Source: Candidatus Brocadia sp. (GTDB taxonomy: Bacteria; Planctomycetota; Brocadiia; Brocadiales; Brocadiaceae). Taken from it: a DNA stretch of 64,000 nt. The notes under the pieces were generated by a model. That model was given only the letters and a program-made list of their open reading frames with translations, had not been told where the DNA came from and searched no databases. A program made the translations under genes and the position numbers. This document shows positions 1 through 64,000 of this stretch, piece after piece. How positions within the stretch are numbered: the stretch's first letter is position 1; each line of letters begins with the position of its first letter. The DNA lies in assembly GCA_021646415.1 (NCBI GenBank), contig SOEU01000016.1:1-64000 (forward strand). The letters run 5' to 3'.

Positions 1-354
1 TACCTCCTTGGTTCTATTTTGGTTCTATTGAAGATATTTGATTCGTAGGAAATTATACCGTATTTGAGCCTCGTTTCATCAATAAATACTGTATATAGAC
101 AAATTTTTTCATTTGACCCAGTCTGGTAGTTTGTCCGTGTTGAACTTGTAGAATATTGTTTTTTGACTACCATCGACATCGGCAGGGGATATTTAGCATG
201 AGTACTTATCCAGTTTCTTGATATCACTCAATTTGTAATGTTAACAAGTTAGAATTGTCGGAGTGAGAATTTTATACGTCAATAGTTATGTTAATTTTCC
301 CTTGATTTACACTGTCATCTTTGTCAAATTAAAGAAAACTTGTTGATAACATCG
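1..354. other. AT-rich region without a recognisable gene
   Basis: No reading frame with coding character, no RNA gene and no clear terminator was seen. Base composition changes abruptly at 354/355, where the GC-rich integron cassette begins. No attI site, no second attC and no integrase gene was seen in this stretch. Confidence 0.6.
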
Positions 355-1339
355 TTAGGCCCGACCGAATCCATTCACACCCGTAAGGAGATTTTCTGCG
401 TTGGATATTCCACGGATCTTCAACATTACCGAAAGTGCTCACCGCATCCATAACCCATTCACACCCGAAAAGCTCGCCACTCTCGGGGCGGCGCTGCGCC
501 TAGAAAGGGGGACCCGAGTTCTCGACCTCGGCAGCGGTTCGGGGGAGATGCTGTGCACCTGGGCACGCGATCACGGCGTCATCGGCACCGGCATCGACAT
601 GAGCCAGTTATTCAGTGAGCAAGCGAAACTCCGCGCTGAAGAACTCGGTGTCGCCGATCAAGTCAAGTTCATTCATGGCGATGCTGCCGGCTATGTCTCT
701 GACGAGAAGGTCAGTGTGGCAGCCTGTGTCGGTGCCACTTGGATCGCCGGTGGAGTCGTCGGCACTATCGAGCTTCTGGCGCGGAGCCTGCGCGCCGGAG
801 GGATCATCCTCATTGGCGAGCCCTACTGGCGGCAGTTACCGCCGACGGAAGATGTTGCCAAGGGGTGTCTTGCCAACTCAATCTCCGACTTTCTCATGCT
901 TCCAGAACTTCTCGCGTCTTTCGGCCACCTCGGCTACGACGTCGTTGAAATGGTTCTGGCTGACCAAGACGGCTGGGACAGATACGAGGCGGCCAAATGG
1001 CTCACCATGCGGCGATGGCTTGAAGCCAATCCCGCCGACGAGTTCGCGAAAGATGTTCGAGCCAAACTGATCTCGGAACCCGTGCGCTACGCCGTTTACA
1101 CCCGTGAATACCTGGGTTGGGGTGTGTTCGCGCTGATGCCGCGTTGATGCATTGGCGCATCCGGCGGATCCGTAAACGGCTGTGCCGCGCAACAGCTGGT
1201 GGCTCGTCAAGATGTTATTGCGCCTGAATTCATTTCTTATGGTCCAGTTATCCGTGCAATCAACAGAAAAGGTCTGTCTAGGCAGGCCTAACAATTCATT
1301 CAAGCCAACGCCGCTTCGCGGCGCGGCTTAATTCAAGCG
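355..1339 (+). mobile_element. Single integron gene cassette in chromosomal DNA
   Basis: The segment has the anatomy of an integrated integron cassette. A GTTAGGC core site lies at 354-360, with the expected crossover after the G. One short gene follows with almost no leader, and a palindromic attC closes the unit with the crossover at 1339/1340. The interior is clearly richer in G and C than the DNA on both sides. No integrase, attI or neighbouring cassette is visible, so it looks like a lone cassette captured at a secondary GTT site; the pre-insertion target would read AACATC-GTTCTTG. The alternative is the last cassette of an array that lies mostly outside the window, but the AT-rich left flank shows no attC. 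Confidence 0.82.
401..1147 (+). CDS. Class I SAM-dependent methyltransferase (cassette-borne)
   Basis: A 248-residue protein with a Rossmann-type SAM methyltransferase fold. Motif I is DLGSGSG at residues 42-48, with an acidic residue after beta-2 (GTGIDMS, about 64-70) and a GDA motif near 93-95. The start is TTG at 401, preceded at suitable distance by AAGGAG (385-390); no upstream in-frame alternative fits the cassette boundary. The substrate cannot be told from sequence; the family includes small-molecule methyltransferases. It is the only gene in the integron cassette, so expression would depend on a cassette-internal or flanking promoter. Its GC-rich codon use differs from the neighbouring ferritin-like and gpsA genes, consistent with transfer. 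Confidence 0.85.
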   Translation: MDIPRIFNITESAHRIHNPFTPEKLATLGAALRLERGTRVLDLGSGSGEMLCTWARDHGVIGTGIDMSQLFSEQAKLRAEELGVADQVKFIHGDAAGYVSDEKVSVAACVGATWIAGGVVGTIELLARSLRAGGIILIGEPYWRQLPPTEDVAKGCLANSISDFLMLPELLASFGHLGYDVVEMVLADQDGWDRYEAAKWLTMRRWLEANPADEFAKDVRAKLISEPVRYAVYTREYLGWGVFALMPR

Positions 1340-1345
1340 TTCTTG
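1286..1345 (+). other. attC recombination site (60 bp)
   Basis: Begins with the inverse core GCCTAAC (1286-1292) and ends with GTT (1339-1341) of a core whose last bases, CTTG, come from the flank. Between them lies an imperfect palindrome: AAGCC (1302-1306) pairs with GGCTT (1325-1329), and CGCCGC (1309-1314) pairs with GCGGCG (1318-1323) across a TTC loop. Length and sequence closely resemble, from memory, the short attC sites of aadA-type cassettes of mobile integrons. Confidence 0.85.
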
Positions 1346-1370
1346 AGATTATCCCGGAGGAATCTCGAGT
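1342..1370. other. Imperfect palindrome at the cassette insertion point
   Basis: CTTGAGATT and AATCTCGAG form a nine-base stem with one mismatch around a ten-base loop. It sits immediately beside the cassette crossover and between the ends of the methyltransferase and ferritin-like genes. It could be a terminator stem without a U-tract, or a hairpin in the original target. Confidence 0.4.
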
Positions 1371-1435
1371 CATATCCGATAGATAATGGTAAACAAATTA
1401 TAGAATAGGTAAACCGCTTTTGTGAATAAACCAAA

Positions 1436-1921
1436 CTAATATTCTTCTAAATGATACCACTCTGCATTTTCAAGCCAGTTTTGTGGACGTGAAACAAAGT
1501 CAAGTATATTTTCCAATATAAAATAATGTTTCTTTTCTTCATCCGCTATCTTCAAGAATATCTCCTTTTGAGATGGATTATTTACTTCACCGGCCTTTTC
1601 TAAATAAAATATCTGGCTTTTTTTCTCAATTTCCTGTGCCTTTTTATATAGTCCAATTTGCGAGATATTTACACCAACTATATCATTCTCTTCTTTCATC
1701 TTTGCAAAAATATTTTTTACGTTTGATAATATCTCTGTATCAAGCATTTGAATTGTTTCGCTGTTTTTCATCTTCTGTAAGATATCGTAATGTTTTACTT
1801 CGGCATCTGCCAGGAGATATAATATTTTTTTAATTCCTGAGTTGTTGATCTTTTGGGCTGAATCATGGTAATAGTTCTCACCGTCTTTTTCCATCTGCAT
1901 TGCATAGTCATAGATATTCAT
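1436..1921 (-). CDS. Ferritin-like / rubrerythrin-family protein
   Basis: A 161-residue all-helical protein with the pattern of a di-iron four-helix bundle: acidic residues in helix 1 (E11, E15), ExxH in helix 2 (E41-H44), acidic residues near E97/E99 in helix 3 and a second ExxH in helix 4 (E129-H132). There is no rubredoxin domain, so it is the short ferritin-like type seen in bacteria coping with oxygen or peroxide. Cytoplasmic, with no signal peptide. It stands alone; downstream of its 3' end lies the integron cassette on the opposite strand. Exact activity (peroxide reduction, iron storage or other) is not determined. Confidence 0.75.
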   Translation of the reverse strand: MNIYDYAMQMEKDGENYYHDSAQKINNSGIKKILYLLADAEVKHYDILQKMKNSETIQMLDTEILSNVKNIFAKMKEENDIVGVNISQIGLYKKAQEIEKKSQIFYLEKAGEVNNPSQKEIFLKIADEEKKHYFILENILDFVSRPQNWLENAEWYHLEEY

Positions 1922-2013
1922 TGTGTGATCTCCTGGTTTTCGTTTGTATGGGCTAACATAAAAGGAAGATTGGGGCTATTGGTAAAGAGAAACCGCTTTT
2001 TGAAAGAGTTTTT

Positions 2014-3036
2014 TCAGATCAATTCTTCCATCTCTGATCTGGGAGCGCGCATCATAAGGTTACTCACCGCCTCTAAGGGATTTTTGTCGGTAAAGAGCAC
2101 TGAGTAGATTTCTCTCGTGATGGGCATTTCTACCTTAAATTTATCCGAAAGGGTCATAACGGATTTTGTAGTCCAGACGCCTTCTGCAATTTGTTCCATT
2201 TTCTCCAGAATTTCCTGCAATTTTTTCCCTTTCCCAATCTGCTCGCCAACCCACCGGTTTCGTCCGTAAGGACTGATACACGTTGTTATTAAGTCGCCCA
2301 GCCCTGTAAGGCCAGAAAAAGTGCATCTCTGTGCCCCCATTGCAATACCGAGACGGCTGATTTCTGCCAATCCGCGCGAAATAAGGGCTGCCTTCGAATT
2401 ATCACCAAATTTCAGGCCGTCACATATGCCCGCGGCTATAGCGATCACATTTTTCATAGCTGCGCCCAACTCAACACCGATCATATCAGGGTTTGTGTAG
2501 ACCCTGAACCTCTCCGTGGTGAAAACTTCTTGAACGACTCGTGCCAAATTACCATCTATTGATGATGCAACGATGGTCGTGGGTAGTCCTCGCGCGACCT
2601 CTTCCGCATGACTTGGACCCAGAAGCAAAGAGATGGGTTGCTTCCCCAGCACGTTTGTAATAATCTCGCTGGGTCTCATGAGTGTGTCATTTTCAATTCC
2701 TTTTGTAACGCTGACGATTGGTATGCCAGGAACAAAGATGCCTTTAAATTTTGTGAGCACAGAGCGCAGGTAAGGGGTGGGTGTAGCAGATACAATGAGT
2801 TCTGCATTCATTAACTTATTTGAGATATCTGAGGTTATGTATATTCCTTCAGGAATTGGAATACCTTTTAAAAATTTAACGTTTTCTTTTTTTTCACGCA
2901 GATAATCTACGTATGATGCATCGGCACCCCACAGGGTAATTGCATAGCCCTTTTTATGTAACAGGATGGCAAGCGTGGTTCCCCATCCACCGTTGCCAAC
3001 AACCGTTATTTTTTTAATGAATGATTTCGAAGTCAT
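2014..3036 (-). CDS. gpsA: Glycerol-3-phosphate dehydrogenase [NAD(P)+]
   Basis: Makes sn-glycerol-3-phosphate from dihydroxyacetone phosphate, the backbone for membrane lipids. The 340-residue length fits the family. The N-terminal dinucleotide-binding motif is GNGGWG (14-19), followed by a conserved LLGPSHAEEV segment, the active-site lysine in the AAMKNV region and the GLGDL segment of the C-terminal helical domain. Soluble enzyme. It lies downstream of glyA on the same strand but is separated from it by a strong terminator-like hairpin (3052-3083), so it probably has its own promoter in that short gap. Confidence 0.95.
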   Translation of the reverse strand: MTSKSFIKKITVVGNGGWGTTLAILLHKKGYAITLWGADASYVDYLREKKENVKFLKGIPIPEGIYITSDISNKLMNAELIVSATPTPYLRSVLTKFKGIFVPGIPIVSVTKGIENDTLMRPSEIITNVLGKQPISLLLGPSHAEEVARGLPTTIVASSIDGNLARVVQEVFTTERFRVYTNPDMIGVELGAAMKNVIAIAAGICDGLKFGDNSKAALISRGLAEISRLGIAMGAQRCTFSGLTGLGDLITTCISPYGRNRWVGEQIGKGKKLQEILEKMEQIAEGVWTTKSVMTLSDKFKVEMPITREIYSVLFTDKNPLEAVSNLMMRAPRSEMEELI

Positions 3037-3051
3037 TTTCTCATTGAAGGA

Positions 3052-3083
3052 ATAAAAAATAGGGCTGGATTGCTCCAGCCCTT
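3052..3083 (-). terminator. Rho-independent terminator downstream of glyA
   Basis: A perfect nine-base stem (AGGGCTGGA, 3061-3069; TCCAGCCCT, 3074-3082) with a TTGC loop is followed on the minus strand by a T-rich run (complement of 3052-3060). It lies between glyA and gpsA and reads in the direction of both genes. Confidence 0.8.
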
Positions 3084-3154
3084 GAAATGCCTCTTAAAAA
3101 CCGCAAATAAACTAGGAAAACGACCTGCAATAGGTAAATTTATCTTCCCAATTG

Positions 3155-4417
3155 CTATTTTGCAACCTGATATGCCTCAACTTCAGAATATAATGGGTAT
3201 GCGGAACAGAGGTCTTTCACCGTTTTCCGAACGGCATCTTTAACTTTAGTATCGTTTGGTTGCGAAAGTACTTTGTCAATACACTCTGCTATTTTAATGA
3301 CCTCAGCTTCTTTCATACCCCTTGAAGCTACCGTGGGTGTTCCAATACGGATACCACTCGGTTCGTTTGCGCCCCTTTCATCAAAAGGAATCGTATTTCT
3401 ATTCAGGATGATATCTACTGTCTCCAACAACATTTGAGCCTCTTTTCCCGTAATACCCTTGTTGCGTAAGTCGATCAGGAAAAGATGGTTGTCTGTCCCA
3501 CCCGATACGATGTTATAACCCCTTTTAACAAATTCCTGAGCCATTGCCTTTGCATTTTGTACCGTTTGTCGTTGACATTGTTTGAATTCCTCAGTCATTG
3601 CCTCTTTAAATGCAACTGCTTTTGCCGCAATGATGTGCATGAAAGGACCACCCTGAATTCCTGGGAAAACCACTGAGTCAACCTGTTTTGCATACTTTGC
3701 TTTGCATAAGATCAAACCGCCTCTGGGTCCTCGCAGTGTCTTATGAGTTGTCGTGGTAACAAAATCCGCATAGGGAACCGGATTAGGATGTACACCGCCG
3801 GCAACAAGTCCGGCGATATGGGCAATATCTGCCATAAAGTACGCTCCAACCTCATCTGCAATTTTTCTGAATCGTGGGAAGTCGAGTATCCTGGGGTATG
3901 CACTTGCACCAGCGATGATCATATGGGGTTTCGTTTTAAGAGCAATGTCACGTAATTCGTCGTAATCTATATATCCAGTTTCTTTTTTTACACCATAGTG
4001 GGTAATCTCATACAGCATTCCCGAGAAGTTCTTTTTAAATCCGTGGGTAAGGTGTCCACCGTGGGACAAATCCATACCTAAAATACGGTCTCCTGGTTTT
4101 AGCACTGCAAAGCAAACAGCCATATTGGCCTGTGAACCTGCGTGTGGCTGAACATTGGCATATTCCGCCCCAAAGATTTTTTTTGCCCGTTCAATTGCCA
4201 GCATTTCTACGGTATCTACATTTCCACAACCGGCATACCATCGTTTTCCTGAATAACCTTCGGCATATTTATTGGTCATGGAAGACCCCTGGGCTTCCTG
4301 TACTGCAGGACTGCAAATGTTTTCAGATGCAATCAGGTCAATAGTATTTTGTTGCCTTTCTGATTCCTCTTGTATGGCCTGCCATACTTCTGGGTCGTCA
4401 TTTTTTAACGTAATCAT
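3155..4417 (-). CDS. glyA: Serine hydroxymethyltransferase
   Basis: PLP-dependent interconversion of serine and glycine, loading one-carbon units on tetrahydrofolate. The 420-residue length is normal. The PLP lysine is K226 in the [14 protein letters not shown] segment; the N-terminal DLIASEN motif (27-33) and the [10 protein letters not shown] segment with the PLP aspartate are present. It follows prfB on the same strand across a 112-base gap that contains two hairpins but no clear U-tract, so it may be cotranscribed with prfB. Transcription should end at the hairpin before gpsA. Confidence 0.97.
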
Positions 4418-4456
4418 AATTTTGCTTTATCCCTAAAAAATATGTTTACTGTAGTA

Positions 4457-4496
4457 CCGACTTGCGTAGTCGGATTTTGGTGGGTATTGATTCCCA
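4457..4496. repeat. Two adjacent hairpins between prfB and glyA
   Basis: CCGACT-TGCGT-AGTCGG (4457-4473) is followed by GTGGG..CCCAC (about 4480-4496). Neither has a following U-run on the minus strand, so this looks more like an intergenic palindromic repeat or an mRNA processing/stability element than a terminator. Confidence 0.45.
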
Positions 4497-4529
4497 CGCT
4501 ACGAAGTTACTGTGAAAATCCCTAAAAGT

Positions 4530-5637
4530 TTAATGAGTTTTTACCAACCTCCATTTTAGATACGCTTCCATAAACTCATCAATTTCACCATCCAGCACAG
4601 CTTGTGTATTTCCTGTTTCTTTACCAGTACGTAAATCTTTCACGAGTGAATAGGGTTGTAGTACATAGGATCGGATTTGATGACCCCATGCAATTTCTCC
4701 CTTCTCGTCATAAGCTGCAGAGAGTTCTTTCTCTCTTTCTTTTTCTTTTATCTGATACATTTTTGCTTTTAACATACTTAAGGCCATTCGTCGATTCTGG
4801 TGCTGTGAACGTTCACTCTGACATTGTACAACAATCCCCGTGGGAATATGGGTAATACGAACGGCCGATGAAGTCTTGTTTACATGCTGACCTCCAGCCC
4901 CGGATGCACGGTAGGTATCCACCCGCAACTCATTTTCGTTAATTTCAACCTCTTCTTCCTCTTCAATCTCTGGCAGTACATCGACTGCCGCAAACGACGT
5001 GTGTCTCCGTGCATTTGCATCAAAAGGAGAAATTCGTACCAAACGATGCACCCCGATTTCAGACTTTAAATACCCATAAACATAGTCACCCTTTATGAGT
5101 GCGGTAATTCTTTTAATTCCAGCTTCTTCACCAGGCAATACGTCAATGAGGGAAAGTGTATATCCACTTCTTTCGACCCAGCGGCTATACATACGGAATA
5201 ACATAGATACCCAGTCACATGACTCTGTCCCACCGGCTCCCGCATAAATACTCAAGTAAGCACTGCAATGGTCATGGGGTTCGCCAAGCATTGTACGCAA
5301 TTCAAATTTTTCGAGCTTTTGGGTAAAGGACTTAATGTCTTTGACGACTTCAGCCTCCGCTTGTTCATCTTGCTCTTCTTCCGCAAGCATAGATAAACAC
5401 TCGATATCATCGAGTGTCTTTTGTAATTCATGAAGAGGCAAGATAATCCCTTTGAGTGATTTCAATTTTCTGATAGTTTGTTGTGCCTTATCCTTCTTTT
5501 CCCAAAAGGTTGGTGAAGAGAATTGTTCTTCTAATATTGAAAGCTCTTTTTCTTTATTCTCCAGGTCAAAGAGAGTCCCTGAGGTGGAGTAAGCGCTCTC
5601 GAAGGGGGGTTAATTCCTTTTCAATATTACTGATCAT
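4530..5637 (-). CDS. prfB: Peptide chain release factor 2, with programmed +1 frameshift
   Basis: Recognises UGA/UAA stop codons and triggers peptide release. The gene is in two frames. ATG at 5637 opens a short frame that hits an in-frame TGA as codon 24 (5566-5568). The surrounding minus-strand sequence has the classic signal: an internal AGGGA Shine-Dalgarno-like element (5576-5580) followed by CTT-TGA-C (5565-5571). Shifting +1 there joins the long frame, giving 368 residues in total, the normal RF2 length. SPF (about 203-205) and GGQ (about 248-250) motifs are intact. The frameshift gives autoregulation: low RF2 favours the shift and more RF2. Calling the start at 5465 would truncate the protein. 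Confidence 0.96.
5565..5581 (-). promoter_or_regulatory. prfB recoding (programmed +1 frameshift) site
   Basis: On the minus strand an AGGGAC element precedes CTTTGAC; the P-site CTT codon slips onto TTT ahead of the UGA. This is the conserved bacterial RF2 autoregulatory site. Spacing is close to, but not identical with, the textbook site. Confidence 0.9.
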
Positions 5638-6024
5638 AATTACGTTACCTTAACTATACTGTTTAAAAATTCTTTTTTGAGATTATTTTGGTTGCAGGGT
5701 TTACCTTGAGGTATCAAAAGCGTGGCTATTTACTCCGCTCAAGATGGCAATGCTGAAAGGCTCTCCCAGAGTATAATATACTCTAAAAATGCGAAAATTC
5801 TCATTTAAGAAACAAAATTATAAATTATATAATATGTATATGTCAATATAGAATTTGGAATTGACTTGAGTGGGAAATATTCTTATCATGTTTCATAATG
5901 TCTGGCCAATTACTTATAAAACTTTGGACGGTTGTTGATTGGCGGTGAAAACTTGTGCGGCAATCTTGCCAAAGAAACTCAGTTAGAGATAAAAACAGGG
6001 CCAATAAAATAAAATAATACGAAT
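5638..6024. other. Divergent intergenic region between prfB and rsmD
   Basis: Contains the promoter region for two diverging units. No gene was recognised. One good sigma70-like promoter for the plus strand is listed separately. Confidence 0.6.
5861..5889 (+). promoter_or_regulatory. Sigma70-type promoter for rsmD-ispE-spoVG
   Basis: TTGACT (5861-5866), a 17-base spacer, then TATCAT (5884-5889), about 135 bases ahead of the rsmD start and in the right direction. Confidence 0.55.
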
Positions 6025-6621
6025 GTGCGTGTGATTGCTGGCAGTGCAAGGGGTATCTGTCTCAGTTCGGTAAAAGGAAGTTCGACAAGACCTATACCGG
6101 ATAGGATAAAAGGATCGTTATTCAATATCCTTGCGGATGTTGTTCCAGGGAGTCGTGTTCTTGATATGTATGCCGGTACCGGTGCGATTGGAATAGAGGC
6201 ATTAAGTCGAGGGGCAAAATCCTGTATTTTTGTAGAAAACGAGTGGTCGGCTATTCAGGTTATTAAAAAAAATCTTGAAGTGACCAGGCTTCAAGATAAG
6301 GCGCGAGTCTTAAATTATGATGTGTTCGAAATTGCCCCATACCTGGAAAAAAACAATGTCGAAATTGATCTTGTACTTGCCAGCCCACCATATCCTCTTA
6401 TCGAAAAAAATTCATATAGAGATAAACTCTTGACCTTGTTTTCGTCTTTATGCAGTAAGCATATCATACAATCAGAAGGCCTGATAATGCTGCAGCACAG
6501 AAAAACAGATTTTGAGATGGCTCCGGAGGTTTTTTCTATAGAATTATTTGATACTCGAATTTACGGTGATACACAAATCTCTTTTTTCAAGAACACCATG
6601 AAACAGGGTCATTCTTCATGA
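6025..6621 (+). CDS. rsmD: 16S rRNA (guanine966-N2)-methyltransferase RsmD
   Basis: SAM-dependent methylation of G966 in the small-subunit rRNA. The 198-residue protein has the family opening (MRVIAGSARG), the SAM motif DMYAGTG (47-53) and a catalytic SPPY (120-123) where the family usually has DPPY or NPPY; serine is tolerated in related N2-guanine methyltransferases. Start is GTG at 6025, chosen because the conserved MRVIAG opening begins there. The stop overlaps the ispE start by four bases (ATGA), indicating translational coupling. Confidence 0.9.
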   Translation: MRVIAGSARGICLSSVKGSSTRPIPDRIKGSLFNILADVVPGSRVLDMYAGTGAIGIEALSRGAKSCIFVENEWSAIQVIKKNLEVTRLQDKARVLNYDVFEIAPYLEKNNVEIDLVLASPPYPLIEKNSYRDKLLTLFSSLCSKHIIQSEGLIMLQHRKTDFEMAPEVFSIELFDTRIYGDTQISFFKNTMKQGHSS

Positions 6622-7508
6622 AATACTGGGAAGAACAAGGGAAAATAAAAATTGCAGCGCCTGCAAAGATTAACCTATTTCTTGAGATATTGGGTAAGCG
6701 ACCGGACGGTTATCACGAAATTGAAACGGTTATGCAGGAGGTTAGTTTATGCGATTATATTTATATGGAAAACCATGACAGAGACATAGAATTTGTCTGC
6801 TCGAATCCAAAACTTCCTATTGGCGAGGATAATCTTGTTTTAAAGGCTGTCCGTCTCTTTCAGAAAGAATCCGGGATCTTTAGAGGGGTGAAAATATATT
6901 TAGAAAAAAGAATACCAGTTGGGGCGGGACTTGGCGGAGGAAGTAGCGATGCAGTGGCCACCTTGTTTGGGTTAAACAAGATATGGAAGGTTGAGTATAA
7001 TGAAAAAAAATTAATGTCACTTGCTGAAAAATTAGGTTCTGATACCCCCTTTTTTGTTCCTGGAAGCACAGCGATATGCAGAGGAAGGGGAGAGGTGGTT
7101 ACTCCATATCCTTTAAATGTAAAGTATAATTACATAATAATTTATCCAAGATTTGAGGTAAGTACTGCGACGATATATAAAAATTTCAAAATTGTCTTGA
7201 CAAAAAATTTAAAAGATGTTAATTTTCTCCTGCAATCATTGTCGTCAGGCAGCCCGGAGAAATTAGGGGCTTGTTTACATAACCGCTTGGAAGAAGTGGT
7301 CTTTCGGCTCTATCCAGACATTGAGAGAATAAAAAAAACGTTGGCAAAGTTTGATTTTTGTGGCATACTTCTGTCGGGAAGCGGTTCGGCTTTATATGGT
7401 TTATGTAAGGGGGAAAGAGATTCGAAGGAAATTGAACGGCAAATAAAGATGCTTGATATTGGCGATGTGTTTGTGGTAACCAATGATTTCAATGACAATG
7501 CTAAGTGA
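6618..7508 (+). CDS. ispE: 4-diphosphocytidyl-2-C-methyl-D-erythritol kinase
   Basis: ATP-dependent kinase of the MEP isoprenoid pathway. A GHMP kinase of 296 residues with PAKINL (15-20, catalytic lysine), the ATP-binding loop GLGGGSSDA (104-112), SDTPFFV around 138-144 and the C-terminal GSGSALYG loop. The MEP enzyme ispF is also in this window (45.7 kb) but not linked. It overlaps rsmD by four bases and is 18 bases ahead of spoVG, so the three probably form one operon. Confidence 0.95.
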   Translation: MKYWEEQGKIKIAAPAKINLFLEILGKRPDGYHEIETVMQEVSLCDYIYMENHDRDIEFVCSNPKLPIGEDNLVLKAVRLFQKESGIFRGVKIYLEKRIPVGAGLGGGSSDAVATLFGLNKIWKVEYNEKKLMSLAEKLGSDTPFFVPGSTAICRGRGEVVTPYPLNVKYNYIIIYPRFEVSTATIYKNFKIVLTKNLKDVNFLLQSLSSGSPEKLGACLHNRLEEVVFRLYPDIERIKKTLAKFDFCGILLSGSGSALYGLCKGERDSKEIERQIKMLDIGDVFVVTNDFNDNAK

Positions 7509-7526
7509 ACGGAAGGGGGAGAAAAC

Positions 7527-7991
7527 GTGAATATTACTGAAGTCAGGGTAAAGTTAACAGAAGCTAAGAAAAACAGATTACAGGCATTTTGCAGTATTAC
7601 GATAGATGACGATTTTGTCGTAAGGGATCTAAAGGTTATCGAAGGACACAAAGGGGCATTCGTGGCTATGCCCAGCAGAAAACTCACAGATAGATGTCCA
7701 AAGTGTGGTGGTAAAAATCATTTAATGGCGCAGTACTGTAATGATTGTGGCACTAAATTGAATGAGAAGCGTGCATCCAAAGGTGCAGGGAGATTGAAGT
7801 TACATGCAGATACAGCCCATCCAATAAATTCACGCTGCAGAGAACAGATACAAGAAAAAGTACTCACCGCTTATAGGGAAGAAGTAGAAAAATCCCAAAA
7901 ACCTGGTTATAAGCCTCCCAAGTATGAAGATATGGAAGATGTCGATTTCGAAGATCTGGAGGATTTGGAATCAGAAAAAAGCGATACCTAA
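7527..7991 (+). CDS. spoVG: SpoVG-family protein with inserted zinc ribbon
   Basis: A 154-residue protein. Residues 1-52 match the SpoVG core (EVRVKL opening, [21 protein letters not shown]), and the core resumes at AHPINS (98-102). Where the classical protein has a short loop, this one has a four-cysteine zinc ribbon (C57, C60, C71, C74) plus a basic stretch. The C-terminus is acidic (ED-rich, 132-154). SpoVG binds nucleic acid in Firmicutes and spirochaetes; the role here is unknown. Start is GTG at 7527, preceded by GGGGGAG. Confidence 0.85.
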
Positions 7992-8195
7992 AAGTAACTT
8001 TTTATAGATAGATTCATCCTGTCAGCTTCATGCCAGATTTTTGATAATAAATAGGCTTTTTCCTTGTTTATCAAATTTGTGCCCCCCTTAAAACATACCT
8101 TTAAAGGCGATGCGTGAATGGTATCGCTGTTCCTATAACTTTAGTTTAATGTTTTGTACATTGATTCATAACTCTTTTCATAACGTAACAGTTCA

Positions 8196-9869
8196 ATGAT
8201 TAAAACAGGTTCACAAATTTTATTGGATGCATTAATTAGGGAAGGGGTTGAGTATATCTTTGGAATTCCAGGAGGTGCAAATCTCCCTCTCTTTGATGCA
8301 TTATATGAGTCTCCCATAAAGTTCATATTGACTCGACACGAGCAAGGCGCAGGTCATGCTGCGGATGGATATGCCAGGGCTACCGGCAAGGTGGGTGTTT
8401 GCCTTGCCACATCGGGTCCCGGTGCAACAAACTTAGTCACAGCAATTGCAACGGCCTATATGGATTCTGTGCCTATGGTTGCTATAACAGGACAGGTCAA
8501 GACATTTCTCATTGGGAATGATGCCTTCCAGGAAGCTGATATTATTGGAATTACACGTCCTATAACAAAGCACAGTTACCTGGTGAAAGATGTTAAAGAC
8601 CTTGCCAGAATCGTAAAAGAAGCATTTTATATAACTAACACAGGAAGGCGCGGTCCGGTGTTGATTGATCTTCCCGTAGATATTACCCTGGAAAAATGTG
8701 AGGAAATAATACCAACAGAGGTTGACCTCCCTGGATACAAGCCCAGATACGAGGGTAATATCCGCCAAATCAAGATTGCCGCTGAAGAGATTAATAACTC
8801 CGGGCGGCCTGTTGTCTACACCGGGGGTGGTATTGTTGCTTCTGATAGTTCAAAGGAGTTGCTTGAACTAGCAGAAAAGGGGAATCTCCCGGTAACCACA
8901 ACGCTTATGGGTCTCGGCGGATTTCCGGAAGACCACGATTTGTCATTGGGAATGTTGGGTATGCACGGGACTGTATACGCCAATTTTGCAGTGACCGAGT
9001 GTGACCTTCTCATAGCTATCGGATCACGGTTTGACGATCGGGTTACCGGAAAGATTGATGAATTTGCCCCCCATGCGAAGATTATCCATATTGATGTCGA
9101 TCCAGCATCCATCAGTAAAACCATTAAGGTAGATATCCCCATTGTTGGTGACGCAAAAAATATTTTACAAGAACTCAATAAACATATTCATTTTGCGGAG
9201 AGGAAAGAATGGTTTGATAAAATCAAATCCTGGAAGGAAAAAAATCCATTATTGTACAACAAGAGTGAGAACGTTATTAAACCACAATATGTCATTGAGC
9301 AAATATGCGATGCGGGTAAGGGGAACGTTATCATCACAACAGAAGTAGGACAAAATCAGATGTGGGCAGCCCAATTTTTCACCTATACAAAACCGCGGAC
9401 ATTTCTGTCTTCAGGAGGACTGGGTACGATGGGTTATGGTTTTCCTGCCGCAATCGGTGCTCAATTGGGATGTCCAGACAAAATTGTTGTGGATATTGCC
9501 GGTGATGGTAGTATCCAAATGAACATCCAGGAACTCAGTACCGTTGCACGTTTAAATATCCCTGTAAAGATAGCTATTTTGAATAATGGTTATCTGGGAA
9601 TGGTACGACAGTGGCAGGAACTATTTTACAATAAACGGTATTCCGGTGTTAATTTGAATGGTAATCCTGATTTTGTCAAGTTGGCTGAGGCATACGGCGC
9701 AAAAGGATTTTTAGTGGAGAAAAAAGAACAAGTACGACCAACGATAGAAAAGGCTTTTTCTATCAAATGTCCTGTCATTATGGATTTTAGGATTGACCCA
9801 ACAGAGAATGTCTTTCCGATGGTGCCAGCAGGACAAGCGATACACAGAATGATCGGAACCATGGCATAA
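8196..9869 (+). CDS. ilvB: Acetolactate synthase, large (catalytic) subunit
   Basis: ThDP-dependent condensation of pyruvate to acetolactate (or with 2-ketobutyrate), first step of branched-chain amino-acid synthesis. The 557-residue length is normal. Present: FGIPGGANL (22-30), catalytic glutamate E49 in RHEQGAGHAADGYA, and the cofactor motif starting GDGS near 435 and ending NN before GYLGMVRQWQ. No ilvN/ilvH regulatory subunit follows; the next gene is an unrelated Uma2 nuclease. It serves as a useful internal reference for the two divergent ThDP enzymes at 19-22 kb, which lack some of these features. Confidence 0.93.
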   Translation: MIKTGSQILLDALIREGVEYIFGIPGGANLPLFDALYESPIKFILTRHEQGAGHAADGYARATGKVGVCLATSGPGATNLVTAIATAYMDSVPMVAITGQVKTFLIGNDAFQEADIIGITRPITKHSYLVKDVKDLARIVKEAFYITNTGRRGPVLIDLPVDITLEKCEEIIPTEVDLPGYKPRYEGNIRQIKIAAEEINNSGRPVVYTGGGIVASDSSKELLELAEKGNLPVTTTLMGLGGFPEDHDLSLGMLGMHGTVYANFAVTECDLLIAIGSRFDDRVTGKIDEFAPHAKIIHIDVDPASISKTIKVDIPIVGDAKNILQELNKHIHFAERKEWFDKIKSWKEKNPLLYNKSENVIKPQYVIEQICDAGKGNVIITTEVGQNQMWAAQFFTYTKPRTFLSSGGLGTMGYGFPAAIGAQLGCPDKIVVDIAGDGSIQMNIQELSTVARLNIPVKIAILNNGYLGMVRQWQELFYNKRYSGVNLNGNPDFVKLAEAYGAKGFLVEKKEQVRPTIEKAFSIKCPVIMDFRIDPTENVFPMVPAGQAIHRMIGTMA

Positions 9870-9962
9870 CGGAACTAATTGTAGCTATTTTATGTTTTAA
9901 CCCATAGAACAGATGCTCCACGAGCAAACTTATAATGCGTAATCAAATAGAGGGAATAAGCG

Positions 9963-10514
9963 ATGGCCGCTGTAACTACCAGGAAAAAAATGACATATGC
10001 TGATTATTTAAAGATTGATGACAATAATCGCTACGAAATTTTAAGCGGGGAATTATGTATGGTTCCAGCGCCATCAACAGACCACCAAGGTGTGTCAAGG
10101 AATTTAGAGTTTCTTATCTGGAACTTTGTAAAAGAAAAGAGGCTTGGGAAGGTTTTTGATGCCCCAATTGATGTCGTTTTCGATGATGACGAGGTATTTC
10201 AGCCGGATATCGTTTTTATTACCAGTGAAAACCAAGGTATAATACGCAAGACTGCAATCCATGGCATACCCGACCTTATTGTTGAAATAGTATCCCCGTC
10301 GTCCGCTTTTTATGATACGGTGGAAAAGAAGGAAATATATAGAAAATACGGTGTAAAAGAATATTGGATACTATTTCCTGAAGAAAGAGTTATTGAGGTC
10401 TTAACTTTAGAAAAAGGTGAATACCTGGAATTTTGCAAATCAAAAAGAGAAGGGATAGTGAAGTCTAAAATATTGGAAGGATTAGAAATAGACTCTAAGG
10501 ATGTGTTTAATTGA
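9963..10514 (+). CDS. Uma2-family putative restriction endonuclease
   Basis: A 183-residue protein of the Uma2 (DUF820) family, which has a PD-(D/E)xK nuclease fold. Visible: YEILSGEL near 24-31, FQPDIVF with D82, PDLIVEIVSPSS with E108, and the conserved YRKYGVKEYWILFP segment (126-139). These genes are abundant in cyanobacteria and planctomycetes; their function is not established, with selfish or defence roles proposed. It stands between ilvB and rnfB without obvious operon links. Confidence 0.85.
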   Translation: MAAVTTRKKMTYADYLKIDDNNRYEILSGELCMVPAPSTDHQGVSRNLEFLIWNFVKEKRLGKVFDAPIDVVFDDDEVFQPDIVFITSENQGIIRKTAIHGIPDLIVEIVSPSSAFYDTVEKKEIYRKYGVKEYWILFPEERVIEVLTLEKGEYLEFCKSKREGIVKSKILEGLEIDSKDVFN

Positions 10515-10571
10515 AGAATTTTTATATCATATTGGAATTTTTAAAATAGTAATTTTTTGGTGGAAGATCAA

Positions 10572-11396
10572 ATGGGTTTACTTTTAGGAGCAGCAATTAC
10601 GTTAGTCATTTTAGGCATGGTCTTTGGGATAGGTCTTGCCATTGCCTCAGATAAATTTGCCGTGAAGGTCGATCCCCGCATTGACAGCATTAATGAAGTG
10701 CTTCCTGGTGCAAATTGTGGGGCATGTGGCCAACCCGGTTGCAGTGGTTTTGCCCAGGCAGTAGTGGAAGGCAAGGCGCCTGTAACAGGTTGTACGGTAG
10801 GACAAGCCGCGGTGGCAAAGCTTGTTGCAAACGTTATGGGGGTCAAATTTGAAAATAGAGAACGTGTTGTTTCCGTTGTAATGTGCCATGCGAGGGGAGT
10901 TAAGGATAAATTTGTTTATCATGGGATTAAAGATTGCCGTGCTGCAAATATTGTTGGCGGGGGTTTTTTAGGTTGTGATTACGGCTGTTTGGGTTTGGGT
11001 ACCTGCGTAGAGGCCTGTAAATTTGAGGCGATGTATATGGGGGAAGATAATCTTCCCAAGGTAATTGAGGAGCGGTGTACAGGCTGTGGAAAATGTGCAG
11101 CTGTTTGTCCCAGAAAGATTATCAGTATATTGCCAGAATCCAAAATGGTGCACGTGCGATGCAAATCCCTTGATAAAGGCGCAGTAGCGAAAAAGATTTG
11201 TCAGGATTCTTGTATAGCTTGTAAACAGTGCGAGAAGATATGTCCATACGATGCCATCCACGTGCAAAACAATCTTGCCGTAATTGATTATAACAAATGT
11301 ACCTCCTGTGGAAAATGTGTTGAGGTTTGCCCCAACCATACAATAATCAATTTTGCCAGAGAGCGCAGTCAGATCAAGCATACCTTGACCGTATAA
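10572..11396 (+). CDS. rnfB: RnfB-type polyferredoxin subunit
   Basis: About 274 residues. An N-terminal membrane helix (LLLGAAITLVILGMVFGIG) is followed by the NCGACGQPGC cluster-binding motif, the DYGCLGLGTCVEAC motif and three CxxCxxCxxxC ferredoxin motifs. It would carry electrons for the Rnf ferredoxin:NAD oxidoreductase. No rnfA/C/D/E/G gene is nearby, so either the complex is encoded elsewhere or this is a stand-alone electron carrier. I prefer ATG 10572 over TTG 10557 because GGTGG sits eight bases before it and the RnfB helix starts there. It abuts rsmE with no gap. Confidence 0.85.
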   Translation: MGLLLGAAITLVILGMVFGIGLAIASDKFAVKVDPRIDSINEVLPGANCGACGQPGCSGFAQAVVEGKAPVTGCTVGQAAVAKLVANVMGVKFENRERVVSVVMCHARGVKDKFVYHGIKDCRAANIVGGGFLGCDYGCLGLGTCVEACKFEAMYMGEDNLPKVIEERCTGCGKCAAVCPRKIISILPESKMVHVRCKSLDKGAVAKKICQDSCIACKQCEKICPYDAIHVQNNLAVIDYNKCTSCGKCVEVCPNHTIINFARERSQIKHTLTV

Positions 11397-12131
11397 ATGC
11401 ATCAAGACCGTTTTTACCTACCATATGCACCCTCAACTCGTGAAATTTGGTTGAATGGTGACGAAGCTCATCATATCCTGCATGTAAAACGAGCAAAACT
11501 GGGGACAAAAATTACCCTTTTTGATGGGAAAGGGTTTGAATACCTTGCACATGTTACTGAAATTTTAAGTGACAAATTAAAGATATTCATTGAGGAGTGC
11601 AAATCTGTCGATAGAGAACCCGGTATTGATATTACTATTGCCTTTTCTATCCCCAAAGGGAAACTCGTGACCTTTCTCATTCAAAAATGTGCAGAGTTAG
11701 GCGTAAAGAACCTGATCCCCCTCCACTGCAAACGAAGTGTCATAGATATCCGAGACAAATCCGCTGAAAAGATTGAAAGATGGAATAAAATCACAACTGA
11801 GGCGTCCAAACAGTGTAAACGAAACTTTGTCACTAATGTAGAAAATATCATGTCTTTGGACGATTTAATAAAAAACATTCGCAATTACGACCTTTCACTC
11901 ATTGCATGCACCGAACCCCATACGAAGACATTAAAACGTCTATTAAGTGAACACCCATCAGGTAAAAAGATTATTTGTCTCATAGGGCCGGAAGGTGGTT
12001 TTACCCCAAGTGAAATTGAAACAGCAGAGAAAGCAGGCTGCATACCCGTCAGCATGGGTCTTTCGACATTGCGGATCGAAACAGCTGCCATTGCTGTCTC
12101 TTCCATGCTTCTTTATGCATATTCTGATTAG
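11397..12131 (+). CDS. rsmE: 16S rRNA (uracil1498-N3)-methyltransferase RsmE
   Basis: SPOUT-class methyltransferase for U1498 of 16S rRNA. The 244-residue protein has a PUA-like N-terminal part with HHILHVKR, the FSIPKGK segment in the middle, and the C-terminal knot motif LIGPEGGFTPSEIE, then GLSTLRIETAA. ATG follows the rnfB stop directly, suggesting coupled translation. Confidence 0.93.
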   Translation: MHQDRFYLPYAPSTREIWLNGDEAHHILHVKRAKLGTKITLFDGKGFEYLAHVTEILSDKLKIFIEECKSVDREPGIDITIAFSIPKGKLVTFLIQKCAELGVKNLIPLHCKRSVIDIRDKSAEKIERWNKITTEASKQCKRNFVTNVENIMSLDDLIKNIRNYDLSLIACTEPHTKTLKRLLSEHPSGKKIICLIGPEGGFTPSEIETAEKAGCIPVSMGLSTLRIETAAIAVSSMLLYAYSD

Positions 12132-12257
12132 AAAAGACGGAAGAAAGGGTTGATTTCTTTCCATACCTTGCTATGCTACATTTACTTAAGCCCCTTCAAC
12201 CTGAAGGAATCCATCCTGCAGTGTGTAAAGGGCTAAAGAACAATTATTCCGTGGGTT

Positions 12258-13661
12258 ATGAAAGAACCAAAATCCCTGTTCCTGACTGAAGATTCACTTG
12301 GCATCGTTACAGACCTTTATCAACTGAGTATGGCTGCCGGATACTTTGAACAGAAGATGCACGATGTCGTAACTTTTGAATTGTTCGTTCGCCACTTACC
12401 GAAAAATCGCTCTTATCTCGTTGTCGCAGGACTGGAACAGGTGCTGCACTATCTGACCCATATTACCTTTTCACCAAAAACTATTCAATTTTTAAGACGG
12501 CTACCTATCTTTCACAATGTGGGTCAGGAATTCTTTGAATACTTAAAAAATTTTACTTTCCGTGGAGACGTTTACGCTATGCCCGAAGGAACAATTGTCT
12601 TTGCGGATGAGCCCATGCTTCGGGTTACTGCCCCTATTATTGAGACACAGATTGTAGAGACGTATCTTCTTTCAATCATTAATTTCCAGACCTCAATAGC
12701 CACAAAGGCGTCAAGGGTCGTATCTTCAGCCCAGGGGCGAGAGGTAATTGATTTTGGTACTCGTCGTGCCCATGGTCCTCAGGCAGGTGTCCTTGCAGCA
12801 AGGTCGTGTTTTATCGGTGGATGCAAGGGTACCTCCAATGTATTTGCGGCCTGTGAACTGGGCATACCAGCAGTAGGAACAGTAGCCCATTCGTGGGTCA
12901 TGGCCTTTGAAAATGAACAAGATTCATTCTATAAATTTCACGAAATATTTCCTGATAATACTACCCTGCTCATTGATACGTATGATACCCTGGCCGGAGC
13001 AAGGCATGCGGCCATGATTGGTAAGAAGCTGAAGGGTGTTCGTATTGACAGCGGAGACATATTGGAACTTAGCAAGAAAGTACGAAGTATTTTAGATACT
13101 GAAGGGTTACAACATGTCAAGATCGTTGCCAGTGGCGATCTCAATGAAGATCGTATTGATAATTTGTTAAGGAATGGTGCACCCATTGATTCCTTTGGCG
13201 TGGGTACCGAGATGGTAACTTCCAAAGATGCTCCCGCATTGGGTGGCGTCTATAAGTTAGTTGAGCAGGAGCATAATGGGAAAATTATTCCGAGGATGAA
13301 ATTCAGTAAAGACAAACTTACGTACCCATGCAAAAAACAGGTATATCGCATCATCGATAAAGCGGATAATTTTGTAAACGATGTAATCGGGCTTGAAGGT
13401 GAAAATTTGCAGGGAATATCCCTTTTAATACCTGTTATAAAAAATGGTAAGATATGTTACGACCTGCCAACAGTGCACGAAATCCAACGTACCACATCAA
13501 ACAACCTTACACACCTGCCAGTACCCTTCAAACGGTTAACCGATGCTGAAACCTACCCTGTTACCAAAAGCAAAGGACTGGAGGCAAAGAGACACGAGGC
13601 TGAAAAAATACTGAAGGACATTAATATACCGTTGGCTGCGTTGTTTGAAGGGCCTGTTTAA
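12258..13661 (+). CDS. pncB: Nicotinate phosphoribosyltransferase
   Basis: Converts nicotinate and PRPP to nicotinate mononucleotide in NAD salvage. The 467-residue protein has the family opening (TDLYQLSMAAGYF), the FGTRRAHGP segment with the catalytic region near 167-175, RIDSGD around 261-266 and GVGTEMVTS near 315-323. A 50-codon stub of nadE, another NAD gene, lies at 17.9 kb on the same strand; the decayed restriction locus in between may have separated two formerly adjacent NAD genes. Confidence 0.92.
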   Translation: MKEPKSLFLTEDSLGIVTDLYQLSMAAGYFEQKMHDVVTFELFVRHLPKNRSYLVVAGLEQVLHYLTHITFSPKTIQFLRRLPIFHNVGQEFFEYLKNFTFRGDVYAMPEGTIVFADEPMLRVTAPIIETQIVETYLLSIINFQTSIATKASRVVSSAQGREVIDFGTRRAHGPQAGVLAARSCFIGGCKGTSNVFAACELGIPAVGTVAHSWVMAFENEQDSFYKFHEIFPDNTTLLIDTYDTLAGARHAAMIGKKLKGVRIDSGDILELSKKVRSILDTEGLQHVKIVASGDLNEDRIDNLLRNGAPIDSFGVGTEMVTSKDAPALGGVYKLVEQEHNGKIIPRMKFSKDKLTYPCKKQVYRIIDKADNFVNDVIGLEGENLQGISLLIPVIKNGKICYDLPTVHEIQRTTSNNLTHLPVPFKRLTDAETYPVTKSKGLEAKRHEAEKILKDINIPLAALFEGPV

Positions 13662-13705
13662 CCTAAACCTAAAATTAAGGAAAATAAGCCAAATCTTTCA
13701 AAATG

Positions 13706-13738
13706 ACAACCAAAAGGTAGTTACACCGCCTTTTGCTT
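13706..13738. terminator. Possible weak terminator between convergent pncB and res
   Basis: An inverted repeat of about seven bases (CAAAAGG ... CCTTTTG) lies between the converging genes. There is no clean U-tract, so the call is weak. Confidence 0.3.
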
Positions 13739-13763
13739 ATGAAGAAACGTGCGCTTGTCTCAA

Positions 13764-16319
13764 TTAGTTCAATACAGACTCAAGACCTGCCCTGAATTGA
13801 TTTTCGTCTTCGTTGTTATAGAATGGTACACCAATCAAACGATATTTCTTGTCTCCAAACATCAGCGGTTTACCGCCAAACTTGGAAGTGATTTCTTTCA
13901 GGAAGGTCTCTTTCCATCGGTCATACTCTTTGAGGTGTCTCCCCTTTGGCTCGATGAAAAGCTGGTAGATAAGCAACTTGCCGGTTTTCTCGCGCAGGAA
14001 CAATACGAAATCTGGCTGAAAGGCTTGACCATCGGCAAAGTTGTAGATGGCAAAGTGCCCTTCATTACGCAGCAGATAGATTTGCTCGTATTGCTCTTGC
14101 AGTTTTTGCATCTGCCGATCCAGCATACGTACAAAGGCTTTTTCTTCGCATGTGCCGTAAATGGTGTTGAAGGCAAACCAATCTTTGGCAGAGACAAAAT
14201 GCTCAAACTGTGCGTCATCTGCGGCGCGGGGATTTTTCGCGTCAAATTTCAACACCTTGTCTTTGAACACTTCGCATACCCCACCACATCTGAACCCTCG
14301 CGTGCCTTCGTAATCAGTAACGTTGGCATGGATTTCGGCTTCGATTTGCGCCAGCAGGCCCTGCACAGCGGCGAGTTTTTCGGCACGGCTGTTATCCAAC
14401 CCGTACATATTGCACTGAAAGGTGATTTCTAATCCGGCAAGATGATCTTCACCAGTAATAAAGTCGCGCATGGAGGTAAGATGAGGAAAATAGCGTTTCA
14501 ACGATGCAAAGGTAAAGAATGGATTACGGGCAATGGCGGATTCAATAATGTTGCGCTCGATATCCCGCACCTTCACGTCCCGTCGGGTTTCGTCATTCAC
14601 GACAGCGCCCTTTTCCCCGCTTCCCAGCGCAGGGGTAGCACCGCCGCGACCTGTGGCGATAAGGTGGATGTAGTTTCGCTTCTTCACGCCCAAATCGGCA
14701 AAGAACTTGACGCGTTGGTAATCTTTTAGCTGGCGGTCATTGAGCCAAATAATCCCATACTTGTAAAATGGTGTTTTCTTGAACGATTCTTTCAGTCTCA
14801 GTTCGCGGGTCACTTCTCGTTCGTCCATCATGCCCTGCTCAATGAGCGCCTGTCGGATTTCAGCAATGTAGCGCGAGTCATTGATGCTGTGATAGCGCAA
14901 TTCTTCCAGCACGCACAGTTCGTGTTAAAGGTCGCTGTCGAATTTGCGGCGGAATCGGTTGCTACTTTGAGGAAGAACAAACGGGAAATAACGTGCCCCG
15001 CGCCCGATGAGTTGCGCTTCAGAGAGCATCGTTGCCCCGAGTTTGTTGTGGCCTGAATCACGTATCTCATAACAGCGAACAATGTCGAACAGGTTCAGCA
15101 CGTCCCACCCTTCGTTGAGTTTTTGCACGGCGAAGATGTCGCGGATGTGGTTGGCTTTATCTTCGAGGGTGTTGACAAGGATTTGATAATTCTCTTTTTC
15201 TTTCTCGTCATTCACAGAGAGACAAAAGTCTTGATGAAACTCCCGTTTCAGACGTTCCGCCAATTGCTCATCGCTGATGCCATTTTCGTCGAAGAAATGA
15301 AATGCCCGTTGCACCAGCGGGATGTTTGATTTACGGATGCGGGCGATGTCCTTTGCCGTAAGACCTCTGATGAGGGTGTGAAATTCGGCCTTAACCTGCC
15401 TGGATTGTTCGATGGTGCGCTGGGCTTTGAACAGGATGACGGGTTTGTGATTGATGCGGTATTTTGCCGCCACCACCTGCTTGTATTGATTCAGAAGCAG
15501 GGCTTGCAGGATGCGCTCGCGCTGGCCAAAATCCGATTGAATAATGACGATATCTTTCGAGTAGCAATCGTTGCGGAATTGGAGCAGGTCTTAGCGGATG
15601 ATGACCTTATTGCGGTATTTCTCCACCATCGCGGGCGTGGCGTAATCATGCGTGACCGTGAATTCCAGCAGCAGGTTGCCTTCACTCTGCGTAAAGATGC
15701 GCTCGACGGTGTTTTCCCAACTCTCAAACAGCACACCCTGCGCTCTGGTCTTGGCATTCATGTGATGCGCTTCATCTGCGATCAGCACGACCCTGTGCTT
15801 GCGGAAGTCTTCAAAGGTAATGGCGTTCTCTTTCTCGCTGGTTAGGCCGGAGTGCAGTTTTTGGATTGTAGTAAAGCAGATGTTGATGTCGCTGGGGTTG
15901 ACCGCTTCAAAGTTCTCAACAGGCGTGACACACACGCGGTGGCTAGCGATGTGAATGTCCTGATTGAACAGGTATTTGATGCTGGCGGGATTAAGAAAGT
16001 TATCTTTTGTCTTTTCGATGATGTTTGTTGAGTTGACAAAGAACAGGAAGTTGCGGTAACCCTGCTCGTAAAGGTAGAGAATCAGTCCTGCCATGATGAG
16101 CGTCTTGCCGCTACCCGTTGCCATGTTGAAGAGTAAGTGCAGGGGATATGCTTTGTTCGGAAAATCGTTATTATAGCAATGGAAAAAACGCGCAAAGGCT
16201 CCTATCTGATAGGGGCGCAGTTCATAGTGCTGGTTCAGATTTTGAGCGACACTGTCGGGAATTTTTTTCTCGATATTGCCTCATTGGGAAAGCGTGTCCA
16301 GTTGCTCGCAGAGAAATGA
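13764..16319 (-). pseudogene. Type III restriction enzyme Res subunit, broken by three nonsense codons
   Basis: Helicase-nuclease subunit of a type III restriction system. One reading frame runs the whole length, ~850 codons, and is interrupted only by in-frame stops: TGA at 16281-16283, TAA at 15591-15593 and TAA at 14925-14927. Coding similarity continues in the same frame across each stop, with no frameshift. In order: YELRPYQ, Walker A MATGSGKT (codon at about 16124), DEAH Walker B (LIADEAHHM), helicase C-domain motifs (ILVNTLEDKANH, LIGRGARYFPF) and a C-terminal PD-(D/E)xK nuclease (QPDFVLF ... FIEPKGRH). No start codon is evident next to the MNT gene, which ends at 16321. Restriction activity is presumably lost. 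Confidence 0.88.
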
Positions 16320-16320
16320 C

Positions 16321-16653
16321 TCAGACGTGGGATGTCTCCGTTGCTTTCTGATAGAACACAACCCCCACCCGCTGTATATGGTCAATCACATCAGGGTCGC
16401 TGATTTGCCGAAAGATGGACAGGTCGAAGGTATAGGGCAGGAGCAGGTCGTCTATCTCGTCCGTGATGCTGTAGAGAATATCAAGCGTCAAATCCTCCCC
16501 TCCGAATAGCGTCAGGTCAATATCAGAGCCGTTTTTGAAGTTACCTTTGGCGCGTGAGCCATAGAGGATCGCCTTTTCCACCTGAGGATAATGGGCAAAT
16601 ATGGCGCAAATGGCTTGTATGTCGCTTTCCTCAAGACCAAAGCGGTTTGTCAT
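16321..16653 (-). CDS. MNT-type nucleotidyltransferase, antitoxin of a HEPN/MNT pair
   Basis: A 110-residue minimal nucleotidyltransferase. The signature LYGSRAKG ... GSDIDL (about 35-52) gives the G-S motif and paired metal-binding aspartates. In characterised HEPN/MNT systems this partner modifies and silences the HEPN ribonuclease. Its ATG overlaps the HEPN stop (TAATG at 16653). Its end abuts the broken res gene, so the pair is transcribed inside the restriction operon. Unlike the flanking res and mod genes, it is intact. Confidence 0.85.
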   Translation of the reverse strand: MTNRFGLEESDIQAICAIFAHYPQVEKAILYGSRAKGNFKNGSDIDLTLFGGEDLTLDILYSITDEIDDLLLPYTFDLSIFRQISDPDVIDHIQRVGVVFYQKATETSHV

Positions 16654-17063
16654 TAGTTCTTCTCCATAAAATTTTGCAACCTGGTTCGGAACGCAACGAA
16701 TTCAGGATAATATTTATTGACAATAGCAGAGCAAACCTCTTCGGCAATGTTTTCATTATAAGTGTGAGTCGTTAAAGTTCTGCTCTTAATCATATCCATC
16801 CATGTTTTGCCGTTCTCAATCAGCCCTCGTCTGAATGCCAGACGAAAGGTATCACGACTGCCGTGTATGTCGGTTTCTCCCTGGGCTTCGAAGTAATCTT
16901 TAATAGTGTTCCAAGCTAATTCATAAGTATATTCAAACGCCTGAATCAGCCCCTGTTTTTCGAGCTCACTCAGATCGCCTTTCTCTATAAATTTTGTCAA
17001 TTGGTTTAGCGCCTTATCAAAATGGTTGTACCGCTGTATCCAGCGAATATCCTCTGCGCTCAT
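16653..17063 (-). CDS. HEPN-domain protein (HI0074 family), putative RNase toxin
   Basis: A 136-residue all-helical protein of the nucleotidyltransferase-substrate-binding (HI0074) family. The HEPN RNase signature R-x4-H is present as SRTLTTHTY near 103-111. It precedes MNT with a one-base overlap, the usual order in HEPN/MNT toxin-antitoxin pairs. Its ATG overlaps the stop codon of the upstream mod remnant (TGA at 17060-17062), so translation was coupled to the methyltransferase. The pair may stabilise the locus; function is inferred from family only. Confidence 0.85.
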   Translation of the reverse strand: MSAEDIRWIQRYNHFDKALNQLTKFIEKGDLSELEKQGLIQAFEYTYELAWNTIKDYFEAQGETDIHGSRDTFRLAFRRGLIENGKTWMDMIKSRTLTTHTYNENIAEEVCSAIVNKYYPEFVAFRTRLQNFMEKN

Positions 17064-17596
17064 TGGGATTCTCCATAAAACTTTTTGTTCAGTTCCTTCT
17101 CCTCTTCGCTGACCTTGAGTTGCACGTCGTCAATTTCGGAAAGGTTGACATACAATTGGTTCTTGTCGAGCAATTCTGCCCGTGTTTCTGTTTTTCGAAA
17201 CCGTTTGGCTCTTTGCCAATTGTCTCAAAATCCTTACCGATTTCAATATCACATCCGTCTTTTGTCTTTTTTGCCCGCAGCAAGTGTTTGATTTCTTCCA
17301 CGCTTTGCCTGGCATATCTCCATTTTCGTTCTACTTTGTCCTTGTCAATTGGATATACATAGTATCGGTTGCCACGTTTTTCTGTTTGCGCTTTTGGCTG
17401 TTTATCGTCACCAAGAACATTGCCAAATCCAACAACCAGGTCGTCCTCCACAATTATTGTATTGGATAAAAACAATTTTTAGCGTCTTCGCGTTTCGATT
17501 CTCCACCCCCCAGTTCCTGAGTGGGGATCAATCAATTTTCTCTTCATCATCCGCAAAGCGCACGTCTGTTCTGAACAGGTCAATCAATTTAGAGTG
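17060..17596 (-). pseudogene. Type III DNA methyltransferase (mod), 3'-end remnant
   Basis: Pieces in two frames resemble the C-terminal part of type III adenine methyltransferases. Upstream is a segment with FRTDVRFADDEEKID before a TGA (17528-17530). Next comes a frame-shifted central piece (start about 17475) with VYPIDKDKVERKWRYA and KKTKDGCDIEIGKDF. The tail returns to the first frame: LLDKNQLYVNLSEIDD, ending at 17060. The catalytic N-terminal half (FxGxG and DPPY) is absent; the sequence to the right is AT-rich and non-coding. Loss of the methyltransferase would require loss of the nuclease, consistent with the stops in res. Confidence 0.7.
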
Positions 17597-17893
17597 AAAG
17601 GACACTAATTACTCCTATGGTTCGCAAACCCTTTGGCTGGGTTAAGCCGCATAACAAGATAATACGAAATTGTTTCTTCTTTAAAAAGGATAATAATACA
17701 AAAATAAAAAAGAATGCAAGTTTTTTTCATTTTTTTCCGGGGAAAGAACGGGGGCGAATCTTTCCAGGTTTTTTCCGAGAGGTGTATTTTAGCAAATTCA
17801 TGTGTCATAATTTGTACTAATTTTGTGCTAAAATCAATCCAAAAGAATAAAATTTGTTTGCTAAAGGCGCACTTACATATTAAATTAAAAGCC
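17597..17893. other. AT-rich gap between mod remnant and nadE stub
   Basis: No gene is supported. Apparent reading frames here are low-complexity AT-rich translations. It presumably holds the promoters of the diverging mod and nadE fragments and the deletion end that removed the 5' half of mod. Confidence 0.5.
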
Positions 17894-18046
17894 ATGAAAA
17901 TTGCACTGGCACAGATTAATCAAACAGTAGGTGACTTTCAAAGGAATACCGAAAAAATATGCTCGTACATCGATCGTGCCATGAGACAAAACGTCGATCT
18001 TGTCGTTTTTCCAGAATTGGCCGTTACGGGCTATCCTCCAAAGTAG
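17894..18046 (+). pseudogene. nadE: Truncated 5' fragment of glutamine-dependent NAD+ synthetase
   Basis: ATG at 17894 opens a frame of 50 residues with the nitrilase-domain start typical of NadE (KIALAQINQTVGDF ... VVFPELAVTGYPPK). It stops exactly where the left end of a Y1-transposase element begins (about 18049), and no NadE continuation appears after the element. The rest of the glutaminase domain and the whole synthetase domain are missing, so the product is not functional. A full copy is expected elsewhere. Confidence 0.85.
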
Positions 18047-18048
18047 CA

Positions 18049-18789
18049 TTCATGGGGTCAACATTCATGGGGATCAAACCTTCATATTTCAATTGACAAA
18101 CTGTACGTAGTGGTTAAAAATAAAGCACTATAGCAAGACCATTACGATTGGAATTTGAAGGTGCTTTTTATCATATCACATCAAGAGGCAATCTGAGAGT
18201 CAGAATATTCCTTGATGATAAAGATAGGGAAAAGTTTTTGGATATCTTACGAAGAACAAAGGAGAGATATGGATACCACCTCCATGCATATGCCCTGCCG
18301 GAAAATCACTATCACCTTTTTCTGGAAACACCAAAGGCAAATATCTCTCAAATCATGCAAAATATTAACACAAGTTATACGATTTATATAAACAAAAGGC
18401 ATAAAAGATCAGAGGATTATAGGTGGACAAGTTATAGGGAATATATCGGTGCTTATAAGGAAAAAGAATCAATAGTAGATACAGCAGAAACACTTTCCTA
18501 CTTTTCCAAGTCAAAAACTGCTGCAATGAAGGCATACGGAGATTTTGTAAAGGAAGGTACAGGAGAAAGAAACAATCCCCTGGAAGATGTGGAAGCTGGA
18601 GTTCTCCTCGGCAATAAAATATTCATAGCAAAGATAAGAGGTATGTCACAGAGGCGGAAACCTGACGAAGAAATTCCTCAGGTGAAACGCTAAAGCGAGT
18701 AGAAACCCGGATAAAAAGAGAGAGAAAATTCCAGAAAGAAATCGATGTGTTAAAAAACAATTAATTATTGAATAACGAAGGTCTGACCC
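18049..18789 (+). mobile_element. Decayed Y1 (IS200/RAYT-like) transposable element, copy 1
   Basis: The left end carries a tandem near-duplicate of ATTCATGGGGTCAA (18049-18063 and 18063-18077), followed by ATCAAACCTTC. The right end is GAAGGTCTGACCC (18777-18789), an imperfect inverted match to the left end. It carries an internally deleted transposase gene and cuts the nadE stub. A second copy with the same internal deletion lies at 55728-56631, so the deleted form may itself have been mobilised. Confidence 0.75.
18148..18693 (+). pseudogene. Y1 transposase with internal deletion
   Basis: A 181-residue frame matching REP-associated/IS200-like transposases. The opening GAFYHITSRGN and the HUH-type metal site ENHYHLF (near 51-57) are present. 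The sequence then jumps from INKRHKR directly to SEDYRWTSYREY. The intervening ~50 residues of the family, including the catalytic tyrosine region (usually YIHLNPVRA), are missing without a frameshift. The protein should be inactive. No intact start upstream (such as the usual MARPLRIE opening) was found. Confidence 0.8.
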
Positions 18790-18981
18790 TTAATTTCCTC
18801 TCTTCATAAAAGATATTTATCTCTATCATCTTCTTCCAAACTTCCGGGAGGTTCTGCATAGTGTTATCTCAGCAATGCAAAGTATATAACAACATCACGG
18901 GAGCCTTTCTGGAGATGTGTATCCAACACAGAAATCCCATTAAATTCTTCCGCCTTACTATCCATGCCCACCGAAAGAATT
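18694..18981. other. Element tail and short gap downstream of the ThDP gene pair
   Basis: Up to 18789 this is the transposon right end. Beyond it, a 33-codon minus-strand frame (ATG at 18965, stop at 18864-18866) follows the second ThDP gene. It could be a small gene but nothing supports it beyond its position. Confidence 0.35.
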
Positions 18982-20556
18982 TCACTTTATTATTATTGCA
19001 CAAGGTGTTTTGATTTTGCCCTTAACTATATCATCCCTTTTTATTGACAAAAGGTCTATCTCCTTTACAGGGCAGTCCATGCCTTCCAATGCTAATCTCG
19101 TGTTTGCTACATTATTGTCTTTATTTATAGTATCCACGCATATGATAGTAAACTCTAATCCTGCTGAAACGGCTGGTTGTAATTCTCTTATATGGTAAAA
19201 AAGTGAATTCTTATCCGTGATAAGAACTACGTTATTATCTGGATTACCAATCGCTGCACCTATCGCAAAAGGGAGTCCAGCCCCTGGTATGTCCCGGTCA
19301 TCCATGATAAAAAGATTTTTATAGATGGCCTTTCTAAAGAAACAAGATGCTGCAAGTGATAACTCTTTCCCATCAACGATAAAGATATCAGTGCCGGAAG
19401 AAATATTTTTAAGTGAAGCAAATATTTTCCCTGCATCGTCAAACCCTTTTGACAACTCTCCTGCTAATAGGTCGCAATTTTTATAGAAATCATCCCTCCA
19501 TGTACGGAAAGCGTTTTTATTCGTTTTCGCTTCTCGTTCAAAATAAGAGAAACTACTCTTGGGATCTGCATGTACGGGACAAAGGTTAGGAATGCTGTCT
19601 GCAAAAGCTGACGGATCAATTTCTATCTGGATAATACTCTTTAAATGCGAAGAATTTTTCATCTCAGAGAGAATACGTTCTGAATAAGGATCGATTCCTG
19701 CAATAATGAAAAGATCCGCCTTATTCAATAATTCAATTCCTAGCTTTGAATTCACGAATAACGAAGCATCTCCAGCATAACAATTATCATCACCACAAAA
19801 AACTCCGGAACTGTGCACTGTAGTTATAACAGGTATTCCCAGTTTATTTGCGGTCTCTTTCATCTCCTGATATCGCCCGGGACGTCCAAAACCCTGACCT
19901 AAAACAATAATAGGCCTTTCAGACTTTTGAATTGTCTCACAGGCTTCTTTCAGATAAAAGGAGTCTCCCACTATGTTACCTCTATACATCGTCCTCTCGG
20001 CAGGAGGCATTATACTCTGCCTTTTCTTTTTTGTAAGTACCTTGTATCTGAACAATACATCCACAGGGATATCAACATGTACCGGTCCTGGTATACCTTG
20101 CCACGCCTCCCTGAACGCCCTGTAAATCATTTGGGGTATTCTCTCCCAGGTGTAAACGATAGTATTCCATTTGGTAATAGGGAAAAATATTTCATCCTGA
20201 TTACAACCTTGTAAATTTTCCTGATGCGGTTTTATTTTCCAGCTTTGAAGCTGTGGGGCAATAGATAAAACAGGCAGATAATTGAACCACGCCTTTGACA
20301 GCCCTGAAACTTCATATATGACCCCAGCCCCGACCGTTGACATTGCTACGCTTGAGCATCCTGTAGAGGCAGTATAGCCGGATGCCATGAGAGCTGCGGC
20401 AGTTTCACAGCGTGGGACAATCAGCTTAATTTCCGGGAATTTTTCAAATGCATCATATACTGTGCCTATGTGTTCTCCGGATATAGAAAACACATACTTG
20501 ATTCCACATTGAACAAGTACATCTAAAAGCAATGCCCCCCCAGTGATTATTTTCAT
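18982..20556 (-). CDS. ThDP-enzyme-like protein lacking the cofactor-binding motif
   Basis: About 524 residues with the three-domain layout of acetolactate synthase/2-hydroxyacyl lyase enzymes. The N-terminal Pyr domain keeps the catalytic-type glutamate in RCETAAALMASGY. In the C-terminal PP domain, the position of the GDG-N motif that binds Mg2+-ThDP reads TDKNS where the upstream partner has GDGS, and the NN end is not clear. It probably cannot hold cofactor in its own PP domain. ATG at 20556 is preferred to GTG at 20571 because AGGTGGAGG lies just ahead. It starts two bases after the partner gene, so a heteromeric enzyme is plausible. Substrate unknown. Confidence 0.75.
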   Translation of the reverse strand: MKIITGGALLLDVLVQCGIKYVFSISGEHIGTVYDAFEKFPEIKLIVPRCETAAALMASGYTASTGCSSVAMSTVGAGVIYEVSGLSKAWFNYLPVLSIAPQLQSWKIKPHQENLQGCNQDEIFFPITKWNTIVYTWERIPQMIYRAFREAWQGIPGPVHVDIPVDVLFRYKVLTKKKRQSIMPPAERTMYRGNIVGDSFYLKEACETIQKSERPIIVLGQGFGRPGRYQEMKETANKLGIPVITTVHSSGVFCGDDNCYAGDASLFVNSKLGIELLNKADLFIIAGIDPYSERILSEMKNSSHLKSIIQIEIDPSAFADSIPNLCPVHADPKSSFSYFEREAKTNKNAFRTWRDDFYKNCDLLAGELSKGFDDAGKIFASLKNISSGTDIFIVDGKELSLAASCFFRKAIYKNLFIMDDRDIPGAGLPFAIGAAIGNPDNNVVLITDKNSLFYHIRELQPAVSAGLEFTIICVDTINKDNNVANTRLALEGMDCPVKEIDLLSIKRDDIVKGKIKTPCAIIIK

Positions 20557-20558
20557 TT

Positions 20559-22436
20559 TTAAGACCTCCACCTGGCCATTATGTTCACCCTCAATAAAGC
20601 TTTCCTGATATAGGTAAGATTAAAGAACACCTTGCTCCATCCTAATTTCATTATCAATAATGAACTCTTTAATACCTTAATCGGATTTAAAAGCTTCAAT
20701 AAACCATCAAACTCAATAAGAGAGAAACTCGACAGACAGTCCGGAAAATTGTTTTTGTCAGTTATAATATCAACGAGCGCAGCTCTGCCTTCACTTACCC
20801 CTTTTTCGTACGCGGGTAGTATGTCCTCGACCTTATCCACCCGTGTTGCAGGCAAGCCAAATCCCCGGGCTATTTTTGAGTAATCAATGTCAGGAAGCAT
20901 AGTGCCAACAAAATTTCCTGCAAACATGAAATACTGCATCGCCCTGATCATATTCCATGCAGAATCATTGGAGATTATTATCATAATAGGTAAGTTTAGC
21001 CTGCAAATGGTCTCGAGTTCCTGGATATGGTACAAAAATGACCCATCACCGCTTATCAGCATAACCCGTTTCCCCGGTGAGGCTAATTGAACCCCAATGG
21101 CATAAGGTATCCCACAACCAATTGCGGCCATGCCAAAAGGATAAAAAGATTGCCGGGGCCCCAGTGAAGGCGCATGCGTAGCAAAAAAAACTGGTGTGTT
21201 ACCTCCATCCAGTACCAAGACCAGATCATCCCTCTTTATGACTTTCCCCAGCTCTTGTATGACTTTTCCCTGTTGTATAACCGGCCACTTTTTATTGATA
21301 AATTTATTAAGTCTCTTGTACCGGCCCTCTTTCAGATGAGAAAGATACTTTGCCCATGACCTCCATGCAGGTTTTCCGCTAAAACCTTCAGAACGCAATT
21401 GCTCTGTTAATTGATTAAGAACAGTTTTAACATCCCCCAATATTGATATCTCGGGAGATACGTTCAGACCAATCTGAAGCGGATCTACATTGACATGAAT
21501 AAATTTAATCTTGTCAGACCATAAAGGAGGAAGACCAAATCCGTCTAATCCACAAAAGCTTACTCCCAGCGCCAGTACAATGTCAGCATCTTTGATAGCA
21601 ACATGAAAGGCCTCACCCGTTGTATAGGCCGGCCCGCCAAGGCAATACTCATGATCTGACGGTATAGAGCCGAAACCACCCATTGTTGTAGCAGCAGGAA
21701 TCTTAAACGCTTCAATAAAACGAATAACCTCTTCATAGGCCTCAGAGACTTTCACTCCTCCCCCGCAAAAGATGAGAGGTTTTTTTGCATTTTTAATACT
21801 CGATGCTGCTTTTTCAATTTTAAGTTTATCTCCGGCCAGCCTTATGGGTCTCATTTCGGTTGTAACAGATGAAGATGGCGGTGAGAATACGGTAGTATCA
21901 AAAGAGATTGTTTTCTCTAATAATCCGAAAGGTATGTCAATATGTACCGGACCTCTTTTATGCCTGGTACTTTCAAGTTTTCCCTTCTTTATAGTGTCTG
22001 GAATGCTCAAAAGTGTATTGATCCGTTTCCTCCAAATGGTAATCTCATGATACACTGTATTTTGGTCAAATCTGTATCTGTTGAACCCTTTATTGTAATC
22101 AACTTCATCATCATTGCAAATTGACAAAGAAAGCAAAGGGGTCTTATCAGCCCAGGAATTTGCAACTCCGTAAATCTGCGATAATGATCTGCCATTGTCA
22201 TCAGTTAATACAACGGCAAACTTCCCGGAACGCCTAATGTAACCATCTGCCATTAAGGCCGCTGCCCCTTCAGTTCTCGCAATAATTACGTTTATACTCG
22301 CCTTCTTTTCTAAACACGCTCTGAGAGGGCCAAGTCTGTCTGAAGATGTAGTAAAAACATAATTGATTCCATTGGCAGCAAGACTTCTCGCGATGAGTTC
22401 GTTACCTGAAAGATCTTCCACGTTTAAATCTCCCAA
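20559..22436 (-). CDS. ThDP-dependent acetolactate synthase / 2-hydroxyacyl lyase-like enzyme
   Basis: A 625-residue ThDP enzyme. Catalytic glutamate E56 lies in ARTEGAAALMADGY; the Rossmann-like middle domain contains IFCGGGVK (222-229); the cofactor motif GDGS is at 463-466 with its asparagine at 490 (SNDSAW). Residues beyond about 570 form an extra basic, hydrophobic tail (LLKLLNPIKVLKSSL..) absent from IlvB, perhaps a membrane-contacting segment. It starts 27 bases after the alpha-dioxygenase gene and is nearly fused to the following ThDP-like gene. It is too diverged from IlvB to be called acetolactate synthase; the family also includes 2-hydroxyacyl-CoA lyase and oxalyl-CoA decarboxylase. 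Confidence 0.8.
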   Translation of the reverse strand: MGDLNVEDLSGNELIARSLAANGINYVFTTSSDRLGPLRACLEKKASINVIIARTEGAAALMADGYIRRSGKFAVVLTDDNGRSLSQIYGVANSWADKTPLLSLSICNDDEVDYNKGFNRYRFDQNTVYHEITIWRKRINTLLSIPDTIKKGKLESTRHKRGPVHIDIPFGLLEKTISFDTTVFSPPSSSVTTEMRPIRLAGDKLKIEKAASSIKNAKKPLIFCGGGVKVSEAYEEVIRFIEAFKIPAATTMGGFGSIPSDHEYCLGGPAYTTGEAFHVAIKDADIVLALGVSFCGLDGFGLPPLWSDKIKFIHVNVDPLQIGLNVSPEISILGDVKTVLNQLTEQLRSEGFSGKPAWRSWAKYLSHLKEGRYKRLNKFINKKWPVIQQGKVIQELGKVIKRDDLVLVLDGGNTPVFFATHAPSLGPRQSFYPFGMAAIGCGIPYAIGVQLASPGKRVMLISGDGSFLYHIQELETICRLNLPIMIIISNDSAWNMIRAMQYFMFAGNFVGTMLPDIDYSKIARGFGLPATRVDKVEDILPAYEKGVSEGRAALVDIITDKNNFPDCLSSFSLIEFDGLLKLLNPIKVLKSSLLIMKLGWSKVFFNLTYIRKALLRVNIMARWRS

Positions 22437-22463
22437 TAGTTTAAATTACCTGTTTATTTCATA

Positions 22464-24899
22464 CTAATCCTTTAAAAAGTCTCCTCTTATCTGATATTCC
22501 AGGGCAAAATCAGATCTTTCCCGATCCCATAAATCGAAGGGATTTTTAACATTACGTAATGCTGGCCGAAGTTTTGGAAACTGCCGTCTGATGACATCCA
22601 CCATATTAGTGGTATTCACATAATCGAATCCCCACCGGGTATAAAATTCTGGCCGATAATGTTCGGTAAAAAAACGATCGCTAAACAACCTTCGGGAAGC
22701 GTTTAAAATAAAAACCTGAAACTGAGTTTCACTGATCACGAAGCCATGCGGCCGTGAGAACTCGGCGAGGAGACCAACCAGAAGATCTACTTTTTCAATG
22801 TCGCTGTCATAAACCTTGCGCATTTCTTCCACCAGCCGTTGCTGACGTTTCAGTTCTGCTTGTTTTGCCTGAAGTTCGTCAGCGGTAAGACTGGGATCTT
22901 TACGGAAATCACGCGATCTCTTGTTTTCAATTTCCCACACAAGCTCTTTGTCGATAAAATCGGTAAAATCCTTCAAAGGTTTCAGTTGCAGTTGCCGGCG
23001 AAATTCATTGAAGCGCGGGACCCCACGCTCTCTATCCCGAATAATGTCCATTGCAGCAAGGTCAATTTTACCTCCGGGTGCCTGGGGTACTGTAAGTTCA
23101 GTCATAAAACGGGGAAAATTTTCGAGGGTGAGTTGCCCACAGCCGGTAAGGCCAAAAGACAATGCGATGCTATCGATCCCGATTCCCCGTATAAAATGTT
23201 TCGAACCCTCCCTGACGGTATCGACGATGGCGATTTGGTCCTGAACGGTTTTTATACCAGGCACCTTACTTTCTAACTCTCTGCCGCTAAATTGTCGCAC
23301 TTCACCTTGGGAAAGTACGTCAGCATCATAAATTGCTAAATAATCTGGTATAGTGGGATGGAGCCGATAGACAGAAGTAAATTCCTCCGTTAAGGTGAAT
23401 GGGACACCAAAATGTTCAGCTCTGGGCATCCCCATGATTCCAGTGCCCGTAACCGCAAGGCTGACCAACTCATCTTTGCGAAGATTTTGTAATGTAGCGG
23501 TGAAGTTGTTGATAGCTTTCTTAGAGCCTTCCATGGCTATGCGCATGATTTCCTCTTTAAATAAGGAATCCCCTTGAGTGCTACGCAACAAGCCTTGCCA
23601 ATTGGTATGCATAGCCATGTCCCCCAGCCGATTATAAAGAAGTTGTGGTGTCCATTCAATGGTATGAATTTTGGCCAGTAATGCGGAGACGATTAGTCTG
23701 GCGGTATCATAGAGTTCCTCATCACTCCATGCTGCAGCCCCACTCGGGGGGGCAGCGTTTTGCCTCAATTGATCAACGATATAGTTGTGCTCTTTAGAAA
23801 ACATAGTGTGCATCAAACTAAGGCCTATCCACCAGTTATCTGCAAAAGCTGATATTTCCTGGTCAAGGAAGCCTTTGGGGGGATGGAGTCCAACTTCACT
23901 GTAAGTGGGGAGCACACCAGTTTCCGACACTTTTAATTTGGCTTTGTCTTTGGGATCGATCACTCTTTGTTGCGTTTCCTGGTCCCAACCGTAAAGTTGC
24001 GAGGCATCCCACCAGAAGGTCACCGTATTTTTCCATGTTTCCACTGGAATGTTTTTAAAGCCAGCCAAATCTTTTTGGTCGTCGTGGGGAGTTCGTGCCA
24101 CCTCCCAACCACCCTCTTGACCGACTTTCGGTAAGTTTTGCAATTTGCTTTCAGAAACGGAAAAGGTATTGCTATTATCGTTCCACCCATCACGGGTATG
24201 AGAAAACCAATCATGGGTCATAAATTGGATCCAGGCAGAGGCCCAAAGATTAAAAAATGGAGCTGCATGATGGTTAAAGGGGTCTTTTCTCACTAAAAGT
24301 CGTTCGCTGATAACGCGGGGATTAGGTTCACCCGCTTCCTGCGAAGAAGCCACTTTGCGATGGAAATCAATGATAGATATATTAGCGGTCTCAATGGTTA
24401 CATTCCGCCCGAATCGTTGACCTACGGAGCCCATCAATGGGTTGTCAAAATCGTTACAGCGTCCATCGAGGGCTCGTGCGCGGTAGACGGGATTTTTCAT
24501 ACTCCTTTCCCCGCAAGATGAACCATCCCGCATCGCCTTCCAGACAACCCGCCGTTCGTCTCCTGTTTGCTGGCCCCGGTCACCCCATGCGCCATTGGTA
24601 TCGTGCATATTCTTGGCCACAAGATTTATACGGAACTTTTCTAGCTCACCTAATGCGGCAGCAATACCAATAGCTTGTGTTAATTGATGTGCGGCGGTAT
24701 CATAACGTGTTCCCGTAAACCATTGCCAAAGTACCCAGGGGCGACCCTGATTGCGTTTCACTCTGGGATTCAACCAGGCTGCGATATCTTCTACCTCAGA
24801 TTTTGCTTCACTTACTCCGGTCTCTGGTTTTTTGCATCCAACAAAAGCAGACAAAAATATACTTGAGATTAATACTATGCGGATCATATCATTCTCCAC
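22464..24899 (-). CDS. Fatty-acid alpha-dioxygenase-like haem protein (lipoprotein)
   Basis: An 811-residue member of the animal haem peroxidase/cyclooxygenase superfamily, closest in motif pattern to plant pathogen-inducible alpha-dioxygenases, which insert O2 at the alpha carbon of fatty acids. Seen in order: a signal peptide with lipobox-like FVGC (C22); distal haem motif QFMTHDW (H229); WWDASQLYG (297-304); SKEHN (368-372); AKIHTIEWT (409-417); and YRLH (511-514), matching the catalytic tyrosine and proximal histidine pair of the family. It is longer than the plant enzymes (about 640). It sits 27 bases before two ThDP enzymes and 142 bases after a GMC oxidoreductase. Activity and substrate are inferred from family only. 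Confidence 0.83.
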   Translation of the reverse strand: MENDMIRIVLISSIFLSAFVGCKKPETGVSEAKSEVEDIAAWLNPRVKRNQGRPWVLWQWFTGTRYDTAAHQLTQAIGIAAALGELEKFRINLVAKNMHDTNGAWGDRGQQTGDERRVVWKAMRDGSSCGERSMKNPVYRARALDGRCNDFDNPLMGSVGQRFGRNVTIETANISIIDFHRKVASSQEAGEPNPRVISERLLVRKDPFNHHAAPFFNLWASAWIQFMTHDWFSHTRDGWNDNSNTFSVSESKLQNLPKVGQEGGWEVARTPHDDQKDLAGFKNIPVETWKNTVTFWWDASQLYGWDQETQQRVIDPKDKAKLKVSETGVLPTYSEVGLHPPKGFLDQEISAFADNWWIGLSLMHTMFSKEHNYIVDQLRQNAAPPSGAAAWSDEELYDTARLIVSALLAKIHTIEWTPQLLYNRLGDMAMHTNWQGLLRSTQGDSLFKEEIMRIAMEGSKKAINNFTATLQNLRKDELVSLAVTGTGIMGMPRAEHFGVPFTLTEEFTSVYRLHPTIPDYLAIYDADVLSQGEVRQFSGRELESKVPGIKTVQDQIAIVDTVREGSKHFIRGIGIDSIALSFGLTGCGQLTLENFPRFMTELTVPQAPGGKIDLAAMDIIRDRERGVPRFNEFRRQLQLKPLKDFTDFIDKELVWEIENKRSRDFRKDPSLTADELQAKQAELKRQQRLVEEMRKVYDSDIEKVDLLVGLLAEFSRPHGFVISETQFQVFILNASRRLFSDRFFTEHYRPEFYTRWGFDYVNTTNMVDVIRRQFPKLRPALRNVKNPFDLWDRERSDFALEYQIRGDFLKD

Positions 24900-25041
24900 T
24901 TTGAAAAGATTTGCAATAAAACGAATGTTTTTTTAGGCTGAAGATATTTTCAGATAATCTGCTGTATGTGGGGGCCTCCTTTCCCTGCTCATTGTCTCTT
25001 TTAACACTATCACTCCATGTGCACGAAAGCAGGAGCATCTC

Positions 25042-27408
25042 TCATCCATGAGTTTGTTGACTGGGCAAGAGATGTTTCACATATGTTTCATATAATTCAC
25101 CAAAGAAAAAGGACATAAATTTGTTTTTAGTACTGAGTGCTGTCTTGAAATTGGGCGCATTACGAACCCTAATAGTGGCTAACTGTTCGGTAATATCATG
25201 TAAATGTATACGAATAATTCCTTGCCCTAATACAGGGTCTTGAGTGGTATTCCCTTTGTAAATCGTAGCGAAAAGGGTTGTATAATCTTTCCATATTTCC
25301 CAGGTATCAAAATCAGGGTCATCCCGAATCTCTTTATAGCCGTCTAGCAAGTAAGGTTGGCCATCGTCATCGAGGAATTGTAATGAAAAGAGCATACGTT
25401 TTGTATGTATTTGCGGGTCTTTGATGAACAAGTTAAACCGCCCTTGTTCAACCATTTGCTTCATGCTTCTTATCTTTATATGGCCTTCTGCACGAGCATC
25501 ATGTGCGTGTTCAATCACAAATTTATCGACACTGTCTATGTACACTGTTAGTTTAAAGCCGATATTGTTCCCTTCCTGTTTTCCACGAGTTTCAGCTTTA
25601 CAGTAATCTTCAGGTGTTTTTGCATTTGTCACACTCTCCGTAAAATAGCCATTCATCTCTGTGGTAAATTCAATTCCTACAAGAGGTGAAATAACCGACG
25701 GAGGGGGGAGACCGCCTTCCCTTGGTTTCTTATTTATGATGGTATCCTGAACGATCAGGTCAGCGATTCGTTCAGATAAAGCGGAGATAGTAAAAAACGG
25801 ATTCACTCCTAACGAGGTTGGAATTATTGAACCATCAGCAACAAACAGTCCATTATGAACTGAGCCTAATGTATCTTGTGCCGGATCAAAGACCCTCCCG
25901 CGATGATCAACAACGCCTATATCAGCACTTTTGCCCATAGCACAACCCCCCAGCGGATGAACCGTAATTATATTCCTGCCAAAGAACGGCGTCCACCTGG
26001 GATTCCTGATGTAAGTCCCTCCCAGTGCTTTCGTTAGTTGTTTCATTTCATCATCAATCTTTTGAAAAATTGGTTTGGACGGTGCTGCTGCCCAGTGAAT
26101 GCGTATCTTCCCTTCAGGGTCAACAGCAATAACGCCATCTGCGCTGTCGTGCCCTATTCCCAGATATAACATGGAATGGTTCAGGGCACCTTTTGCATCA
26201 TAATGTGCAATATCTCTCACCACCCGTGCGGCTTCTGAAGCCTCATCAATGACACTGAAATCGGTGTCATGGCCGACAGCCGCACTGATCTTTGGCATAG
26301 CGTACCGGGTAAAGTCTACGAATGCCCGAGGAAAATCACCCTCTTCTATGATGTAACGGTCTTTCAGATCCAGTTCTTTCCTGCGATAATCGATAACAGA
26401 GAGGATCAAAGGACCGACTTGAATCTTCGAACGTTTGTCTCGAATATTGCCAAAACCGAGCACATCGGTTTTCTGGTCATTATTATAACCAACCCCAAAT
26501 GAGTCTGCATTTCCGGAAAAATAATGCCCAAGCTTATCAGAAACGGCAAGACCACGATCGCGGGAATTCAACAGTATATGCGTAGATCCCAAGGCACCGG
26601 CAGCTATAATGACGACATTTGCATGAATAAACCTGGATTTTTTGTCCTCCGAATGGGAGGTACAATGCACAAAATAACCACCACCATCGGCTTTACTAAT
26701 GTAGTTGACTTCCATTTCCGTTATAATGAATGCGCCCTGACTTTTCGCAAAAGGAAGATAATTCATGTATAATGTATTCTTAGCCAGGACGTTACAGCCG
26801 GTCATGCAGTCGCCACATAAAATGCAAGGTCTTTGATGTACACCAACATGATTGGGTTCATCATTATATTTTTCAAAATTAACTGCCAGATTCAGTTTAT
26901 AGTATTTACCGGGACGGTCTTTGGCTGATTTTTCATGCGCTTTTATTTTCCCCACAGATGGACGGTTGTCCGGATAGACAGCGCCCTGTAACATGTCATT
27001 TACTTTTTCAAAATATTTATTGAGTTTGCCATTATCCTGGTCTTCACGAATCTCGTCAGGCCATCTGGTGTTGTTAAAAACGTCGTCTTCCGGTTTAAAG
27101 ATGACGTTCGCATTAATTAAAGATGTCCCACCAAGACCACAGCCCACAAAAACATCAACGTCCTCAGTTACACGATAGTCATATAATCCTAATGGATTGC
27201 TATCTGAACGAAACTGTGCAGTTACTTCATCGATTTCATCAGGAAACTCGCCCGGTATCCACTCTTTACCTCTTTCGAGAAGACAGACCTCATATCCTGC
27301 TGCTGCCAATCTTGCCGCAGTTATTGAGCCACCATAACCTGAACCAATGACTATAATTCCATAACGATCTTTCAGTTCTGTTATTGAATTAGATAACTTT
27401 GTGCTCAT
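25042..27408 (-). CDS. GMC-family (cholesterol-oxidase-type) flavin oxidoreductase
   Basis: A 788-residue FAD enzyme. The N-terminal dinucleotide motif GSGYGG is at 22-27 and a second FAD loop, GLGGTSLINA, at 91-100. A four-cysteine cluster (C195, C198, C201, C205) may bind metal or an Fe-S centre. The HPLGGCAMG motif (484-492) and C-terminal NPFFT (536-540) are typical of cholesterol-oxidase-type GMC proteins. Residues about 570-788 form the extra C-terminal domain common in bacterial homologues. No signal peptide. It likely oxidises an alcohol or hydroxylated lipid. Being on the same strand and just upstream of the alpha-dioxygenase, it could act on that product. Confidence 0.82.
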   Translation of the reverse strand: MSTKLSNSITELKDRYGIIVIGSGYGGSITAARLAAAGYEVCLLERGKEWIPGEFPDEIDEVTAQFRSDSNPLGLYDYRVTEDVDVFVGCGLGGTSLINANVIFKPEDDVFNNTRWPDEIREDQDNGKLNKYFEKVNDMLQGAVYPDNRPSVGKIKAHEKSAKDRPGKYYKLNLAVNFEKYNDEPNHVGVHQRPCILCGDCMTGCNVLAKNTLYMNYLPFAKSQGAFIITEMEVNYISKADGGGYFVHCTSHSEDKKSRFIHANVVIIAAGALGSTHILLNSRDRGLAVSDKLGHYFSGNADSFGVGYNNDQKTDVLGFGNIRDKRSKIQVGPLILSVIDYRRKELDLKDRYIIEEGDFPRAFVDFTRYAMPKISAAVGHDTDFSVIDEASEAARVVRDIAHYDAKGALNHSMLYLGIGHDSADGVIAVDPEGKIRIHWAAAPSKPIFQKIDDEMKQLTKALGGTYIRNPRWTPFFGRNIITVHPLGGCAMGKSADIGVVDHRGRVFDPAQDTLGSVHNGLFVADGSIIPTSLGVNPFFTISALSERIADLIVQDTIINKKPREGGLPPPSVISPLVGIEFTTEMNGYFTESVTNAKTPEDYCKAETRGKQEGNNIGFKLTVYIDSVDKFVIEHAHDARAEGHIKIRSMKQMVEQGRFNLFIKDPQIHTKRMLFSLQFLDDDGQPYLLDGYKEIRDDPDFDTWEIWKDYTTLFATIYKGNTTQDPVLGQGIIRIHLHDITEQLATIRVRNAPNFKTALSTKNKFMSFFFGELYETYVKHLLPSQQTHG

Positions 27409-27485
27409 TGCGTTCCTCCCGGTATAAAAGATGAATACTTATTATCACTAATTAGTAAATGATAGAATACTATGATAGATTACAT

Positions 27486-27645
27486 AATGTGGCGAAGCCG
27501 CAGCCAAAATAACCGCCCCTCTTTCCCCCCTTCGCAAGGAGGGGACTTCGTCGTGAGCTCAGTCGAACGATGAAGGAGAGGTAAAAAACTTCCTCAAAAC
27601 TTGTCCTCATGAAAATGGGGAAAGAAGTTTTTATACAGTAATACT
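27486..27645 (+). repeat. ~160-bp dispersed repeat, copy 1 (inverted relative to 41537-41698)
   Basis: Nearly identical to the reverse complement of 41537-41698. It contains internal palindromic stretches, including CCCCTC..GAGGGG-type pairs and an imperfect palindrome around GTGAGCTCAGTCGAAC. It has no coding potential and sits between the GMC and metallophosphoesterase genes. Its size and internal hairpins suggest a MITE-like element. Confidence 0.8.
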
Positions 27646-27664
27646 TTAGAGCAGCTACGCAGCG

Positions 27665-29791
27665 CTAGGGGATATTTGCATGTGAGAATTCAGTAATCTG
27701 CCCCTCCTTGTTTATGACTACCCGTCTGTAATATGGCGGTTGATTGCCTAGCCTTCGTATTCCACAGGATGCAGTTTGGACGATTACAGGACTCTGCCCC
27801 CACCATGCATACGGCTTGTCATGGTTAAAATTTTCGCTGTACCTGTCGTGATATATCCTGATCTCATGATTTTTATCTTTCTCTATCCTAAATTCAATAT
27901 TCCGGTGGGCGTGTCCTGAAAAAACAATGTCTATTAACTTAAACTTACGATCCGCGTCCTGTTTTACCAGATCTCCCTCTCTGTATCCCATGCAGAGATA
28001 AAAGAACTCGCTCAGATAATAATTAATCGTTCCGTATGTCAGATTACATTCCTCTTCAGGAACCCACCTTGGTCCTGCCTTTCTTTCAACTTCCCGCAGG
28101 GTATCCATATCAACATGCTCGGGTGAGTTGATGGGAGGGGCGTGGAAAAAGATGAAATTTCTACCATGAGCATCTGGCTTCTTACTCACAGCTTTCATGA
28201 CTTTCTCTAACCATACTATTTGGCTCCAATTATAATAAACCTGTTCTGGATCAAACGCCTTTGAATCGGGAGATCCTCCCAGGATATTATCCTTTACACC
28301 TATTTTCTTGAGGTATTTAATCTCTTTCTTATCCAAAATTTGCCCAATGAAAATATCAGATCCTGTATCCATAATTATAAAGCAATGGTTTCCATAGTAA
28401 AAGGCATAGTCAAGGTATGGGTTTATATATCTGAAATAATAATGAAGTGCGCAAGCTTCAGCATGGAGGGGATTGTCTATAATGAAGTCAGCTATTTTAC
28501 GCGTCTGATATCTTATAAATTTATTAATCCCCCATGTTGCTATTCCTGCAATTCCGGCAATTATAAAATGAGAAACGTAATTTGCTATTGGATTTACCTT
28601 TTCTCCTATACCTATCAATCCTAAAAGCGGCAAAATATGCATGAGCCAGGTTCCTATAATACTGCCAAGAAACTTTTCCAACTGTATTTTCCATTTATCG
28701 GTTTTTTTCAGGGCGTCAAGGTTAAGTCTATTTAAGGCACCGCTCGTTATCTCTTCCGCCAATTTTGCCCTCTTATCCTCTGGGTATTCTGAAGAATCAA
28801 AGGATTTGTATCTATAGTGTTTAAGCTCATCTTCCATTAAGCCGAAAGTGTCTCGGTTGTACTTTGAAATGTTTGGATCGTAAGGGCGAAGACGCCAATC
28901 ATGATTCCCGGTTGATGTAAAAACCGCTATTTTTATACCGGGATTATTCCGTTCCTTTTCCTTTCCTGCACCAGTAATTATATTAACGAAGGTTTTCCAA
29001 TTGTTTTCATCTAAATTTATTTCGTCTTCCCAACCATGAAAGGCAAAATCTACTAAATCTCCTGTAATTACAACAAAGTCAAGTTCACCCTCCTCAGCCA
29101 TACTGTTTGCTTTCTGGATAAACTTTCTCAGGTTATGGTTGAAGTTAATGTATCTCTTTGCGATGTCGTCTCCACTTCTCTTCTCATACTTTACTTTCAA
29201 GACTTCATCGAGGATCTCGTCATTCCGCGTGGCAACATGAAGATCGGTGACCTGAATGAATTTGCAGCCATCACCAAAGCTTTTAACAAATTGTACAGAA
29301 TGGTAGTTAACCCTCTCCCACTTTTCTGATTGGTCTCTGTATACCAAATCGTAAAGACACGGAGGGCATTTTCCTCCCTTTTGAGATAAAAGAAGAGTTT
29401 CATAATCTTCTGTACTTTTACAATCGATACTGACCGCGATTTTCCAATACCGGGTATTCTCACCCATTACATTGTAATGGAACTCACTAGGAATAATCTC
29501 TCTCGTATCGTCTACACTATTGAAATCCGATAGTTGATACCAATGAATAATCTCCTCAGGTTCATCGCTAATAGATAGTGGAATATCTTTTTTATCTTCA
29601 TTTCCTTTATGAGAAGGCCGTAAATATAAAGTTCCCGTGAAATCATCCTTTATGGGAACCTTGTTTCCCCTGTATTGTCCGGCTATTATTAACGAAAACA
29701 CCTTCTCTTGCTTAAACTCCTCAGTAGAAATAATCTGCGGGCAACCGAGGTTAGGACTTATTATCAATGGAAAATCATCTCTTTTTGTCAA
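27665..29791 (-). CDS. Metallophosphoesterase with a membrane segment
   Basis: A 708-residue calcineurin-like phosphoesterase. Metal-site motifs are in order: TDLH (182-185), TGDLVD (243-248), TGNHDW (294-299) and a C-terminal GHAHRN. Two hydrophobic stretches (LMHILPLLGLIGIG and FIIAGIAGIATWGI) in the insert between GNHD and GHAH could anchor it in a membrane. The N-terminal 170 residues are a beta-rich domain I do not recognise. It is upstream of the GMC-dioxygenase-ThDP genes on the same strand, separated by a MITE-like repeat, so membership of that operon is uncertain. Substrate unknown. Confidence 0.8.
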   Translation of the reverse strand: MTKRDDFPLIISPNLGCPQIISTEEFKQEKVFSLIIAGQYRGNKVPIKDDFTGTLYLRPSHKGNEDKKDIPLSISDEPEEIIHWYQLSDFNSVDDTREIIPSEFHYNVMGENTRYWKIAVSIDCKSTEDYETLLLSQKGGKCPPCLYDLVYRDQSEKWERVNYHSVQFVKSFGDGCKFIQVTDLHVATRNDEILDEVLKVKYEKRSGDDIAKRYINFNHNLRKFIQKANSMAEEGELDFVVITGDLVDFAFHGWEDEINLDENNWKTFVNIITGAGKEKERNNPGIKIAVFTSTGNHDWRLRPYDPNISKYNRDTFGLMEDELKHYRYKSFDSSEYPEDKRAKLAEEITSGALNRLNLDALKKTDKWKIQLEKFLGSIIGTWLMHILPLLGLIGIGEKVNPIANYVSHFIIAGIAGIATWGINKFIRYQTRKIADFIIDNPLHAEACALHYYFRYINPYLDYAFYYGNHCFIIMDTGSDIFIGQILDKKEIKYLKKIGVKDNILGGSPDSKAFDPEQVYYNWSQIVWLEKVMKAVSKKPDAHGRNFIFFHAPPINSPEHVDMDTLREVERKAGPRWVPEEECNLTYGTINYYLSEFFYLCMGYREGDLVKQDADRKFKLIDIVFSGHAHRNIEFRIEKDKNHEIRIYHDRYSENFNHDKPYAWWGQSPVIVQTASCGIRRLGNQPPYYRRVVINKEGQITEFSHANIP

Positions 29792-30166
29792 TTGAATCTC
29801 TTTTCCTTTCTTTGGGTAATCATTCTGTATAATTTTAATAAACTGACAGTACTACCGTAGAGATCAAATACAGGTTTTTCCATGTTCTTCTACTTTTTCA
29901 ATCCTGAAAATAAAAAAGCCTTACTGCAAAGATATATTTACAACATCTTCGGCAGTAAGGCTGTCTTTTTATGAAAGGTATTTTATGCTACTTCCCTGTA
30001 TGCTTAAAAGACCCTTTACTTTGCGTCCTCTGATTGCTCAGAGTTTGCCTTTATCGTATTGTTTTTGTTTATATTCCTTCATGCTGACAAAAATCATAAT
30101 TGTCAGTCTTCCGCATTAAAATATCAAAGTATCGTTGGAAGTCAAGGGAAAAAATAACACAGAATT
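29792..30166. other. Intergenic region with terminator
   Basis: Holds the upstream region of the metallophosphoesterase gene and the terminator of the trk operon (listed separately). No other gene-like signal was seen. Confidence 0.6.
29911..29968 (-). terminator. Bidirectional-looking terminator after trkH
   Basis: An eleven-base perfect stem (AGCCTTACTGC, 29917-29927; GCAGTAAGGCT, 29952-29962) encloses a 24-base loop that can extend the pairing with AAGAT/ATCTT. On the minus strand it is followed by TTTTTTATT. It also has a T-run on the plus side. It ends transcription of the HEAT-trkA-trkH unit. Confidence 0.75.
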
Positions 30167-31648
30167 CTACCGTTTCCATAGAATAGGTAAAAATATGAGG
30201 ATTAAACTATAAATTTCCAGCCTTCCTAAGAGCATACAGAAACTTAAGATCCACTTGCCGGCATAAGCCACTTCGCTATAGTTAGCCATGGGACCGACCT
30301 TTGCCAGACCAGGACCGCAGTTGGCCATGCATGTCGCCACAGCGGAAAAGGCAGTAATTATGTCTGTATTTAAAGCCATTAATGCCAGTGTGAAAATACC
30401 AAAAAAACCTAAATATACGACGAAGAATACAGAACTTTCCGTAATAATCTCTTCACTTACGGACTCACCATTGAGCTTTACGTGTTTTATCATGCGCGGC
30501 CTTAATATCCTGCCAAATTCCCTTGCACTTGATTTTAGCAACAATAATATCCGAACGCATTTTATACCGCCACCCGTCGAACCAGCGCATGCGCCAATAA
30601 ACATTAATAAAACCAGGAGAAATCTGGAGGCATTCGGCCATAAGTCAAAATCAGTGGAAACATAGCCAGCTCCGGTACATGCAGTTAACACTTGAAAAAA
30701 GGCGTATCGGAAAGAATTTCCCAAACCGTCATAACGGTCGTCCTTGATTCCGCCATTATACGATTCCGGTTGGCTGAAATATAAAGTTGTCGCTATAAAT
30801 ACAATTGCCGTCAAAATTAATCCTGCAAAAAATCGAAGCTCTGAATTTTTAAGAACCTTTTTGAATTCCTTTTGAAAACACTTGTAATACAGTGCAAAGT
30901 TACATCCGCAAATAAACATGAAGACCGCGACGACAATTTCAATGTAGAGGCTGTTATAATATGCAATACTCGTATTTTTTGTGGAAAAGCCACCAGTGGA
31001 TACAGTACTGAAAGTATGACATATCGCATCAAAGATGGGCATACCCACGCTGAAGAGGAACAATATCATCGAGGCAGTGATGGCGAGATAGATATACCAT
31101 AGCAATTTTGCCGTTTCACCTATTCTTGGTTTCAATTTATCAGCAGTAGGCCCGCTAACCTCGGCGCTAAAAAGTTGATACCCGCTTACGCCCATAGCAG
31201 GCAATAAGGCAACGAAGATGACGATAATTCCCATGCCGCCTAACCAGCAAGTAAATGACCTCCAAAAAAGGATGCTATATGGTAGTATCTCAACGTCTCT
31301 GAAAATAGATGCACCTGTGGTTGTAAAACCACTGGTCGTTTCAAAAACTGCGTCACAATATGTGGTACATACGCCTGAGAACTTGAAAGGAAGAGCTCCC
31401 AAAAAGATACATATGATCCAGCTGAGTGTTACAATGGTGATACTCTCTCGGATGCCAATATCTTTCTTTTTTCTAAAGAATGCCTTGCTTAGACCGCCCA
31501 AAATTCCTGCAATAATGATGGTGTAGATAAAGGCCCACATTGTAGTATCTTCTTTATAATAAAAAGCTACCCCTAATGGAATCAACAGTATACCGGCCAG
31601 CATAAGCGCAAGGTTGCTTACCGTATACAGGACAATGGAAATGTTCAT
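30167..31648 (-). CDS. trkH: Trk/Ktr-type potassium channel subunit
   Basis: Membrane-embedded K+ translocating subunit, 493 residues, with about ten hydrophobic segments. The four pore-loop regions are recognisable by their glycines: TSGFTTTGAS, STGGFST, CTGAGYVS and ANCGPG. It works with the cytoplasmic NAD/ATP-binding subunit encoded 27 bases upstream (trkA). Start is ATG at 31648. The operon ends at the hairpin near 29.94 kb. Confidence 0.93.
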   Translation of the reverse strand: MNISIVLYTVSNLALMLAGILLIPLGVAFYYKEDTTMWAFIYTIIIAGILGGLSKAFFRKKKDIGIRESITIVTLSWIICIFLGALPFKFSGVCTTYCDAVFETTSGFTTTGASIFRDVEILPYSILFWRSFTCWLGGMGIIVIFVALLPAMGVSGYQLFSAEVSGPTADKLKPRIGETAKLLWYIYLAITASMILFLFSVGMPIFDAICHTFSTVSTGGFSTKNTSIAYYNSLYIEIVVAVFMFICGCNFALYYKCFQKEFKKVLKNSELRFFAGLILTAIVFIATTLYFSQPESYNGGIKDDRYDGLGNSFRYAFFQVLTACTGAGYVSTDFDLWPNASRFLLVLLMFIGACAGSTGGGIKCVRILLLLKSSAREFGRILRPRMIKHVKLNGESVSEEIITESSVFFVVYLGFFGIFTLALMALNTDIITAFSAVATCMANCGPGLAKVGPMANYSEVAYAGKWILSFCMLLGRLEIYSLILIFLPILWKR

Positions 31649-31675
31649 AATCGACGTGCGTTAAAATTGGTGAAT

Positions 31676-33037
31676 TTATGTCCGGTCTTTTTTACCTATG
31701 AAAAGGGATTGAACCTTTTCGATGGCATTGGGTAGGGCGAAGACGATGACTCTTTCGTCAGGATTAATAATGGTATTACCTGCCGGTATTTGCATGACGC
31801 CTTCGCGTACGATAGCGCCGAGGATAGAACCTTGTGGAAAAGGTGTTTCTCTGAGAGGTTTACCCACAATCTTAGAGCCTTCCTCGGCGACTAACTCGAT
31901 AGCTTCTGCCTCACTCTGATGAAATTTTACAACGGAAAGCGTGTGGCCGCGCCGGATATGTTGCAATATAGAACCTACAGTAATAAGCCTTGGATTTATC
32001 ACAATATCCATACCCAGGGAATTGATAATTGGTACGAATGTCGGGTCTACCGTAAGTACGATCGCCTTTTTTGCACCGAGCCTTTTTGCCAGTAACGAAG
32101 AGAGAATATTCGTTTGCTCATTTTCGGATAAGGCTACGAAAAAATCGGCAATATCAATGGACGATTCTTTCAGAAGGTCAATATCAAGGACGTCACCCTG
32201 GAGTATAATGGTTTTATCAAGGACCGTTGCTGCTTGCTGTGTTTTTTCCTTATCAGATTCTATTATGGTAACCCCGATTTTTTGATCTTCCAGTTTTTTT
32301 GCTAGCTCAAGGCTTGCGCGATTTACACCATAAATAGTGATTTTTTCAACCTCGTCTGCACGCCTGTTGACCATCGGTAAGAAGTAAGGCAATGCTTCCC
32401 TGGCCACGAGTACAAAAATGTTGTCGTGCGGGAGTATTTTGGTTTCACCAGTCGGAATAACCATCTCTTCATTCCGCTGGATGGCAACGATAAGGAAGGA
32501 ATCAGTCGACTCGATTTCCCTTAATTCAGAGAGTTTTTTTCGTGCTATGGGGGCATCGTCAGGTACATTAAATCCCCTCAGGAGGATGTCACCTTCTGTG
32601 AAATCGGCCACGTAGATGGCCCCCGGTGTTCCAATAATATTTAAAATAGAGTTGATAGTGATTTTTTCCGGGTTTACCACGTGACTGATGTGGAACCCAT
32701 TTTGGTGCAAGACTGGTTGTTTGCCGGTAAACTCGGGACTTCTTATTCTGGCAATTTTTGTTTTAACACTGTAACTATGTGCAAGTGTGCACACTACCAT
32801 ATTGATTTCGTCGCTGTTTGTAACGGCCAATACCATATCGGCATTTTTTATGCCTGCCTCTTCAAGGACTATGGGTGAACTGGCGCTTCCTGGAACAACA
32901 AAAACATCCAATTTTTCATGAATTCGTTTTACAAGATCCTGGTCTTTTTCTACAACAGAGATATCATGTCCTTCTTTTGATAATTGTTTAGCCAGATTAA
33001 ACCCAACAGCTCCAGCACCGACAATAAGTATTTTCAT
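31676..33037 (-). CDS. trkA: Trk potassium uptake regulatory subunit TrkA
   Basis: A 453-residue peripheral protein with two RCK units. The first nucleotide-binding site is GAGAVG (7-12) with the acidic end of beta-2 in VVEKD. The second, near residue 233, reads YGVNRAS, lacking the GxGxxG pattern, so only the first half is likely to bind nucleotide well. Each half is followed by a TrkA-C subdomain. It gates TrkH in response to nucleotides. It is 27 bases ahead of trkH and 26 bases after the HEAT-repeat gene. Confidence 0.93.
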   Translation of the reverse strand: MKILIVGAGAVGFNLAKQLSKEGHDISVVEKDQDLVKRIHEKLDVFVVPGSASSPIVLEEAGIKNADMVLAVTNSDEINMVVCTLAHSYSVKTKIARIRSPEFTGKQPVLHQNGFHISHVVNPEKITINSILNIIGTPGAIYVADFTEGDILLRGFNVPDDAPIARKKLSELREIESTDSFLIVAIQRNEEMVIPTGETKILPHDNIFVLVAREALPYFLPMVNRRADEVEKITIYGVNRASLELAKKLEDQKIGVTIIESDKEKTQQAATVLDKTIILQGDVLDIDLLKESSIDIADFFVALSENEQTNILSSLLAKRLGAKKAIVLTVDPTFVPIINSLGMDIVINPRLITVGSILQHIRRGHTLSVVKFHQSEAEAIELVAEEGSKIVGKPLRETPFPQGSILGAIVREGVMQIPAGNTIINPDERVIVFALPNAIEKVQSLFIGKKDRT

Positions 33038-33063
33038 GATATCATAAGTACCTCAAGCCAAAA

Positions 33064-35181
33064 CTAGTCTCTATCCCGGAAACTGGAGGTTTGTTCTGTA
33101 CCTGAAATCTGACTCACTCTCTCAGAATTGGCTAAATCTTCCAAGCACTTTTCCGCCAGTTTTTGAAATTGGGACTTAAATGGTTCTCCGCCAAAATTGG
33201 GATCCTCTGCATGCAAGCTATCGATAAGATTCTTCACATGTTCAAACTTCCCCTGTTCGAACATGGTACTGGCGATATCCAAACGACCCTGCCAGCACAA
33301 TTGATTATTTTGCGGTGTTTCTTTAGCCCATGCTGCGTACCATTCCAAAGCGCGGTCATATTGTTTCATTTCTTTTAAACACTGAATGAGTTCCGATTTT
33401 AGTGTTTCGTCGTTGGGCAATTGCTTTACCATTTCCTCATAAAGATACAACGCCTTTTGCCACTCTTTTATTGCAGACAGCGTTTTGGCTAACTTGATCT
33501 TCGCTTGTGAAATCTTTTCCTGGAGTTCTGGTTGTTTTGAGTATTCCGTGATTTGTCTTTCAAGAAGGGCGACGGCCCTTTTATAATTCTTGTTGGTATA
33601 AAAAGTGGTTGCCACTGTATCCAGAGTGTCAAAATTCATCTTCTTAATATTGACCAGAGATTCTGCGGCTTGTTCTGCTACGCGTTTATCGATATCCTGA
33701 AGTGCTTTTATCAGCGATTCTATTGCCTGTTCATTTCCGATTTGTCCTAATGCCGTCACAGCGGATTCTCTTACCCGTGCACTGGTATCTGAGAGTAATT
33801 TAACGACAGACTCCACACAAACAGGGTCACCGATTTTCCCCAAACTATCAGCAGCGTACCAGCGCACACGTTCCTGCTCGTCACTCAAGACTGCAATGAG
33901 AGGTCCCACGGCACGGGCATCGCGAAGCTTTCCAAGTGATGCAGCCGTACACTCTCTTATTTTTGATTCTTTGTGCGTTAACGAGGCAATCAAAGGTTCG
34001 ACAGCCCTTGTGTCCCCAATTTGTCCCAGAGCTTCGATGATAGAAGATACAATAGACAAATTCGTATTGCTGTTTAATGCCAAAATTAAAGCCTCTACTG
34101 CTTCATGCTTTCCTAATTGGCCTAATGCCTTGGCGGCCTTTTCAGTGACGACCATACTTTCGTCATTCAGGGTATAAATCAAGGGTTTTACAGCCCTCTC
34201 ATCGCCAATTTCTCCCAATGCCTGGACTACGACAATACGAACCCCTTCCTCTTTATCCGAAATGGCATTAATCAATACATCGATTACCGACGGGTCTTTG
34301 ATCTTGACTAATTCTTTTGCTGCAAATATTCTTACTTCCGGGTATTCACTCTTGATGGCCTCGATTAATGGTTTTGGATCTGTTTTGTCAGGCCGAACTT
34401 CGAGCAGTTTAATTGACTTTTGGGCCACTTCAAGTTCCATCTGTGCGATCTTTGATTCCAGTTGTTTTGCATTTTCTTCCTGCTTTAATACGATATCTTC
34501 CATCCACTGTTCGCGTGTTTTTGTTTTATTGAGAAGCCACCATTCATTCCACCACGCTACATCGTTGCTGTTGGTTAACTTCGTAATTTTTTCCAAAGAT
34601 TTCATTGCAGCTTCCCTCAAACCCCTGTCATCCACCGCAAGTATTGTAATCAGGGGTTCGACTGCATCCCGATCATTTGTATTACCCAGGGCCTTTGCCA
34701 ACATGATTTTTGCATTCAGAGATCGCTGAGGGTCCCGTAGTGCCTCCGACATTATCTGGATAGAATTATTAGTTTTTAATTCCCCGAGGCTCTCTGCCGA
34801 CGCTGTTTGTATTGCAACAGAATCGCTGTCCAGCAAATTAATCAGGATATCAGTTGCGCAATCATCTTTGATAAAGCCAAATGCTTTGATAACCGAGATC
34901 TTAACGTCGTCACGTTCTTTGTCGTCTTTTAATATCCTTATGAGCGGTTCCTGCGCATTGTGAAGGTTTAGTCCCAATAAAGAAACGGCCGCAGAGCTTC
35001 GTATCGTAGGGTCATTGGAATGCAACTGATCCGTCCACTCGTCCAACTTGCGCCGAAGTTCCATGGCAGTTTTCAGATGTACCTTTTCAATCGCAACCTT
35101 TCTCGAAATTGCAGTGCATCCTGTAAGTAAACTTACAGCTATGAGTAATATACTACAAAATGTTTGTTTTCTTTTTTGCAT
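33064..35181 (-). CDS. HEAT-repeat/TPR lipoprotein
   Basis: A 705-residue protein. A lipoprotein signal ends at LLTGC (C22). About residues 50-215 and 280-530 are HEAT/PBS-lyase-like repeats of roughly 31 residues with the recurring pattern AVEPLI..L.D....VR..A...LG.IGD. A coiled-coil-like linker separates the two blocks (230-265). The last 170 residues are TPR-like (KNYKRAVALLE, WQKALYLYEE, YDRALEWYA). A scaffold for protein-protein interaction at the outer face of a membrane is likely; no enzymatic motif is seen. It is first gene of the trkA-trkH unit, but a functional tie to potassium uptake is not known. Confidence 0.82.
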   Translation of the reverse strand: MQKRKQTFCSILLIAVSLLTGCTAISRKVAIEKVHLKTAMELRRKLDEWTDQLHSNDPTIRSSAAVSLLGLNLHNAQEPLIRILKDDKERDDVKISVIKAFGFIKDDCATDILINLLDSDSVAIQTASAESLGELKTNNSIQIMSEALRDPQRSLNAKIMLAKALGNTNDRDAVEPLITILAVDDRGLREAAMKSLEKITKLTNSNDVAWWNEWWLLNKTKTREQWMEDIVLKQEENAKQLESKIAQMELEVAQKSIKLLEVRPDKTDPKPLIEAIKSEYPEVRIFAAKELVKIKDPSVIDVLINAISDKEEGVRIVVVQALGEIGDERAVKPLIYTLNDESMVVTEKAAKALGQLGKHEAVEALILALNSNTNLSIVSSIIEALGQIGDTRAVEPLIASLTHKESKIRECTAASLGKLRDARAVGPLIAVLSDEQERVRWYAADSLGKIGDPVCVESVVKLLSDTSARVRESAVTALGQIGNEQAIESLIKALQDIDKRVAEQAAESLVNIKKMNFDTLDTVATTFYTNKNYKRAVALLERQITEYSKQPELQEKISQAKIKLAKTLSAIKEWQKALYLYEEMVKQLPNDETLKSELIQCLKEMKQYDRALEWYAAWAKETPQNNQLCWQGRLDIASTMFEQGKFEHVKNLIDSLHAEDPNFGGEPFKSQFQKLAEKCLEDLANSERVSQISGTEQTSSFRDRD

Positions 35182-35430
35182 AAGTACAAATCTTTAAAAT
35201 CAATTGCATATTATTATCTTGTATGGGAAAAGGCAGTATTCGGTGAGAGCATGTAATGTAGTTGTTCTCTATATAGCATGTTAACAGGAGTATACAATAG
35301 AATAACAAATTTTATTTTTTCAGTCAACATAAAAGACAAACCCTAACGTGTTAAATGTACAAGGCAGAACGCACGTTACGCAACCCGAGACATGTTTTTA
35401 AGTTTTTGGTCACAAATATGCTGCGCCGGG

Positions 35431-36066
35431 TTAGGGGATTACTTTTGATAAATCTATGACAAGCCAGTTTTCGTGGCCGGGTTCTAACTGTTGTCCGGTT
35501 GAAGGGAGTAATTTCCAAAACCCGCTGCGTCTCTTTTTCAGAGGATTTTCTAGTGTCGTATAATAATACCTTTTTTTTTCTGACATGATGTCATTGTATG
35601 TTTGAAATTTGTGAACACGGCTGAAGACAATATTCAGATTCCGGTTCTCTATGAATAATACACAATAATTATGCCTGTCGGTTAAAAGCAAACGCTCAGA
35701 ATAAGACGAAACGGTAACGACTTGTGCCGGTGTTGCAACTGAAAATGCATGCACAATCAGGGGAACCAACTGTTTTATTTCCTTGTCTTGAAAGACATTT
35801 AAGGTCTTTATCCTTTTAAACAGTCCTTTTTCTTTATAATGAATATTTGATAATACTTTTGCGATAACATCTTCCATAAATTCATACGGATGGTCAAATC
35901 GGATGCGATGGCCGTTCTTCTTGACAGGTAATTCTTTGTGTTCTACGGCAACCATACCGTATTCATTGGTATACGCATGGATGTCGCACAACCAGGCAGA
36001 GAGCAGTATGCAAACAATTCCTGTAGCTAAAATCAGGTGTTTCAATTTTTGATTTCTTATGCTCAT
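35431..36066 (-). CDS. Exported hypothetical protein
   Basis: A 211-residue protein I do not recognise. Residues 10-31 are a hydrophobic signal sequence (LILATGIVCILLSAWLC) with possible cleavage after IHA. The mature part is basic, mixed alpha/beta, with no cysteine pairs or CxxCH haem motif. It follows the GATase1 gene on the same strand across a gap filled by a dispersed palindromic repeat. Confidence 0.6.
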   Translation of the reverse strand: MSIRNQKLKHLILATGIVCILLSAWLCDIHAYTNEYGMVAVEHKELPVKKNGHRIRFDHPYEFMEDVIAKVLSNIHYKEKGLFKRIKTLNVFQDKEIKQLVPLIVHAFSVATPAQVVTVSSYSERLLLTDRHNYCVLFIENRNLNIVFSRVHKFQTYNDIMSEKKRYYYTTLENPLKKRRSGFWKLLPSTGQQLEPGHENWLVIDLSKVIP

Positions 36067-36132
36067 TTACACTTCCGGGCCGTTCTTGTATTTTATAAAA
36101 AATATTTCGACATTTCCGTGTAAAATAAAATT

Positions 36133-36219
36133 AACCCTGTCAGGGTTTGTAACCCTGACAGGGTTGACACACAAATTTCGTGCTTCGGATTTTGTCTTTT
36201 CCGACTCGTTCGGGTTAGG
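36133..36219. repeat. ~68-bp dispersed repeat with AACCCTGACAGGGTT palindromes, copy 1
   Basis: Two consecutive palindromes (36133-36147 and 36151-36165) are followed by a conserved stretch ACAAATTTCGTGCTTCGG ... CGACTCGTTCGGGTTAGG ending at 36219. A second copy, in the same orientation, occupies 51955-52021. The stop codon of the GATase1 gene (36215-36217) lies within this copy. Confidence 0.8.
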
Positions 36220-36949
36220 TAAAAGAGAAAAACTTTTTTTTCAACAAACCTGCCACAGTAAAAAAATTTACATAGAACCGTTCCGCTTGTTTCACGTAAT
36301 CCTTTTCTAATTTGGTATAATCTTCAAGCATTTTTTGTTTCTCTGAGATAATGCCCTTGAGTGATTCCAATTCTCCCTTGTAAGCATCGGCCCACCGGGT
36401 GATCATATCTTTTGTCACTTCGACATGAAACTGGATGCCATATATATTTCGGCCGTATTTTAACGCCTGATTCTGGCAAAGTTCTGAAAAAGCCAATCTT
36501 TTTCCTCCGTGAGGTATTTCAAAGGTATCCCCATGCCATTGAAATACTGTGAAAACTTCCGGAAGGTCTCTGAACAAATCATCCTTAAGTCCATTATCAT
36601 TAAGGACTATCTTGTACCATCCAATCTCTTTCTCTGGATTTTTTGTTATTTTGGCACCGGTTGCTTTAGCGATCAATTGTGCACCCAGGCAAATCCCCAG
36701 AAATGGCACTTCCTCTTCAGCGATTCTTTTGAGCAGGACATCCTCGTCTTTCAGGAACCGGTATTTCTCCTCCTCATACACATTCATGGGGCCACCCAGA
36801 GAAATAACCGTTCGGAAATCCTTTTCCAGTTTAGGTACTTTATCACCCTGCAAGAGATCAATAACCGTGTATGGCAACTTGTTATCTTCCAAAAAATCCG
36901 CAATAGTGCCTGGCCCTTCGATATCTATGTGTTTTATGAATAAAATCAT
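36215..36949 (-). CDS. Class I glutamine amidotransferase-like protein
   Basis: A 244-residue stand-alone GATase1 domain resembling the GMP-synthase amidotransferase. The nucleophile C87 lies in LGICLGAQL, and H175 and E177 in GIQFHVEV complete the triad. There is no synthetase domain. The C-terminal ~50 residues are a charged helix. Homologues handle glutamine or gamma-glutamyl compounds; the partner is unknown. It lies 29 bases after thiC, so cotranscription with thiC is likely. The last codons and the stop fall in a dispersed repeat. Confidence 0.82.
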   Translation of the reverse strand: MILFIKHIDIEGPGTIADFLEDNKLPYTVIDLLQGDKVPKLEKDFRTVISLGGPMNVYEEEKYRFLKDEDVLLKRIAEEEVPFLGICLGAQLIAKATGAKITKNPEKEIGWYKIVLNDNGLKDDLFRDLPEVFTVFQWHGDTFEIPHGGKRLAFSELCQNQALKYGRNIYGIQFHVEVTKDMITRWADAYKGELESLKGIISEKQKMLEDYTKLEKDYVKQAERFYVNFFTVAGLLKKKFFSFT

Positions 36950-36978
36950 TCTTACTCCAAAATAGAAACCAGATGATT

Positions 36979-38253
36979 TTATACCTTATCGCTGAGTTTG
37001 AATACACAGTATTCAGCGCACATGGAACAGACTTCTTCGTTTTGTGGTCGTCCCTTTTCGCGAATGCTTCTGGCTACCGTGGGATCGATACACGTGCTGA
37101 ACTGTCCCTCCCAATTCCTCTTTCGCCTGAATTGTGACATCTTTTTGTCCCACTCCCATGCCGATTTAATACCCTTGGCAATATCGGCGGCATGGGCGGC
37201 AATCCGTGCGGCCATTACACCGCTTCTTACATCGGCTGGACTAGGCAGGCTCAGATGTTCTGTCGGTGTTACATAGCATAGGAAGTCTGCACCCGCGGCG
37301 GCTGCTATAGCCCCCCCAATGGCAGATGTAATATGATCATATCCGGGGGCGACGTCCGTGACGATTGGACCGAGTACATAAAAAGGTACCCCTTTACAGA
37401 GTTCCTTTTGTAACTGAACCTGTGCAGTTACCTGATTTAAAGGGACGTGTCCGGGCCCTTCTACCATAACCTGCACACCGGCATCCAGCGCCCTTTGCGC
37501 AAGCTCTGCGAGTACGTTTAACTCATACACCTGTGCACGATCAAACGCATCTGCCAAAGCCCCCGGTCGCATGGCGTCTCCCAAACTCAGAGTCACGTCG
37601 TATTCCTTTGCTATAGCCAATATTTCTTCATATTTATCATACAGTGGATTCTCCTGTCCATTGTGGATCATCCATTCTACTAAAAAAGTTCCTCCGCGGC
37701 TTACCACGCCGCAAATGCGTTTATTTTCTTTCAGATGCTTGAGTACCCCCTTTGTGGCGCCACAATGCACGGTAACAAAATCCACGCCGTCCTCACAGTG
37801 CAATTGAACGGCTTCAAGCATATCCTTAGCCGTCATATCGACGATCGCACGCTTGTGCTGGACGGTCTTTACGGCCGCCTCATAAATGGGTACGCTGCCT
37901 ACAGCGATAGAAGACGATTCTATAATCTTTTTCCGTATCGCCCGTAAATCGCCGCCGGTGCTAAGGTCCATTACTGCGTCAGCGCCTGCTTCTTCCGCCG
38001 CTTGCAACTTTTCCAATTCGTTTGTGACATCAGCATAATCGGCAGAAGTCCCAATGTTGGCATTGACCTTGGTTTTGAGTCCTGCACCAATACCGCAAAC
38101 CTTTGATGCCTTACGTTTGCGGTTCACAGGAATGACAATCTTACCCTCGGCGATACGTAGCCGGATATTTTCAGGATCCAAACCTTCATCTTTCGCAACC
38201 TGTCTCATCTCTTGTGTTATGATGTTTTGCCTGGCCAGTTGTAGTTGCGTCAT
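36979..38253 (-). CDS. thiC: Phosphomethylpyrimidine synthase (ThiC family)
   Basis: Radical-SAM-type rearrangement of aminoimidazole ribotide to the thiamin pyrimidine. It is the short ThiC form, 424 residues. Family blocks include NANIGTS, EGPGHVP, PGYDHITSAIGGA, CYVTPTEHL and a C-terminal cysteine motif. That motif here is C409-x2-C412-x3-C416, one residue tighter than the usually quoted Cx2Cx4C. An alternative within the same family is 5-hydroxybenzimidazole synthase (BzaF type) for cobamide synthesis. No thiamin riboswitch sequence was recognisable in the 98-base gap upstream. Confidence 0.85.
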   Translation of the reverse strand: MTQLQLARQNIITQEMRQVAKDEGLDPENIRLRIAEGKIVIPVNRKRKASKVCGIGAGLKTKVNANIGTSADYADVTNELEKLQAAEEAGADAVMDLSTGGDLRAIRKKIIESSSIAVGSVPIYEAAVKTVQHKRAIVDMTAKDMLEAVQLHCEDGVDFVTVHCGATKGVLKHLKENKRICGVVSRGGTFLVEWMIHNGQENPLYDKYEEILAIAKEYDVTLSLGDAMRPGALADAFDRAQVYELNVLAELAQRALDAGVQVMVEGPGHVPLNQVTAQVQLQKELCKGVPFYVLGPIVTDVAPGYDHITSAIGGAIAAAAGADFLCYVTPTEHLSLPSPADVRSGVMAARIAAHAADIAKGIKSAWEWDKKMSQFRRKRNWEGQFSTCIDPTVARSIREKGRPQNEEVCSMCAEYCVFKLSDKV

Positions 38254-38351
38254 ATTCTCCTCGATCTTCTGAAAAGTTTAGCTCACCACAGAAAACACAG
38301 AGGTCACAGGTGTTCTCTCGTAAAAAAACGATGATTTCTTCCAGAGGGGTT

Positions 38352-39173
38352 TTAATTATAAATTTTACAATTCTCGACATTCCCGGCAGAGATTCTTCTT
38401 CTTTGTGTCTTCTGCGCACTCTGGGGTAAACTATTGCCTGTATCCTTTACATCGGCTCTTTCAGCTATTGTATAAAGCCGTGCCACTTCGCGATCCGTCA
38501 ATTTCCGATATTTGCCGATTTTCAAGGTTGGGTCATATAAATTACCAATTTTTATCCGCCGCAGGATGCGTACCTTATAGTTACACTCAACAAGCATACG
38601 GCGGATTTCTCTGTTTTTGCCTTCCTTCAACACCATCTCAAACCTGCTCCTTTGCCTGCCTCTTCGCACATTCTGAATCCTTACGGGCCGTGTCTTGCCG
38701 AAGGAAAGCCAAACACCTGATTCCAGTGCCTTGATTGCCGCATCTGTCAGGTATCCATCGACCTCTACAAAATAGGTTTTACTCACCTCATACTTCGGGT
38801 GTGACAACGTGTTTGCAAGGTCACCATCGTTGGTTACGATAATCAGCCCTTCACTTTCCTTGTCCAGCCTTCCGATGGTATATATCCTTTGAGTCACATT
38901 TTTTATGATATCAACTGCCTTTAACCGTTCCAGCTCGTCACGGTTTGTGCACACATAGCCTTTTGGTTTATTGAGTAAAAAATAAATCTTGCGTTGCTTT
39001 TGTATCAATAACCCATCGCAACGTATTTCGCTTTTATCTGCATCGACAGTTGTACCTAAAGTTGTGACGCGTGTTCCATCAACAGTAACTCTTCCTGCTG
39101 CAATAATTCTTTCGCATTCGCGGCGGGAACCGAGTCCCGCCTCTGCCAATATTTTTTGCAAACGTTCTAACAT
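38352..39173 (-). CDS. rluB: rRNA pseudouridine synthase, RsuA/RluB family
   Basis: A 273-residue protein with an N-terminal S4 RNA-binding domain (RLQKILAEAGLGSRR) and a catalytic core with GRLDKESEG, whose aspartate is the catalytic residue, and KEGKNREIRRM. It likely modifies 23S rRNA at position 2605 or a nearby site. The C-terminal ~40 residues are a basic tail with no family match. Its ATG overlaps the recN stop (TAATG). Confidence 0.88.
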   Translation of the reverse strand: MLERLQKILAEAGLGSRRECERIIAAGRVTVDGTRVTTLGTTVDADKSEIRCDGLLIQKQRKIYFLLNKPKGYVCTNRDELERLKAVDIIKNVTQRIYTIGRLDKESEGLIIVTNDGDLANTLSHPKYEVSKTYFVEVDGYLTDAAIKALESGVWLSFGKTRPVRIQNVRRGRQRSRFEMVLKEGKNREIRRMLVECNYKVRILRRIKIGNLYDPTLKIGKYRKLTDREVARLYTIAERADVKDTGNSLPQSAQKTQRRRISAGNVENCKIYN

Positions 39174-40888
39174 TAACCCTTGCTTTTTGCCTTTCTTTTT
39201 GCATCCCGCAACATTTCTTGTGCTTGTTTTCTGGTAATATCTGTTTTTTCACTTCCCCTGATCATGTCGGCAATTTCTTCAAGACGGGATTCTCCCGATA
39301 AGTTTTCGATAGTCGAAAACGTTTTGCCATTTTTCACCTGCTTATTCACCTTCCATTGTTCATCTGCATAGCTGGCAATCTGGGGAAGATGGGTGATGCA
39401 GATTACCTGGTGTGACCTTGCGATGCTACTCAGCTTTTCGCCAATTACTTCTCCCATTCTCCCGCCGATATTGGCATCGATTTCATCAAAGACCAGCACC
39501 GGAGTCTTATCTACTTTGGCAAGTTGGTGCTTTAATGCCAGCATAACCCGCGATATTTCTCCACCAGAGGCAATTTTCCTCAGCGGTTTTAAATCCTCAC
39601 CAGGATTCGGCGAAATCAAAAAATCAACCCGATCAAATCCATGACTATTCGCATGAAAACCATCAGTGTTCCCGCTGTTATGTAAAAATGGAGACGTGAT
39701 TTGAACACAAAACCGACCGTGGGGAATACCCAGGTCGTGAAGCTCTTCATTTATCAGGGGGGTTAACTTGTCAGCGGTTGAAAGACGTTTCAGAGTTAGT
39801 TCTTTGCCTTTCTGGTTCAATAGATCAGACAACCCCCGCAATTCTTCATCCACATGCTCAGCCGATGTTCCTTCCTCCAAAAACTGCTTCAATTTTGAGT
39901 CTATCTCGTCACGATAGGATAAAATTTCTTCCACTGTGTTTCCGTATTTTGATCGTAACTTTCGGATCGAATTTAAACGCTCTTCAATATATTCTAACCT
40001 TTGAGGATCATAATTGAATGCATCTCTATACTTTCCTAATGAAAAGGCTGTATCCTCGATTTGATACAATGATTGGCTGCAGTCGTTGAATATCTTTTGC
40101 ATGGTGTCGTCAAATTTTGCAACCGATTGTAATTCACGAATAACTGACTTCAACCTTTCAACAATTGCTTCGGAAGACTCGTAAAGTTGTGAATAACATG
40201 AGGTAACGGTACTGTATATTTTTTCGGCGTTACTTAAGATACCCTTTTCTTTTTCAAGCCCTTCTTCCTCACCTGCCTTGAGTTGTGCCTTATCAATCTC
40301 ATCGATCTGGAAGGCATATAAATCCATCTTTTGCCTTCGTTCCTGCTGATTGCTTTTCAGTGTCTCCTGCAATTTTGTTTTTTCTGTAACCTGTTGATAG
40401 ACCCCGGCAAAATCTTCCCGTAACGGAGAAATTCCTCCAAAATCGTCCAGGATATATAATTGGTTGGTACCGTGTAACAAGTTCTCATGCTCGTGCTGAC
40501 CATGAATGCTGACTAATGTCTCCCCAATTTCCTTAAGCATGGATACCGTGATAGGAACATCGTTCAAGCGGCATCTGCTCCGGCCGCTTGTATCGATACT
40601 TCTTTGAATTAAGAGTTCTTCTTCGATAGTATTATTGTCCGATATTTTTGCAATCTGTTTTAAAAGATTTCTATCTTTGACAGAGAATTTGCCTATTACT
40701 GTGGCCTCATCTTTGCCACTTCGCACGACATCCGAAGTAACACGTCCGCCGAGGATAAAATTGAGCGCGCCGATCACTAACGACTTTCCTACACCCGTTG
40801 CCCCGCTAAATACATTTAACCGTCCACAGAGTTTAATGGTGACTCTATCAATTAATACAAAATTCGTTATATATAACTCCTGCAGCAT
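39173..40888 (-). CDS. recN: DNA repair protein RecN
   Basis: An SMC-like ATPase of double-strand break repair, 571 residues. Walker A is GATGVGKS (29-36). A long coiled-coil middle is followed by the ABC signature region IASGGEISRVMLAL and Walker B VLVFDEIDANIGG. Start is ATG at 40888. The stop overlaps the next gene, rluB; it follows the short metG-like gene by 28 bases. The cluster metG C-domain, recN, rluB appears to be an operon. Confidence 0.93.
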   Translation of the reverse strand: MLQELYITNFVLIDRVTIKLCGRLNVFSGATGVGKSLVIGALNFILGGRVTSDVVRSGKDEATVIGKFSVKDRNLLKQIAKISDNNTIEEELLIQRSIDTSGRSRCRLNDVPITVSMLKEIGETLVSIHGQHEHENLLHGTNQLYILDDFGGISPLREDFAGVYQQVTEKTKLQETLKSNQQERRQKMDLYAFQIDEIDKAQLKAGEEEGLEKEKGILSNAEKIYSTVTSCYSQLYESSEAIVERLKSVIRELQSVAKFDDTMQKIFNDCSQSLYQIEDTAFSLGKYRDAFNYDPQRLEYIEERLNSIRKLRSKYGNTVEEILSYRDEIDSKLKQFLEEGTSAEHVDEELRGLSDLLNQKGKELTLKRLSTADKLTPLINEELHDLGIPHGRFCVQITSPFLHNSGNTDGFHANSHGFDRVDFLISPNPGEDLKPLRKIASGGEISRVMLALKHQLAKVDKTPVLVFDEIDANIGGRMGEVIGEKLSSIARSHQVICITHLPQIASYADEQWKVNKQVKNGKTFSTIENLSGESRLEEIADMIRGSEKTDITRKQAQEMLRDAKRKAKSKG

Positions 40889-40916
40889 GGTTAATTCGCC
40901 ATTTTCTGCAAATTTT

Positions 40917-41243
40917 TTATTGTATTTTTGAGCCCGGCTTTATATCCTTTTCCGGTGTAAGGATTACCACCTGATTTCCATCTTTTGCGGCCAGCAGCAT
41001 TCCCTGACTCTCAACGCCTCTGAGTATTGCAGGAGCAAGGTTGTTTACGATAACGATCCGTTTCCCAATCAGGTCTTCTGGTTTATAATGGTTTCTAATT
41101 CCCGCAACAATCTGCCTATTTTCTAATCCGTCGCCCGCATCGATCTTCAATATTAACAACTTATCAGCGTTTGGATGCGGTTCTGCGTGCTTCACCTCTG
41201 CCACACGCAGGTCTACCTTCAAAAAATCCTCAATCGAGATCAT
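40917..41243 (-). CDS. Stand-alone tRNA-binding domain (MetRS C-terminal/CsaA type)
   Basis: A 108-residue OB-fold protein with the signature DFLKVDLRVAEV, HPNADKLLILKID, IVAGI and VESQGMLLAA. It matches the dimerising C-terminal domain of methionyl-tRNA synthetase that is encoded separately in some bacteria, or the CsaA chaperone-like family. No metS catalytic gene is adjacent. It is first in the apparent recN operon. Confidence 0.82.
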   Translation of the reverse strand: MISIEDFLKVDLRVAEVKHAEPHPNADKLLILKIDAGDGLENRQIVAGIRNHYKPEDLIGKRIVIVNNLAPAILRGVESQGMLLAAKDGNQVVILTPEKDIKPGSKIQ

Positions 41244-41793
41244 AAAAAAACCTTTCCTGAATAAAAAAATAAATAACCCTTTTAGGATTTAAAGTGGCTT
41301 TGGTAAATCAATACAAGCGACTATGATGCTAATCAGATGAAGTTACAAGGCTATTTATTTTTTATAAATATAACGATTTTTAAAAATTGTGTCAATGAAT
41401 TAAACATAACGGGTCATTGGCAGAGAACTATGGAATACGGGGGAGTATATAACACCTGGGAAATGAGCTTACATCGTGACGAGGAATTATAATATTGAAT
41501 ACCCAAAAATTATGGAGGGAGTATAGCTGGCTTTATAGTATTACTGTATAAAAACTCCTTTCCCCATTTTCATGAGGACAAGTTTTGAGGAAGTTTTTTA
41601 CCTCCCCTTCATCGTTCGACTGAGCTCACGACGAAGTCCCCTCCTTGCGAAGGAGGGGAAAGAGGGGCGGTTATTTTGGTTGCGGCTTCGCTGCGTTATG
41701 GTATCCAGAAGAATTTGTTTTCAGATTAGAAGGCACTTTCATCCGGCAAAACAATTTTTGAATAAATGATCTTGCCATTTTCTAAAAAGGAAG
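41244..41793. other. Intergenic region with MITE-like repeat copy
   Basis: Between the converging metG C-domain upstream region and the PilZ gene end. It contains the second copy of the ~160-bp inverted dispersed repeat (41537-41698). No gene was identified in the remainder. Confidence 0.6.
41537..41698 (-). repeat. ~160-bp dispersed repeat, copy 2 (inverted relative to 27486-27645)
   Basis: The reverse complement matches copy 1 almost base for base from AGTATTACTGTATAAAAACT to the GCGGCTTCGC end, with only a few substitutions. It lies in non-coding DNA 14 kb from copy 1 in opposite orientation. Confidence 0.8.
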
Positions 41794-42132
41794 CTATGTG
41801 CTCTGCTTCAGAATGTCGGCCAGGCGCCGCAAGTCGTTGCTTTCCACTTCTAAAAACTGAAGACCCACATCGTATTTGGCAGTTGACCCATCCAACGGAT
41901 TCAGCCACACGACTTTTACGTTACACGTCATGCTTGTGTTGTCTGGCAAAAACAATTCTATCTCCAGACGCTCACCAACCTTGAATGCCTTGTCACTGTA
42001 TACCCGGATGCCGCCAAGTCCGATATTGATCAGTGGGCTGCGAGGCGAAGTAAGGCGTGCCGGTCTGCAATAAATAGGTGCATTAAGGCGTGGGTACAGC
42101 CTTCTATTTTGACTGGCATCGTATTCTGTCAT
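41794..42132 (-). CDS. PilZ-domain protein
   Basis: A 112-residue single-domain protein. The cyclic-di-GMP-binding motif is present in near-canonical form: an N-terminal arginine stretch RRLYPRL (10-16) and NIGLGGIRV (36-44) in place of D/NxSxxG. The glycine-for-serine change at the third position may weaken binding. Cytoplasmic adaptor or receptor with unknown partner. It lies between metG C-domain and truA, on the same strand. Confidence 0.82.
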   Translation of the reverse strand: MTEYDASQNRRLYPRLNAPIYCRPARLTSPRSPLINIGLGGIRVYSDKAFKVGERLEIELFLPDNTSMTCNVKVVWLNPLDGSTAKYDVGLQFLEVESNDLRRLADILKQST

Positions 42133-42270
42133 GATTTTGCTCCGATTGAACTTGTATAGCGTTTCCCAAATTCGGGAACAAAAGACTTTTGGACATCAGT
42201 TTATTCTTGTTGCTGTTCAGAGTCAAGAAATAAGTAAGATTCCCAGAAAAATCCAAAAATCATTCTTACG

Positions 42271-43038
42271 TCAGATTAGAGCACATGGCTGTTCATGTTC
42301 GTTTTCGTATTGAACCTCCATGAGACACAGCCCCTTGGCCGGTGCCGTGGGACCTGCCAGATTCCGATTTCTTGCATTTAAAATATCTTTCATGTGCCCC
42401 ACTGAGATTTTTCCTCTCCCTATCTCTATCAGTGTGCCCACAATGGTCCTTACCATATTGTATAAAAACCCATTTGCTTCAATGGTAAAATATATATACT
42501 GCCCTTGTTTTTTAACATCTAAACCCTTTACAGTACGTATCCGGTTCTTTTCACACCTGGCCTTCGTCGTAAAAGAGGTAAAATCCCGGGTTCCTATGAG
42601 GTATCTCGCTGCTGAAATCATTTTATCCATGTCTAATTGGAATCCGGACACATAACAAAAATTACGATTCAGTGAACTGCGTATCCAATTGTTGAGAAGT
42701 GTATACTGATACACCTTCGATTGGGCGCCATATTGGGCATGAAAGGATTCCGTTACGTCTCTTGCGTCTTTTATCGTGATGTCATGAGGCAGGTAAAAAT
42801 TTATTGCATGGAGTAGTCTTTCGGATGGGATATCTGAAGTGGTGTGAAAATTAGCCACTTGGCCAAGGGCGTGGACACCTGCATCGGTGCGGCTGGCGCC
42901 ATAAATTTTAATTGGTTCATGAACGACTTGTTCTATTGCCCTTGAAAGGGTTTCCTGGATGGTTTTATCGTTCTTTTGCCATTGCCAGCCCGCATAATCG
43001 GTGCCATCGTATTCTAGTAAAAGCCGTATATTCCGCAT
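42271..43038 (-). CDS. truA: tRNA pseudouridine(38-40) synthase TruA
   Basis: Modifies the anticodon stem-loop of tRNAs. With ATG at 43038 the protein is 255 residues, starting MRNIRLLLEYDGTDYAGWQ as the family does. A longer in-frame start at 43239 would add 67 residues with no TruA similarity and is rejected. The catalytic aspartate is in YGASRTDAGVHAL; the C-terminal FLYNMVR motif is present. Confidence 0.92.
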   Translation of the reverse strand: MRNIRLLLEYDGTDYAGWQWQKNDKTIQETLSRAIEQVVHEPIKIYGASRTDAGVHALGQVANFHTTSDIPSERLLHAINFYLPHDITIKDARDVTESFHAQYGAQSKVYQYTLLNNWIRSSLNRNFCYVSGFQLDMDKMISAARYLIGTRDFTSFTTKARCEKNRIRTVKGLDVKKQGQYIYFTIEANGFLYNMVRTIVGTLIEIGRGKISVGHMKDILNARNRNLAGPTAPAKGLCLMEVQYENEHEQPCALI

Positions 43039-43341
43039 AAGCCTTGCGATTTTACAGGTATTTCCAAATGAAGTTAGATGCTGGTTTTGTTTATGGTAAA
43101 AATAGAAGCAAAAAAGACCGGAACAATCAATAAAAAACCGTAAACATTCGTTCAAATGTTGAAAGAAAACAGGTAATTTTGTTAGTATGGTACAAAGTTT
43201 GTAGGGCGCAAAGTGAATTGCGCTAATACCAGTATGCACAGTATTGTTTTGTATTGCATGTTAGCCACATGATGTTCTCAATGGAGTTATCGTACTTTAC
43301 TGTATATATTTTAAATTTCTCAAGTGTGAAGGGAGGCTGTA

Positions 43342-43725
43342 ATGGAAAAATTGGTTATATCAACAGATAAAGCTCCTGCGGCAATTGGACCGTATTCTCA
43401 GGCAATCAAGACTGGAAATCTTGTTTTTATATCAGGACAGATTCCTTTACTTCCTGCAACAGGGGAAATTGTGCAAGGGGATATCAAGGTCCAGACAAGA
43501 CAGGTATTGGAAAATATAAAACATCTCCTGGAAGCAGCGGGTTCGTCCTTAGATAAGGTAGTAAAAACGACCATCTTTATGAAAGACTTGAACGATTATA
43601 CGGCAATTAATGATGTTTATAAAGAATTTTTCTCACATAAACCACCAGCCAGGGCAGCAGTTCAGGCGGCAAGGTTGCCCAGGGACGTAGGCCTGGAGAT
43701 TGAGGCTATTGCCTTTTGCGGCTAA
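43342..43725 (+). CDS. ridA: RidA-family enamine/imine deaminase
   Basis: A 127-residue member of the YjgF/YER057c/UK114 family. It removes reactive 2-aminoacrylate released by PLP enzymes. Conserved positions seen: [11 protein letters not shown] near 13-23, FISGQIPL, the substrate-binding arginine in PPARAAVQA and the terminal glutamate EIEAIA. AGGAGG-like GGGAGG precedes the ATG. Monocistronic by appearance, followed by a promoter for the dynamin-like gene. Confidence 0.93.
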
Positions 43726-43736
43726 GAAAGAAAAGT

Positions 43737-43765
43737 TTGACTTGTATTGCAAAAACTGTTAAATT
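43737..43765 (+). promoter_or_regulatory. Sigma70-type promoter for the dynamin-like gene
   Basis: TTGACT (43737-43742), a 17-base spacer and TAAATT (43760-43765), about 80 bases before the start codon at 43844. Confidence 0.5.
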
Positions 43766-43843
43766 AATAGTTTATAGCGCTATTCATAACGCTATTTCAC
43801 TAACAAATATTAAGACAATTTTTTATTTAATTAGTTTTGTTTT

Positions 43844-45589
43844 ATGTTAAATATAACAACAAAAGCAAAGCATAGGGACATTTATCCTGAGGTCGTAAAT
43901 CTCCTCGATAACTCAAAGAAGTTCTTTGAACGGGTTGGTATATCAGAGATGGAGAAAAAAGTAGTTGAAATGCGTACCCAGTTGGAAGAGCCTTTTTATC
44001 TTTTGATAGCCGGAGAGTACAACTCCGGTAAATCCAGCTTCATCAATGCCATGTGTGGTGAACATGTTTTACAGGATGGTCCGACTCCTACCACGAATCG
44101 AATCACATTGTTAACATACGGAGAGAGCATAGAGGTCAAGGAGGTGGGTGATCATTTATGTCAGGCAACTTACCCTATGGAAACATTGAAAGACGTTACT
44201 TTGGTTGATACACCAGGCACTAATTCAATTATTCTAGAACATGCAGCGCTAACGGAAAGCTTTGTCCACAGAGCAGAACTTGTCCTCTTTGTAACCTCTG
44301 CAGACCATCCATTTACGGAGAGCGAGCGACAATTTCTGCAATTTTTGAAGGGCAAGTGGGGCCGAAAGGTGCTATTTATTCTCAACAAGATAGACCTGAA
44401 GACACCTGAAGAACTCAATGAGATCCTGAATTTTTTGGAGAAGAATTGTTACCGGTTGCTCGGGTTTGAACCAAAGATATTATCGATGTCCGCGAGGGAG
44501 GCTTACAAAGCAAAAGTTGAAGGAGATACGGTTCTCCTTGAAAAAAGCAAAATTAAAGAGGTTGAAGCTTTTGTATTTGAAAAAATGGACCTTGATACGA
44601 AGATCGATTTTAAATTGGTCAGCCCTTTAAAATATTTGTTCAATGTGTTTACTGAACTCCAACAAGGTCTCAGCGAGAGGGTTAATAAGTGCAATACTGA
44701 TATCAAAAGTATTGAACGATTTGAGACGCGGCTTAAGAATAAAAAGCAGGATATGCAGGAGTATACATTAAAATACAGAGACGAGATTAAGCTTGTATTT
44801 TCGCGGTTAAAAGAAAAATTGGATAATTTTCTGAATTCGTATGTTACTATGAAGTCCGTAATTCTTTCCAAGGTGGGACGGGAAAAGATTGATGATCGGT
44901 TTAAGAGGGAAGTTTACGGGCTTTTAAATCCGCAAACTGATTTAGACCGTATTGTCGATGATGTGGTAGATTATGTCGCAAGAAATAACCGGTCATTATG
45001 GGATTTAGCAAGAGACCATATAGAGAAAGAAGTTGGATATGACCGTAGGGCGGGAAGTATCCTTGATGGGCACGCGGAACGACGCTATGACGATCGAAAG
45101 CATGAAATCGAAGTTGCTTTAAAGTCGCGTTCTAAAGAATTCAGAGAATTAGATATTGAACGAGAATCAGAGAGGCTGAGTAGTTTGGTTCAGGGTGGAT
45201 TTATTGGCTTTTTGTTGACCGAAGCGTTTGCTGTTGGCATTGGTGTTGGTGTTACAATGATGTTCTCATGGATTGTACCTCCCCCTGTCATAATAGGAAT
45301 CGCCGTTACCTTGGCATCTATTGGGTTTGCCATTTTCCCTCAAAGGCGGAAGTCGTTCCGGAATGAATTTATGAAACGTACGGATGCAATATGTGAACGA
45401 TTTGTCGAGTTCATGAAATTTGAAATCGATAAAGCCATTGATCGCGTGATTGAAGATATCAGTAATAATATTTCTTCGTACCGCGATCTTCGATGGACAG
45501 AAAGGGAAGAGATGGTGCGGCAGGTATCAGAAGTAAACTCGTTGCTGGAAAATGTGAAGAGCCTGATGCGAAAAAGCGGTTTAACATAA
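43844..45589 (+). CDS. Bacterial dynamin-like GTPase
   Basis: A 581-residue protein. P-loop GEYNSGKSS (57-65), switch threonines in TPTTNR (81-86), G3 motif VDTPG (121-125) and G4 motif NKID (181-184) form a complete GTPase domain. A long helical, coiled-coil stalk covers about 260-440. Two adjacent hydrophobic helices (about 448-500) form a membrane paddle. A helical tail follows. Bacterial dynamin-like proteins remodel or protect membranes; the role here is not known. An anammox host, with its internal anammoxosome membrane, would make this a plausible membrane-remodelling candidate, but that is speculation. Confidence 0.85.
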   Translation: MLNITTKAKHRDIYPEVVNLLDNSKKFFERVGISEMEKKVVEMRTQLEEPFYLLIAGEYNSGKSSFINAMCGEHVLQDGPTPTTNRITLLTYGESIEVKEVGDHLCQATYPMETLKDVTLVDTPGTNSIILEHAALTESFVHRAELVLFVTSADHPFTESERQFLQFLKGKWGRKVLFILNKIDLKTPEELNEILNFLEKNCYRLLGFEPKILSMSAREAYKAKVEGDTVLLEKSKIKEVEAFVFEKMDLDTKIDFKLVSPLKYLFNVFTELQQGLSERVNKCNTDIKSIERFETRLKNKKQDMQEYTLKYRDEIKLVFSRLKEKLDNFLNSYVTMKSVILSKVGREKIDDRFKREVYGLLNPQTDLDRIVDDVVDYVARNNRSLWDLARDHIEKEVGYDRRAGSILDGHAERRYDDRKHEIEVALKSRSKEFRELDIERESERLSSLVQGGFIGFLLTEAFAVGIGVGVTMMFSWIVPPPVIIGIAVTLASIGFAIFPQRRKSFRNEFMKRTDAICERFVEFMKFEIDKAIDRVIEDISNNISSYRDLRWTEREEMVRQVSEVNSLLENVKSLMRKSGLT

Positions 45590-45699
45590 GAGAAAGATCA
45601 TGGGGGAAATAAGAATTTTTTTATGATGGCTTGATTGCGGAAATTTACGAAAGAATGTTGGCTCATGTGAATAAAGCTTGGATAGTAAAGAGAGGGTAC

Positions 45700-46176
45700 A
45701 TGCTGTTTGGGATCGGATATGATATTCATAAACTTGTTGAAAACCGCAAACTGGTACTGGGCGGCGTTGAGTTTGATTACCATTTAGGACTACTTGGTCA
45801 TTCGGATGCCGATGTAGTGCTCCATGCTGTATGTGATGCGTTACTTGGGGCTGCAGCCCTTGGTGATATTGGAGAACATTTCCCGGATACCGATCCGAAG
45901 TGGAAAGGGGTCTCCAGCAAGTTCCTTCTTTTGAAGGTTGCTGATCTTGTGAAAGAGAGGCGCTGCAAGATAAACAATGTGGACGTAATGATCCTTGCCC
46001 AAAAACCCAAAATCGGTTCCAGGAAATTAGAGATGAAGGAAAATATTGCAGAATGGCTCCATGTGGATGCAAGGAGGGTCAATATTAAGGCAACGACGAT
46101 GGAAGGCGTAGATGCCATTGGTCGTGGCGAGGCTATTGCAGCCCAGGCCATTGCAAGTTTATGTGAAGACCTGTAA
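45700..46176 (+). CDS. ispF: 2-C-methyl-D-erythritol 2,4-cyclodiphosphate synthase
   Basis: MEP-pathway enzyme closing the cyclodiphosphate ring. With ATG at 45700 it has the normal 158 residues and the family opening GIGYDIHKL, with the metal ligands in D-x-H (D8, H10) and the later HSDADVVLHA. DIGEHFPDTDP and the C-terminal TTMEGVDAIGRGEAI are intact. AGAGGG precedes this start; upstream in-frame starts add non-family sequence. Confidence 0.94.
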   Translation: MLFGIGYDIHKLVENRKLVLGGVEFDYHLGLLGHSDADVVLHAVCDALLGAAALGDIGEHFPDTDPKWKGVSSKFLLLKVADLVKERRCKINNVDVMILAQKPKIGSRKLEMKENIAEWLHVDARRVNIKATTMEGVDAIGRGEAIAAQAIASLCEDL

Positions 46177-46201
46177 TTGTAAAGGATGAAATAATTTCAC
46201 T

Positions 46202-46744
46202 ATGGCGATATGGAAAAGGAAAAAGAAGGCAAAGGAATCTGAAGAAAATCTCCCGAAAGAAGGGATAGGAGAAACTTCCGAAGGGGATGTTCCTTCTGAT
46301 ACAATCATAGAAATACCAACCACAAAAGAACAACCCAAACAAGAAGAGACTGTTTCTGAAAAAATACCCGAAATTGAAATTTCTCCAACAGTCCAGGAAG
46401 ATTTGAGTAGTGGCGTAATATTGTATGGAAAGAAGATTTCTGGTTTTCTTGGGAAGGGTTTTTGGGGGATATTGTCTATTTTGATCATGCCTCCTATATT
46501 AGTATTTGCCTTAAGCATTCTTGTTATTGTGTTTATGCTCATCTTTCCACTACTAGCAGTCGTACTGGTCGCATCGGTGCCTGCCGTCTTTGTAACCTTA
46601 TCCATATTTATTATTGCGCTTCCCGTGCTATTTCCCCTGCTCGTGTTATTCTTGCTCATTACCGGCAAGGGCAGATTATTGATAGGTTCGGAAGGGAAGT
46701 GGTTCGGTATCGAAATGTTCGGAAAGAGTTACTCTCTGAAATAG
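46202..46744 (+). CDS. Hypothetical membrane protein
   Basis: A 180-residue protein with no family I recognise. The first ~65 residues are charged and low in complexity (K/E-rich), likely cytoplasmic and disordered. Residues about 84-155 are almost continuously hydrophobic and form two to three transmembrane helices. A short tail follows. It starts 25 bases after ispF and is probably cotranscribed with it. Confidence 0.6.
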   Translation: MAIWKRKKKAKESEENLPKEGIGETSEGDVPSDTIIEIPTTKEQPKQEETVSEKIPEIEISPTVQEDLSSGVILYGKKISGFLGKGFWGILSILIMPPILVFALSILVIVFMLIFPLLAVVLVASVPAVFVTLSIFIIALPVLFPLLVLFLLITGKGRLLIGSEGKWFGIEMFGKSYSLK

Positions 46745-46792
46745 CAAGATATGAATCCTGTCAGGGAAAGGAATAGATGCAGCAGGAAATTG

Positions 46793-48067
46793 TTACCTGG
46801 CAATAACCTTCATTCCCCCCATATATGGCTGAAGGACATCCGGGATTATAATGGACCCATCCTTTCGCTGATAGGTTTCGAGAATTGCGATAACTGTTCT
46901 TGGCAGGGCTAATCCGGAGCCGTTTAAGGTATGTACAAATCGTAATTTACCATCCTCGTCCCGGAAACGAATATTAATACGCCTTGCCTGAAAATCTTCA
47001 AAATTGCTGCAGGATGAAACCTCAAGGAATTTGTCCAATCCCGGTGCCCAAACTTCAATGTCATAACACTTAGCCGCTGCAAAGCTCATATCTCCCGTAG
47101 ATAATTTTGCCACCCGGTATTCAAGTCCCAGGAGCTGAAGTATCTTTTCCGCATTAATCAGTAATGACTCCAGTTCATTGTAAGAAGTTTCTGGCCTTAC
47201 CAGTTTCACTAATTCTACTTTATTGAATTGATGTACCCGAATAATACCCCTCGTATCCTTACCATAAGAACCAGCCTCGCGCCGAAAGCAAGGAGTGTAG
47301 GCAGTGTAGTAGATGGGGAGGTCTTTGAAAGAGAGTATCTCATCACGATGGATGTTGGTAACCGGAACTTCCGCCGTTGGAACGAGAAAGAGGTCATCTA
47401 CGGCAGTTCGATACATATCCTCTTCCAGCTTGGGTAATTGGCCTGTGCCGGTCATAGACGTGCGGTTAACGAGAAACGGAGGAAACAATTCAGTATAGCC
47501 ATGTTCTCGGGTATGGGTGTCCAGCATGAAACAAAATAAGGCACGCTCAAGTTTTGCACCGGGTCCTTTTAGAAGGATAAAACCCGAACCGGAGATTTTT
47601 GAAGAACGTTCCAGATCCAGGATATTCAAAATCCGTCCCAATTCCCAGTGTGGTAAAGGTGCAAAATCAAACGTTTTCCGCTGTCCCCATGTCCTGACGA
47701 TGACGTTATCATTGGCATCCCTCCCAATGGGTACGTCCGCTGCTGGGATGTTTGGGATACGAAGGAGCAGATTGATGATTTTGGGTTCCAGTTCCTTCAG
47801 TATTTCCTCAATGGATTTTATTTCATCGCCGATCTTTTTTGTTTCTTCGATAATATTAGAGGCGTCTTGACCTCTTTTTTTCAGTTCGCTGACCTCTCTT
47901 GATTTTTCGTTACGTTTACCCTTCAATTGTTCGCAGGTATGGATTAGAGACCTGCGTTGCGTATCCAGTTCTAAAATTTGGTCTATGCTGGCTGCATTTT
48001 CATGTTTATGGGCAATGGCCTGCTTTATTTTGTCAGGATTATTCCTGATAAAATTTATGTCGAGCAT
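46793..48067 (-). CDS. serS: Seryl-tRNA synthetase
   Basis: Class II synthetase, 424 residues. The N-terminal coiled-coil arm (about 30-100) binds tRNA-Ser. Motif 2 is recognisable as [14 protein letters not shown] and motif 3 as [20 protein letters not shown] and [17 protein letters not shown] are also in place. It converges on the ispF-membrane-protein unit. No T-box or other leader was recognised upstream. Confidence 0.96.
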
Positions 48068-48628
48068 ATATTCAAAAAATCTCCGTTTACTATGATAGAT
48101 AACAGTTTTCTGGGGTCATGGAACTGTAGCCATGTAACAAGGTCTATGTCGTTTTACCATATCTCCGAAACTTGTTATCTCACAGAACTTATGAATCACT
48201 CATAATTCTTGTAATTAATAGGTGCTGAATTATATGGAATTATTCCGCTTATTTCAATAACTTTATAAATGTTAACGATATACGGATAATCATATTTTTC
48301 TATGTCGTATTTATGACGTACATTAATTCTGTGCTACGAAGGAGATGATTTTGTTTAGCGTTATTCCCTTGTGTTTACTCATTTATTCCATGTTTATATA
48401 ATTTTATATGCAACTTCTGTGTATTTCAGCAAACAAAAGATCATTGTTGAATGATAAGTAGTTGCCACAGGCGCTTCATCTGAAAGTTATTGAGGACATC
48501 TCCTGTAATTTTTTCATTGAAGAAAAGGAAAAAAAAGAATTGAATTATGGTGGTTTTTTGATGTTTCCTTCAGACAAAAACACAATTATGTATTATTTCA
48601 TCCAACATCTTTGTAGGAGGATTTGAAG
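48068..48628. other. Long divergent intergenic region between serS and the TPR gene
   Basis: AT-rich, with no gene or RNA recognised. It must contain the promoters of two diverging genes. The ribosome-binding site AGGAGG (48615-48620) at its end belongs to the TPR gene. Confidence 0.55.
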
Positions 48629-51352
48629 ATGTCAAAACTTCTGTTGGGTTTGTGGACTACCATTGCCGTACTGATAGCATGTCCGATAACTTGGGCAACG
48701 CCACCTGTGCCCGAGGGCGATGCGCAGGTCTTGGATCAGTACTGGCGTGGCTTGGTAGCGATGCGTGAAGCTAAGTGGACCGAATCGATCACGCCATTGT
48801 CGCAGGCTATTGCCCGTATGCCTGGCAATGGTCGGTTGCTGCTGGCACGCGGAGTGGCGTATGCGCTTGCCAGTGATTTTGACCGTGCCATTGGAGACCT
48901 TACGCGTGCACAGATGAAAGGGAGTCGCGAACCACAACTCTGGAAGTATGCCGTAGAAGCCATGAGCAACAAACTTGCGGAGGGCAGCGGTATCCCGATA
49001 CCGCGCAGTTTGCAAAAAGAAGCAGGACGTACGGCAGTGTTTTCAGGCATCCCCGGACACATGATCCAGGGTGGTAACGACTATACCACAAGCTATGCGT
49101 CATGCGTATATTACGAGCTGGCGATGCCGTACCGTATGGCAAAGGAAAGGAGAGGCAGCACGTCTACGGAGATGATTACCGCAGCCAAAAGAAAGGCCAG
49201 CCGGTGGTTCGCTAACCGCGCACTGGCTGCGCCTGAACTGGCGTCGAGGAACTATGGTTGGGCGCAACAACTTATGCATGCCAATCAACTCCCGGCGGCG
49301 AGGGACATCTTGAAAATTGCACGATCGGCGTACCCACAGGACGCGGATATGGCGGCGTCGGCTGGGGATCTGTGGAGGCTGGCTGGCAGACTGGTGACCG
49401 CACGGCGGGATTACACGATCGCGCTGACGATGAACACGGCGCATGCATCAGCATACGCCGGCCGTGCTGAGGTGGCAGCGATAATGGGCGACGCACGCCG
49501 TGCCCGTGCCGACCTGTCGCAGGCAAAGCTCTATGGGGGCGCAGAGCTGGCAGGTGTCAAACAGCGAATCGAACGTGCATTGGCACGCAAGGATGAGAAG
49601 AAAGATCCATCGGCCCTACTGGATGAACTGGACAAGGCAGCCAGCGGTGGCGCAACAATCGAAGCACTGCTCCCCTTGTCACAGAGGCTGCACCATAGCG
49701 CAGCCCAGAGTGACCGCCAGTACAGTGAGCTGTATCAGGATCAATTACGGGAGCATGAAGATGCTGTGAGACGCAATCCCAAAAACATTGATGGATGGGT
49801 AGCACTTGCGCAGTATCTCGTGGACGAAGTGGATGTCCGGGGTGAGGAGGTTGAACCACGCCGCGGCCTTGTACCATTTCGTTGGCAGTACAGTTCAGAG
49901 TCAGAGTTAAATCGTGCATTGTATGCGGTAAACCAGGCAATCCTGCTTGATAACCGTAACATCGGCGGTTTAGTGACAAAGGCATATGTGCTTGATGGGC
50001 TGGGGCAGCGTGACCAGGCAGAGCAATTACTGATGTCTGCGATCAAGATTGCAGGTCCTAACGATGCGCGGGCAGTGCGTTTGCTCGCCGAGTATCGCAG
50101 CCGCCAGGTTGGCCAATTGTTGGCGTCTGCTATGGCACTGCGAATGCCGACGTATTCTACAAGTAAGCACACTGAACATCGTTACGACGGCGTGTGGGAA
50201 ATCACAACCACTTACAGGCATGATCCGAGCACAGAAGATCTGCGAAATGCTGATGATCTTGAACGAAAGGCGGCTGCACTGATGCGAGAGGCGAAGCTGA
50301 CTATGGAAGCGGCGATACGTACGAGCAAAGGCACACTCGAAGGTTTGCTGCTCGAATCATCATACCAGAACTGGTTTGGCACGCGCGACAAGGCGCTGAT
50401 GCTGCTGCAACAGGCCGTGCGAGACTACCCGGAATCGATCAAGGCACACGATGCATTAATTGTGTACCTGAGATTCCTTGGCCGTCATGATGAAGCGATC
50501 GAGCAGGAAACCTACGCGTGGCAGCTTTTCCAGACGACATGTGCACCGTTGCTCCGCCGCGTATGGAACAACGTGGGGAAAACAGGGTGGGCATCTTTGG
50601 TAGACGATTTACAACGAGCGCGTAGACTCAACCCTGCCGATGCACGGGGTACAGCATACTTGGCAGAGGCGAAGGCAGACATGGGACAGGAAAAGGAGGC
50701 AGATGCATTGCGCCGCGTTGCCGCTGCCCTGGAGCAGGCACGGCTCTTATTTGACGAACAAGGCATAGCGCAGTCTTGGCCACGTGACGCGGGTGAGCTG
50801 GCGCTTTCAATGCAGATGCGCCATCTTTTGGCAGCTACGGCGAATAACGGCGGAAAAAAAGATGAAGCGCTGTTACACTATGAGGCAAGTGCGGCTCTGG
50901 CTGGACGCTATCCTGTAGACGGCATTGCCGCACTTATGTTTGGTGCGATGTTGCCAGACCCCAAGGTGCCGCCAATCCCTGCTCCGGCGCCGGTCAACGG
51001 CGCGACATTGGCCGCTGCGGGCTACGTGGGAGCAGCCCGTGCACTACAGACACTCGGACGCGCCGATGAGGCTCAACGCTATTTTCAGGCCGCCGCTTCT
51101 ATGACCCGCGCATACGGCGATTTGACCCCCAATATCGGTACCGGCAGGGGTGATAGCAACTTCGGAGGCATGGCTGAGGGCGCATCGGCTGAGGCCCTGG
51201 TTGAACTGGCCAGAATCGATATAAAGAATCGCAACTACAATGCCGCATTCGAAAAGCTTCAGACTGCCACCCAGGCGAAACCCTCCAACGAACTACGAGG
51301 CGAGATTAATCGCATGATAATGGAGATGTTGCCGCATCTGAACAAGCAATAA
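48629..51352 (+). CDS. Large secreted TPR protein
   Basis: About 907 residues. A Sec signal peptide (LLLGLWTTIAVLIACPITWA) precedes a helical repeat protein with TPR-like units, such as RMPGNGRLLLARGVAYALASDFDRAI near the N-terminus and further pairs of A/Y/A-rich helices through the whole length. No catalytic motif. ATG at 48629 is chosen over TTG at 48623 because AGGAGG is eight bases ahead. The gene is visibly richer in GC than both neighbours and uses different codons, suggesting acquisition. Flanking regions are long and AT-rich. Likely periplasmic scaffold; function unknown. Confidence 0.75.
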   Translation: MSKLLLGLWTTIAVLIACPITWATPPVPEGDAQVLDQYWRGLVAMREAKWTESITPLSQAIARMPGNGRLLLARGVAYALASDFDRAIGDLTRAQMKGSREPQLWKYAVEAMSNKLAEGSGIPIPRSLQKEAGRTAVFSGIPGHMIQGGNDYTTSYASCVYYELAMPYRMAKERRGSTSTEMITAAKRKASRWFANRALAAPELASRNYGWAQQLMHANQLPAARDILKIARSAYPQDADMAASAGDLWRLAGRLVTARRDYTIALTMNTAHASAYAGRAEVAAIMGDARRARADLSQAKLYGGAELAGVKQRIERALARKDEKKDPSALLDELDKAASGGATIEALLPLSQRLHHSAAQSDRQYSELYQDQLREHEDAVRRNPKNIDGWVALAQYLVDEVDVRGEEVEPRRGLVPFRWQYSSESELNRALYAVNQAILLDNRNIGGLVTKAYVLDGLGQRDQAEQLLMSAIKIAGPNDARAVRLLAEYRSRQVGQLLASAMALRMPTYSTSKHTEHRYDGVWEITTTYRHDPSTEDLRNADDLERKAAALMREAKLTMEAAIRTSKGTLEGLLLESSYQNWFGTRDKALMLLQQAVRDYPESIKAHDALIVYLRFLGRHDEAIEQETYAWQLFQTTCAPLLRRVWNNVGKTGWASLVDDLQRARRLNPADARGTAYLAEAKADMGQEKEADALRRVAAALEQARLLFDEQGIAQSWPRDAGELALSMQMRHLLAATANNGGKKDEALLHYEASAALAGRYPVDGIAALMFGAMLPDPKVPPIPAPAPVNGATLAAAGYVGAARALQTLGRADEAQRYFQAAASMTRAYGDLTPNIGTGRGDSNFGGMAEGASAEALVELARIDIKNRNYNAAFEKLQTATQAKPSNELRGEINRMIMEMLPHLNKQ

Positions 51353-52028
51353 TACTGCGAAAATAACAGAACAGTTTACGATTCAAAGCAAAAAGTTAAA
51401 TATTCTTATAACCATTTAAATGTTTGAAAAAGTAACACGTCCCTAAAGAATCAAATGCTGCTAAATCTTTGTTCAAACGGTATAGTATAGCTGTTTGCTC
51501 TTTCCCTTCTCGTGTTTCAATTGATTGTTGCCTGATTTTAGAAGCAAGGCGCTGACCACTAGCCCGCATTTCTCACGGAGGGTTATTTGTGATATCAAAA
51601 GGTTTCAAAATGCGAATGCGGTTGCTTTACAAGACGGACTCTTTCAGCTTTTATGCATCAAAATTGAATATATTGAAGATTTTATTGATAAAAACACCGG
51701 GACATGCCACCAAAAGGCGTATTTTGGGTGCAGTGTAGCGCCCCCTGTCCTGATTCATGAAACGGCTTAATTTTGCCATGTGATTTATTCTCCTCTGTTT
51801 CGTCACTCGAAATCATGAGAGTTCTTTACCATAAAATAAATTGCAATCCCATGAGTTTTTGCTTTAATATCCTTCACGTAAAAAAAACAATTATTTTTGC
51901 ATATATTATCTTTCAAAGATACTTTGGCCTTTTTAGAAAAATATGAATAAAGTCAACCCTGACAGGGTTAACTCACAAATTTCGTGCTTCGGATTTATTT
52001 TTTCGACTCGTTCGGGTTAGGAATTACC
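51353..52028. other. Intergenic region with repeat, upstream of glmM
   Basis: No convincing gene. A frame of 81 codons (51525-51770) lacks a ribosome-binding site and a family match and may be a decayed fragment. The right end is the ~68-bp dispersed repeat. Confidence 0.45.
51955..52021. repeat. ~68-bp dispersed repeat, copy 2, at the glmM start
   Basis: Palindrome AACCCTGACAGGGTT (51955-51969) followed by the stretch shared with 36166-36219. Its last bases TTAGG lie seven bases before the glmM ATG and serve as, or overlap, the ribosome-binding site. Confidence 0.8.
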
Positions 52029-53381
52029 ATGGAAAAATTATTTGGAACAGATGGCATACGGGGTATAGCAAATATATTTCCCATGACGCCTGAAGTTGTA
52101 TTGAACATCGGTAAAGCCACTGCTCATGTTTTCAAGGAAACATACGGGAAGAAAAGGCCTAAGCTCGTTATAGGCAGAGATACCAGGCTAAGTGGCTGTA
52201 TGATAGAAAATGCACTTACATCCGGGATCTTATCCGCAGGCGCAGATGTCTTCCTTGTTGGTCATATGCCAACACCTGCCATTGCCCATTTAACAAAATC
52301 ATTGAATGTTGATGCAGGTATTGTAATTAGCGCTTCACATAATCCTGCCTCAGATAATGGAATAAAGATTTTTAATGGTGATGGCTATAAGTTGTCCGAT
52401 GATGTCGAAGAAGAAATTGAAAAATATATCTTAATAGAAAATGTAAAAACAGAACATATAACAGGATGTTTCATAGGAAATGCACATTACGTTGATGATC
52501 CAAAAGGAAGGTATATAGAATTTGCAAAAGCTTCTATAAAAAACCTGAGTATAAAAGGATTAAAAATTGTCTTAGATTGTGCTAATGGCGCCGCATATAA
52601 TACTGCACCACATGTATTGAGAGAGTTAGGCGCAGAAGTTATTGTGCTCAACGATAAACCAGACGGACTGAACATAAACTTGGATTGCGGGGCACTGCAT
52701 CCTGAAAAAATGAAGGAAGTGGTGAAAAAAGAGAAGGCACATATCGGAATAGCACTAGACGGTGATGCAGACAGGGTTATCGTTTGTGATGAAAAGGGAA
52801 ATAATGTTGATGGTGACCATATCATCGCAATATGCGCAATTTACCTGAAAGAGAAAGGTGCATTGAAGAAAAATTGCGTTGTTACCACGATCATGACGAA
52901 TAAAGGATTCGATATTGCGATGGATAAAAAGCATATCCGTGTTGTTAAGACAAAGGTGGGCGACAGGTACGTCATTGATGAGATAAGGAAAAAAGGATAT
53001 GTTTTGGGCGGTGAACAGTCCGGACATATCATATTCTCAAATCATACAACAACGGGTGACGGAATAATCTCTGCCTTACAATTGTTGGGAATTATGAAGG
53101 AGAAGGGGGAAAAATTAAGTAAGTTAAAGGAATGCATGAAATCCCTGCCCCAGGTGCTTATGAATGTTAAAGTAAAAGAAAAAAGGGATATCGATACCCT
53201 GAAAGCAAGGAAGTATATCTGGAAAGCAGAAGAAAAATTGGGGAAAAAGGGAAGGGTGCTCGTCAGATATTCGGGAACAGAGCATTTATGCAGGGTCATG
53301 ATTGAAGGTGAGCAGAAAAAAGAAATTCAAAAAATGGCGAATGACATTGCCCAGGGAATAAAAAAAGAGATCGGGGTTTAA
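52029..53381 (+). CDS. glmM: Phosphoglucosamine mutase
   Basis: Converts glucosamine-6-phosphate to glucosamine-1-phosphate for UDP-GlcNAc synthesis. With ATG at 52029 it has 450 residues and the correct opening MEKLFGTDGIRG. The phosphorylated serine is S103 in ISASHNP; the Mg site LDGDADR and sugar-binding GGEQSGH are intact, as is the C-terminal RYSGTE phosphate loop. The track-like longer start at 51984 would read through the dispersed repeat and is rejected. Three bases separate it from the next gene. Confidence 0.95.
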   Translation: MEKLFGTDGIRGIANIFPMTPEVVLNIGKATAHVFKETYGKKRPKLVIGRDTRLSGCMIENALTSGILSAGADVFLVGHMPTPAIAHLTKSLNVDAGIVISASHNPASDNGIKIFNGDGYKLSDDVEEEIEKYILIENVKTEHITGCFIGNAHYVDDPKGRYIEFAKASIKNLSIKGLKIVLDCANGAAYNTAPHVLRELGAEVIVLNDKPDGLNINLDCGALHPEKMKEVVKKEKAHIGIALDGDADRVIVCDEKGNNVDGDHIIAICAIYLKEKGALKKNCVVTTIMTNKGFDIAMDKKHIRVVKTKVGDRYVIDEIRKKGYVLGGEQSGHIIFSNHTTTGDGIISALQLLGIMKEKGEKLSKLKECMKSLPQVLMNVKVKEKRDIDTLKARKYIWKAEEKLGKKGRVLVRYSGTEHLCRVMIEGEQKKEIQKMANDIAQGIKKEIGV

Positions 53382-53384
53382 ATT

Positions 53385-54572
53385 ATGATACAAGCGATCA
53401 TTTTGGCTGCGGGAAAAAGTACAAGGACATGGCCGCTGACATTGACGAAGCCAAAACCATTACTGAAAGTAATGAATAAAGAGATACTCAGGCATAATTT
53501 GGATGCGTTGCAGGGATTAGTGAGCGCGGTTATGGTAATCGTAGGATTTAAAAAGGAAATGATCATAAACGAGATCGGCAATAAATATGGGAAGTTAAGC
53601 ATCCAGTATGTAGAACAAAAAACACAGTTAGGTACGGGACATGCCCTGAAATGTGTTGAAGATTTGATTAAAAACAAATTTGTCGTTTTAGGCGGAGACG
53701 ACATCTTTTCCCGCCGGGACATACAAGCATGTTTAAGGCATAAATACGCTGTTTTGGGGTGCAAGGTTGAAAATCCGAGCAGATTCGGTGTTTTCGTTTT
53801 GTCAGGCAAAGAGGTGAGAAAGGTCGTAGAAAAACCCCAGACATATGTGTCAGATATAGCAAATACAGGATTATATGTCTTTGATAAAAATGTATTCAAA
53901 TTTAAGCTGAAAAAAAGTACAAGGGGAGAATACGAAATAATTGACTACATCAATGAGCTTGTCAAAGAAGAAAAGGTAGTTTGTGAAACGGTAAAAGGAC
54001 ATTGGTTGTCGGTAGGGTATCCATGGGATTTAATTCAGGTAAATAACATTTTAGTCTCTGAAATAAAAAATGAGATAAAGGGAAAAATAGAGAAGAACGT
54101 TACCGTAAAAGGGAAGATACACGTAGGAAAAGGGACGGTAATTTTATCAGGGACGTATATAGACGGGAATGTTGTTATTGGCGAGAACTGCACCATAGGA
54201 CCAAACTGTTTTTTAAGAGGAAACACCTCGATCGGAAACAACTGTCATATTGGACAGGCGGTTGAGATAAAAAATAGTATTATTATGGATAATGCAAAAG
54301 TCCCCCATCTTTCTTATGTGGGAGATAGCGTTGTTGGAGAAAATAGCAATCTGGGCGCAGGCACAATCACCGCTAATTTAAGACATGACAATAAAAATGT
54401 GCAATCTGAAGTGAAAGGTGAATTGATTGATACTGGCAGAAGGAAGTTTGGGGCTATAATCGCCGATGATGTTCATACAGGAATAAATACAACAATCTAT
54501 CCCGGAAGAAAGCTTTGGCCGGGGGTAGGCACAGGGCCGGGCGAGATCGTTGATAAAGACAAGAAGGTTTAA
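53385..54572 (+). CDS. Bifunctional sugar-1-phosphate nucleotidylyltransferase/acetyltransferase (archaeal GlmU-like)
   Basis: A 395-residue protein with an N-terminal nucleotidyltransferase domain (AAGKSTRTWPLTLTKPKPLL near 8-27) and a C-terminal left-handed beta-helix with hexapeptide repeats (VIGENCTIGPN .. SIGNNCHIGQ). It has the architecture of archaeal bifunctional GlcNAc-1-P uridyltransferase/acetyltransferase enzymes rather than bacterial GlmU (about 455 residues). Directly behind glmM, it would finish UDP-GlcNAc synthesis. The usual arginine of GxGTRL is present as STRT, as in the archaeal type. Confidence 0.85.
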   Translation: MIQAIILAAGKSTRTWPLTLTKPKPLLKVMNKEILRHNLDALQGLVSAVMVIVGFKKEMIINEIGNKYGKLSIQYVEQKTQLGTGHALKCVEDLIKNKFVVLGGDDIFSRRDIQACLRHKYAVLGCKVENPSRFGVFVLSGKEVRKVVEKPQTYVSDIANTGLYVFDKNVFKFKLKKSTRGEYEIIDYINELVKEEKVVCETVKGHWLSVGYPWDLIQVNNILVSEIKNEIKGKIEKNVTVKGKIHVGKGTVILSGTYIDGNVVIGENCTIGPNCFLRGNTSIGNNCHIGQAVEIKNSIIMDNAKVPHLSYVGDSVVGENSNLGAGTITANLRHDNKNVQSEVKGELIDTGRRKFGAIIADDVHTGINTTIYPGRKLWPGVGTGPGEIVDKDKKV

Positions 54573-54776
54573 ATAATCAAATGCAGTCAGTACCACAAGC
54601 GTGAATGGTGGTTTGATTAGCCCTAAAAGGGGTTACTCAGGTCAGTATCAGGTTTATCATCAATCGATTCATTCACCTCCTGCGCCTGACAAATGCATTT
54701 CTATTCAATAGAGATTGACGTTGTTTTGGCAAATATTTACAAGCTTTGTTTAAGGAGTACTCTACCGGAATAGAAG

Positions 54777-55382
54777 ATGAAAGAGGCAACTGAGAAAACA
54801 CTGAGTATGTGGCTAAGTTTTCTTGCCATTATCTTTTCGGGAGTTAGCTTGTGGGTATCATATGAGAGTTGGAAAACTACAAACAAGGACTTCCAAGTGA
54901 ACCTTCAGCCCATTCTAGGAACAGAGTTTAAAATAGATAACGGTAAACAGGTATATGTCCTTATACTGGTTAACAAAGGACCCAATACAATTTATGATCT
55001 AAACATTGAGACATTTACTCGATTGGTAGACCTCGAAAATAGGCAAATGCCAATCCAAGCAGGAGGGCCGGTAGGCGATCTAGAAAAAAACAAAAAACTA
55101 GAACCTGGTGAAACTTACACGATCCCAATAACTGAATTTATTGATAATGCAGCAAAAATGAAAGATTACTCAAGGTACAAGAAAGACGAGAACTATCAGA
55201 TATTTTTCTCTTTTTACTTTTCTTTTAGACGATTGCCGGATAAAAAGCAGTTTGAAGAAACGAGGACTCTATTAATAACAAGGGCAGAAGGCACAGGACA
55301 GTTGATAGTGATAGACCCATACAAAACAATGAAGTTTAAAAATGAAACTATTAACGACTTAGAAAAGCTTTTTTCGCATTAA
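54777..55382 (+). CDS. Membrane-anchored hypothetical protein
   Basis: A 201-residue protein not recognised. One transmembrane helix at about 9-28 (MWLSFLAIIFSGVSLWVSY) is followed by a beta-rich soluble domain (about 45-180) containing VYVLILVNKGPNTIYDL. The layout suggests a small protein anchored at the membrane with a single globular domain. AAGGAG lies upstream. The intergenic DNA before it has a short hairpin (TAGCCCTAAAAGGGGTTA region). Confidence 0.55.
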   Translation: MKEATEKTLSMWLSFLAIIFSGVSLWVSYESWKTTNKDFQVNLQPILGTEFKIDNGKQVYVLILVNKGPNTIYDLNIETFTRLVDLENRQMPIQAGGPVGDLEKNKKLEPGETYTIPITEFIDNAAKMKDYSRYKKDENYQIFFSFYFSFRRLPDKKQFEETRTLLITRAEGTGQLIVIDPYKTMKFKNETINDLEKLFSH

Positions 55383-55475
55383 TGAACGTTGTTTTCCTAT
55401 AGGGGAAGCAATGGGCACATCCTAAAACTTAAACATTGGTATCAGGAAAATAGGGGGAAAATAGGGGAAAATAGG

Positions 55476-55680
55476 GGTCAAATCTTTATCATTTACAAAT
55501 CTGCTTCAACTCTTTTGATAATCTGAGTAAGTGTTTGTCACCTTCCAGTCTTTCTCGTAATCGTTTTCTCCCCACGCTCACAGTACTATAGTCTACCCCC
55601 ATCATTTCTCCTATCTCAGTTCCGTTTAGTCCGCCAACCCGATATAACAAGTCCATAGCTATTTGTCTTATTATGCCTCG
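55476..55680 (-). pseudogene. C-terminal HTH remnant of a Y1 transposase, minus strand
   Basis: The minus strand from 55680 encodes 63 residues ending at TGA/TAA near 55489: LLYRVGGLNGTEIGEMMGV, then DYSTVSVGRKRL, the DnaA-like helix-turn-helix found at the end of REP-associated transposases. An in-frame stop precedes it. Just beyond the end, GGGTCAAA (55477-55484) matches the terminal motif of the elements at 18.05 and 55.73 kb, here in opposite orientation. It is a third, inverted remnant of the family. Confidence 0.7.
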
Positions 55681-55727
55681 CTCCTTTTATTTCATCAAAA
55701 CTTTTCTTTGTCTCTTTGCTGAGATCA

Positions 55728-56631
55728 ATTCATGGGTCAAACAATTCATGGGTCAAACCTTCATTTTTCAATTGACAAACTTTACGTAAAAGAAAAGTTT
55801 TTGGATATCTTAAGAAGAACATAGGAGAGATATGGATACCTCCTCCATGCATATGCCCAAAAGGCATAAAAGATCAGAGGATTATAGGTGAACAAGTAGG
55901 TTGGGTTGAGGAACGAAACCCAACAACCTAATATGGCAAGAAAATAATGCAATATCGCAGATCACAAGCGCAAGGCGCAACGTTCTTCTTTACCGTAATA
56001 GCATACAATAGAAAGAGGTATTATGTCACAAGGCAAATGTAGCGCCGATAAAAGAGGCTTTCCAGTATATTATCAAGCAACACCCCTTTAGAATTCAGGC
56101 TTTTGTCCTACTTTCTGATCATATCCATTGTATTTGGACATTACCAGAAAACGACAATGCTTTCTCAATGCATGGCGATTTATCAAGAGTTATTTCAGCA
56201 GACGATGCAAGAGTGCGTACAAATATTTTATGAAAATGTGGCATGAATAATCGCAGTTGTTGGGTTTTCGCTTTGCTCAACCCAACCTACACAACTTATA
56301 AGGAAAAAGAATCAATCGTAGATACAGCAGAAACACCTTCCTACTTTTCCAGGACAAAAACTGCTGCAATGAAGGCATACGGAGATTTTGTAAAGGAAGG
56401 TACAGGAGAAAGAAACAATCCCCTGGAAGATGTGGAAGCTGGAGTTCACCTCGGCAGTACAATATTCATAGCAAAGACAAGAGGTATGTTGCAAAGACGG
56501 AAACCCGATGAAGAGATTCCTCAGGTGAAACGCTAAAGCGAGTAGAAGCCAGGATAAAAAGAGAGAGATAATTCCAGAAAGAAATCGAAGTTAAAAAGGC
56601 AATTAATAATTAAATAACGAAGGGCTGACCC
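55728..56631 (+). mobile_element. Decayed Y1 transposable element, copy 2, with nested insertion
   Basis: It starts with the same tandem ATTCATGGGTCAA pair as copy 1 and ends with GAAGGGCTGACCC (56619-56631). The transposase sequence carries the same AAAGGCATAAAAGATCAGAGGATTATAGG junction as copy 1, where the catalytic part has been deleted, and also lacks most of the N-terminal coding part. It is interrupted at about 55898 by a second element. The distal part (56290-56536) is almost identical to copy 1. Confidence 0.75.
55898..56290 (+). mobile_element. REP-flanked RAYT element remnant, nested in copy 2
   Basis: The unit is bounded by two hairpins of the same sequence: GTTGGGTT..AACCCAAC at 55900-55907/55917-55924 and at 56259-56266/56279-56286. 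Between them the plus strand encodes, across two frameshifts, a different REP-associated tyrosine transposase: QAQGATFFFTVIAYN, then the HUH motif SDHIHCIW and LPENDNAFS, then WRFIKSYFSRRCKSAYK. The catalytic frame is broken, so it is not autonomous. This is the structure of a REP/RAYT unit. Confidence 0.75.
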
Positions 56632-56650
56632 TTGGCTTTGCTTGGCTTTT

Positions 56651-56806
56651 GCGCTCTTCGAGAGCCTTGCGCGTGTAGTCGAAGCCCTTGTGAGTGTTCA
56701 GATCCATTCAACGAAACGTCTGGGTCGGATAGATCGGTGTAGTCGCGCTGTTTAATGTCGAGTCCTTGTCGACCCCGAAGTGAACGCATTTAGTCTCGAG
56801 TCGCAT
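56651..56806 (-). pseudogene. 5' remnant of a Cys/Met-metabolism PLP enzyme
   Basis: ATG at 56806, eight bases after the preceding gene's end, opens RLETKCVHFGV .. TTPIYPTQTFR, the N-terminus of cystathionine gamma-synthase / methionine gamma-lyase-type enzymes. A TGA follows directly, then the frame continues with HKGFDYTRKALEER, which lacks the conserved GNPT after YTR. Sequence identity ends near 56650, at the edge of the AT-rich repeat nest. The gene is GC-rich like the adjoining glycosidase gene, so it belonged to that segment. Confidence 0.75.
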
Positions 56807-56814
56807 GAACCCTT

Positions 56815-59790
56815 CTACCCCACTCTCACAGCCATTTCGACGGCCACGCCGGGAGGTGCGGAAACGATGATGCCTCCGGGGGGTGTGATTGGTGGGCCGT
56901 CGAGCATCAGCTTCACCGTGTGAGCGCCGGTACGGCGCAGCGTGTAGGACAGCGGCCCGTAATAGGTCTGCAGGTTGCGGACACCGACGACTCCATCGTC
57001 GGCGAGCCAAAACTCTGGCACCCCGGCGGCGAGCACCAGCGCCTGGTCCGAGTGCCGCTCGTATGCGAACAGGCTCATCACGGCGAGCACGTACTCGGCA
57101 CCTATCCACGAATGCGGAATGTCGCCGAGATGACCGGGGCTTCGCGGGTCACGCCACGAGATCTCGGGCCACTGGTTCCACGCGCGCGGGCGGCGGTCGC
57201 TGAGGAAGAACTCGAGCAGCTCGTGTGCCTCGCTACACCTTCCGAGTCGCACGAGCGCGCCGATGATGCGGATCTCATAGGCGGTGTAGTTGGTCCAGTC
57301 GGCCGCACCGTCGCGGCGCGCACGAAACCAGGCCAGATACTGCTCGTACGTGGCATCGAGCTTTCCGCTCGGCAGACGCTCGGCAGCGTCTGTGATCTGT
57401 AGCGCGGCGGCGGTGGCGGTCGGATCGAAATCCGCCCACTCCACTGATCCCGGAACATACGTGAGGCCCTTCTCGGAGATCAGGGTGTTGATCGATGCGT
57501 AGAGCGAGAGCTCGAGCGACGCGCGCAAATCGGTAAATCGCTGTGCCTCAACGGACTCGCCGAGAATCGTCGCGATCTCGGCTGCATCGCCAAGACCGCG
57601 CACCGCCCAGAAGTCGTCCCAATACGAGTGCACTGGCTGCGCTAGATACCCTTCGTGACTCACCGACTCGGGCAACAGCCCATGACACGCTCGTTTCGCT
57701 CCGCGCTCGTACTCGGGCGTCAAGCGCGCGGCACGCAGCCGCTCGAGGTAGCCGGACGCTCGCCAAACGCACGGCCACGTCTCAACGAGCAGATCATAAT
57801 CTCGCGTGAACCGGTAGTGCTCCATGATCGTGAACAGAAGCTGGCCATGGCTGTCGTGCTCGGCAAGCCAGTCTGGGCCTGTCTCGTCGACGCAGCACGG
57901 CACGTTGCCGTCCGCTGCCTGGTGCGAAGCGTACCAGCGGATGTAGTCGCGCACCTCATCGTGCCAGCCCATGCGCAACGCGGCGGCGGCCATCATAGCG
58001 CCGTCGCGAATCCACGAGCGAGTGTAACGGCGCGGGCCTGGTTGCAGTGCGGGGCCGTTGCGGTTGACGAGAATATGCGCGGCAGCCGTTTTGACAGTGT
58101 TCACGACGTCGCGTGCGCGTGACGGCACAACGAGATCGAAGCCCGAAAGCGCACGCCCCCACCGGCGCTCCGCACGCACCGCCTCACGCTCGAACGTGTC
58201 GTTCGTCGCGGTGCGAAGCCGTGCGATCACCTCATCTTGCCGGACCGTGTCGGCGGAGCCAAACGGCACCGCGATCCACACGTCAGCTAACCGCCCTGGC
58301 TCGATGGCGAGATCATAAGCGAGCGCGGCCGAACAGTAGCCGAAAGCATCATTGACCTCGATTGCCGGCGGCAACTCGCCCCGCGCCACATACGCAGTGA
58401 TCGGCCCTTCGTCAAACAGAGCGGCACCGAAGCCCGATGGTACCGGCTCGCCGAGCGGCACGATCGCTCTCGAGTCGTTCACCCATACCACGCCGTCGAA
58501 CAGCTTGATTCGCTCGACCCGTGAGACGCCGCCCATACCGCGAAACGCCTGCCATGGCGGATCCACCTGTACGGGTCTGACGGCGACATATAGCCGTACT
58601 GTCGTAGTCTCAGTGCCGTGTTTTTCGATGCGATAGCGTGCGAGCACGACGGGCGCATCGCCCATACTCGCTACCCATACTGTCGTTTGCAGCAAGATGT
58701 CGCCGCACCGCCAGACAGTTGACGGAATCGGCAGATGGTCGCTCTCGAGCGCTTGCGTGATGTCGGCATTGGCCCATGTGATGAGCTCGCCGTTGACCGC
58801 AAGCAACGGTTCGAGCGAGAATGAGCCTTTGTCGATCTCAATCAGCCCGTCCTCATTCAGCAACGCCTGCGGGCCGCCTTTGACCGAGGCTACCGCCGTC
58901 CAGTAAGCCTGTTCGCCATGAAGCCATCGAGGAAACCGCCCCCTTGGCTCGCGCGCAGCGACGCTTCGAAAGAACGAGTCGATTGTGCGTGAGACGTCGA
59001 ATGGCTCGATCTCGATCGATTCGATTGCGTTTTCACGACCGCTCGACGGCTCGCGAATCTCCACACGCAGCCGCGTCACGGAAGCGTTGCCGGGCGCGTA
59101 GATGTAGCTTCGCTCCCCTGCCGCACGCGGAGCCGACCAGATCATCGTCCATCTAATGCCGTCGTCTGACGCGCGCAGGTCGAACGCGCGTGCGCCCGTG
59201 AGCGCATCCCACACGATCGTAAACCCACCGTGCTCGCGTGGTTCATGAAGATCGAGTTCCATCCACTCGCAACCATGCGTGCGGCCCCGCGTAACGCTCG
59301 GCGCGGGATGCTGACTGCGGTCCTCCAGCGCTAGATCTTCGATCCACACGTGCCCTCTTCCTCCGGTGACGGCGACGATCGCGATCTCGATCGCGCCGAG
59401 ATGCTTAATCGTGCCTCCGCCGGCAGGACCCCATGCGAACTCTAGCTCACGGCTCGGAATCGTCAAGCGCCCCCACTGCTTCGGGAAGTCGAAAACGTCG
59501 CGCCGATACCACCAGACGTTGTGGCCCGACGTGTCGACGAGCTTTACCTCGAGCTTGTTCGGCGGCGCTTCACCGCGAATCCCAAGCGACAGCGTAAACG
59601 TGGTCGGTAGCCGCCTCACGAGCTCGCGGCGGGCGACGGCGAAGCCGCCGCCTTTGAAATCGAAGTCTAGTCTCAGAGCCGCATTGGCATGCGAGCCGGC
59701 GTCAGCAGCAAGCGCGAGCGTCGCCTGGCCAGAGGCGACAGGCATCCATACCACCGGATCGGTGAAGTCGTCAAGCACCTCAGTCTTCAT
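56815..59790 (-). CDS. Large six-hairpin glycosidase-like protein with N-terminal beta-sandwich
   Basis: A 991-residue protein, GC-rich. The first ~270 residues contain beta-sandwich modules resembling carbohydrate-binding or F5/8-type domains (WIEDLALEDRS, VTRLRVEI). Residues about 560-900 form an (alpha/alpha)6 toroid-like region with RSWIRDGAMMAAA, PCCVDETGPDW and EHDSHGQLLFTI. No catalytic acid can be assigned by eye, and no signal peptide is obvious. Its start overlaps the GH94-like gene's stop by four bases, so the two are translationally coupled and probably act on the same polysaccharide. Confidence 0.7.
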   Translation of the reverse strand: MKTEVLDDFTDPVVWMPVASGQATLALAADAGSHANAALRLDFDFKGGGFAVARRELVRRLPTTFTLSLGIRGEAPPNKLEVKLVDTSGHNVWWYRRDVFDFPKQWGRLTIPSRELEFAWGPAGGGTIKHLGAIEIAIVAVTGGRGHVWIEDLALEDRSQHPAPSVTRGRTHGCEWMELDLHEPREHGGFTIVWDALTGARAFDLRASDDGIRWTMIWSAPRAAGERSYIYAPGNASVTRLRVEIREPSSGRENAIESIEIEPFDVSRTIDSFFRSVAAREPRGRFPRWLHGEQAYWTAVASVKGGPQALLNEDGLIEIDKGSFSLEPLLAVNGELITWANADITQALESDHLPIPSTVWRCGDILLQTTVWVASMGDAPVVLARYRIEKHGTETTTVRLYVAVRPVQVDPPWQAFRGMGGVSRVERIKLFDGVVWVNDSRAIVPLGEPVPSGFGAALFDEGPITAYVARGELPPAIEVNDAFGYCSAALAYDLAIEPGRLADVWIAVPFGSADTVRQDEVIARLRTATNDTFEREAVRAERRWGRALSGFDLVVPSRARDVVNTVKTAAAHILVNRNGPALQPGPRRYTRSWIRDGAMMAAAALRMGWHDEVRDYIRWYASHQAADGNVPCCVDETGPDWLAEHDSHGQLLFTIMEHYRFTRDYDLLVETWPCVWRASGYLERLRAARLTPEYERGAKRACHGLLPESVSHEGYLAQPVHSYWDDFWAVRGLGDAAEIATILGESVEAQRFTDLRASLELSLYASINTLISEKGLTYVPGSVEWADFDPTATAAALQITDAAERLPSGKLDATYEQYLAWFRARRDGAADWTNYTAYEIRIIGALVRLGRCSEAHELLEFFLSDRRPRAWNQWPEISWRDPRSPGHLGDIPHSWIGAEYVLAVMSLFAYERHSDQALVLAAGVPEFWLADDGVVGVRNLQTYYGPLSYTLRRTGAHTVKLMLDGPPITPPGGIIVSAPPGVAVEMAVRVG

Positions 59791-62700
59791 GGTTCTAGCC
59801 GGACCTCGAGGACGTTCATGTCAGGACGGAGACGCCGGCGCAGCAAACCGAGATCTACGCGCACACCACCGGTGCGATAGCGGTTGGGCTCTCGCTTGAA
59901 CGGCAACGCCTCGCCGTTCAGCGTGAGCGCGATCGGGCTGCAGCCCTTGCGGCCCGTACGGTAGATCATCGTCACGGGCGCATCCGCAAGACGAATCTCT
60001 GCGCGCAGGCCATCGAGCCCTGTGGGAACGACCGGATCGATTACCACCGAAGTCGCGTTCCTCCGGACGCCGACGAAGCACTCGTGAATCAAGCGGTAGA
60101 CAATGCCGGGCCCGCTCGAGTAGACGCGCCAGCCGCCCTCGACTGTGATAGTACCGCGCATGACCTCTTTGTAGCGCGCGCTCGCTTCGTAGCGATCGTA
60201 GAAGGCGGCGTCCGAGCTCGAGTGGTAGCAGTTCGCTTGGCGAGGCGCCGCGGCTGGCACGACCGAGGCCAGCGCGATCGGGTTCGCCTGCCTCAGCGCA
60301 AGGAAGAAAGCGTCGGCATCGCCGTAGTGCGCCATCGCCTCAGCGTAACGCAGGTGCGCGTGCATGTACATGACGCCGATTTCGCGTCCGAAGAATGTGC
60401 TGCTCTCGGCGCGTTGGAAGTGCTGCTGCGGGCCGCCTTGGTAGCGCGGTGGCCGGTCAAACAGCCGCGCGCCGTCGGGAGCGAGCAGGTGCTCGCGAAT
60501 GTAGCCTACGTGCACCTCCGCCTGCTCTGGTGTGAATAGTTCGTAAAGAATTGAGTGGATCATTGGAAGCAGTCTATACGAGATGCCGGTCATCGTGTCG
60601 CTCGGATGCAGGAGACGGACGACCACACCACCCTCGCTCAAAAAAGCTGCGAAGCCCGCAAACCCAGCGAGCACACTGCCATCAATAAGAAAGCGTTGAT
60701 AGTCTGCGAGCACTTCTGCCGCCTGGGCCTCGAGGTCAGATGCAAGCGGGCGAGCAGTGTCACGGCCGACCCGCCGCAGCCCATCCGTAAGCGTGCGAAG
60801 CGTGTGGTAGTGCAATGTCACTGTCCACGAGCTGCACATCATCTCCTTCATCGTCGGATCTACTGGCTGCAGCGTATCGTTCCAATCGCCGTTGCCATAG
60901 ACGGCAAGGTGAGTCCCGGCGACCACACGCTTCGCGATGACGTCGAGAGCGCGCTCGACATGTACCGACATTACCGCCATCTCGCCGTGTGCGACACCGC
61001 GCTCGTCGTAAAACGGAAAACGCTCATCGAGAATCGAGGGGTCTTCGGTCGCCGATAAGTATTGGCCGAGAGCCAGCAGTGGCCAAAACACGATGTCGCC
61101 GTGTGAGTCGGGCGCACGGATGCCGCGCTCACGCTCGAAGAACATGAACCACTGCGGCCAGTCGCCGTCGGGGTTCTGCGCGCGAAAGATGCGGAGCAGC
61201 AAATCTCGAAGCGTCTCGTAATCGCCGCGCGCGAGCAGCAGCTCGACCGGCCCTTGACAGATGTCGCGCGTGCCCCAGCCGCCATTGGCGTACTGCTCGA
61301 TGCCATGCGGGGCCAGATAGTGAATGAGAGCGTTCTGCATGAACCACGGCAAGATCTCGCGCAGCCGCAGCACATCGGCGGCGAGGATCGAGCGAGCCGG
61401 AGGAGCGAAAACGAGCGGTCCAGCGAGGTTACTCCAATACGCGGCCTCACGCGATTGTTCCACCTCACCTGGCTGGGCCGACGTGTTGTCAGTGTCGCTC
61501 TCAATGAGGCATCCGAGGATGCGAAGCCCCACAGCGGTCGCAGGCGCTGTCACGATCGTTACGAATGGCTCGCCACGCGAGCGGCCGTCGACGAACAGCA
61601 ACTCATCGCCGCCGACGCGCTCGAAGTGTGTGCCGCGCGAGGCATCGATGCGGAAGAAACCGTCGGGAAACCGCGAGCCAATCTCGGAGTCACGCTGCGG
61701 TCGCACGACGACGCCGCGCTGGTCGCGGGCGAAGAGCACAGGCGTGCCGGTCGCACCGTCATCGCCGTTTAAAGCAATGCGAGTGGAGATGAGAAAACGA
61801 CATGGTGGCCCCTGGCGCACATCGATGTCAAGCGAGATCTCGTGACAATAAAGCGAGGCCGCTACGCAGATCTCGATCAGCCGACCGGAATACTTGTAAA
61901 ACCAGCGGCAACGGCTCGGTAACATCTCGAATGCAGAAGGCGTAGCGAGCAAATGGTAGCCGTCGTCGAGTTCGACGAATATCCGTTGGCCGTCGGCGCG
62001 TGGCGTACCCGACAAGTCGCGGTAGCCGTGCGTCGCCGCGACGAAACGGTTGATGTTGGTGTGACCCTGGGTGAGCATAGCGTTGAACACGCCGCGCATC
62101 CATACCGTAGAGGAGAGTGCCGCTTCGTCTGGCTTCAACGCTGCCCCGGTGCGAAGGATGTGCGCGTGCGGCCGCAGCACAGCGCGCTCTTTCGCCGCAA
62201 GTACCACGTGGCGGTCTGAGCCAATGAAATACGACAGCAGCCGACCATCGCGTCTCTCTTCTTCCCGACGGTCGGAGCCGAATAACGATGTAATTTCCCC
62301 GTCAGTCATATCTTCGCCAACGAGCGACGGCACAAGTCCGAACAAGCTTGGCGCGGGCGAGTCACCGTATGGGAAGGCAGAATCCTTCGGTGGCACGGCT
62401 GCCTCGGGAAGCGCGAGCGCTCGATCGACGTGCGCGAGGTCGGCCGGCGAGCTCGCGGCCTGGTGATCCGGCGCAAAGTAGCCGAAGAACCCACGCTCGA
62501 CGGCAGCCCCCGGGCCCAGCCACACGCCCTCGTCCTGAATCATGGCCATCGCGTGCTCGTGCTGGCGCCGCCGGCTCTCGAGCCGCTCGAGGGCGAGGCC
62601 GTCTAGTTGAAGCGCGTCGGTCGCGAAGCCAACTCCATGGCCAAGCGATCCGAGCATCACCCACGGATGGCGTCCACCCATCGGCAGATTCTGTCGCACC

Positions 62701-63176
62701 GCCAGTAAGTGACCGCGACTCGCATGGTAGAGCGGCGTGAAGTCGACGTACTGGCTGACGTAGTACTCGTTGCTGCGAACCGCAGCGTAGTGAGCGAGCG
62801 AGAGGTCCTGTGTGTAAACCAGATCGATGTGCAGCTGCGAAGCGCAGGCGTTTCGCAGCGAAACGTGCCAAAACCAAGCCGGTTCCGCCGTTGCCAACCG
62901 TAGGGTCACACAATACTTGACGCCCTCCCATGTTCCGTGTGCGACGAGCCTGGCAGCGTCTGCGTGGATCGTTCCGGGGCTGCATGGTCCGAGCAATGGC
63001 ACGCAGCGCAGCGCGCCGTCGAGACGGCGGAGATAAATGTTCGCCGGGCCGCCGTCGATCTCAGTGCCGAGGTAGGTATTGAGAATGATGTCGCCATGAT
63101 CCGCGCGCTCGAGCGATCCGTTGGCACGGATGCGGAAGCAAAGACCTGACAGGCTCTTTAGACGAATGGTGGACAT
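59787..63176 (-). CDS. GH94/GH189-type beta-glucan phosphorylase-like protein
   Basis: About 1129 residues from ATG 63176 (MSTIRLKSLSG). Beta-sandwich regions precede an (alpha/alpha)6 catalytic domain. The motif YGNGDWNDTLQPV near residue 763 matches the catalytic-aspartate region of GH94 phosphorylases (cellobiose, chitobiose and 1,2-beta-oligoglucan types). Length is closest to 1,2-beta-oligoglucan phosphorylase and to the phosphorylase part of cyclic beta-1,2-glucan synthase. No glycosyltransferase domain or signal peptide. The 63227 alternative start would overlap the ABC gene more and is rejected. Its stop overlaps the start of the next gene. Confidence 0.75.
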   Translation of the reverse strand: MSTIRLKSLSGLCFRIRANGSLERADHGDIILNTYLGTEIDGGPANIYLRRLDGALRCVPLLGPCSPGTIHADAARLVAHGTWEGVKYCVTLRLATAEPAWFWHVSLRNACASQLHIDLVYTQDLSLAHYAAVRSNEYYVSQYVDFTPLYHASRGHLLAVRQNLPMGGRHPWVMLGSLGHGVGFATDALQLDGLALERLESRRRQHEHAMAMIQDEGVWLGPGAAVERGFFGYFAPDHQAASSPADLAHVDRALALPEAAVPPKDSAFPYGDSPAPSLFGLVPSLVGEDMTDGEITSLFGSDRREEERRDGRLLSYFIGSDRHVVLAAKERAVLRPHAHILRTGAALKPDEAALSSTVWMRGVFNAMLTQGHTNINRFVAATHGYRDLSGTPRADGQRIFVELDDGYHLLATPSAFEMLPSRCRWFYKYSGRLIEICVAASLYCHEISLDIDVRQGPPCRFLISTRIALNGDDGATGTPVLFARDQRGVVVRPQRDSEIGSRFPDGFFRIDASRGTHFERVGGDELLFVDGRSRGEPFVTIVTAPATAVGLRILGCLIESDTDNTSAQPGEVEQSREAAYWSNLAGPLVFAPPARSILAADVLRLREILPWFMQNALIHYLAPHGIEQYANGGWGTRDICQGPVELLLARGDYETLRDLLLRIFRAQNPDGDWPQWFMFFERERGIRAPDSHGDIVFWPLLALGQYLSATEDPSILDERFPFYDERGVAHGEMAVMSVHVERALDVIAKRVVAGTHLAVYGNGDWNDTLQPVDPTMKEMMCSSWTVTLHYHTLRTLTDGLRRVGRDTARPLASDLEAQAAEVLADYQRFLIDGSVLAGFAGFAAFLSEGGVVVRLLHPSDTMTGISYRLLPMIHSILYELFTPEQAEVHVGYIREHLLAPDGARLFDRPPRYQGGPQQHFQRAESSTFFGREIGVMYMHAHLRYAEAMAHYGDADAFFLALRQANPIALASVVPAAAPRQANCYHSSSDAAFYDRYEASARYKEVMRGTITVEGGWRVYSSGPGIVYRLIHECFVGVRRNATSVVIDPVVPTGLDGLRAEIRLADAPVTMIYRTGRKGCSPIALTLNGEALPFKREPNRYRTGGVRVDLGLLRRRLRPDMNVLEVRLEP

Positions 63177-63184
63177 AGCGCAGC

Positions 63185-64000
63185 TCAGCTCCACGGCGTG
63201 TGGCCACGCACCGCCTTCCACTCCCACGTGCCATCTACGTGCATGTTGAGAACCGCATCGAACTGCGCCGATGCCCCGTTGGGGACGCCAAACATGACGT
63301 AGGTGATCGAGCGGTCCGTCAATGCGCGCAGCACCCGCTCGACGTCCTCGGGAGTCAAGGTGGTGGTGATGCGGTCGAGAAATGCGAACGTCGGCGCAGC
63401 AAGTAGCACCCGCGCGATCGCAAGCAGCTGTTGCTCGCGGAGCGAGAAATTGGAGTCCCAGTCCCTCTCTTCATCGAGACCGCCAGCCCGCGCGATCAGA
63501 ACTTCGGCATCGAGCGTGCGCAACACCTCGCAGATCGCCTCGTTGGACAATGACTGCTCGTGTCCGGCGCGGACCACTGCCTGACGCAGCGTGCCTGGCG
63601 GCAGGTACGGGTGCTCGGACACGAACAGGATGTGGCCGATGCCCGGCAGCACGATTATCCCTTCGCCGTGGTCCCAGATGCCCGCGGTTGCGCGAAACAG
63701 TGCGACCCGGCCCAGCTCTTCTGCGCTCGTCACCAGCACTCGCACGCCCTTAGCGATGTCGAGGTTCAGCCGGTTTACGAGCATCCGTCCGCGTCGCGGT
63801 GAAGTGAGCGTCAGATGGCCGTAGCGCACGCGCTCCGTGCCTTCTTCTACGAGCCGGATGTTGGGTGCTTGCGCGCCCGTCACGCCCTCGACTGCCTCGT
63901 CGAGCGCGCTCAGTCGTGCAATCGTCGCCGCGTACGACGAGATCGACTGGAACTGGGTGACGATCAACGAGAACGCGCCGACCAAATGCGAGAATGCCAT
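63185..64000 (-). CDS. ABC transporter ATPase half with degenerate nucleotide site, cut by window edge
   Basis: The C-terminal 271 residues of an ABC protein of the SbmA/BacA-like (ABC_membrane_2 plus ATPase) type; the N-terminal membrane part lies beyond the window. Residues 90-102 sit where Walker A should be but read TSAEELGRVALF, without the GKS/T lysine. The Q-loop reads SEHPYLP, the signature NFSLREQQLLAIARVLL is partly kept, and Walker B is FAFLDR where FLDE is expected. It probably cannot hydrolyse ATP alone and may pair with an active half. It ends nine bases before the GH94-like ATG. Confidence 0.75.
   Translation of the reverse strand: MAFSHLVGAFSLIVTQFQSISSYAATIARLSALDEAVEGVTGAQAPNIRLVEEGTERVRYGHLTLTSPRRGRMLVNRLNLDIAKGVRVLVTSAEELGRVALFRATAGIWDHGEGIIVLPGIGHILFVSEHPYLPPGTLRQAVVRAGHEQSLSNEAICEVLRTLDAEVLIARAGGLDEERDWDSNFSLREQQLLAIARVLLAAPTFAFLDRITTTLTPEDVERVLRALTDRSITYVMFGVPNGASAQFDAVLNMHVDGTWEWKAVRGHTPWS

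Follow-up and report, generated by a model that had tools for sequence, protein, structure and literature searches.

The window analysed here, 64,000 nucleotides from Candidatus Brocadia sp. (GCA_021646415.1, contig SOEU01000016.1, positions 1 to 64,000), contains a movable five-gene cassette found in some ammonium-oxidising anaerobes, in which a haem protein resembling plant-type fatty-acid alpha-dioxygenases is encoded together with a metallophosphoesterase, a GMC flavoenzyme and two paralogous ThDP proteins downstream of a predicted c-di-GMP riboswitch. We consider the chances about even that the block forms a regulated, self-contained unit for O2-dependent alpha-oxidation, the substrate being a free fatty acid or a fatty-acid-like lipid. 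Taken together, the findings suggest an O2-dependent lipid pathway hitherto undescribed in anammox bacteria. The fuller reading, a c-di-GMP-induced O2-dependent alpha-oxidation or oxylipin pathway in anammox bacteria combined with a heteromeric ThDP enzyme built from two paralogues around one composite site, is put forward tentatively, as a possible and rather doubtful whole.

To our knowledge, work on alpha-dioxygenase biology has been done almost entirely in plants, and in cyanobacteria on isolated enzymes. An equivalent fatty-acid pathway is unreported outside plants (PMC8720084). The Brocadia operon and the Rhizobium/Phyllobacterium and Streptomyces clusters described below are concrete candidates for the bacterial fate of the 2-hydroperoxide, and the two ThDP proteins offer an example, open to test, of duplicated enzymes that decay in complementary fashion. 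A lipid enzyme that consumes O2 and is controlled by c-di-GMP would also bear on how anammox bacteria cope with oxygen in biofilms.

Organization and conservation of the cassette

The cassette covers approximately positions 18,976-30,072 and comprises, from its upstream end, a c-di-GMP-I-GGC riboswitch and the genes for metallophosphoesterase, GMC, alpha-dioxygenase, ThDP1 and ThDP2. The four open reading frames of the sequence-only reading were confirmed at their positions, all on the minus strand, with the 27 nt gap between ThDP1 and the alpha-dioxygenase and a 13 nt overlap between ThDP2 and ThDP1; the cluster extends beyond that four-gene version by the metallophosphoesterase and the riboswitch.

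The complete cassette was found in three Brocadia genomes, at another genomic site in each, and its last four genes also in a fourth genome from another genus. The proposed conservation of the four genes held, since all four occur together in 4/4 Planctomycetota genomes found to carry this dioxygenase. GMC, alpha-dioxygenase, ThDP1 and ThDP2 have the same order in G003, G005 and G018, so the arrangement is not due to chance; the block edges are sharp, and the order is kept across the four genomes at differing sites. Purifying selection acts on all of these genes (dN/dS 0.07-0.19), and the block is present in only 4 of the 33 Brocadiaceae genomes searched.

The cassette is assembled from older parts, a phosphoesterase-GMC pair and a ThDP pair, each of which occurs alone elsewhere within the order Brocadiales. 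The ThDP pair is found without the dioxygenase in G036, and phosphoesterase and GMC homologues lie side by side without it in G021, G039 and G053; these modules thus have functions independent of the dioxygenase. No acyl-CoA ligase, CoA transferase, aldehyde dehydrogenase or catalase-related gene is among the five block genes, and a search of the carrier genomes, run without a positive control, found no catalase-related gene. A scan for sigma-70 promoters gave no enrichment over shuffled sequences.

Riboswitch and terminator

The riboswitch aptamer (RF03167; positions 29947..30058, minus strand) was matched with 66.6 bits (E=1.5e-13) against a gathering score of 59, and occupies the same place before the phosphoesterase at L146 (17220-17331, minus strand) and L147 (5184-5295, plus strand). 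An intrinsic terminator, AGCCUUACUGC...GCAGUAAGGCU-UUUUUU (29912..29962, minus strand), is built in part from the aptamer's 3' strand, and the ligand-free minimum-energy fold is the terminator (z = -6.75), as it is in two orthologous copies. Riboswitch and terminator are present in 3/3 complete blocks. We infer that the terminator serves as the expression platform of an ON switch, since the strand needed to build it would be taken up by the aptamer once ligand is bound. The same riboswitch class has 44 matches in the genome; literature searches on c-di-GMP riboswitches in anammox bacteria found nothing.

The alpha-dioxygenase

The dioxygenase gene (22464..24899, minus strand) encodes an 811-residue putative lipoprotein (MIRIVLISSIFLSAFVGC). 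Its assignment as an alpha-dioxygenase was borne out by matches to An_peroxidase (PF03098, E=2e-83) and to plant alpha-dioxygenase (E=2e-79), and by the conservation of all six active-site residues tested (H229, H412, T417, Y511, H514 and R737). In the alignment H229 corresponds to the distal His of the rice enzyme, and the YRLH motif (Y511-R512-L513-H514) supplies the catalytic Tyr (Y511) and the proximal His (H514). H412, T417 and R737 are equivalent to rice H311, T316 and R559, which take part in carboxylate binding and positioning of the alpha-carbon; the roles of the catalytic and substrate residues are as given in PMC8720084. Of the 80 rows aligned, 79 keep these residues and one has a gap there. 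A hydrophobic N-terminal stretch (residues 4-22, from hydropathy) belongs to a protein that is predicted to be exported and lipid-anchored. In a quick tree search with a very long outgroup branch, rice fell outside and the CalDOX clade was sister to the clade holding the Brocadia protein. The AlphaFold2 model, made from a 26-row alignment, was poor (mean pLDDT 47.5).

The GMC flavoenzyme and the metallophosphoesterase

The GMC flavo-oxidoreductase (25042..27408, minus strand; 788 residues) had been described as a cholesterol-oxidase-type flavoenzyme. The GMC domains (PF00732/PF05199) and the best PDB matches, which are to cholesterol oxidase (E=2e-23), agree with this description; a score of 190 bits against the family cut-off of 850, and a CxxCxxCxxxC motif at residues 195-205 that is common to nine Brocadiales homologues, do not. 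Its C-terminal domain (approximately residues 575-780) is N-terminal in the homologues L151, L157, L158 and L194. The AlphaFold2 model was again poor (pLDDT 26.9, 6 rows). In Nitrosomonas and Calothrix, too, GMC genes lie next to dioxygenases, but they were set aside as orthologous support because they belong to another GMC subfamily and have no Cys motif.

The metallophosphoesterase (27665..29791, minus strand; 708 residues; PF00149, E=2.4e-7) has one transmembrane stretch predicted from hydropathy (residues 378-396), and its counterparts in G003 and G005, 88-91% identical, likewise head the block there.

Complementary motif loss in the ThDP pair

ThDP1 (20559..22436, minus strand; 625 residues) was assigned from Pfam TPP_enzyme N/M/C and motif comparison. 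It retains the pyrimidine (PYR)-domain Glu (ARTE) and the pyrophosphate motif GDGS...ND, has two pyrimidine-side loops (usually GxPG and SGPG) replaced, and ends in a basic hydrophobic C-terminal tail of 60 residues. Its ThDP-fold partner ThDP2 (18982..20571, minus strand; 529 residues), which matches TPP_enzyme_C with only 25.5 bits, retains the pyrimidine-domain Glu and has lost GDG...NN, the GDG being replaced by TDK, SDK, CDK or CDT in 5/5 orthologues. The motif losses of ThDP1 and ThDP2 are complementary in all orthologues. With a dN/dS of 0.16-0.19 ThDP2 is not a pseudogene, and its pyrophosphate domain is likely non-catalytic.

The proposal of two separate ThDP enzymes is at odds with the missing GDG...N motif in all five ThDP2 orthologues, and from the motifs we infer that ThDP1 and ThDP2 would form one composite enzyme rather than two. 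The PYR-domain Pfam score of ThDP1 (65 bits) is only mildly below that of ThDP2 (77 bits); since these scores are close and both proteins have the Glu, the case for a composite site hangs on the two loops.

ThDP1 was expected to lie outside acetolactate synthase (IlvB), and membership in that family was indeed rejected (AU p=0.012), with a score of 277 bits against an NCBIfam cut-off of 866. It also stands apart from OXC/HACL in the best tree, and a forced grouping was not rejected (p-AU 0.19), so that the earlier assignment to 2-hydroxyacyl-CoA lyases is neither shown nor rejected by the tree. Among solved structures, the proteins that match ThDP1 best are for the most part carboligases (glyoxylate carboligase, acetolactate synthase and benzaldehyde lyase); literature searches on BbmA/CsmA found nothing. 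As there is no CoA-handling gene in the block, a CoA-free decarboxylase or carboligase step on a 2-oxo acid would be likelier than a lyase step.

Dioxygenase-ThDP neighbourhoods in other bacteria

Outside Planctomycetota, the survey drew on a single genome scan, with 80 loci, and on about 24 plasmid records. The arrangement patatin - ThDP - catalase::DOX occurs in Phyllobacterium and at three Rhizobium loci. On a Streptomyces plasmid, a benzoylformate-decarboxylase (BFD)-type ThDP enzyme, a FAD-linked oxidase, a P450, a hydrolase and the dioxygenase are encoded in this order; an organic-hydroperoxide resistance gene lies near the latter cluster. Of 90 bacterial loci, 33 have a catalase-related gene next to the dioxygenase, and in 7 more the two are fused. 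Common ancestry of the dioxygenase-linked Rhizobium ThDP protein with ThDP1 was rejected (p-AU 0.002), so the neighbourhoods are parallel and not inherited. By analogy, their recurrence in unrelated bacteria adds support for a shared pathway, and the Streptomyces FAD oxidase and benzoylformate-decarboxylase-type enzyme suggest a possible route.

Proposed pathway and alternatives

Judging from the residues that it conserves, the haem enzyme, predicted to be exported and lipid-anchored, would use O2 to form a 2-hydroperoxy fatty acid, which by the established chemistry of the family would yield the one-carbon-shorter aldehyde and CO2 or be reduced to the 2-hydroxy acid. The Fe-S-motif GMC flavoenzyme may then oxidise the hydroxyl or alcohol product. 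A ThDP2-ThDP1 heteromer, with its active site between the ThDP2 pyrimidine and the ThDP1 pyrophosphate domains, may decarboxylate the resulting 2-oxo acid or couple the aldehyde with a further unit to give an acyloin, and the phosphoesterase may act on the lipid head group or on the supply side. High c-di-GMP would turn the operon on through the riboswitch, whose homology is clear and whose direction is predicted. It counts against this scheme that the dioxygenase is predicted to be exported whereas no signal peptide is present on ThDP1, ThDP2 or GMC, which requires the intermediates to pass through a membrane or reside in it. The lack of an acyl-CoA ligase, an aldehyde dehydrogenase and a catalase-related gene within the block also counts against it. 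Of the sequence-only reading, the alpha-dioxygenase, the conservation of the four genes and the Brocadiales-type host, here a Brocadia, are supported, and the CoA lyase and the separate ThDP enzymes are not.

Two other explanations appear unlikely, to a similar degree. The cassette may make an oxylipin or other secondary lipid, with ThDP1/ThDP2 joining a 2-oxo acid to the fatty aldehyde from the dioxygenase by carboligation and GMC oxidising the long-chain acyloin so formed, the product being a signal or protective lipid and lipid breakdown not the purpose. The carboligases among the relatives of ThDP1 point in this direction, although best-match function is weak evidence for a subfamily and the ThDP enzyme of the Streptomyces analogue is of the benzoylformate decarboxylase family; c-di-GMP control suits signalling or a surface lifestyle better than catabolism, and the absence of CoA or beta-oxidation genes from the block and the patchy, cassette-like distribution also fit. 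Alternatively, the dioxygenase may be a passenger or protect the membrane by consuming O2 or lipid peroxides there, the other pairs doing unrelated work under a common riboswitch. The host is anaerobic, which counts against an O2-dependent pathway and agrees with a passenger, as do the separate occurrences of the ThDP and phosphoesterase-GMC pairs; the many genes under the same riboswitch also fit a passenger. However, four genes contiguous at differing sites in four genomes, the 27-nt spacing and 13-nt overlap, and the independent origin of dioxygenase-ThDP neighbourhoods in other phyla argue against a passenger.

Far less probable is alpha-oxidation of the 2-hydroxyacyl-CoA lyase type, perhaps of ladderanes, by two separate ThDP enzymes. 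Ladderanes are general in Brocadiaceae, and the grouping of ThDP1 with OXC/HACL withstood the AU test; against this, ThDP2 has no cofactor motif, genes for an acyl-CoA ligase, a CoA transferase or formyl-CoA handling are absent from the block, and so few of the family's genomes carry the block at all. On ladderane specificity or remodelling, no evidence was found either way.

Comparison with known systems

Plant and cyanobacterial alpha-dioxygenases (PDB 4KVJ and 4HHR, the nearest solved structures by sequence, and CalDOX of Calothrix, PMC8720084) have the PF03098 fold and the same active-site residues as the Brocadia protein, which is approximately 34% identical to the homologue of Calothrix PCC 6303. 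Unlike these enzymes, the Brocadia protein, known here from its sequence, is longer, with additional N-terminal and internal segments, is a putative lipoprotein, and shares its operon with the genes for GMC and the ThDP proteins. The cassette GMC protein shares domains and best matches with cholesterol oxidase and differs in the extra Cys motif, the C-terminal domain and the low family score. The riboswitch copy lies above the RF03167 gathering score with its aptamer core intact; a link of this class to alpha-oxidation genes was not found in the searches made, and the cassette terminator uses the aptamer 3' strand.

IlvB, glyoxylate carboligase and BbmA, which are among the best solved relatives of ThDP1, have the same PYR-TH3-PP architecture, whereas ThDP1 is separated from IlvB by clade, score and the lost pyrimidine-side motifs. 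In the heteromeric ThDP decarboxylases ComDE and RhiEF the subunits are single-domain halves, and the active site has been proposed to lie between the pyrimidine-domain and pyrophosphate-domain subunits (PMC12141560), as we propose for ThDP1 and ThDP2. In contrast to ComDE and RhiEF, each Brocadia protein is a full-length paralogue with three domains, and the half that has decayed in one is the opposite of that in the other.

Organization and control of the gene block

The four open reading frames from which the sequence-only reading proposed a lipid alpha-oxidation pathway were confirmed, all on the minus strand and hence transcribed from high to low coordinates. They encode a GMC protein (27408-25042, Pfam GMC_oxred), an alpha-dioxygenase (24899-22464, Pfam An_peroxidase, E=2e-83), ThDP1 (22436-20559, three Pfam TPP_enzyme domains), separated from the dioxygenase by 27 nt, and ThDP2 (20571-18982, Pfam TPP_enzyme domains), which overlaps ThDP1 by 13 nt. 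A metallophosphoesterase gene (29791-27665, minus strand, Pfam Metallophos) lies directly upstream of GMC. The source assembly comprises 3.8 Mb; among named relatives, Candidatus Brocadia sp. BIN37 is the closest.

The only Rfam match within the window was a c-di-GMP-I-GGC aptamer (30058-29947, minus strand; 66.6 bits, gathering score 59); it recurs upstream of the phosphoesterase in the two remaining complete blocks. No riboswitch match was found in the 20-kb locus of G018, a genome of another genus that lacks the phosphoesterase. The ligand-free fold is dominated by a terminator that takes the aptamer's 3' strand as its 5' arm, so c-di-GMP binding at the predicted aptamer should prevent termination. 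The window's genome contains 44 such matches and the genus 22-57 per genome, with zero in 14 control genomes, making this riboswitch exceptionally abundant and its regulon unusually large. Among the first downstream genes that were read, judged from sequence by eye, many encode predicted exported proteins, one a ferredoxin-like and one a rubredoxin-like protein. The cluster is more aptly viewed as a five-gene cassette under riboswitch control that probably encodes a heteromeric ThDP enzyme; the pathway idea is partly upheld, with its lyase and ladderane parts finding no support.

Conservation, mobility and origin

Four genomes out of 59 relatives carry the dioxygenase, and the co-occurrence suggested for checking was borne out in all four, with GMC, dioxygenase, ThDP1 and ThDP2 contiguous and in the same order (three also have the phosphoesterase). 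No further carrier was found in a sample of 343 Planctomycetota. Every block gene exhibited a dN/dS of 0.07-0.23. When the window was compared at the nucleotide level with two other Brocadia blocks, homology started where the ThDP2 stop codon lies (18,976-18,981) and stopped at 30,072 or 30,204, with unrelated flanking genes; the block therefore sits at a different place in each genome.

In the Brocadia genome G005, two directly oriented riboswitch copies flank the 11-kb block (L146, 6365-6481 and 17220-17331); recombination between repeats this alike could mobilize the cassette. In G003, the other Brocadia genome (L147, 16091-16577), about 130 bp separate the end of the block from the 3' end of the tmRNA gene, where genomic islands commonly insert; no integrase was seen on that contig.

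A ThDP1-ThDP2 pair (72-76% identity) is found without the dioxygenase in G036, from another family, and in G021, G039 and G053 the phosphoesterase adjoins GMC homologues, also without it. The block has the look of two older modules brought together around a dioxygenase, and this modular origin is the chief reason not to assume that all block genes serve the dioxygenase product. At the window end (56800-64000) GC content is about 63%, compared with about 41% elsewhere; this stretch, a recent transfer or a chimeric contig, encodes a GH94-like oligoglucan phosphorylase (59787-63227), and another of its open reading frames, of 991 aa, has no Pfam match.

The dioxygenase and its relatives

The nearest solved structures are plant alpha-dioxygenases (E=2e-79), with lactoperoxidase and cyclooxygenase far behind. 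In the alignment the rice distal His, proximal His and catalytic Tyr correspond to H229, H514 and Y511, and the substrate residues H311, T316 and R559 to H412, T417 and R737 (roles from PMC8720084). All 80 sequences in the alignment have H229, and 79 have the other five residues; the last one has a gap at those positions. We infer alpha-dioxygenase activity from the sequence, and the hydrophobic N-terminus, which ends in VGC, points to a lipoprotein. In a quick tree search with a long outgroup and hence an uncertain root, the Brocadiaceae clade paired with a large sister clade of long bacterial proteins; Calothrix (CalDOX), Streptomyces and Rhizobium formed a separate clade, and rice fell outside. 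At a site separate from its ThDP pair, G036 encodes a distant 520-aa relative (L149, 9255-10817; about 23% identity).

Home-made profiles were applied to 90 dioxygenase loci, a non-random sample of which 80 came from a genome scan and 10 from plasmids. In 33 of these 90 a catalase-related gene is found no more than 6 kb away, mostly immediately downstream, and in seven further loci from Rhizobium, Phyllobacterium and Nonomuraea (L172-L177 and L179) the catalase-related domain is fused to the dioxygenase, as Pfam confirms for two; their layout is reminiscent of the fused allene oxide synthase-lipoxygenase proteins of corals (PMC5617202). Three Nitrosomonas loci (L053, L054, L065) share a DyP-like peroxidase, a catalase-related protein, a cytochrome-c-like lipoprotein and a GMC enzyme.

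Phyllobacterium and three Rhizobium loci have a ThDP gene next to the dioxygenase, with a patatin gene ahead of it in the cases annotated or tested. A ThDP gene also adjoins the dioxygenase on a Streptomyces plasmid, with MarR and Ohr genes nearby; there it encodes a benzoylformate decarboxylase-family enzyme and lies beside an FAD-linked oxidase. These associations outside Brocadia are parallel, and they fit a route from 2-hydroperoxide via 2-hydroxy acid and 2-oxo acid to decarboxylation, which by analogy might, with caution, be transferred to Brocadia.

The GMC protein

The proposed cholesterol-oxidase type holds as a likeness but not as family membership, the protein scoring well under the family cut-off. 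Residues 195-205 form a CxxCxxCxxxC motif that other Brocadiales homologues share but that the GMC proteins next to dioxygenases in Nitrosomonas and Calothrix lack. Should this motif coordinate an iron-sulphur cluster, the protein may act as a dehydrogenase instead of an oxidase, which would suit the host. The C-terminal domain has no Pfam match and is N-terminal in other homologues. Beside such permuted Brocadiales homologues are large proteins, one with caspase and DUF7379 domains (L157, 13658-16252) and one carrying the GMC extension domain (L158, 12545-15388).

The ThDP pair

Membership of ThDP1 in acetolactate synthase, an outcome that would have counted against the proposal, was rejected (p-AU 0.012), as was a common lineage with the Rhizobium dioxygenase-linked ThDP enzymes (p-AU 0.002). 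Grouping with oxalyl-CoA decarboxylase/2-hydroxyacyl-CoA lyase gave a p-AU of 0.19, so that kinship is neither demonstrated nor rejected and the postulated lyase step is left without support.

ThDP1 retains GDGS...ND, but two of its loops read FTTSSD/FTASSD and TDDNGRS at places where almost every reference has F-G-x-x-G and a GPG-like motif. ThDP2 is nearer normal at these loops (FSISGE, TVGAGV), and in all five orthologues it has TDK, SDK, CDK or CDT in place of the usual GDG and a deletion just past the site of the following Asn; despite this loss it is under purifying selection. Read most simply, these motifs point to an obligate heteromer that has a single functional kind of active site, in which ThDP2 would provide the pyrimidine side and ThDP1 the pyrophosphate side. 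ComDE and RhiEF are heteromeric precedents, although their subunits, unlike ThDP1 and ThDP2, are half-size (PMC12141560).

Follow-up and report, generated by a model that had tools for sequence, protein, structure and literature searches.

α-Dioxygenases (α-DOXs) were long seen as plant enzymes, and those of cyanobacteria were proven only lately (Kim et al.); bacterial α-DOX is already known. The plant enzymes, of about 620–640 residues, include those of rice (OsaDOX, 4kvj/4kvl) and Arabidopsis (4hhr/4hhs); among the cyanobacterial ones are CalDOX and LepDOX (PMC8720084). Free fatty acids are likewise oxygenated by envelope haem enzymes in P. aeruginosa, whose oleate-diol synthase (PA2077/PA2078) is periplasmic, of the RoxA-like kind, and makes oxylipins, although it belongs to the di-haem cytochrome c family and attacks another position of the chain (PMC5155153, PMC4496055). 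Among the top literature matches, none dealt with an α-DOX that is periplasmic or a lipoprotein, or with one in nitrifiers or anammox bacteria; nor did the literature searched join α-dioxygenase with Planctomycetes, or describe an exported α-DOX clade or a mobile block with a ThDP pair. Here we analyse a predicted exported α-DOX gene, AOX, in the first 64,000 nucleotides of contig SOEU01000016.1 (the window) of a Candidatus Brocadia genome.

The host, presumed in an earlier note on this DNA to be an anaerobe, is an anaerobic anammox bacterium (Ca. Brocadia, with 91% identity to the nearest named MAG). Growth of Ca. Brocadia takes place in the absence of O2, which counts against an O2-dependent role for AOX. 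The open reading frame at 22464–24899, described in that note as having α-dioxygenase and lipobox features, does have them; it is coded on the minus strand, the plus strand there being full of stops. Because a Shine–Dalgarno sequence, GGAGA, precedes an ATG at 24887, whereas the listed GTG at 24899 lies further upstream, the ATG is probably the real start, giving a gene at 22464..24887 (minus strand) and a product of 807 residues; true residue numbers are therefore 4 below those counted from the GTG (H225, Y507, H510 and Cys18). The sole Pfam domain of the protein is PF03098 (281 bits, E 2e-83), for which one gene was found in this genome, and NCBIfam has no model for it. Its best PDB relatives are the rice and Arabidopsis α-DOXs (E about 1e-79); a peroxidase comes next, at 1e-11.

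Rice α-DOX positions (PMC8720084) were mapped onto AOX once the PDB chain had been found to be offset by +3. The three residues singled out for alignment in the earlier note match exactly: His225 (H229 in GTG numbering; 24213..24215, this and the following codons on the minus strand) is the distal haem histidine, rice H157; Tyr507 (Y511; 23367..23369) is the catalytic tyrosine, rice Y379 and CalDOX Y358; and His510 (H514; 23358..23360) is the proximal haem histidine, rice H382 and CalDOX H361. The residues that bind the fatty-acid carboxylate align too, His408 (H412; 23664..23666) with rice H311 and CalDOX H290, and Arg733 (R737; 22689..22691) with rice R559 and CalDOX R529. In GTG numbering, W416, T417 and F507 equal rice W315, T316 and F375, while F727, F730, I731 and A734 equal rice F549, F552, I553 and A556; Y511 is flanked by the Phe pair F507 and F730 (rice Y379, Phe375/Phe552), H412 and R737 are joined by T417 in the carboxylate-binding set (rice His311/Arg559, Thr316), and both sets are invariant in the homologues. 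At the channel positions aligned with rice there are two differences only, G426 for M325 and T432 for A331 (GTG numbering). Further towards the N-terminus, where α-DOXs have membrane-binding helices, the rice channel residues L53/R57 (CalDOX V18/R22) pair with AOX L86/R90 (GTG numbering), nearly invariant positions in a part of the AOX model that is unreliable (pLDDT about 30–40). Residues D230, T294, W296, D298 and S300 (GTG numbering) match D158, T210, W212, D214 and S216 of rice, which we take to be its Ca2+-site positions. AOX has in common with the plant enzymes the fold, the haem ligands, the tyrosine, the carboxylate His/Arg and the Ca2+ residues. Against the cyanobacterial enzymes (PMC8720084) it shows 34% identity over 720 residues, with all catalytic and most channel residues in common (13 of 16 of those of CalDOX); in ATG numbering, the channel has L82, G422 and T428 where CalDOX has V18, T304 and A310. 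The Calothrix pCAL6303.01 ‘peroxidase family protein’ carries 12 of 12 checked residues at the positions published for the characterised CalDOX, and the key α-DOX residues, both haem histidines included, do not vary among the 83 bacterial homologues compared.

A maximum-likelihood tree separates α-DOXs (plants, the CalDOX group, an exported group and Brocadia) from planctomycete animal-type peroxidases with support of 100/100. Brocadia AOX is the sister branch of the exported bacterial clade (98/99) and CalDOX lies in another clade, the order among α-DOX clades being less sure because of long branches. The exported proteins, labelled ‘peroxidase family proteins’ (Nitrosomonas, Nitrospira, Nitrobacter, Alteromonas, Acidobacteria and others), have the active site and signal type of AOX; they differ from it in their length (900–1000 residues), in their gene neighbours, in a Cys-containing N-terminal motif that is absent in Brocadia AOX, and in sequence at large, with 33–38% identity. 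Nitrobacter, Nitrospira and Nitrosomonas, where exported α-DOXs occur (L018, L033, L054, L055, L056, L066), commonly live alongside anammox bacteria in reactors. An AlphaFold model of AOX, built from 49 sequences and of moderate quality (mean pLDDT 61, pTM 0.70), finds α-DOX structures first (E 1e-28), with other haem peroxidases and COX at 4e-15 or weaker. Residues, PDB relatives, tree and fold all uphold the assignment to the α-DOX family in place of ordinary peroxidases; an ordinary or animal-type haem peroxidase (MPO/LPO/peroxidockerin-like) was rejected on residues, tree and fold. A split animal-type peroxidase gene in another Brocadia genome (G014, L119:6986-8352) is different from α-DOX.

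The N-terminus of AOX, MIRIVLISSIFLSAFVGC, has an n/h region and a lipobox cysteine: residues 1–17, MIRIVLISSIFLSAFVG (24837..24887, minus strand), form a predicted lipoprotein signal peptide ahead of Cys18 (codon 24834..24836, minus strand), and the Phe at −3 is allowed by the PROSITE-type pattern, though it is not the commonest residue there. The lipobox-like signal proposed in the earlier note is conserved in all five Brocadiaceae copies. By a simple rule (a PROSITE-like lipobox, a hydrophobic segment), a lipobox was recognised in 34 of the 83 homologues and a Sec-like signal in 37; among the 12 without a signal, four (L028, L049, L063, L086) are cut off at the N-terminus and most others form a Pseudomonas/Thalassolituus group nearer CalDOX, which itself lacks an export signal (N-terminus MFGIPWHKLP...). 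With signals in 71 of 83 homologues, export is a trait of the clade; a membrane anchor special to the anaerobe finds no support. The cleavable signal, along with internal insertions, a total of 807 residues and a place in an operon-like block of a bacterial genome, sets AOX apart from the plant enzymes. A surplus of about 170 residues, which the earlier note had put in an N-terminal extension, is correct as a total and wrong as to its place: over rice, the N-terminal surplus is only about 30 residues (signal plus linker). Some +56 residues precede residue 141, ~30 of them ahead of the first channel helix, and further surplus of about +15, +29, +31 and +46 falls in four internal stretches, with about +15 at the C-terminus. 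A special N-terminal domain was rejected, since most of the surplus lies inside the protein and the channel residues near the N-terminus have their counterparts in AOX.

On the minus strand AOX is third in a block of five genes. Ahead of it lie a metallophosphoesterase (27665..29791, 708 aa) and a GMC oxidoreductase (25042..27408) that resembles cholesterol oxidase, ends in a domain of about 230 aa and shows no signal peptide; after a gap of 27 nt follow two overlapping ThDP-fold genes, TPPa (20559..22436; GTG 22421 is a possible better start) and TPPb (18982..20571). TPPa keeps the GDG...ND cofactor motif, which TPPb has lost (ITDKN), and TPPb is likely, on its sequence, a non-catalytic partner subunit of TPPa. 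TPPa matches 2-hydroxyacyl-CoA lyase and oxalyl-CoA decarboxylase (HACL/OXC) at E about 1e-41, but better scores come from glyoxylate carboligase, BbmA and acetolactate synthase; it reaches no NCBIfam cut-off, and a search of plasmids gave generic ThDP matches only, below 30%. TPPb was found in five genomes only among 392 planctomycete genomes searched, all of its order. None of the five block genes has a PADLOC match, which leaves the suggested role in defence, taken as anti-phage defence, without support; we reject it for the block.

The block's distal edge has an IS200-like Y1 transposase (18148..18693, plus strand) adjoining a truncated carbon–nitrogen hydrolase (17714–18046), the start of an NAD synthetase-like domain, and DNA at about 17600–18800 matches many scattered short stretches across Brocadia genomes. 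Also adjoining the block is a nucleotidyltransferase (Polbeta) and NTase_sub_bind/HepT-like pair (16321–17063) that resembles MNT-HEPN toxin–antitoxin systems, and a Type III restriction enzyme (ResIII) gene at 13764–16124 looks broken, its remnants spread over several minus-strand reading frames. Elsewhere in the window, GC bumps to 0.48–0.49 across a 909-aa TPR-repeat protein (48000–52000), and from 56500 to 64000 it rises from about 0.38–0.45 to 0.56–0.64, either a foreign island or an assembly chimera or contamination; this GC-rich end holds a glycoside phosphorylase (SOGP/GH94-like, 59787–63227) that is single-copy in this genome.

The distribution across anammox genomes, a check proposed in the earlier note, is patchy: AOX occurs in 4 of the 33 genomes of its family examined and is absent from the other 29. 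Every family genome with AOX also carries the GMC-oxidoreductase/AOX/TPPa–TPPb block, in the full order in G017 and G023, whereas the block of G035 lacks the metallophosphoesterase that three Brocadia genomes have in it; a genome of a related family (G001) has TPPa–TPPb alone, without AOX. The flanks of the block are different in every genome. The adjoining trkA–trkH pair is conserved in the genus, but each genome examined has different DNA after TrkH, so that none of them offers a clean empty site; a search for direct repeats bounding the block gave none. Between the window and G017 or G023, synonymous divergence of the block genes is 0.20–0.34, as against 0.41–0.74 (G017) and 1.05–1.20 (G023) for TrkH, TrkA and SerS, mostly 2–5 times below the core genes. 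Together with the changing flanks, this low divergence indicates exchange among Brocadia lineages, or recombination, after their split, and agrees with the horizontal origin that the earlier note had raised; the block appears to have been recently transferred among anammox bacteria. The closest non-anammox relatives of AOX are only 33–38% identical, so that no donor can be named. Values of dN/dS of 0.07–0.21 over all five block genes point to purifying selection on each of them, including TPPb (about 0.18) despite its lost ThDP/Mg motif, and led us to reject AOX or the block as a pseudogene or decaying.

The neighbourhoods of α-DOX genes in other bacteria vary. In Proteobacteria, an exported α-DOX is often followed by a catalase-like gene, whose protein weakly matches coral allene oxide synthase (E 2e-4), a small protein, the C3 family and DyP-like genes, or is accompanied by RoxA-like cytochromes with two CXXCH motifs (Alteromonas, rhizobia). 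A lipoxygenase adjoins α-DOX in Sulfitobacter; a GMC oxidoreductase and a two-haem lipoprotein lie near it in Nitrosomonas, a GMC oxidoreductase and a patatin in Calothrix, and a patatin and a ThDP enzyme in Rhizobium jaguaris and Phyllobacterium, while on a Streptomyces plasmid its neighbours are a ThDP enzyme, an FAD oxidase, a P450 and a hydrolase. The rhizobial and Streptomyces ThDP enzymes are no more than distant relatives of TPPa, and no TPPa relative was found near other exported-clade α-DOX loci. In a related planctomycete (G002), a metallophosphoesterase–GMC pair adjoins members of the catalase-like and DyP-like families that accompany exported α-DOX in Proteobacteria. A planctomycete locus without α-DOX (L122:173-10008) has an oxidative gene set made up of a metallophosphoesterase, a GMC oxidoreductase, a catalase-like fusion protein and a DyP-like peroxidase. 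By gene proximity alone, and chance adjacency aside, the neighbours seem to point to lipid oxidation.

The active site of AOX is identical with that of proven enzymes, from which we infer the α-dioxygenase reaction. On its sequence, AOX probably carries out O2-dependent lipid chemistry at the cell envelope when O2 leaks in. The lipid anchor would tether the protein to the outer face of a membrane, where, on arrival of O2, it would take a free fatty acid whose carboxylate is held by His408/Arg733; the peroxide-activated haem would make a Tyr507 radical, which would remove the α-hydrogen for O2 to add, and the 2-hydroperoxy acid would break down, releasing CO2 and a fatty aldehyde shortened by one carbon (or giving a 2-hydroxy acid). 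The adjacent TPPa/TPPb pair might use the aldehyde in a carboligation or lyase step, the GMC oxidoreductase might oxidise an alcohol and perhaps supply activating H2O2, and the whole block might serve as an envelope-lipid oxidation module for microoxic episodes. As the ThDP and GMC proteins show no signal peptide and AOX is exported, a direct hand-over would need the product to cross a membrane. Anammox bacteria do encounter O2, both in reactors and along O2 gradients, and they possess systems that reduce it (PMC10156729; PMC13253579). Freshwater species reduce O2 slowly and are inhibited at a few µM (PMC10156729), so that AOX would act only episodically.

This same physiology could be read as favouring an α-DOX whose benefit is the removal of O2 itself, with membrane fatty acids as a local sink and the aldehyde as a by-product: the O2-dependent active site is placed at the envelope, and O2 scavenging helps Scalindua to survive (PMC13253579). 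Spending lipid carbon one O2 at a time would make a poor sink, however, and such a benefit fits badly with an enzyme held by 4 of 33 family genomes, with relatives that bear the same export signal and come mostly from oxygen-using lineages, and with neighbours that are lipid-modifying enzymes, not known detoxification genes; we think it distinctly unlikely. Still less probable, in our judgement, is a secreted haem peroxidase that uses H2O2 against oxidative stress or other microbes and is no fatty-acid oxygenase. AOX does share its Pfam family with animal peroxidases, has distal and proximal histidines and Ca2+ residues, and adjoins a GMC oxidoreductase that could give H2O2. Its carboxylate His/Arg, tyrosine and channel residues are nevertheless all kept and invariant, it goes with α-DOXs in both tree and fold, peroxidase activity is described as decreased in plant α-DOXs (PMC4420034), and the anti-phage library gave no matches.

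AOX could also merely supply aldehyde, drawn from envelope fatty acids, to a cytoplasmic pathway in which the ThDP pair and the GMC oxidoreductase make a lipid of acyloin or diketone type that would act as a signal or surfactant triggered by O2. A ThDP enzyme stands next to α-DOX in three unrelated lineages, G001 keeps the TPPa–TPPb pair without AOX, and TPPa resembles carboligases and acetolactate synthase; the ThDP superfamily is nonetheless large and varied, and we regard this account as unlikely. A bolder version, which we would call improbable on the sequences at hand, is that the mobile module as a whole makes an O2-dependent acyloin- or diketone-type lipid via AOX, the ThDP pair and the GMC oxidoreductase, from membrane-derived, possibly ladderane, fatty acids, and that the compound reports or answers O2 exposure. 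If true, this would amount to a new oxylipin-like pathway in bacteria, with odd or shortened-chain ladderanes as its fingerprint. We favour, with moderate confidence, AOX as a haem fatty-acid α-dioxygenase of the exported clade that would perform O2-conditional α-oxidation at the envelope, perhaps as part of an optional, horizontally spread module.

An obligately O2-using lipid enzyme in bacteria inhibited by micromolar O2 raises the question of what role it plays there and why it has spread. The exported clade also reaches Nitrospirota, Gemmatimonadota, Campylobacterota and the anammox Planctomycetota, which suggests that periplasmic fatty-acid oxygenation is widespread and mostly unstudied, and in partial-nitritation/anammox reactors AOX could leave lipid markers.
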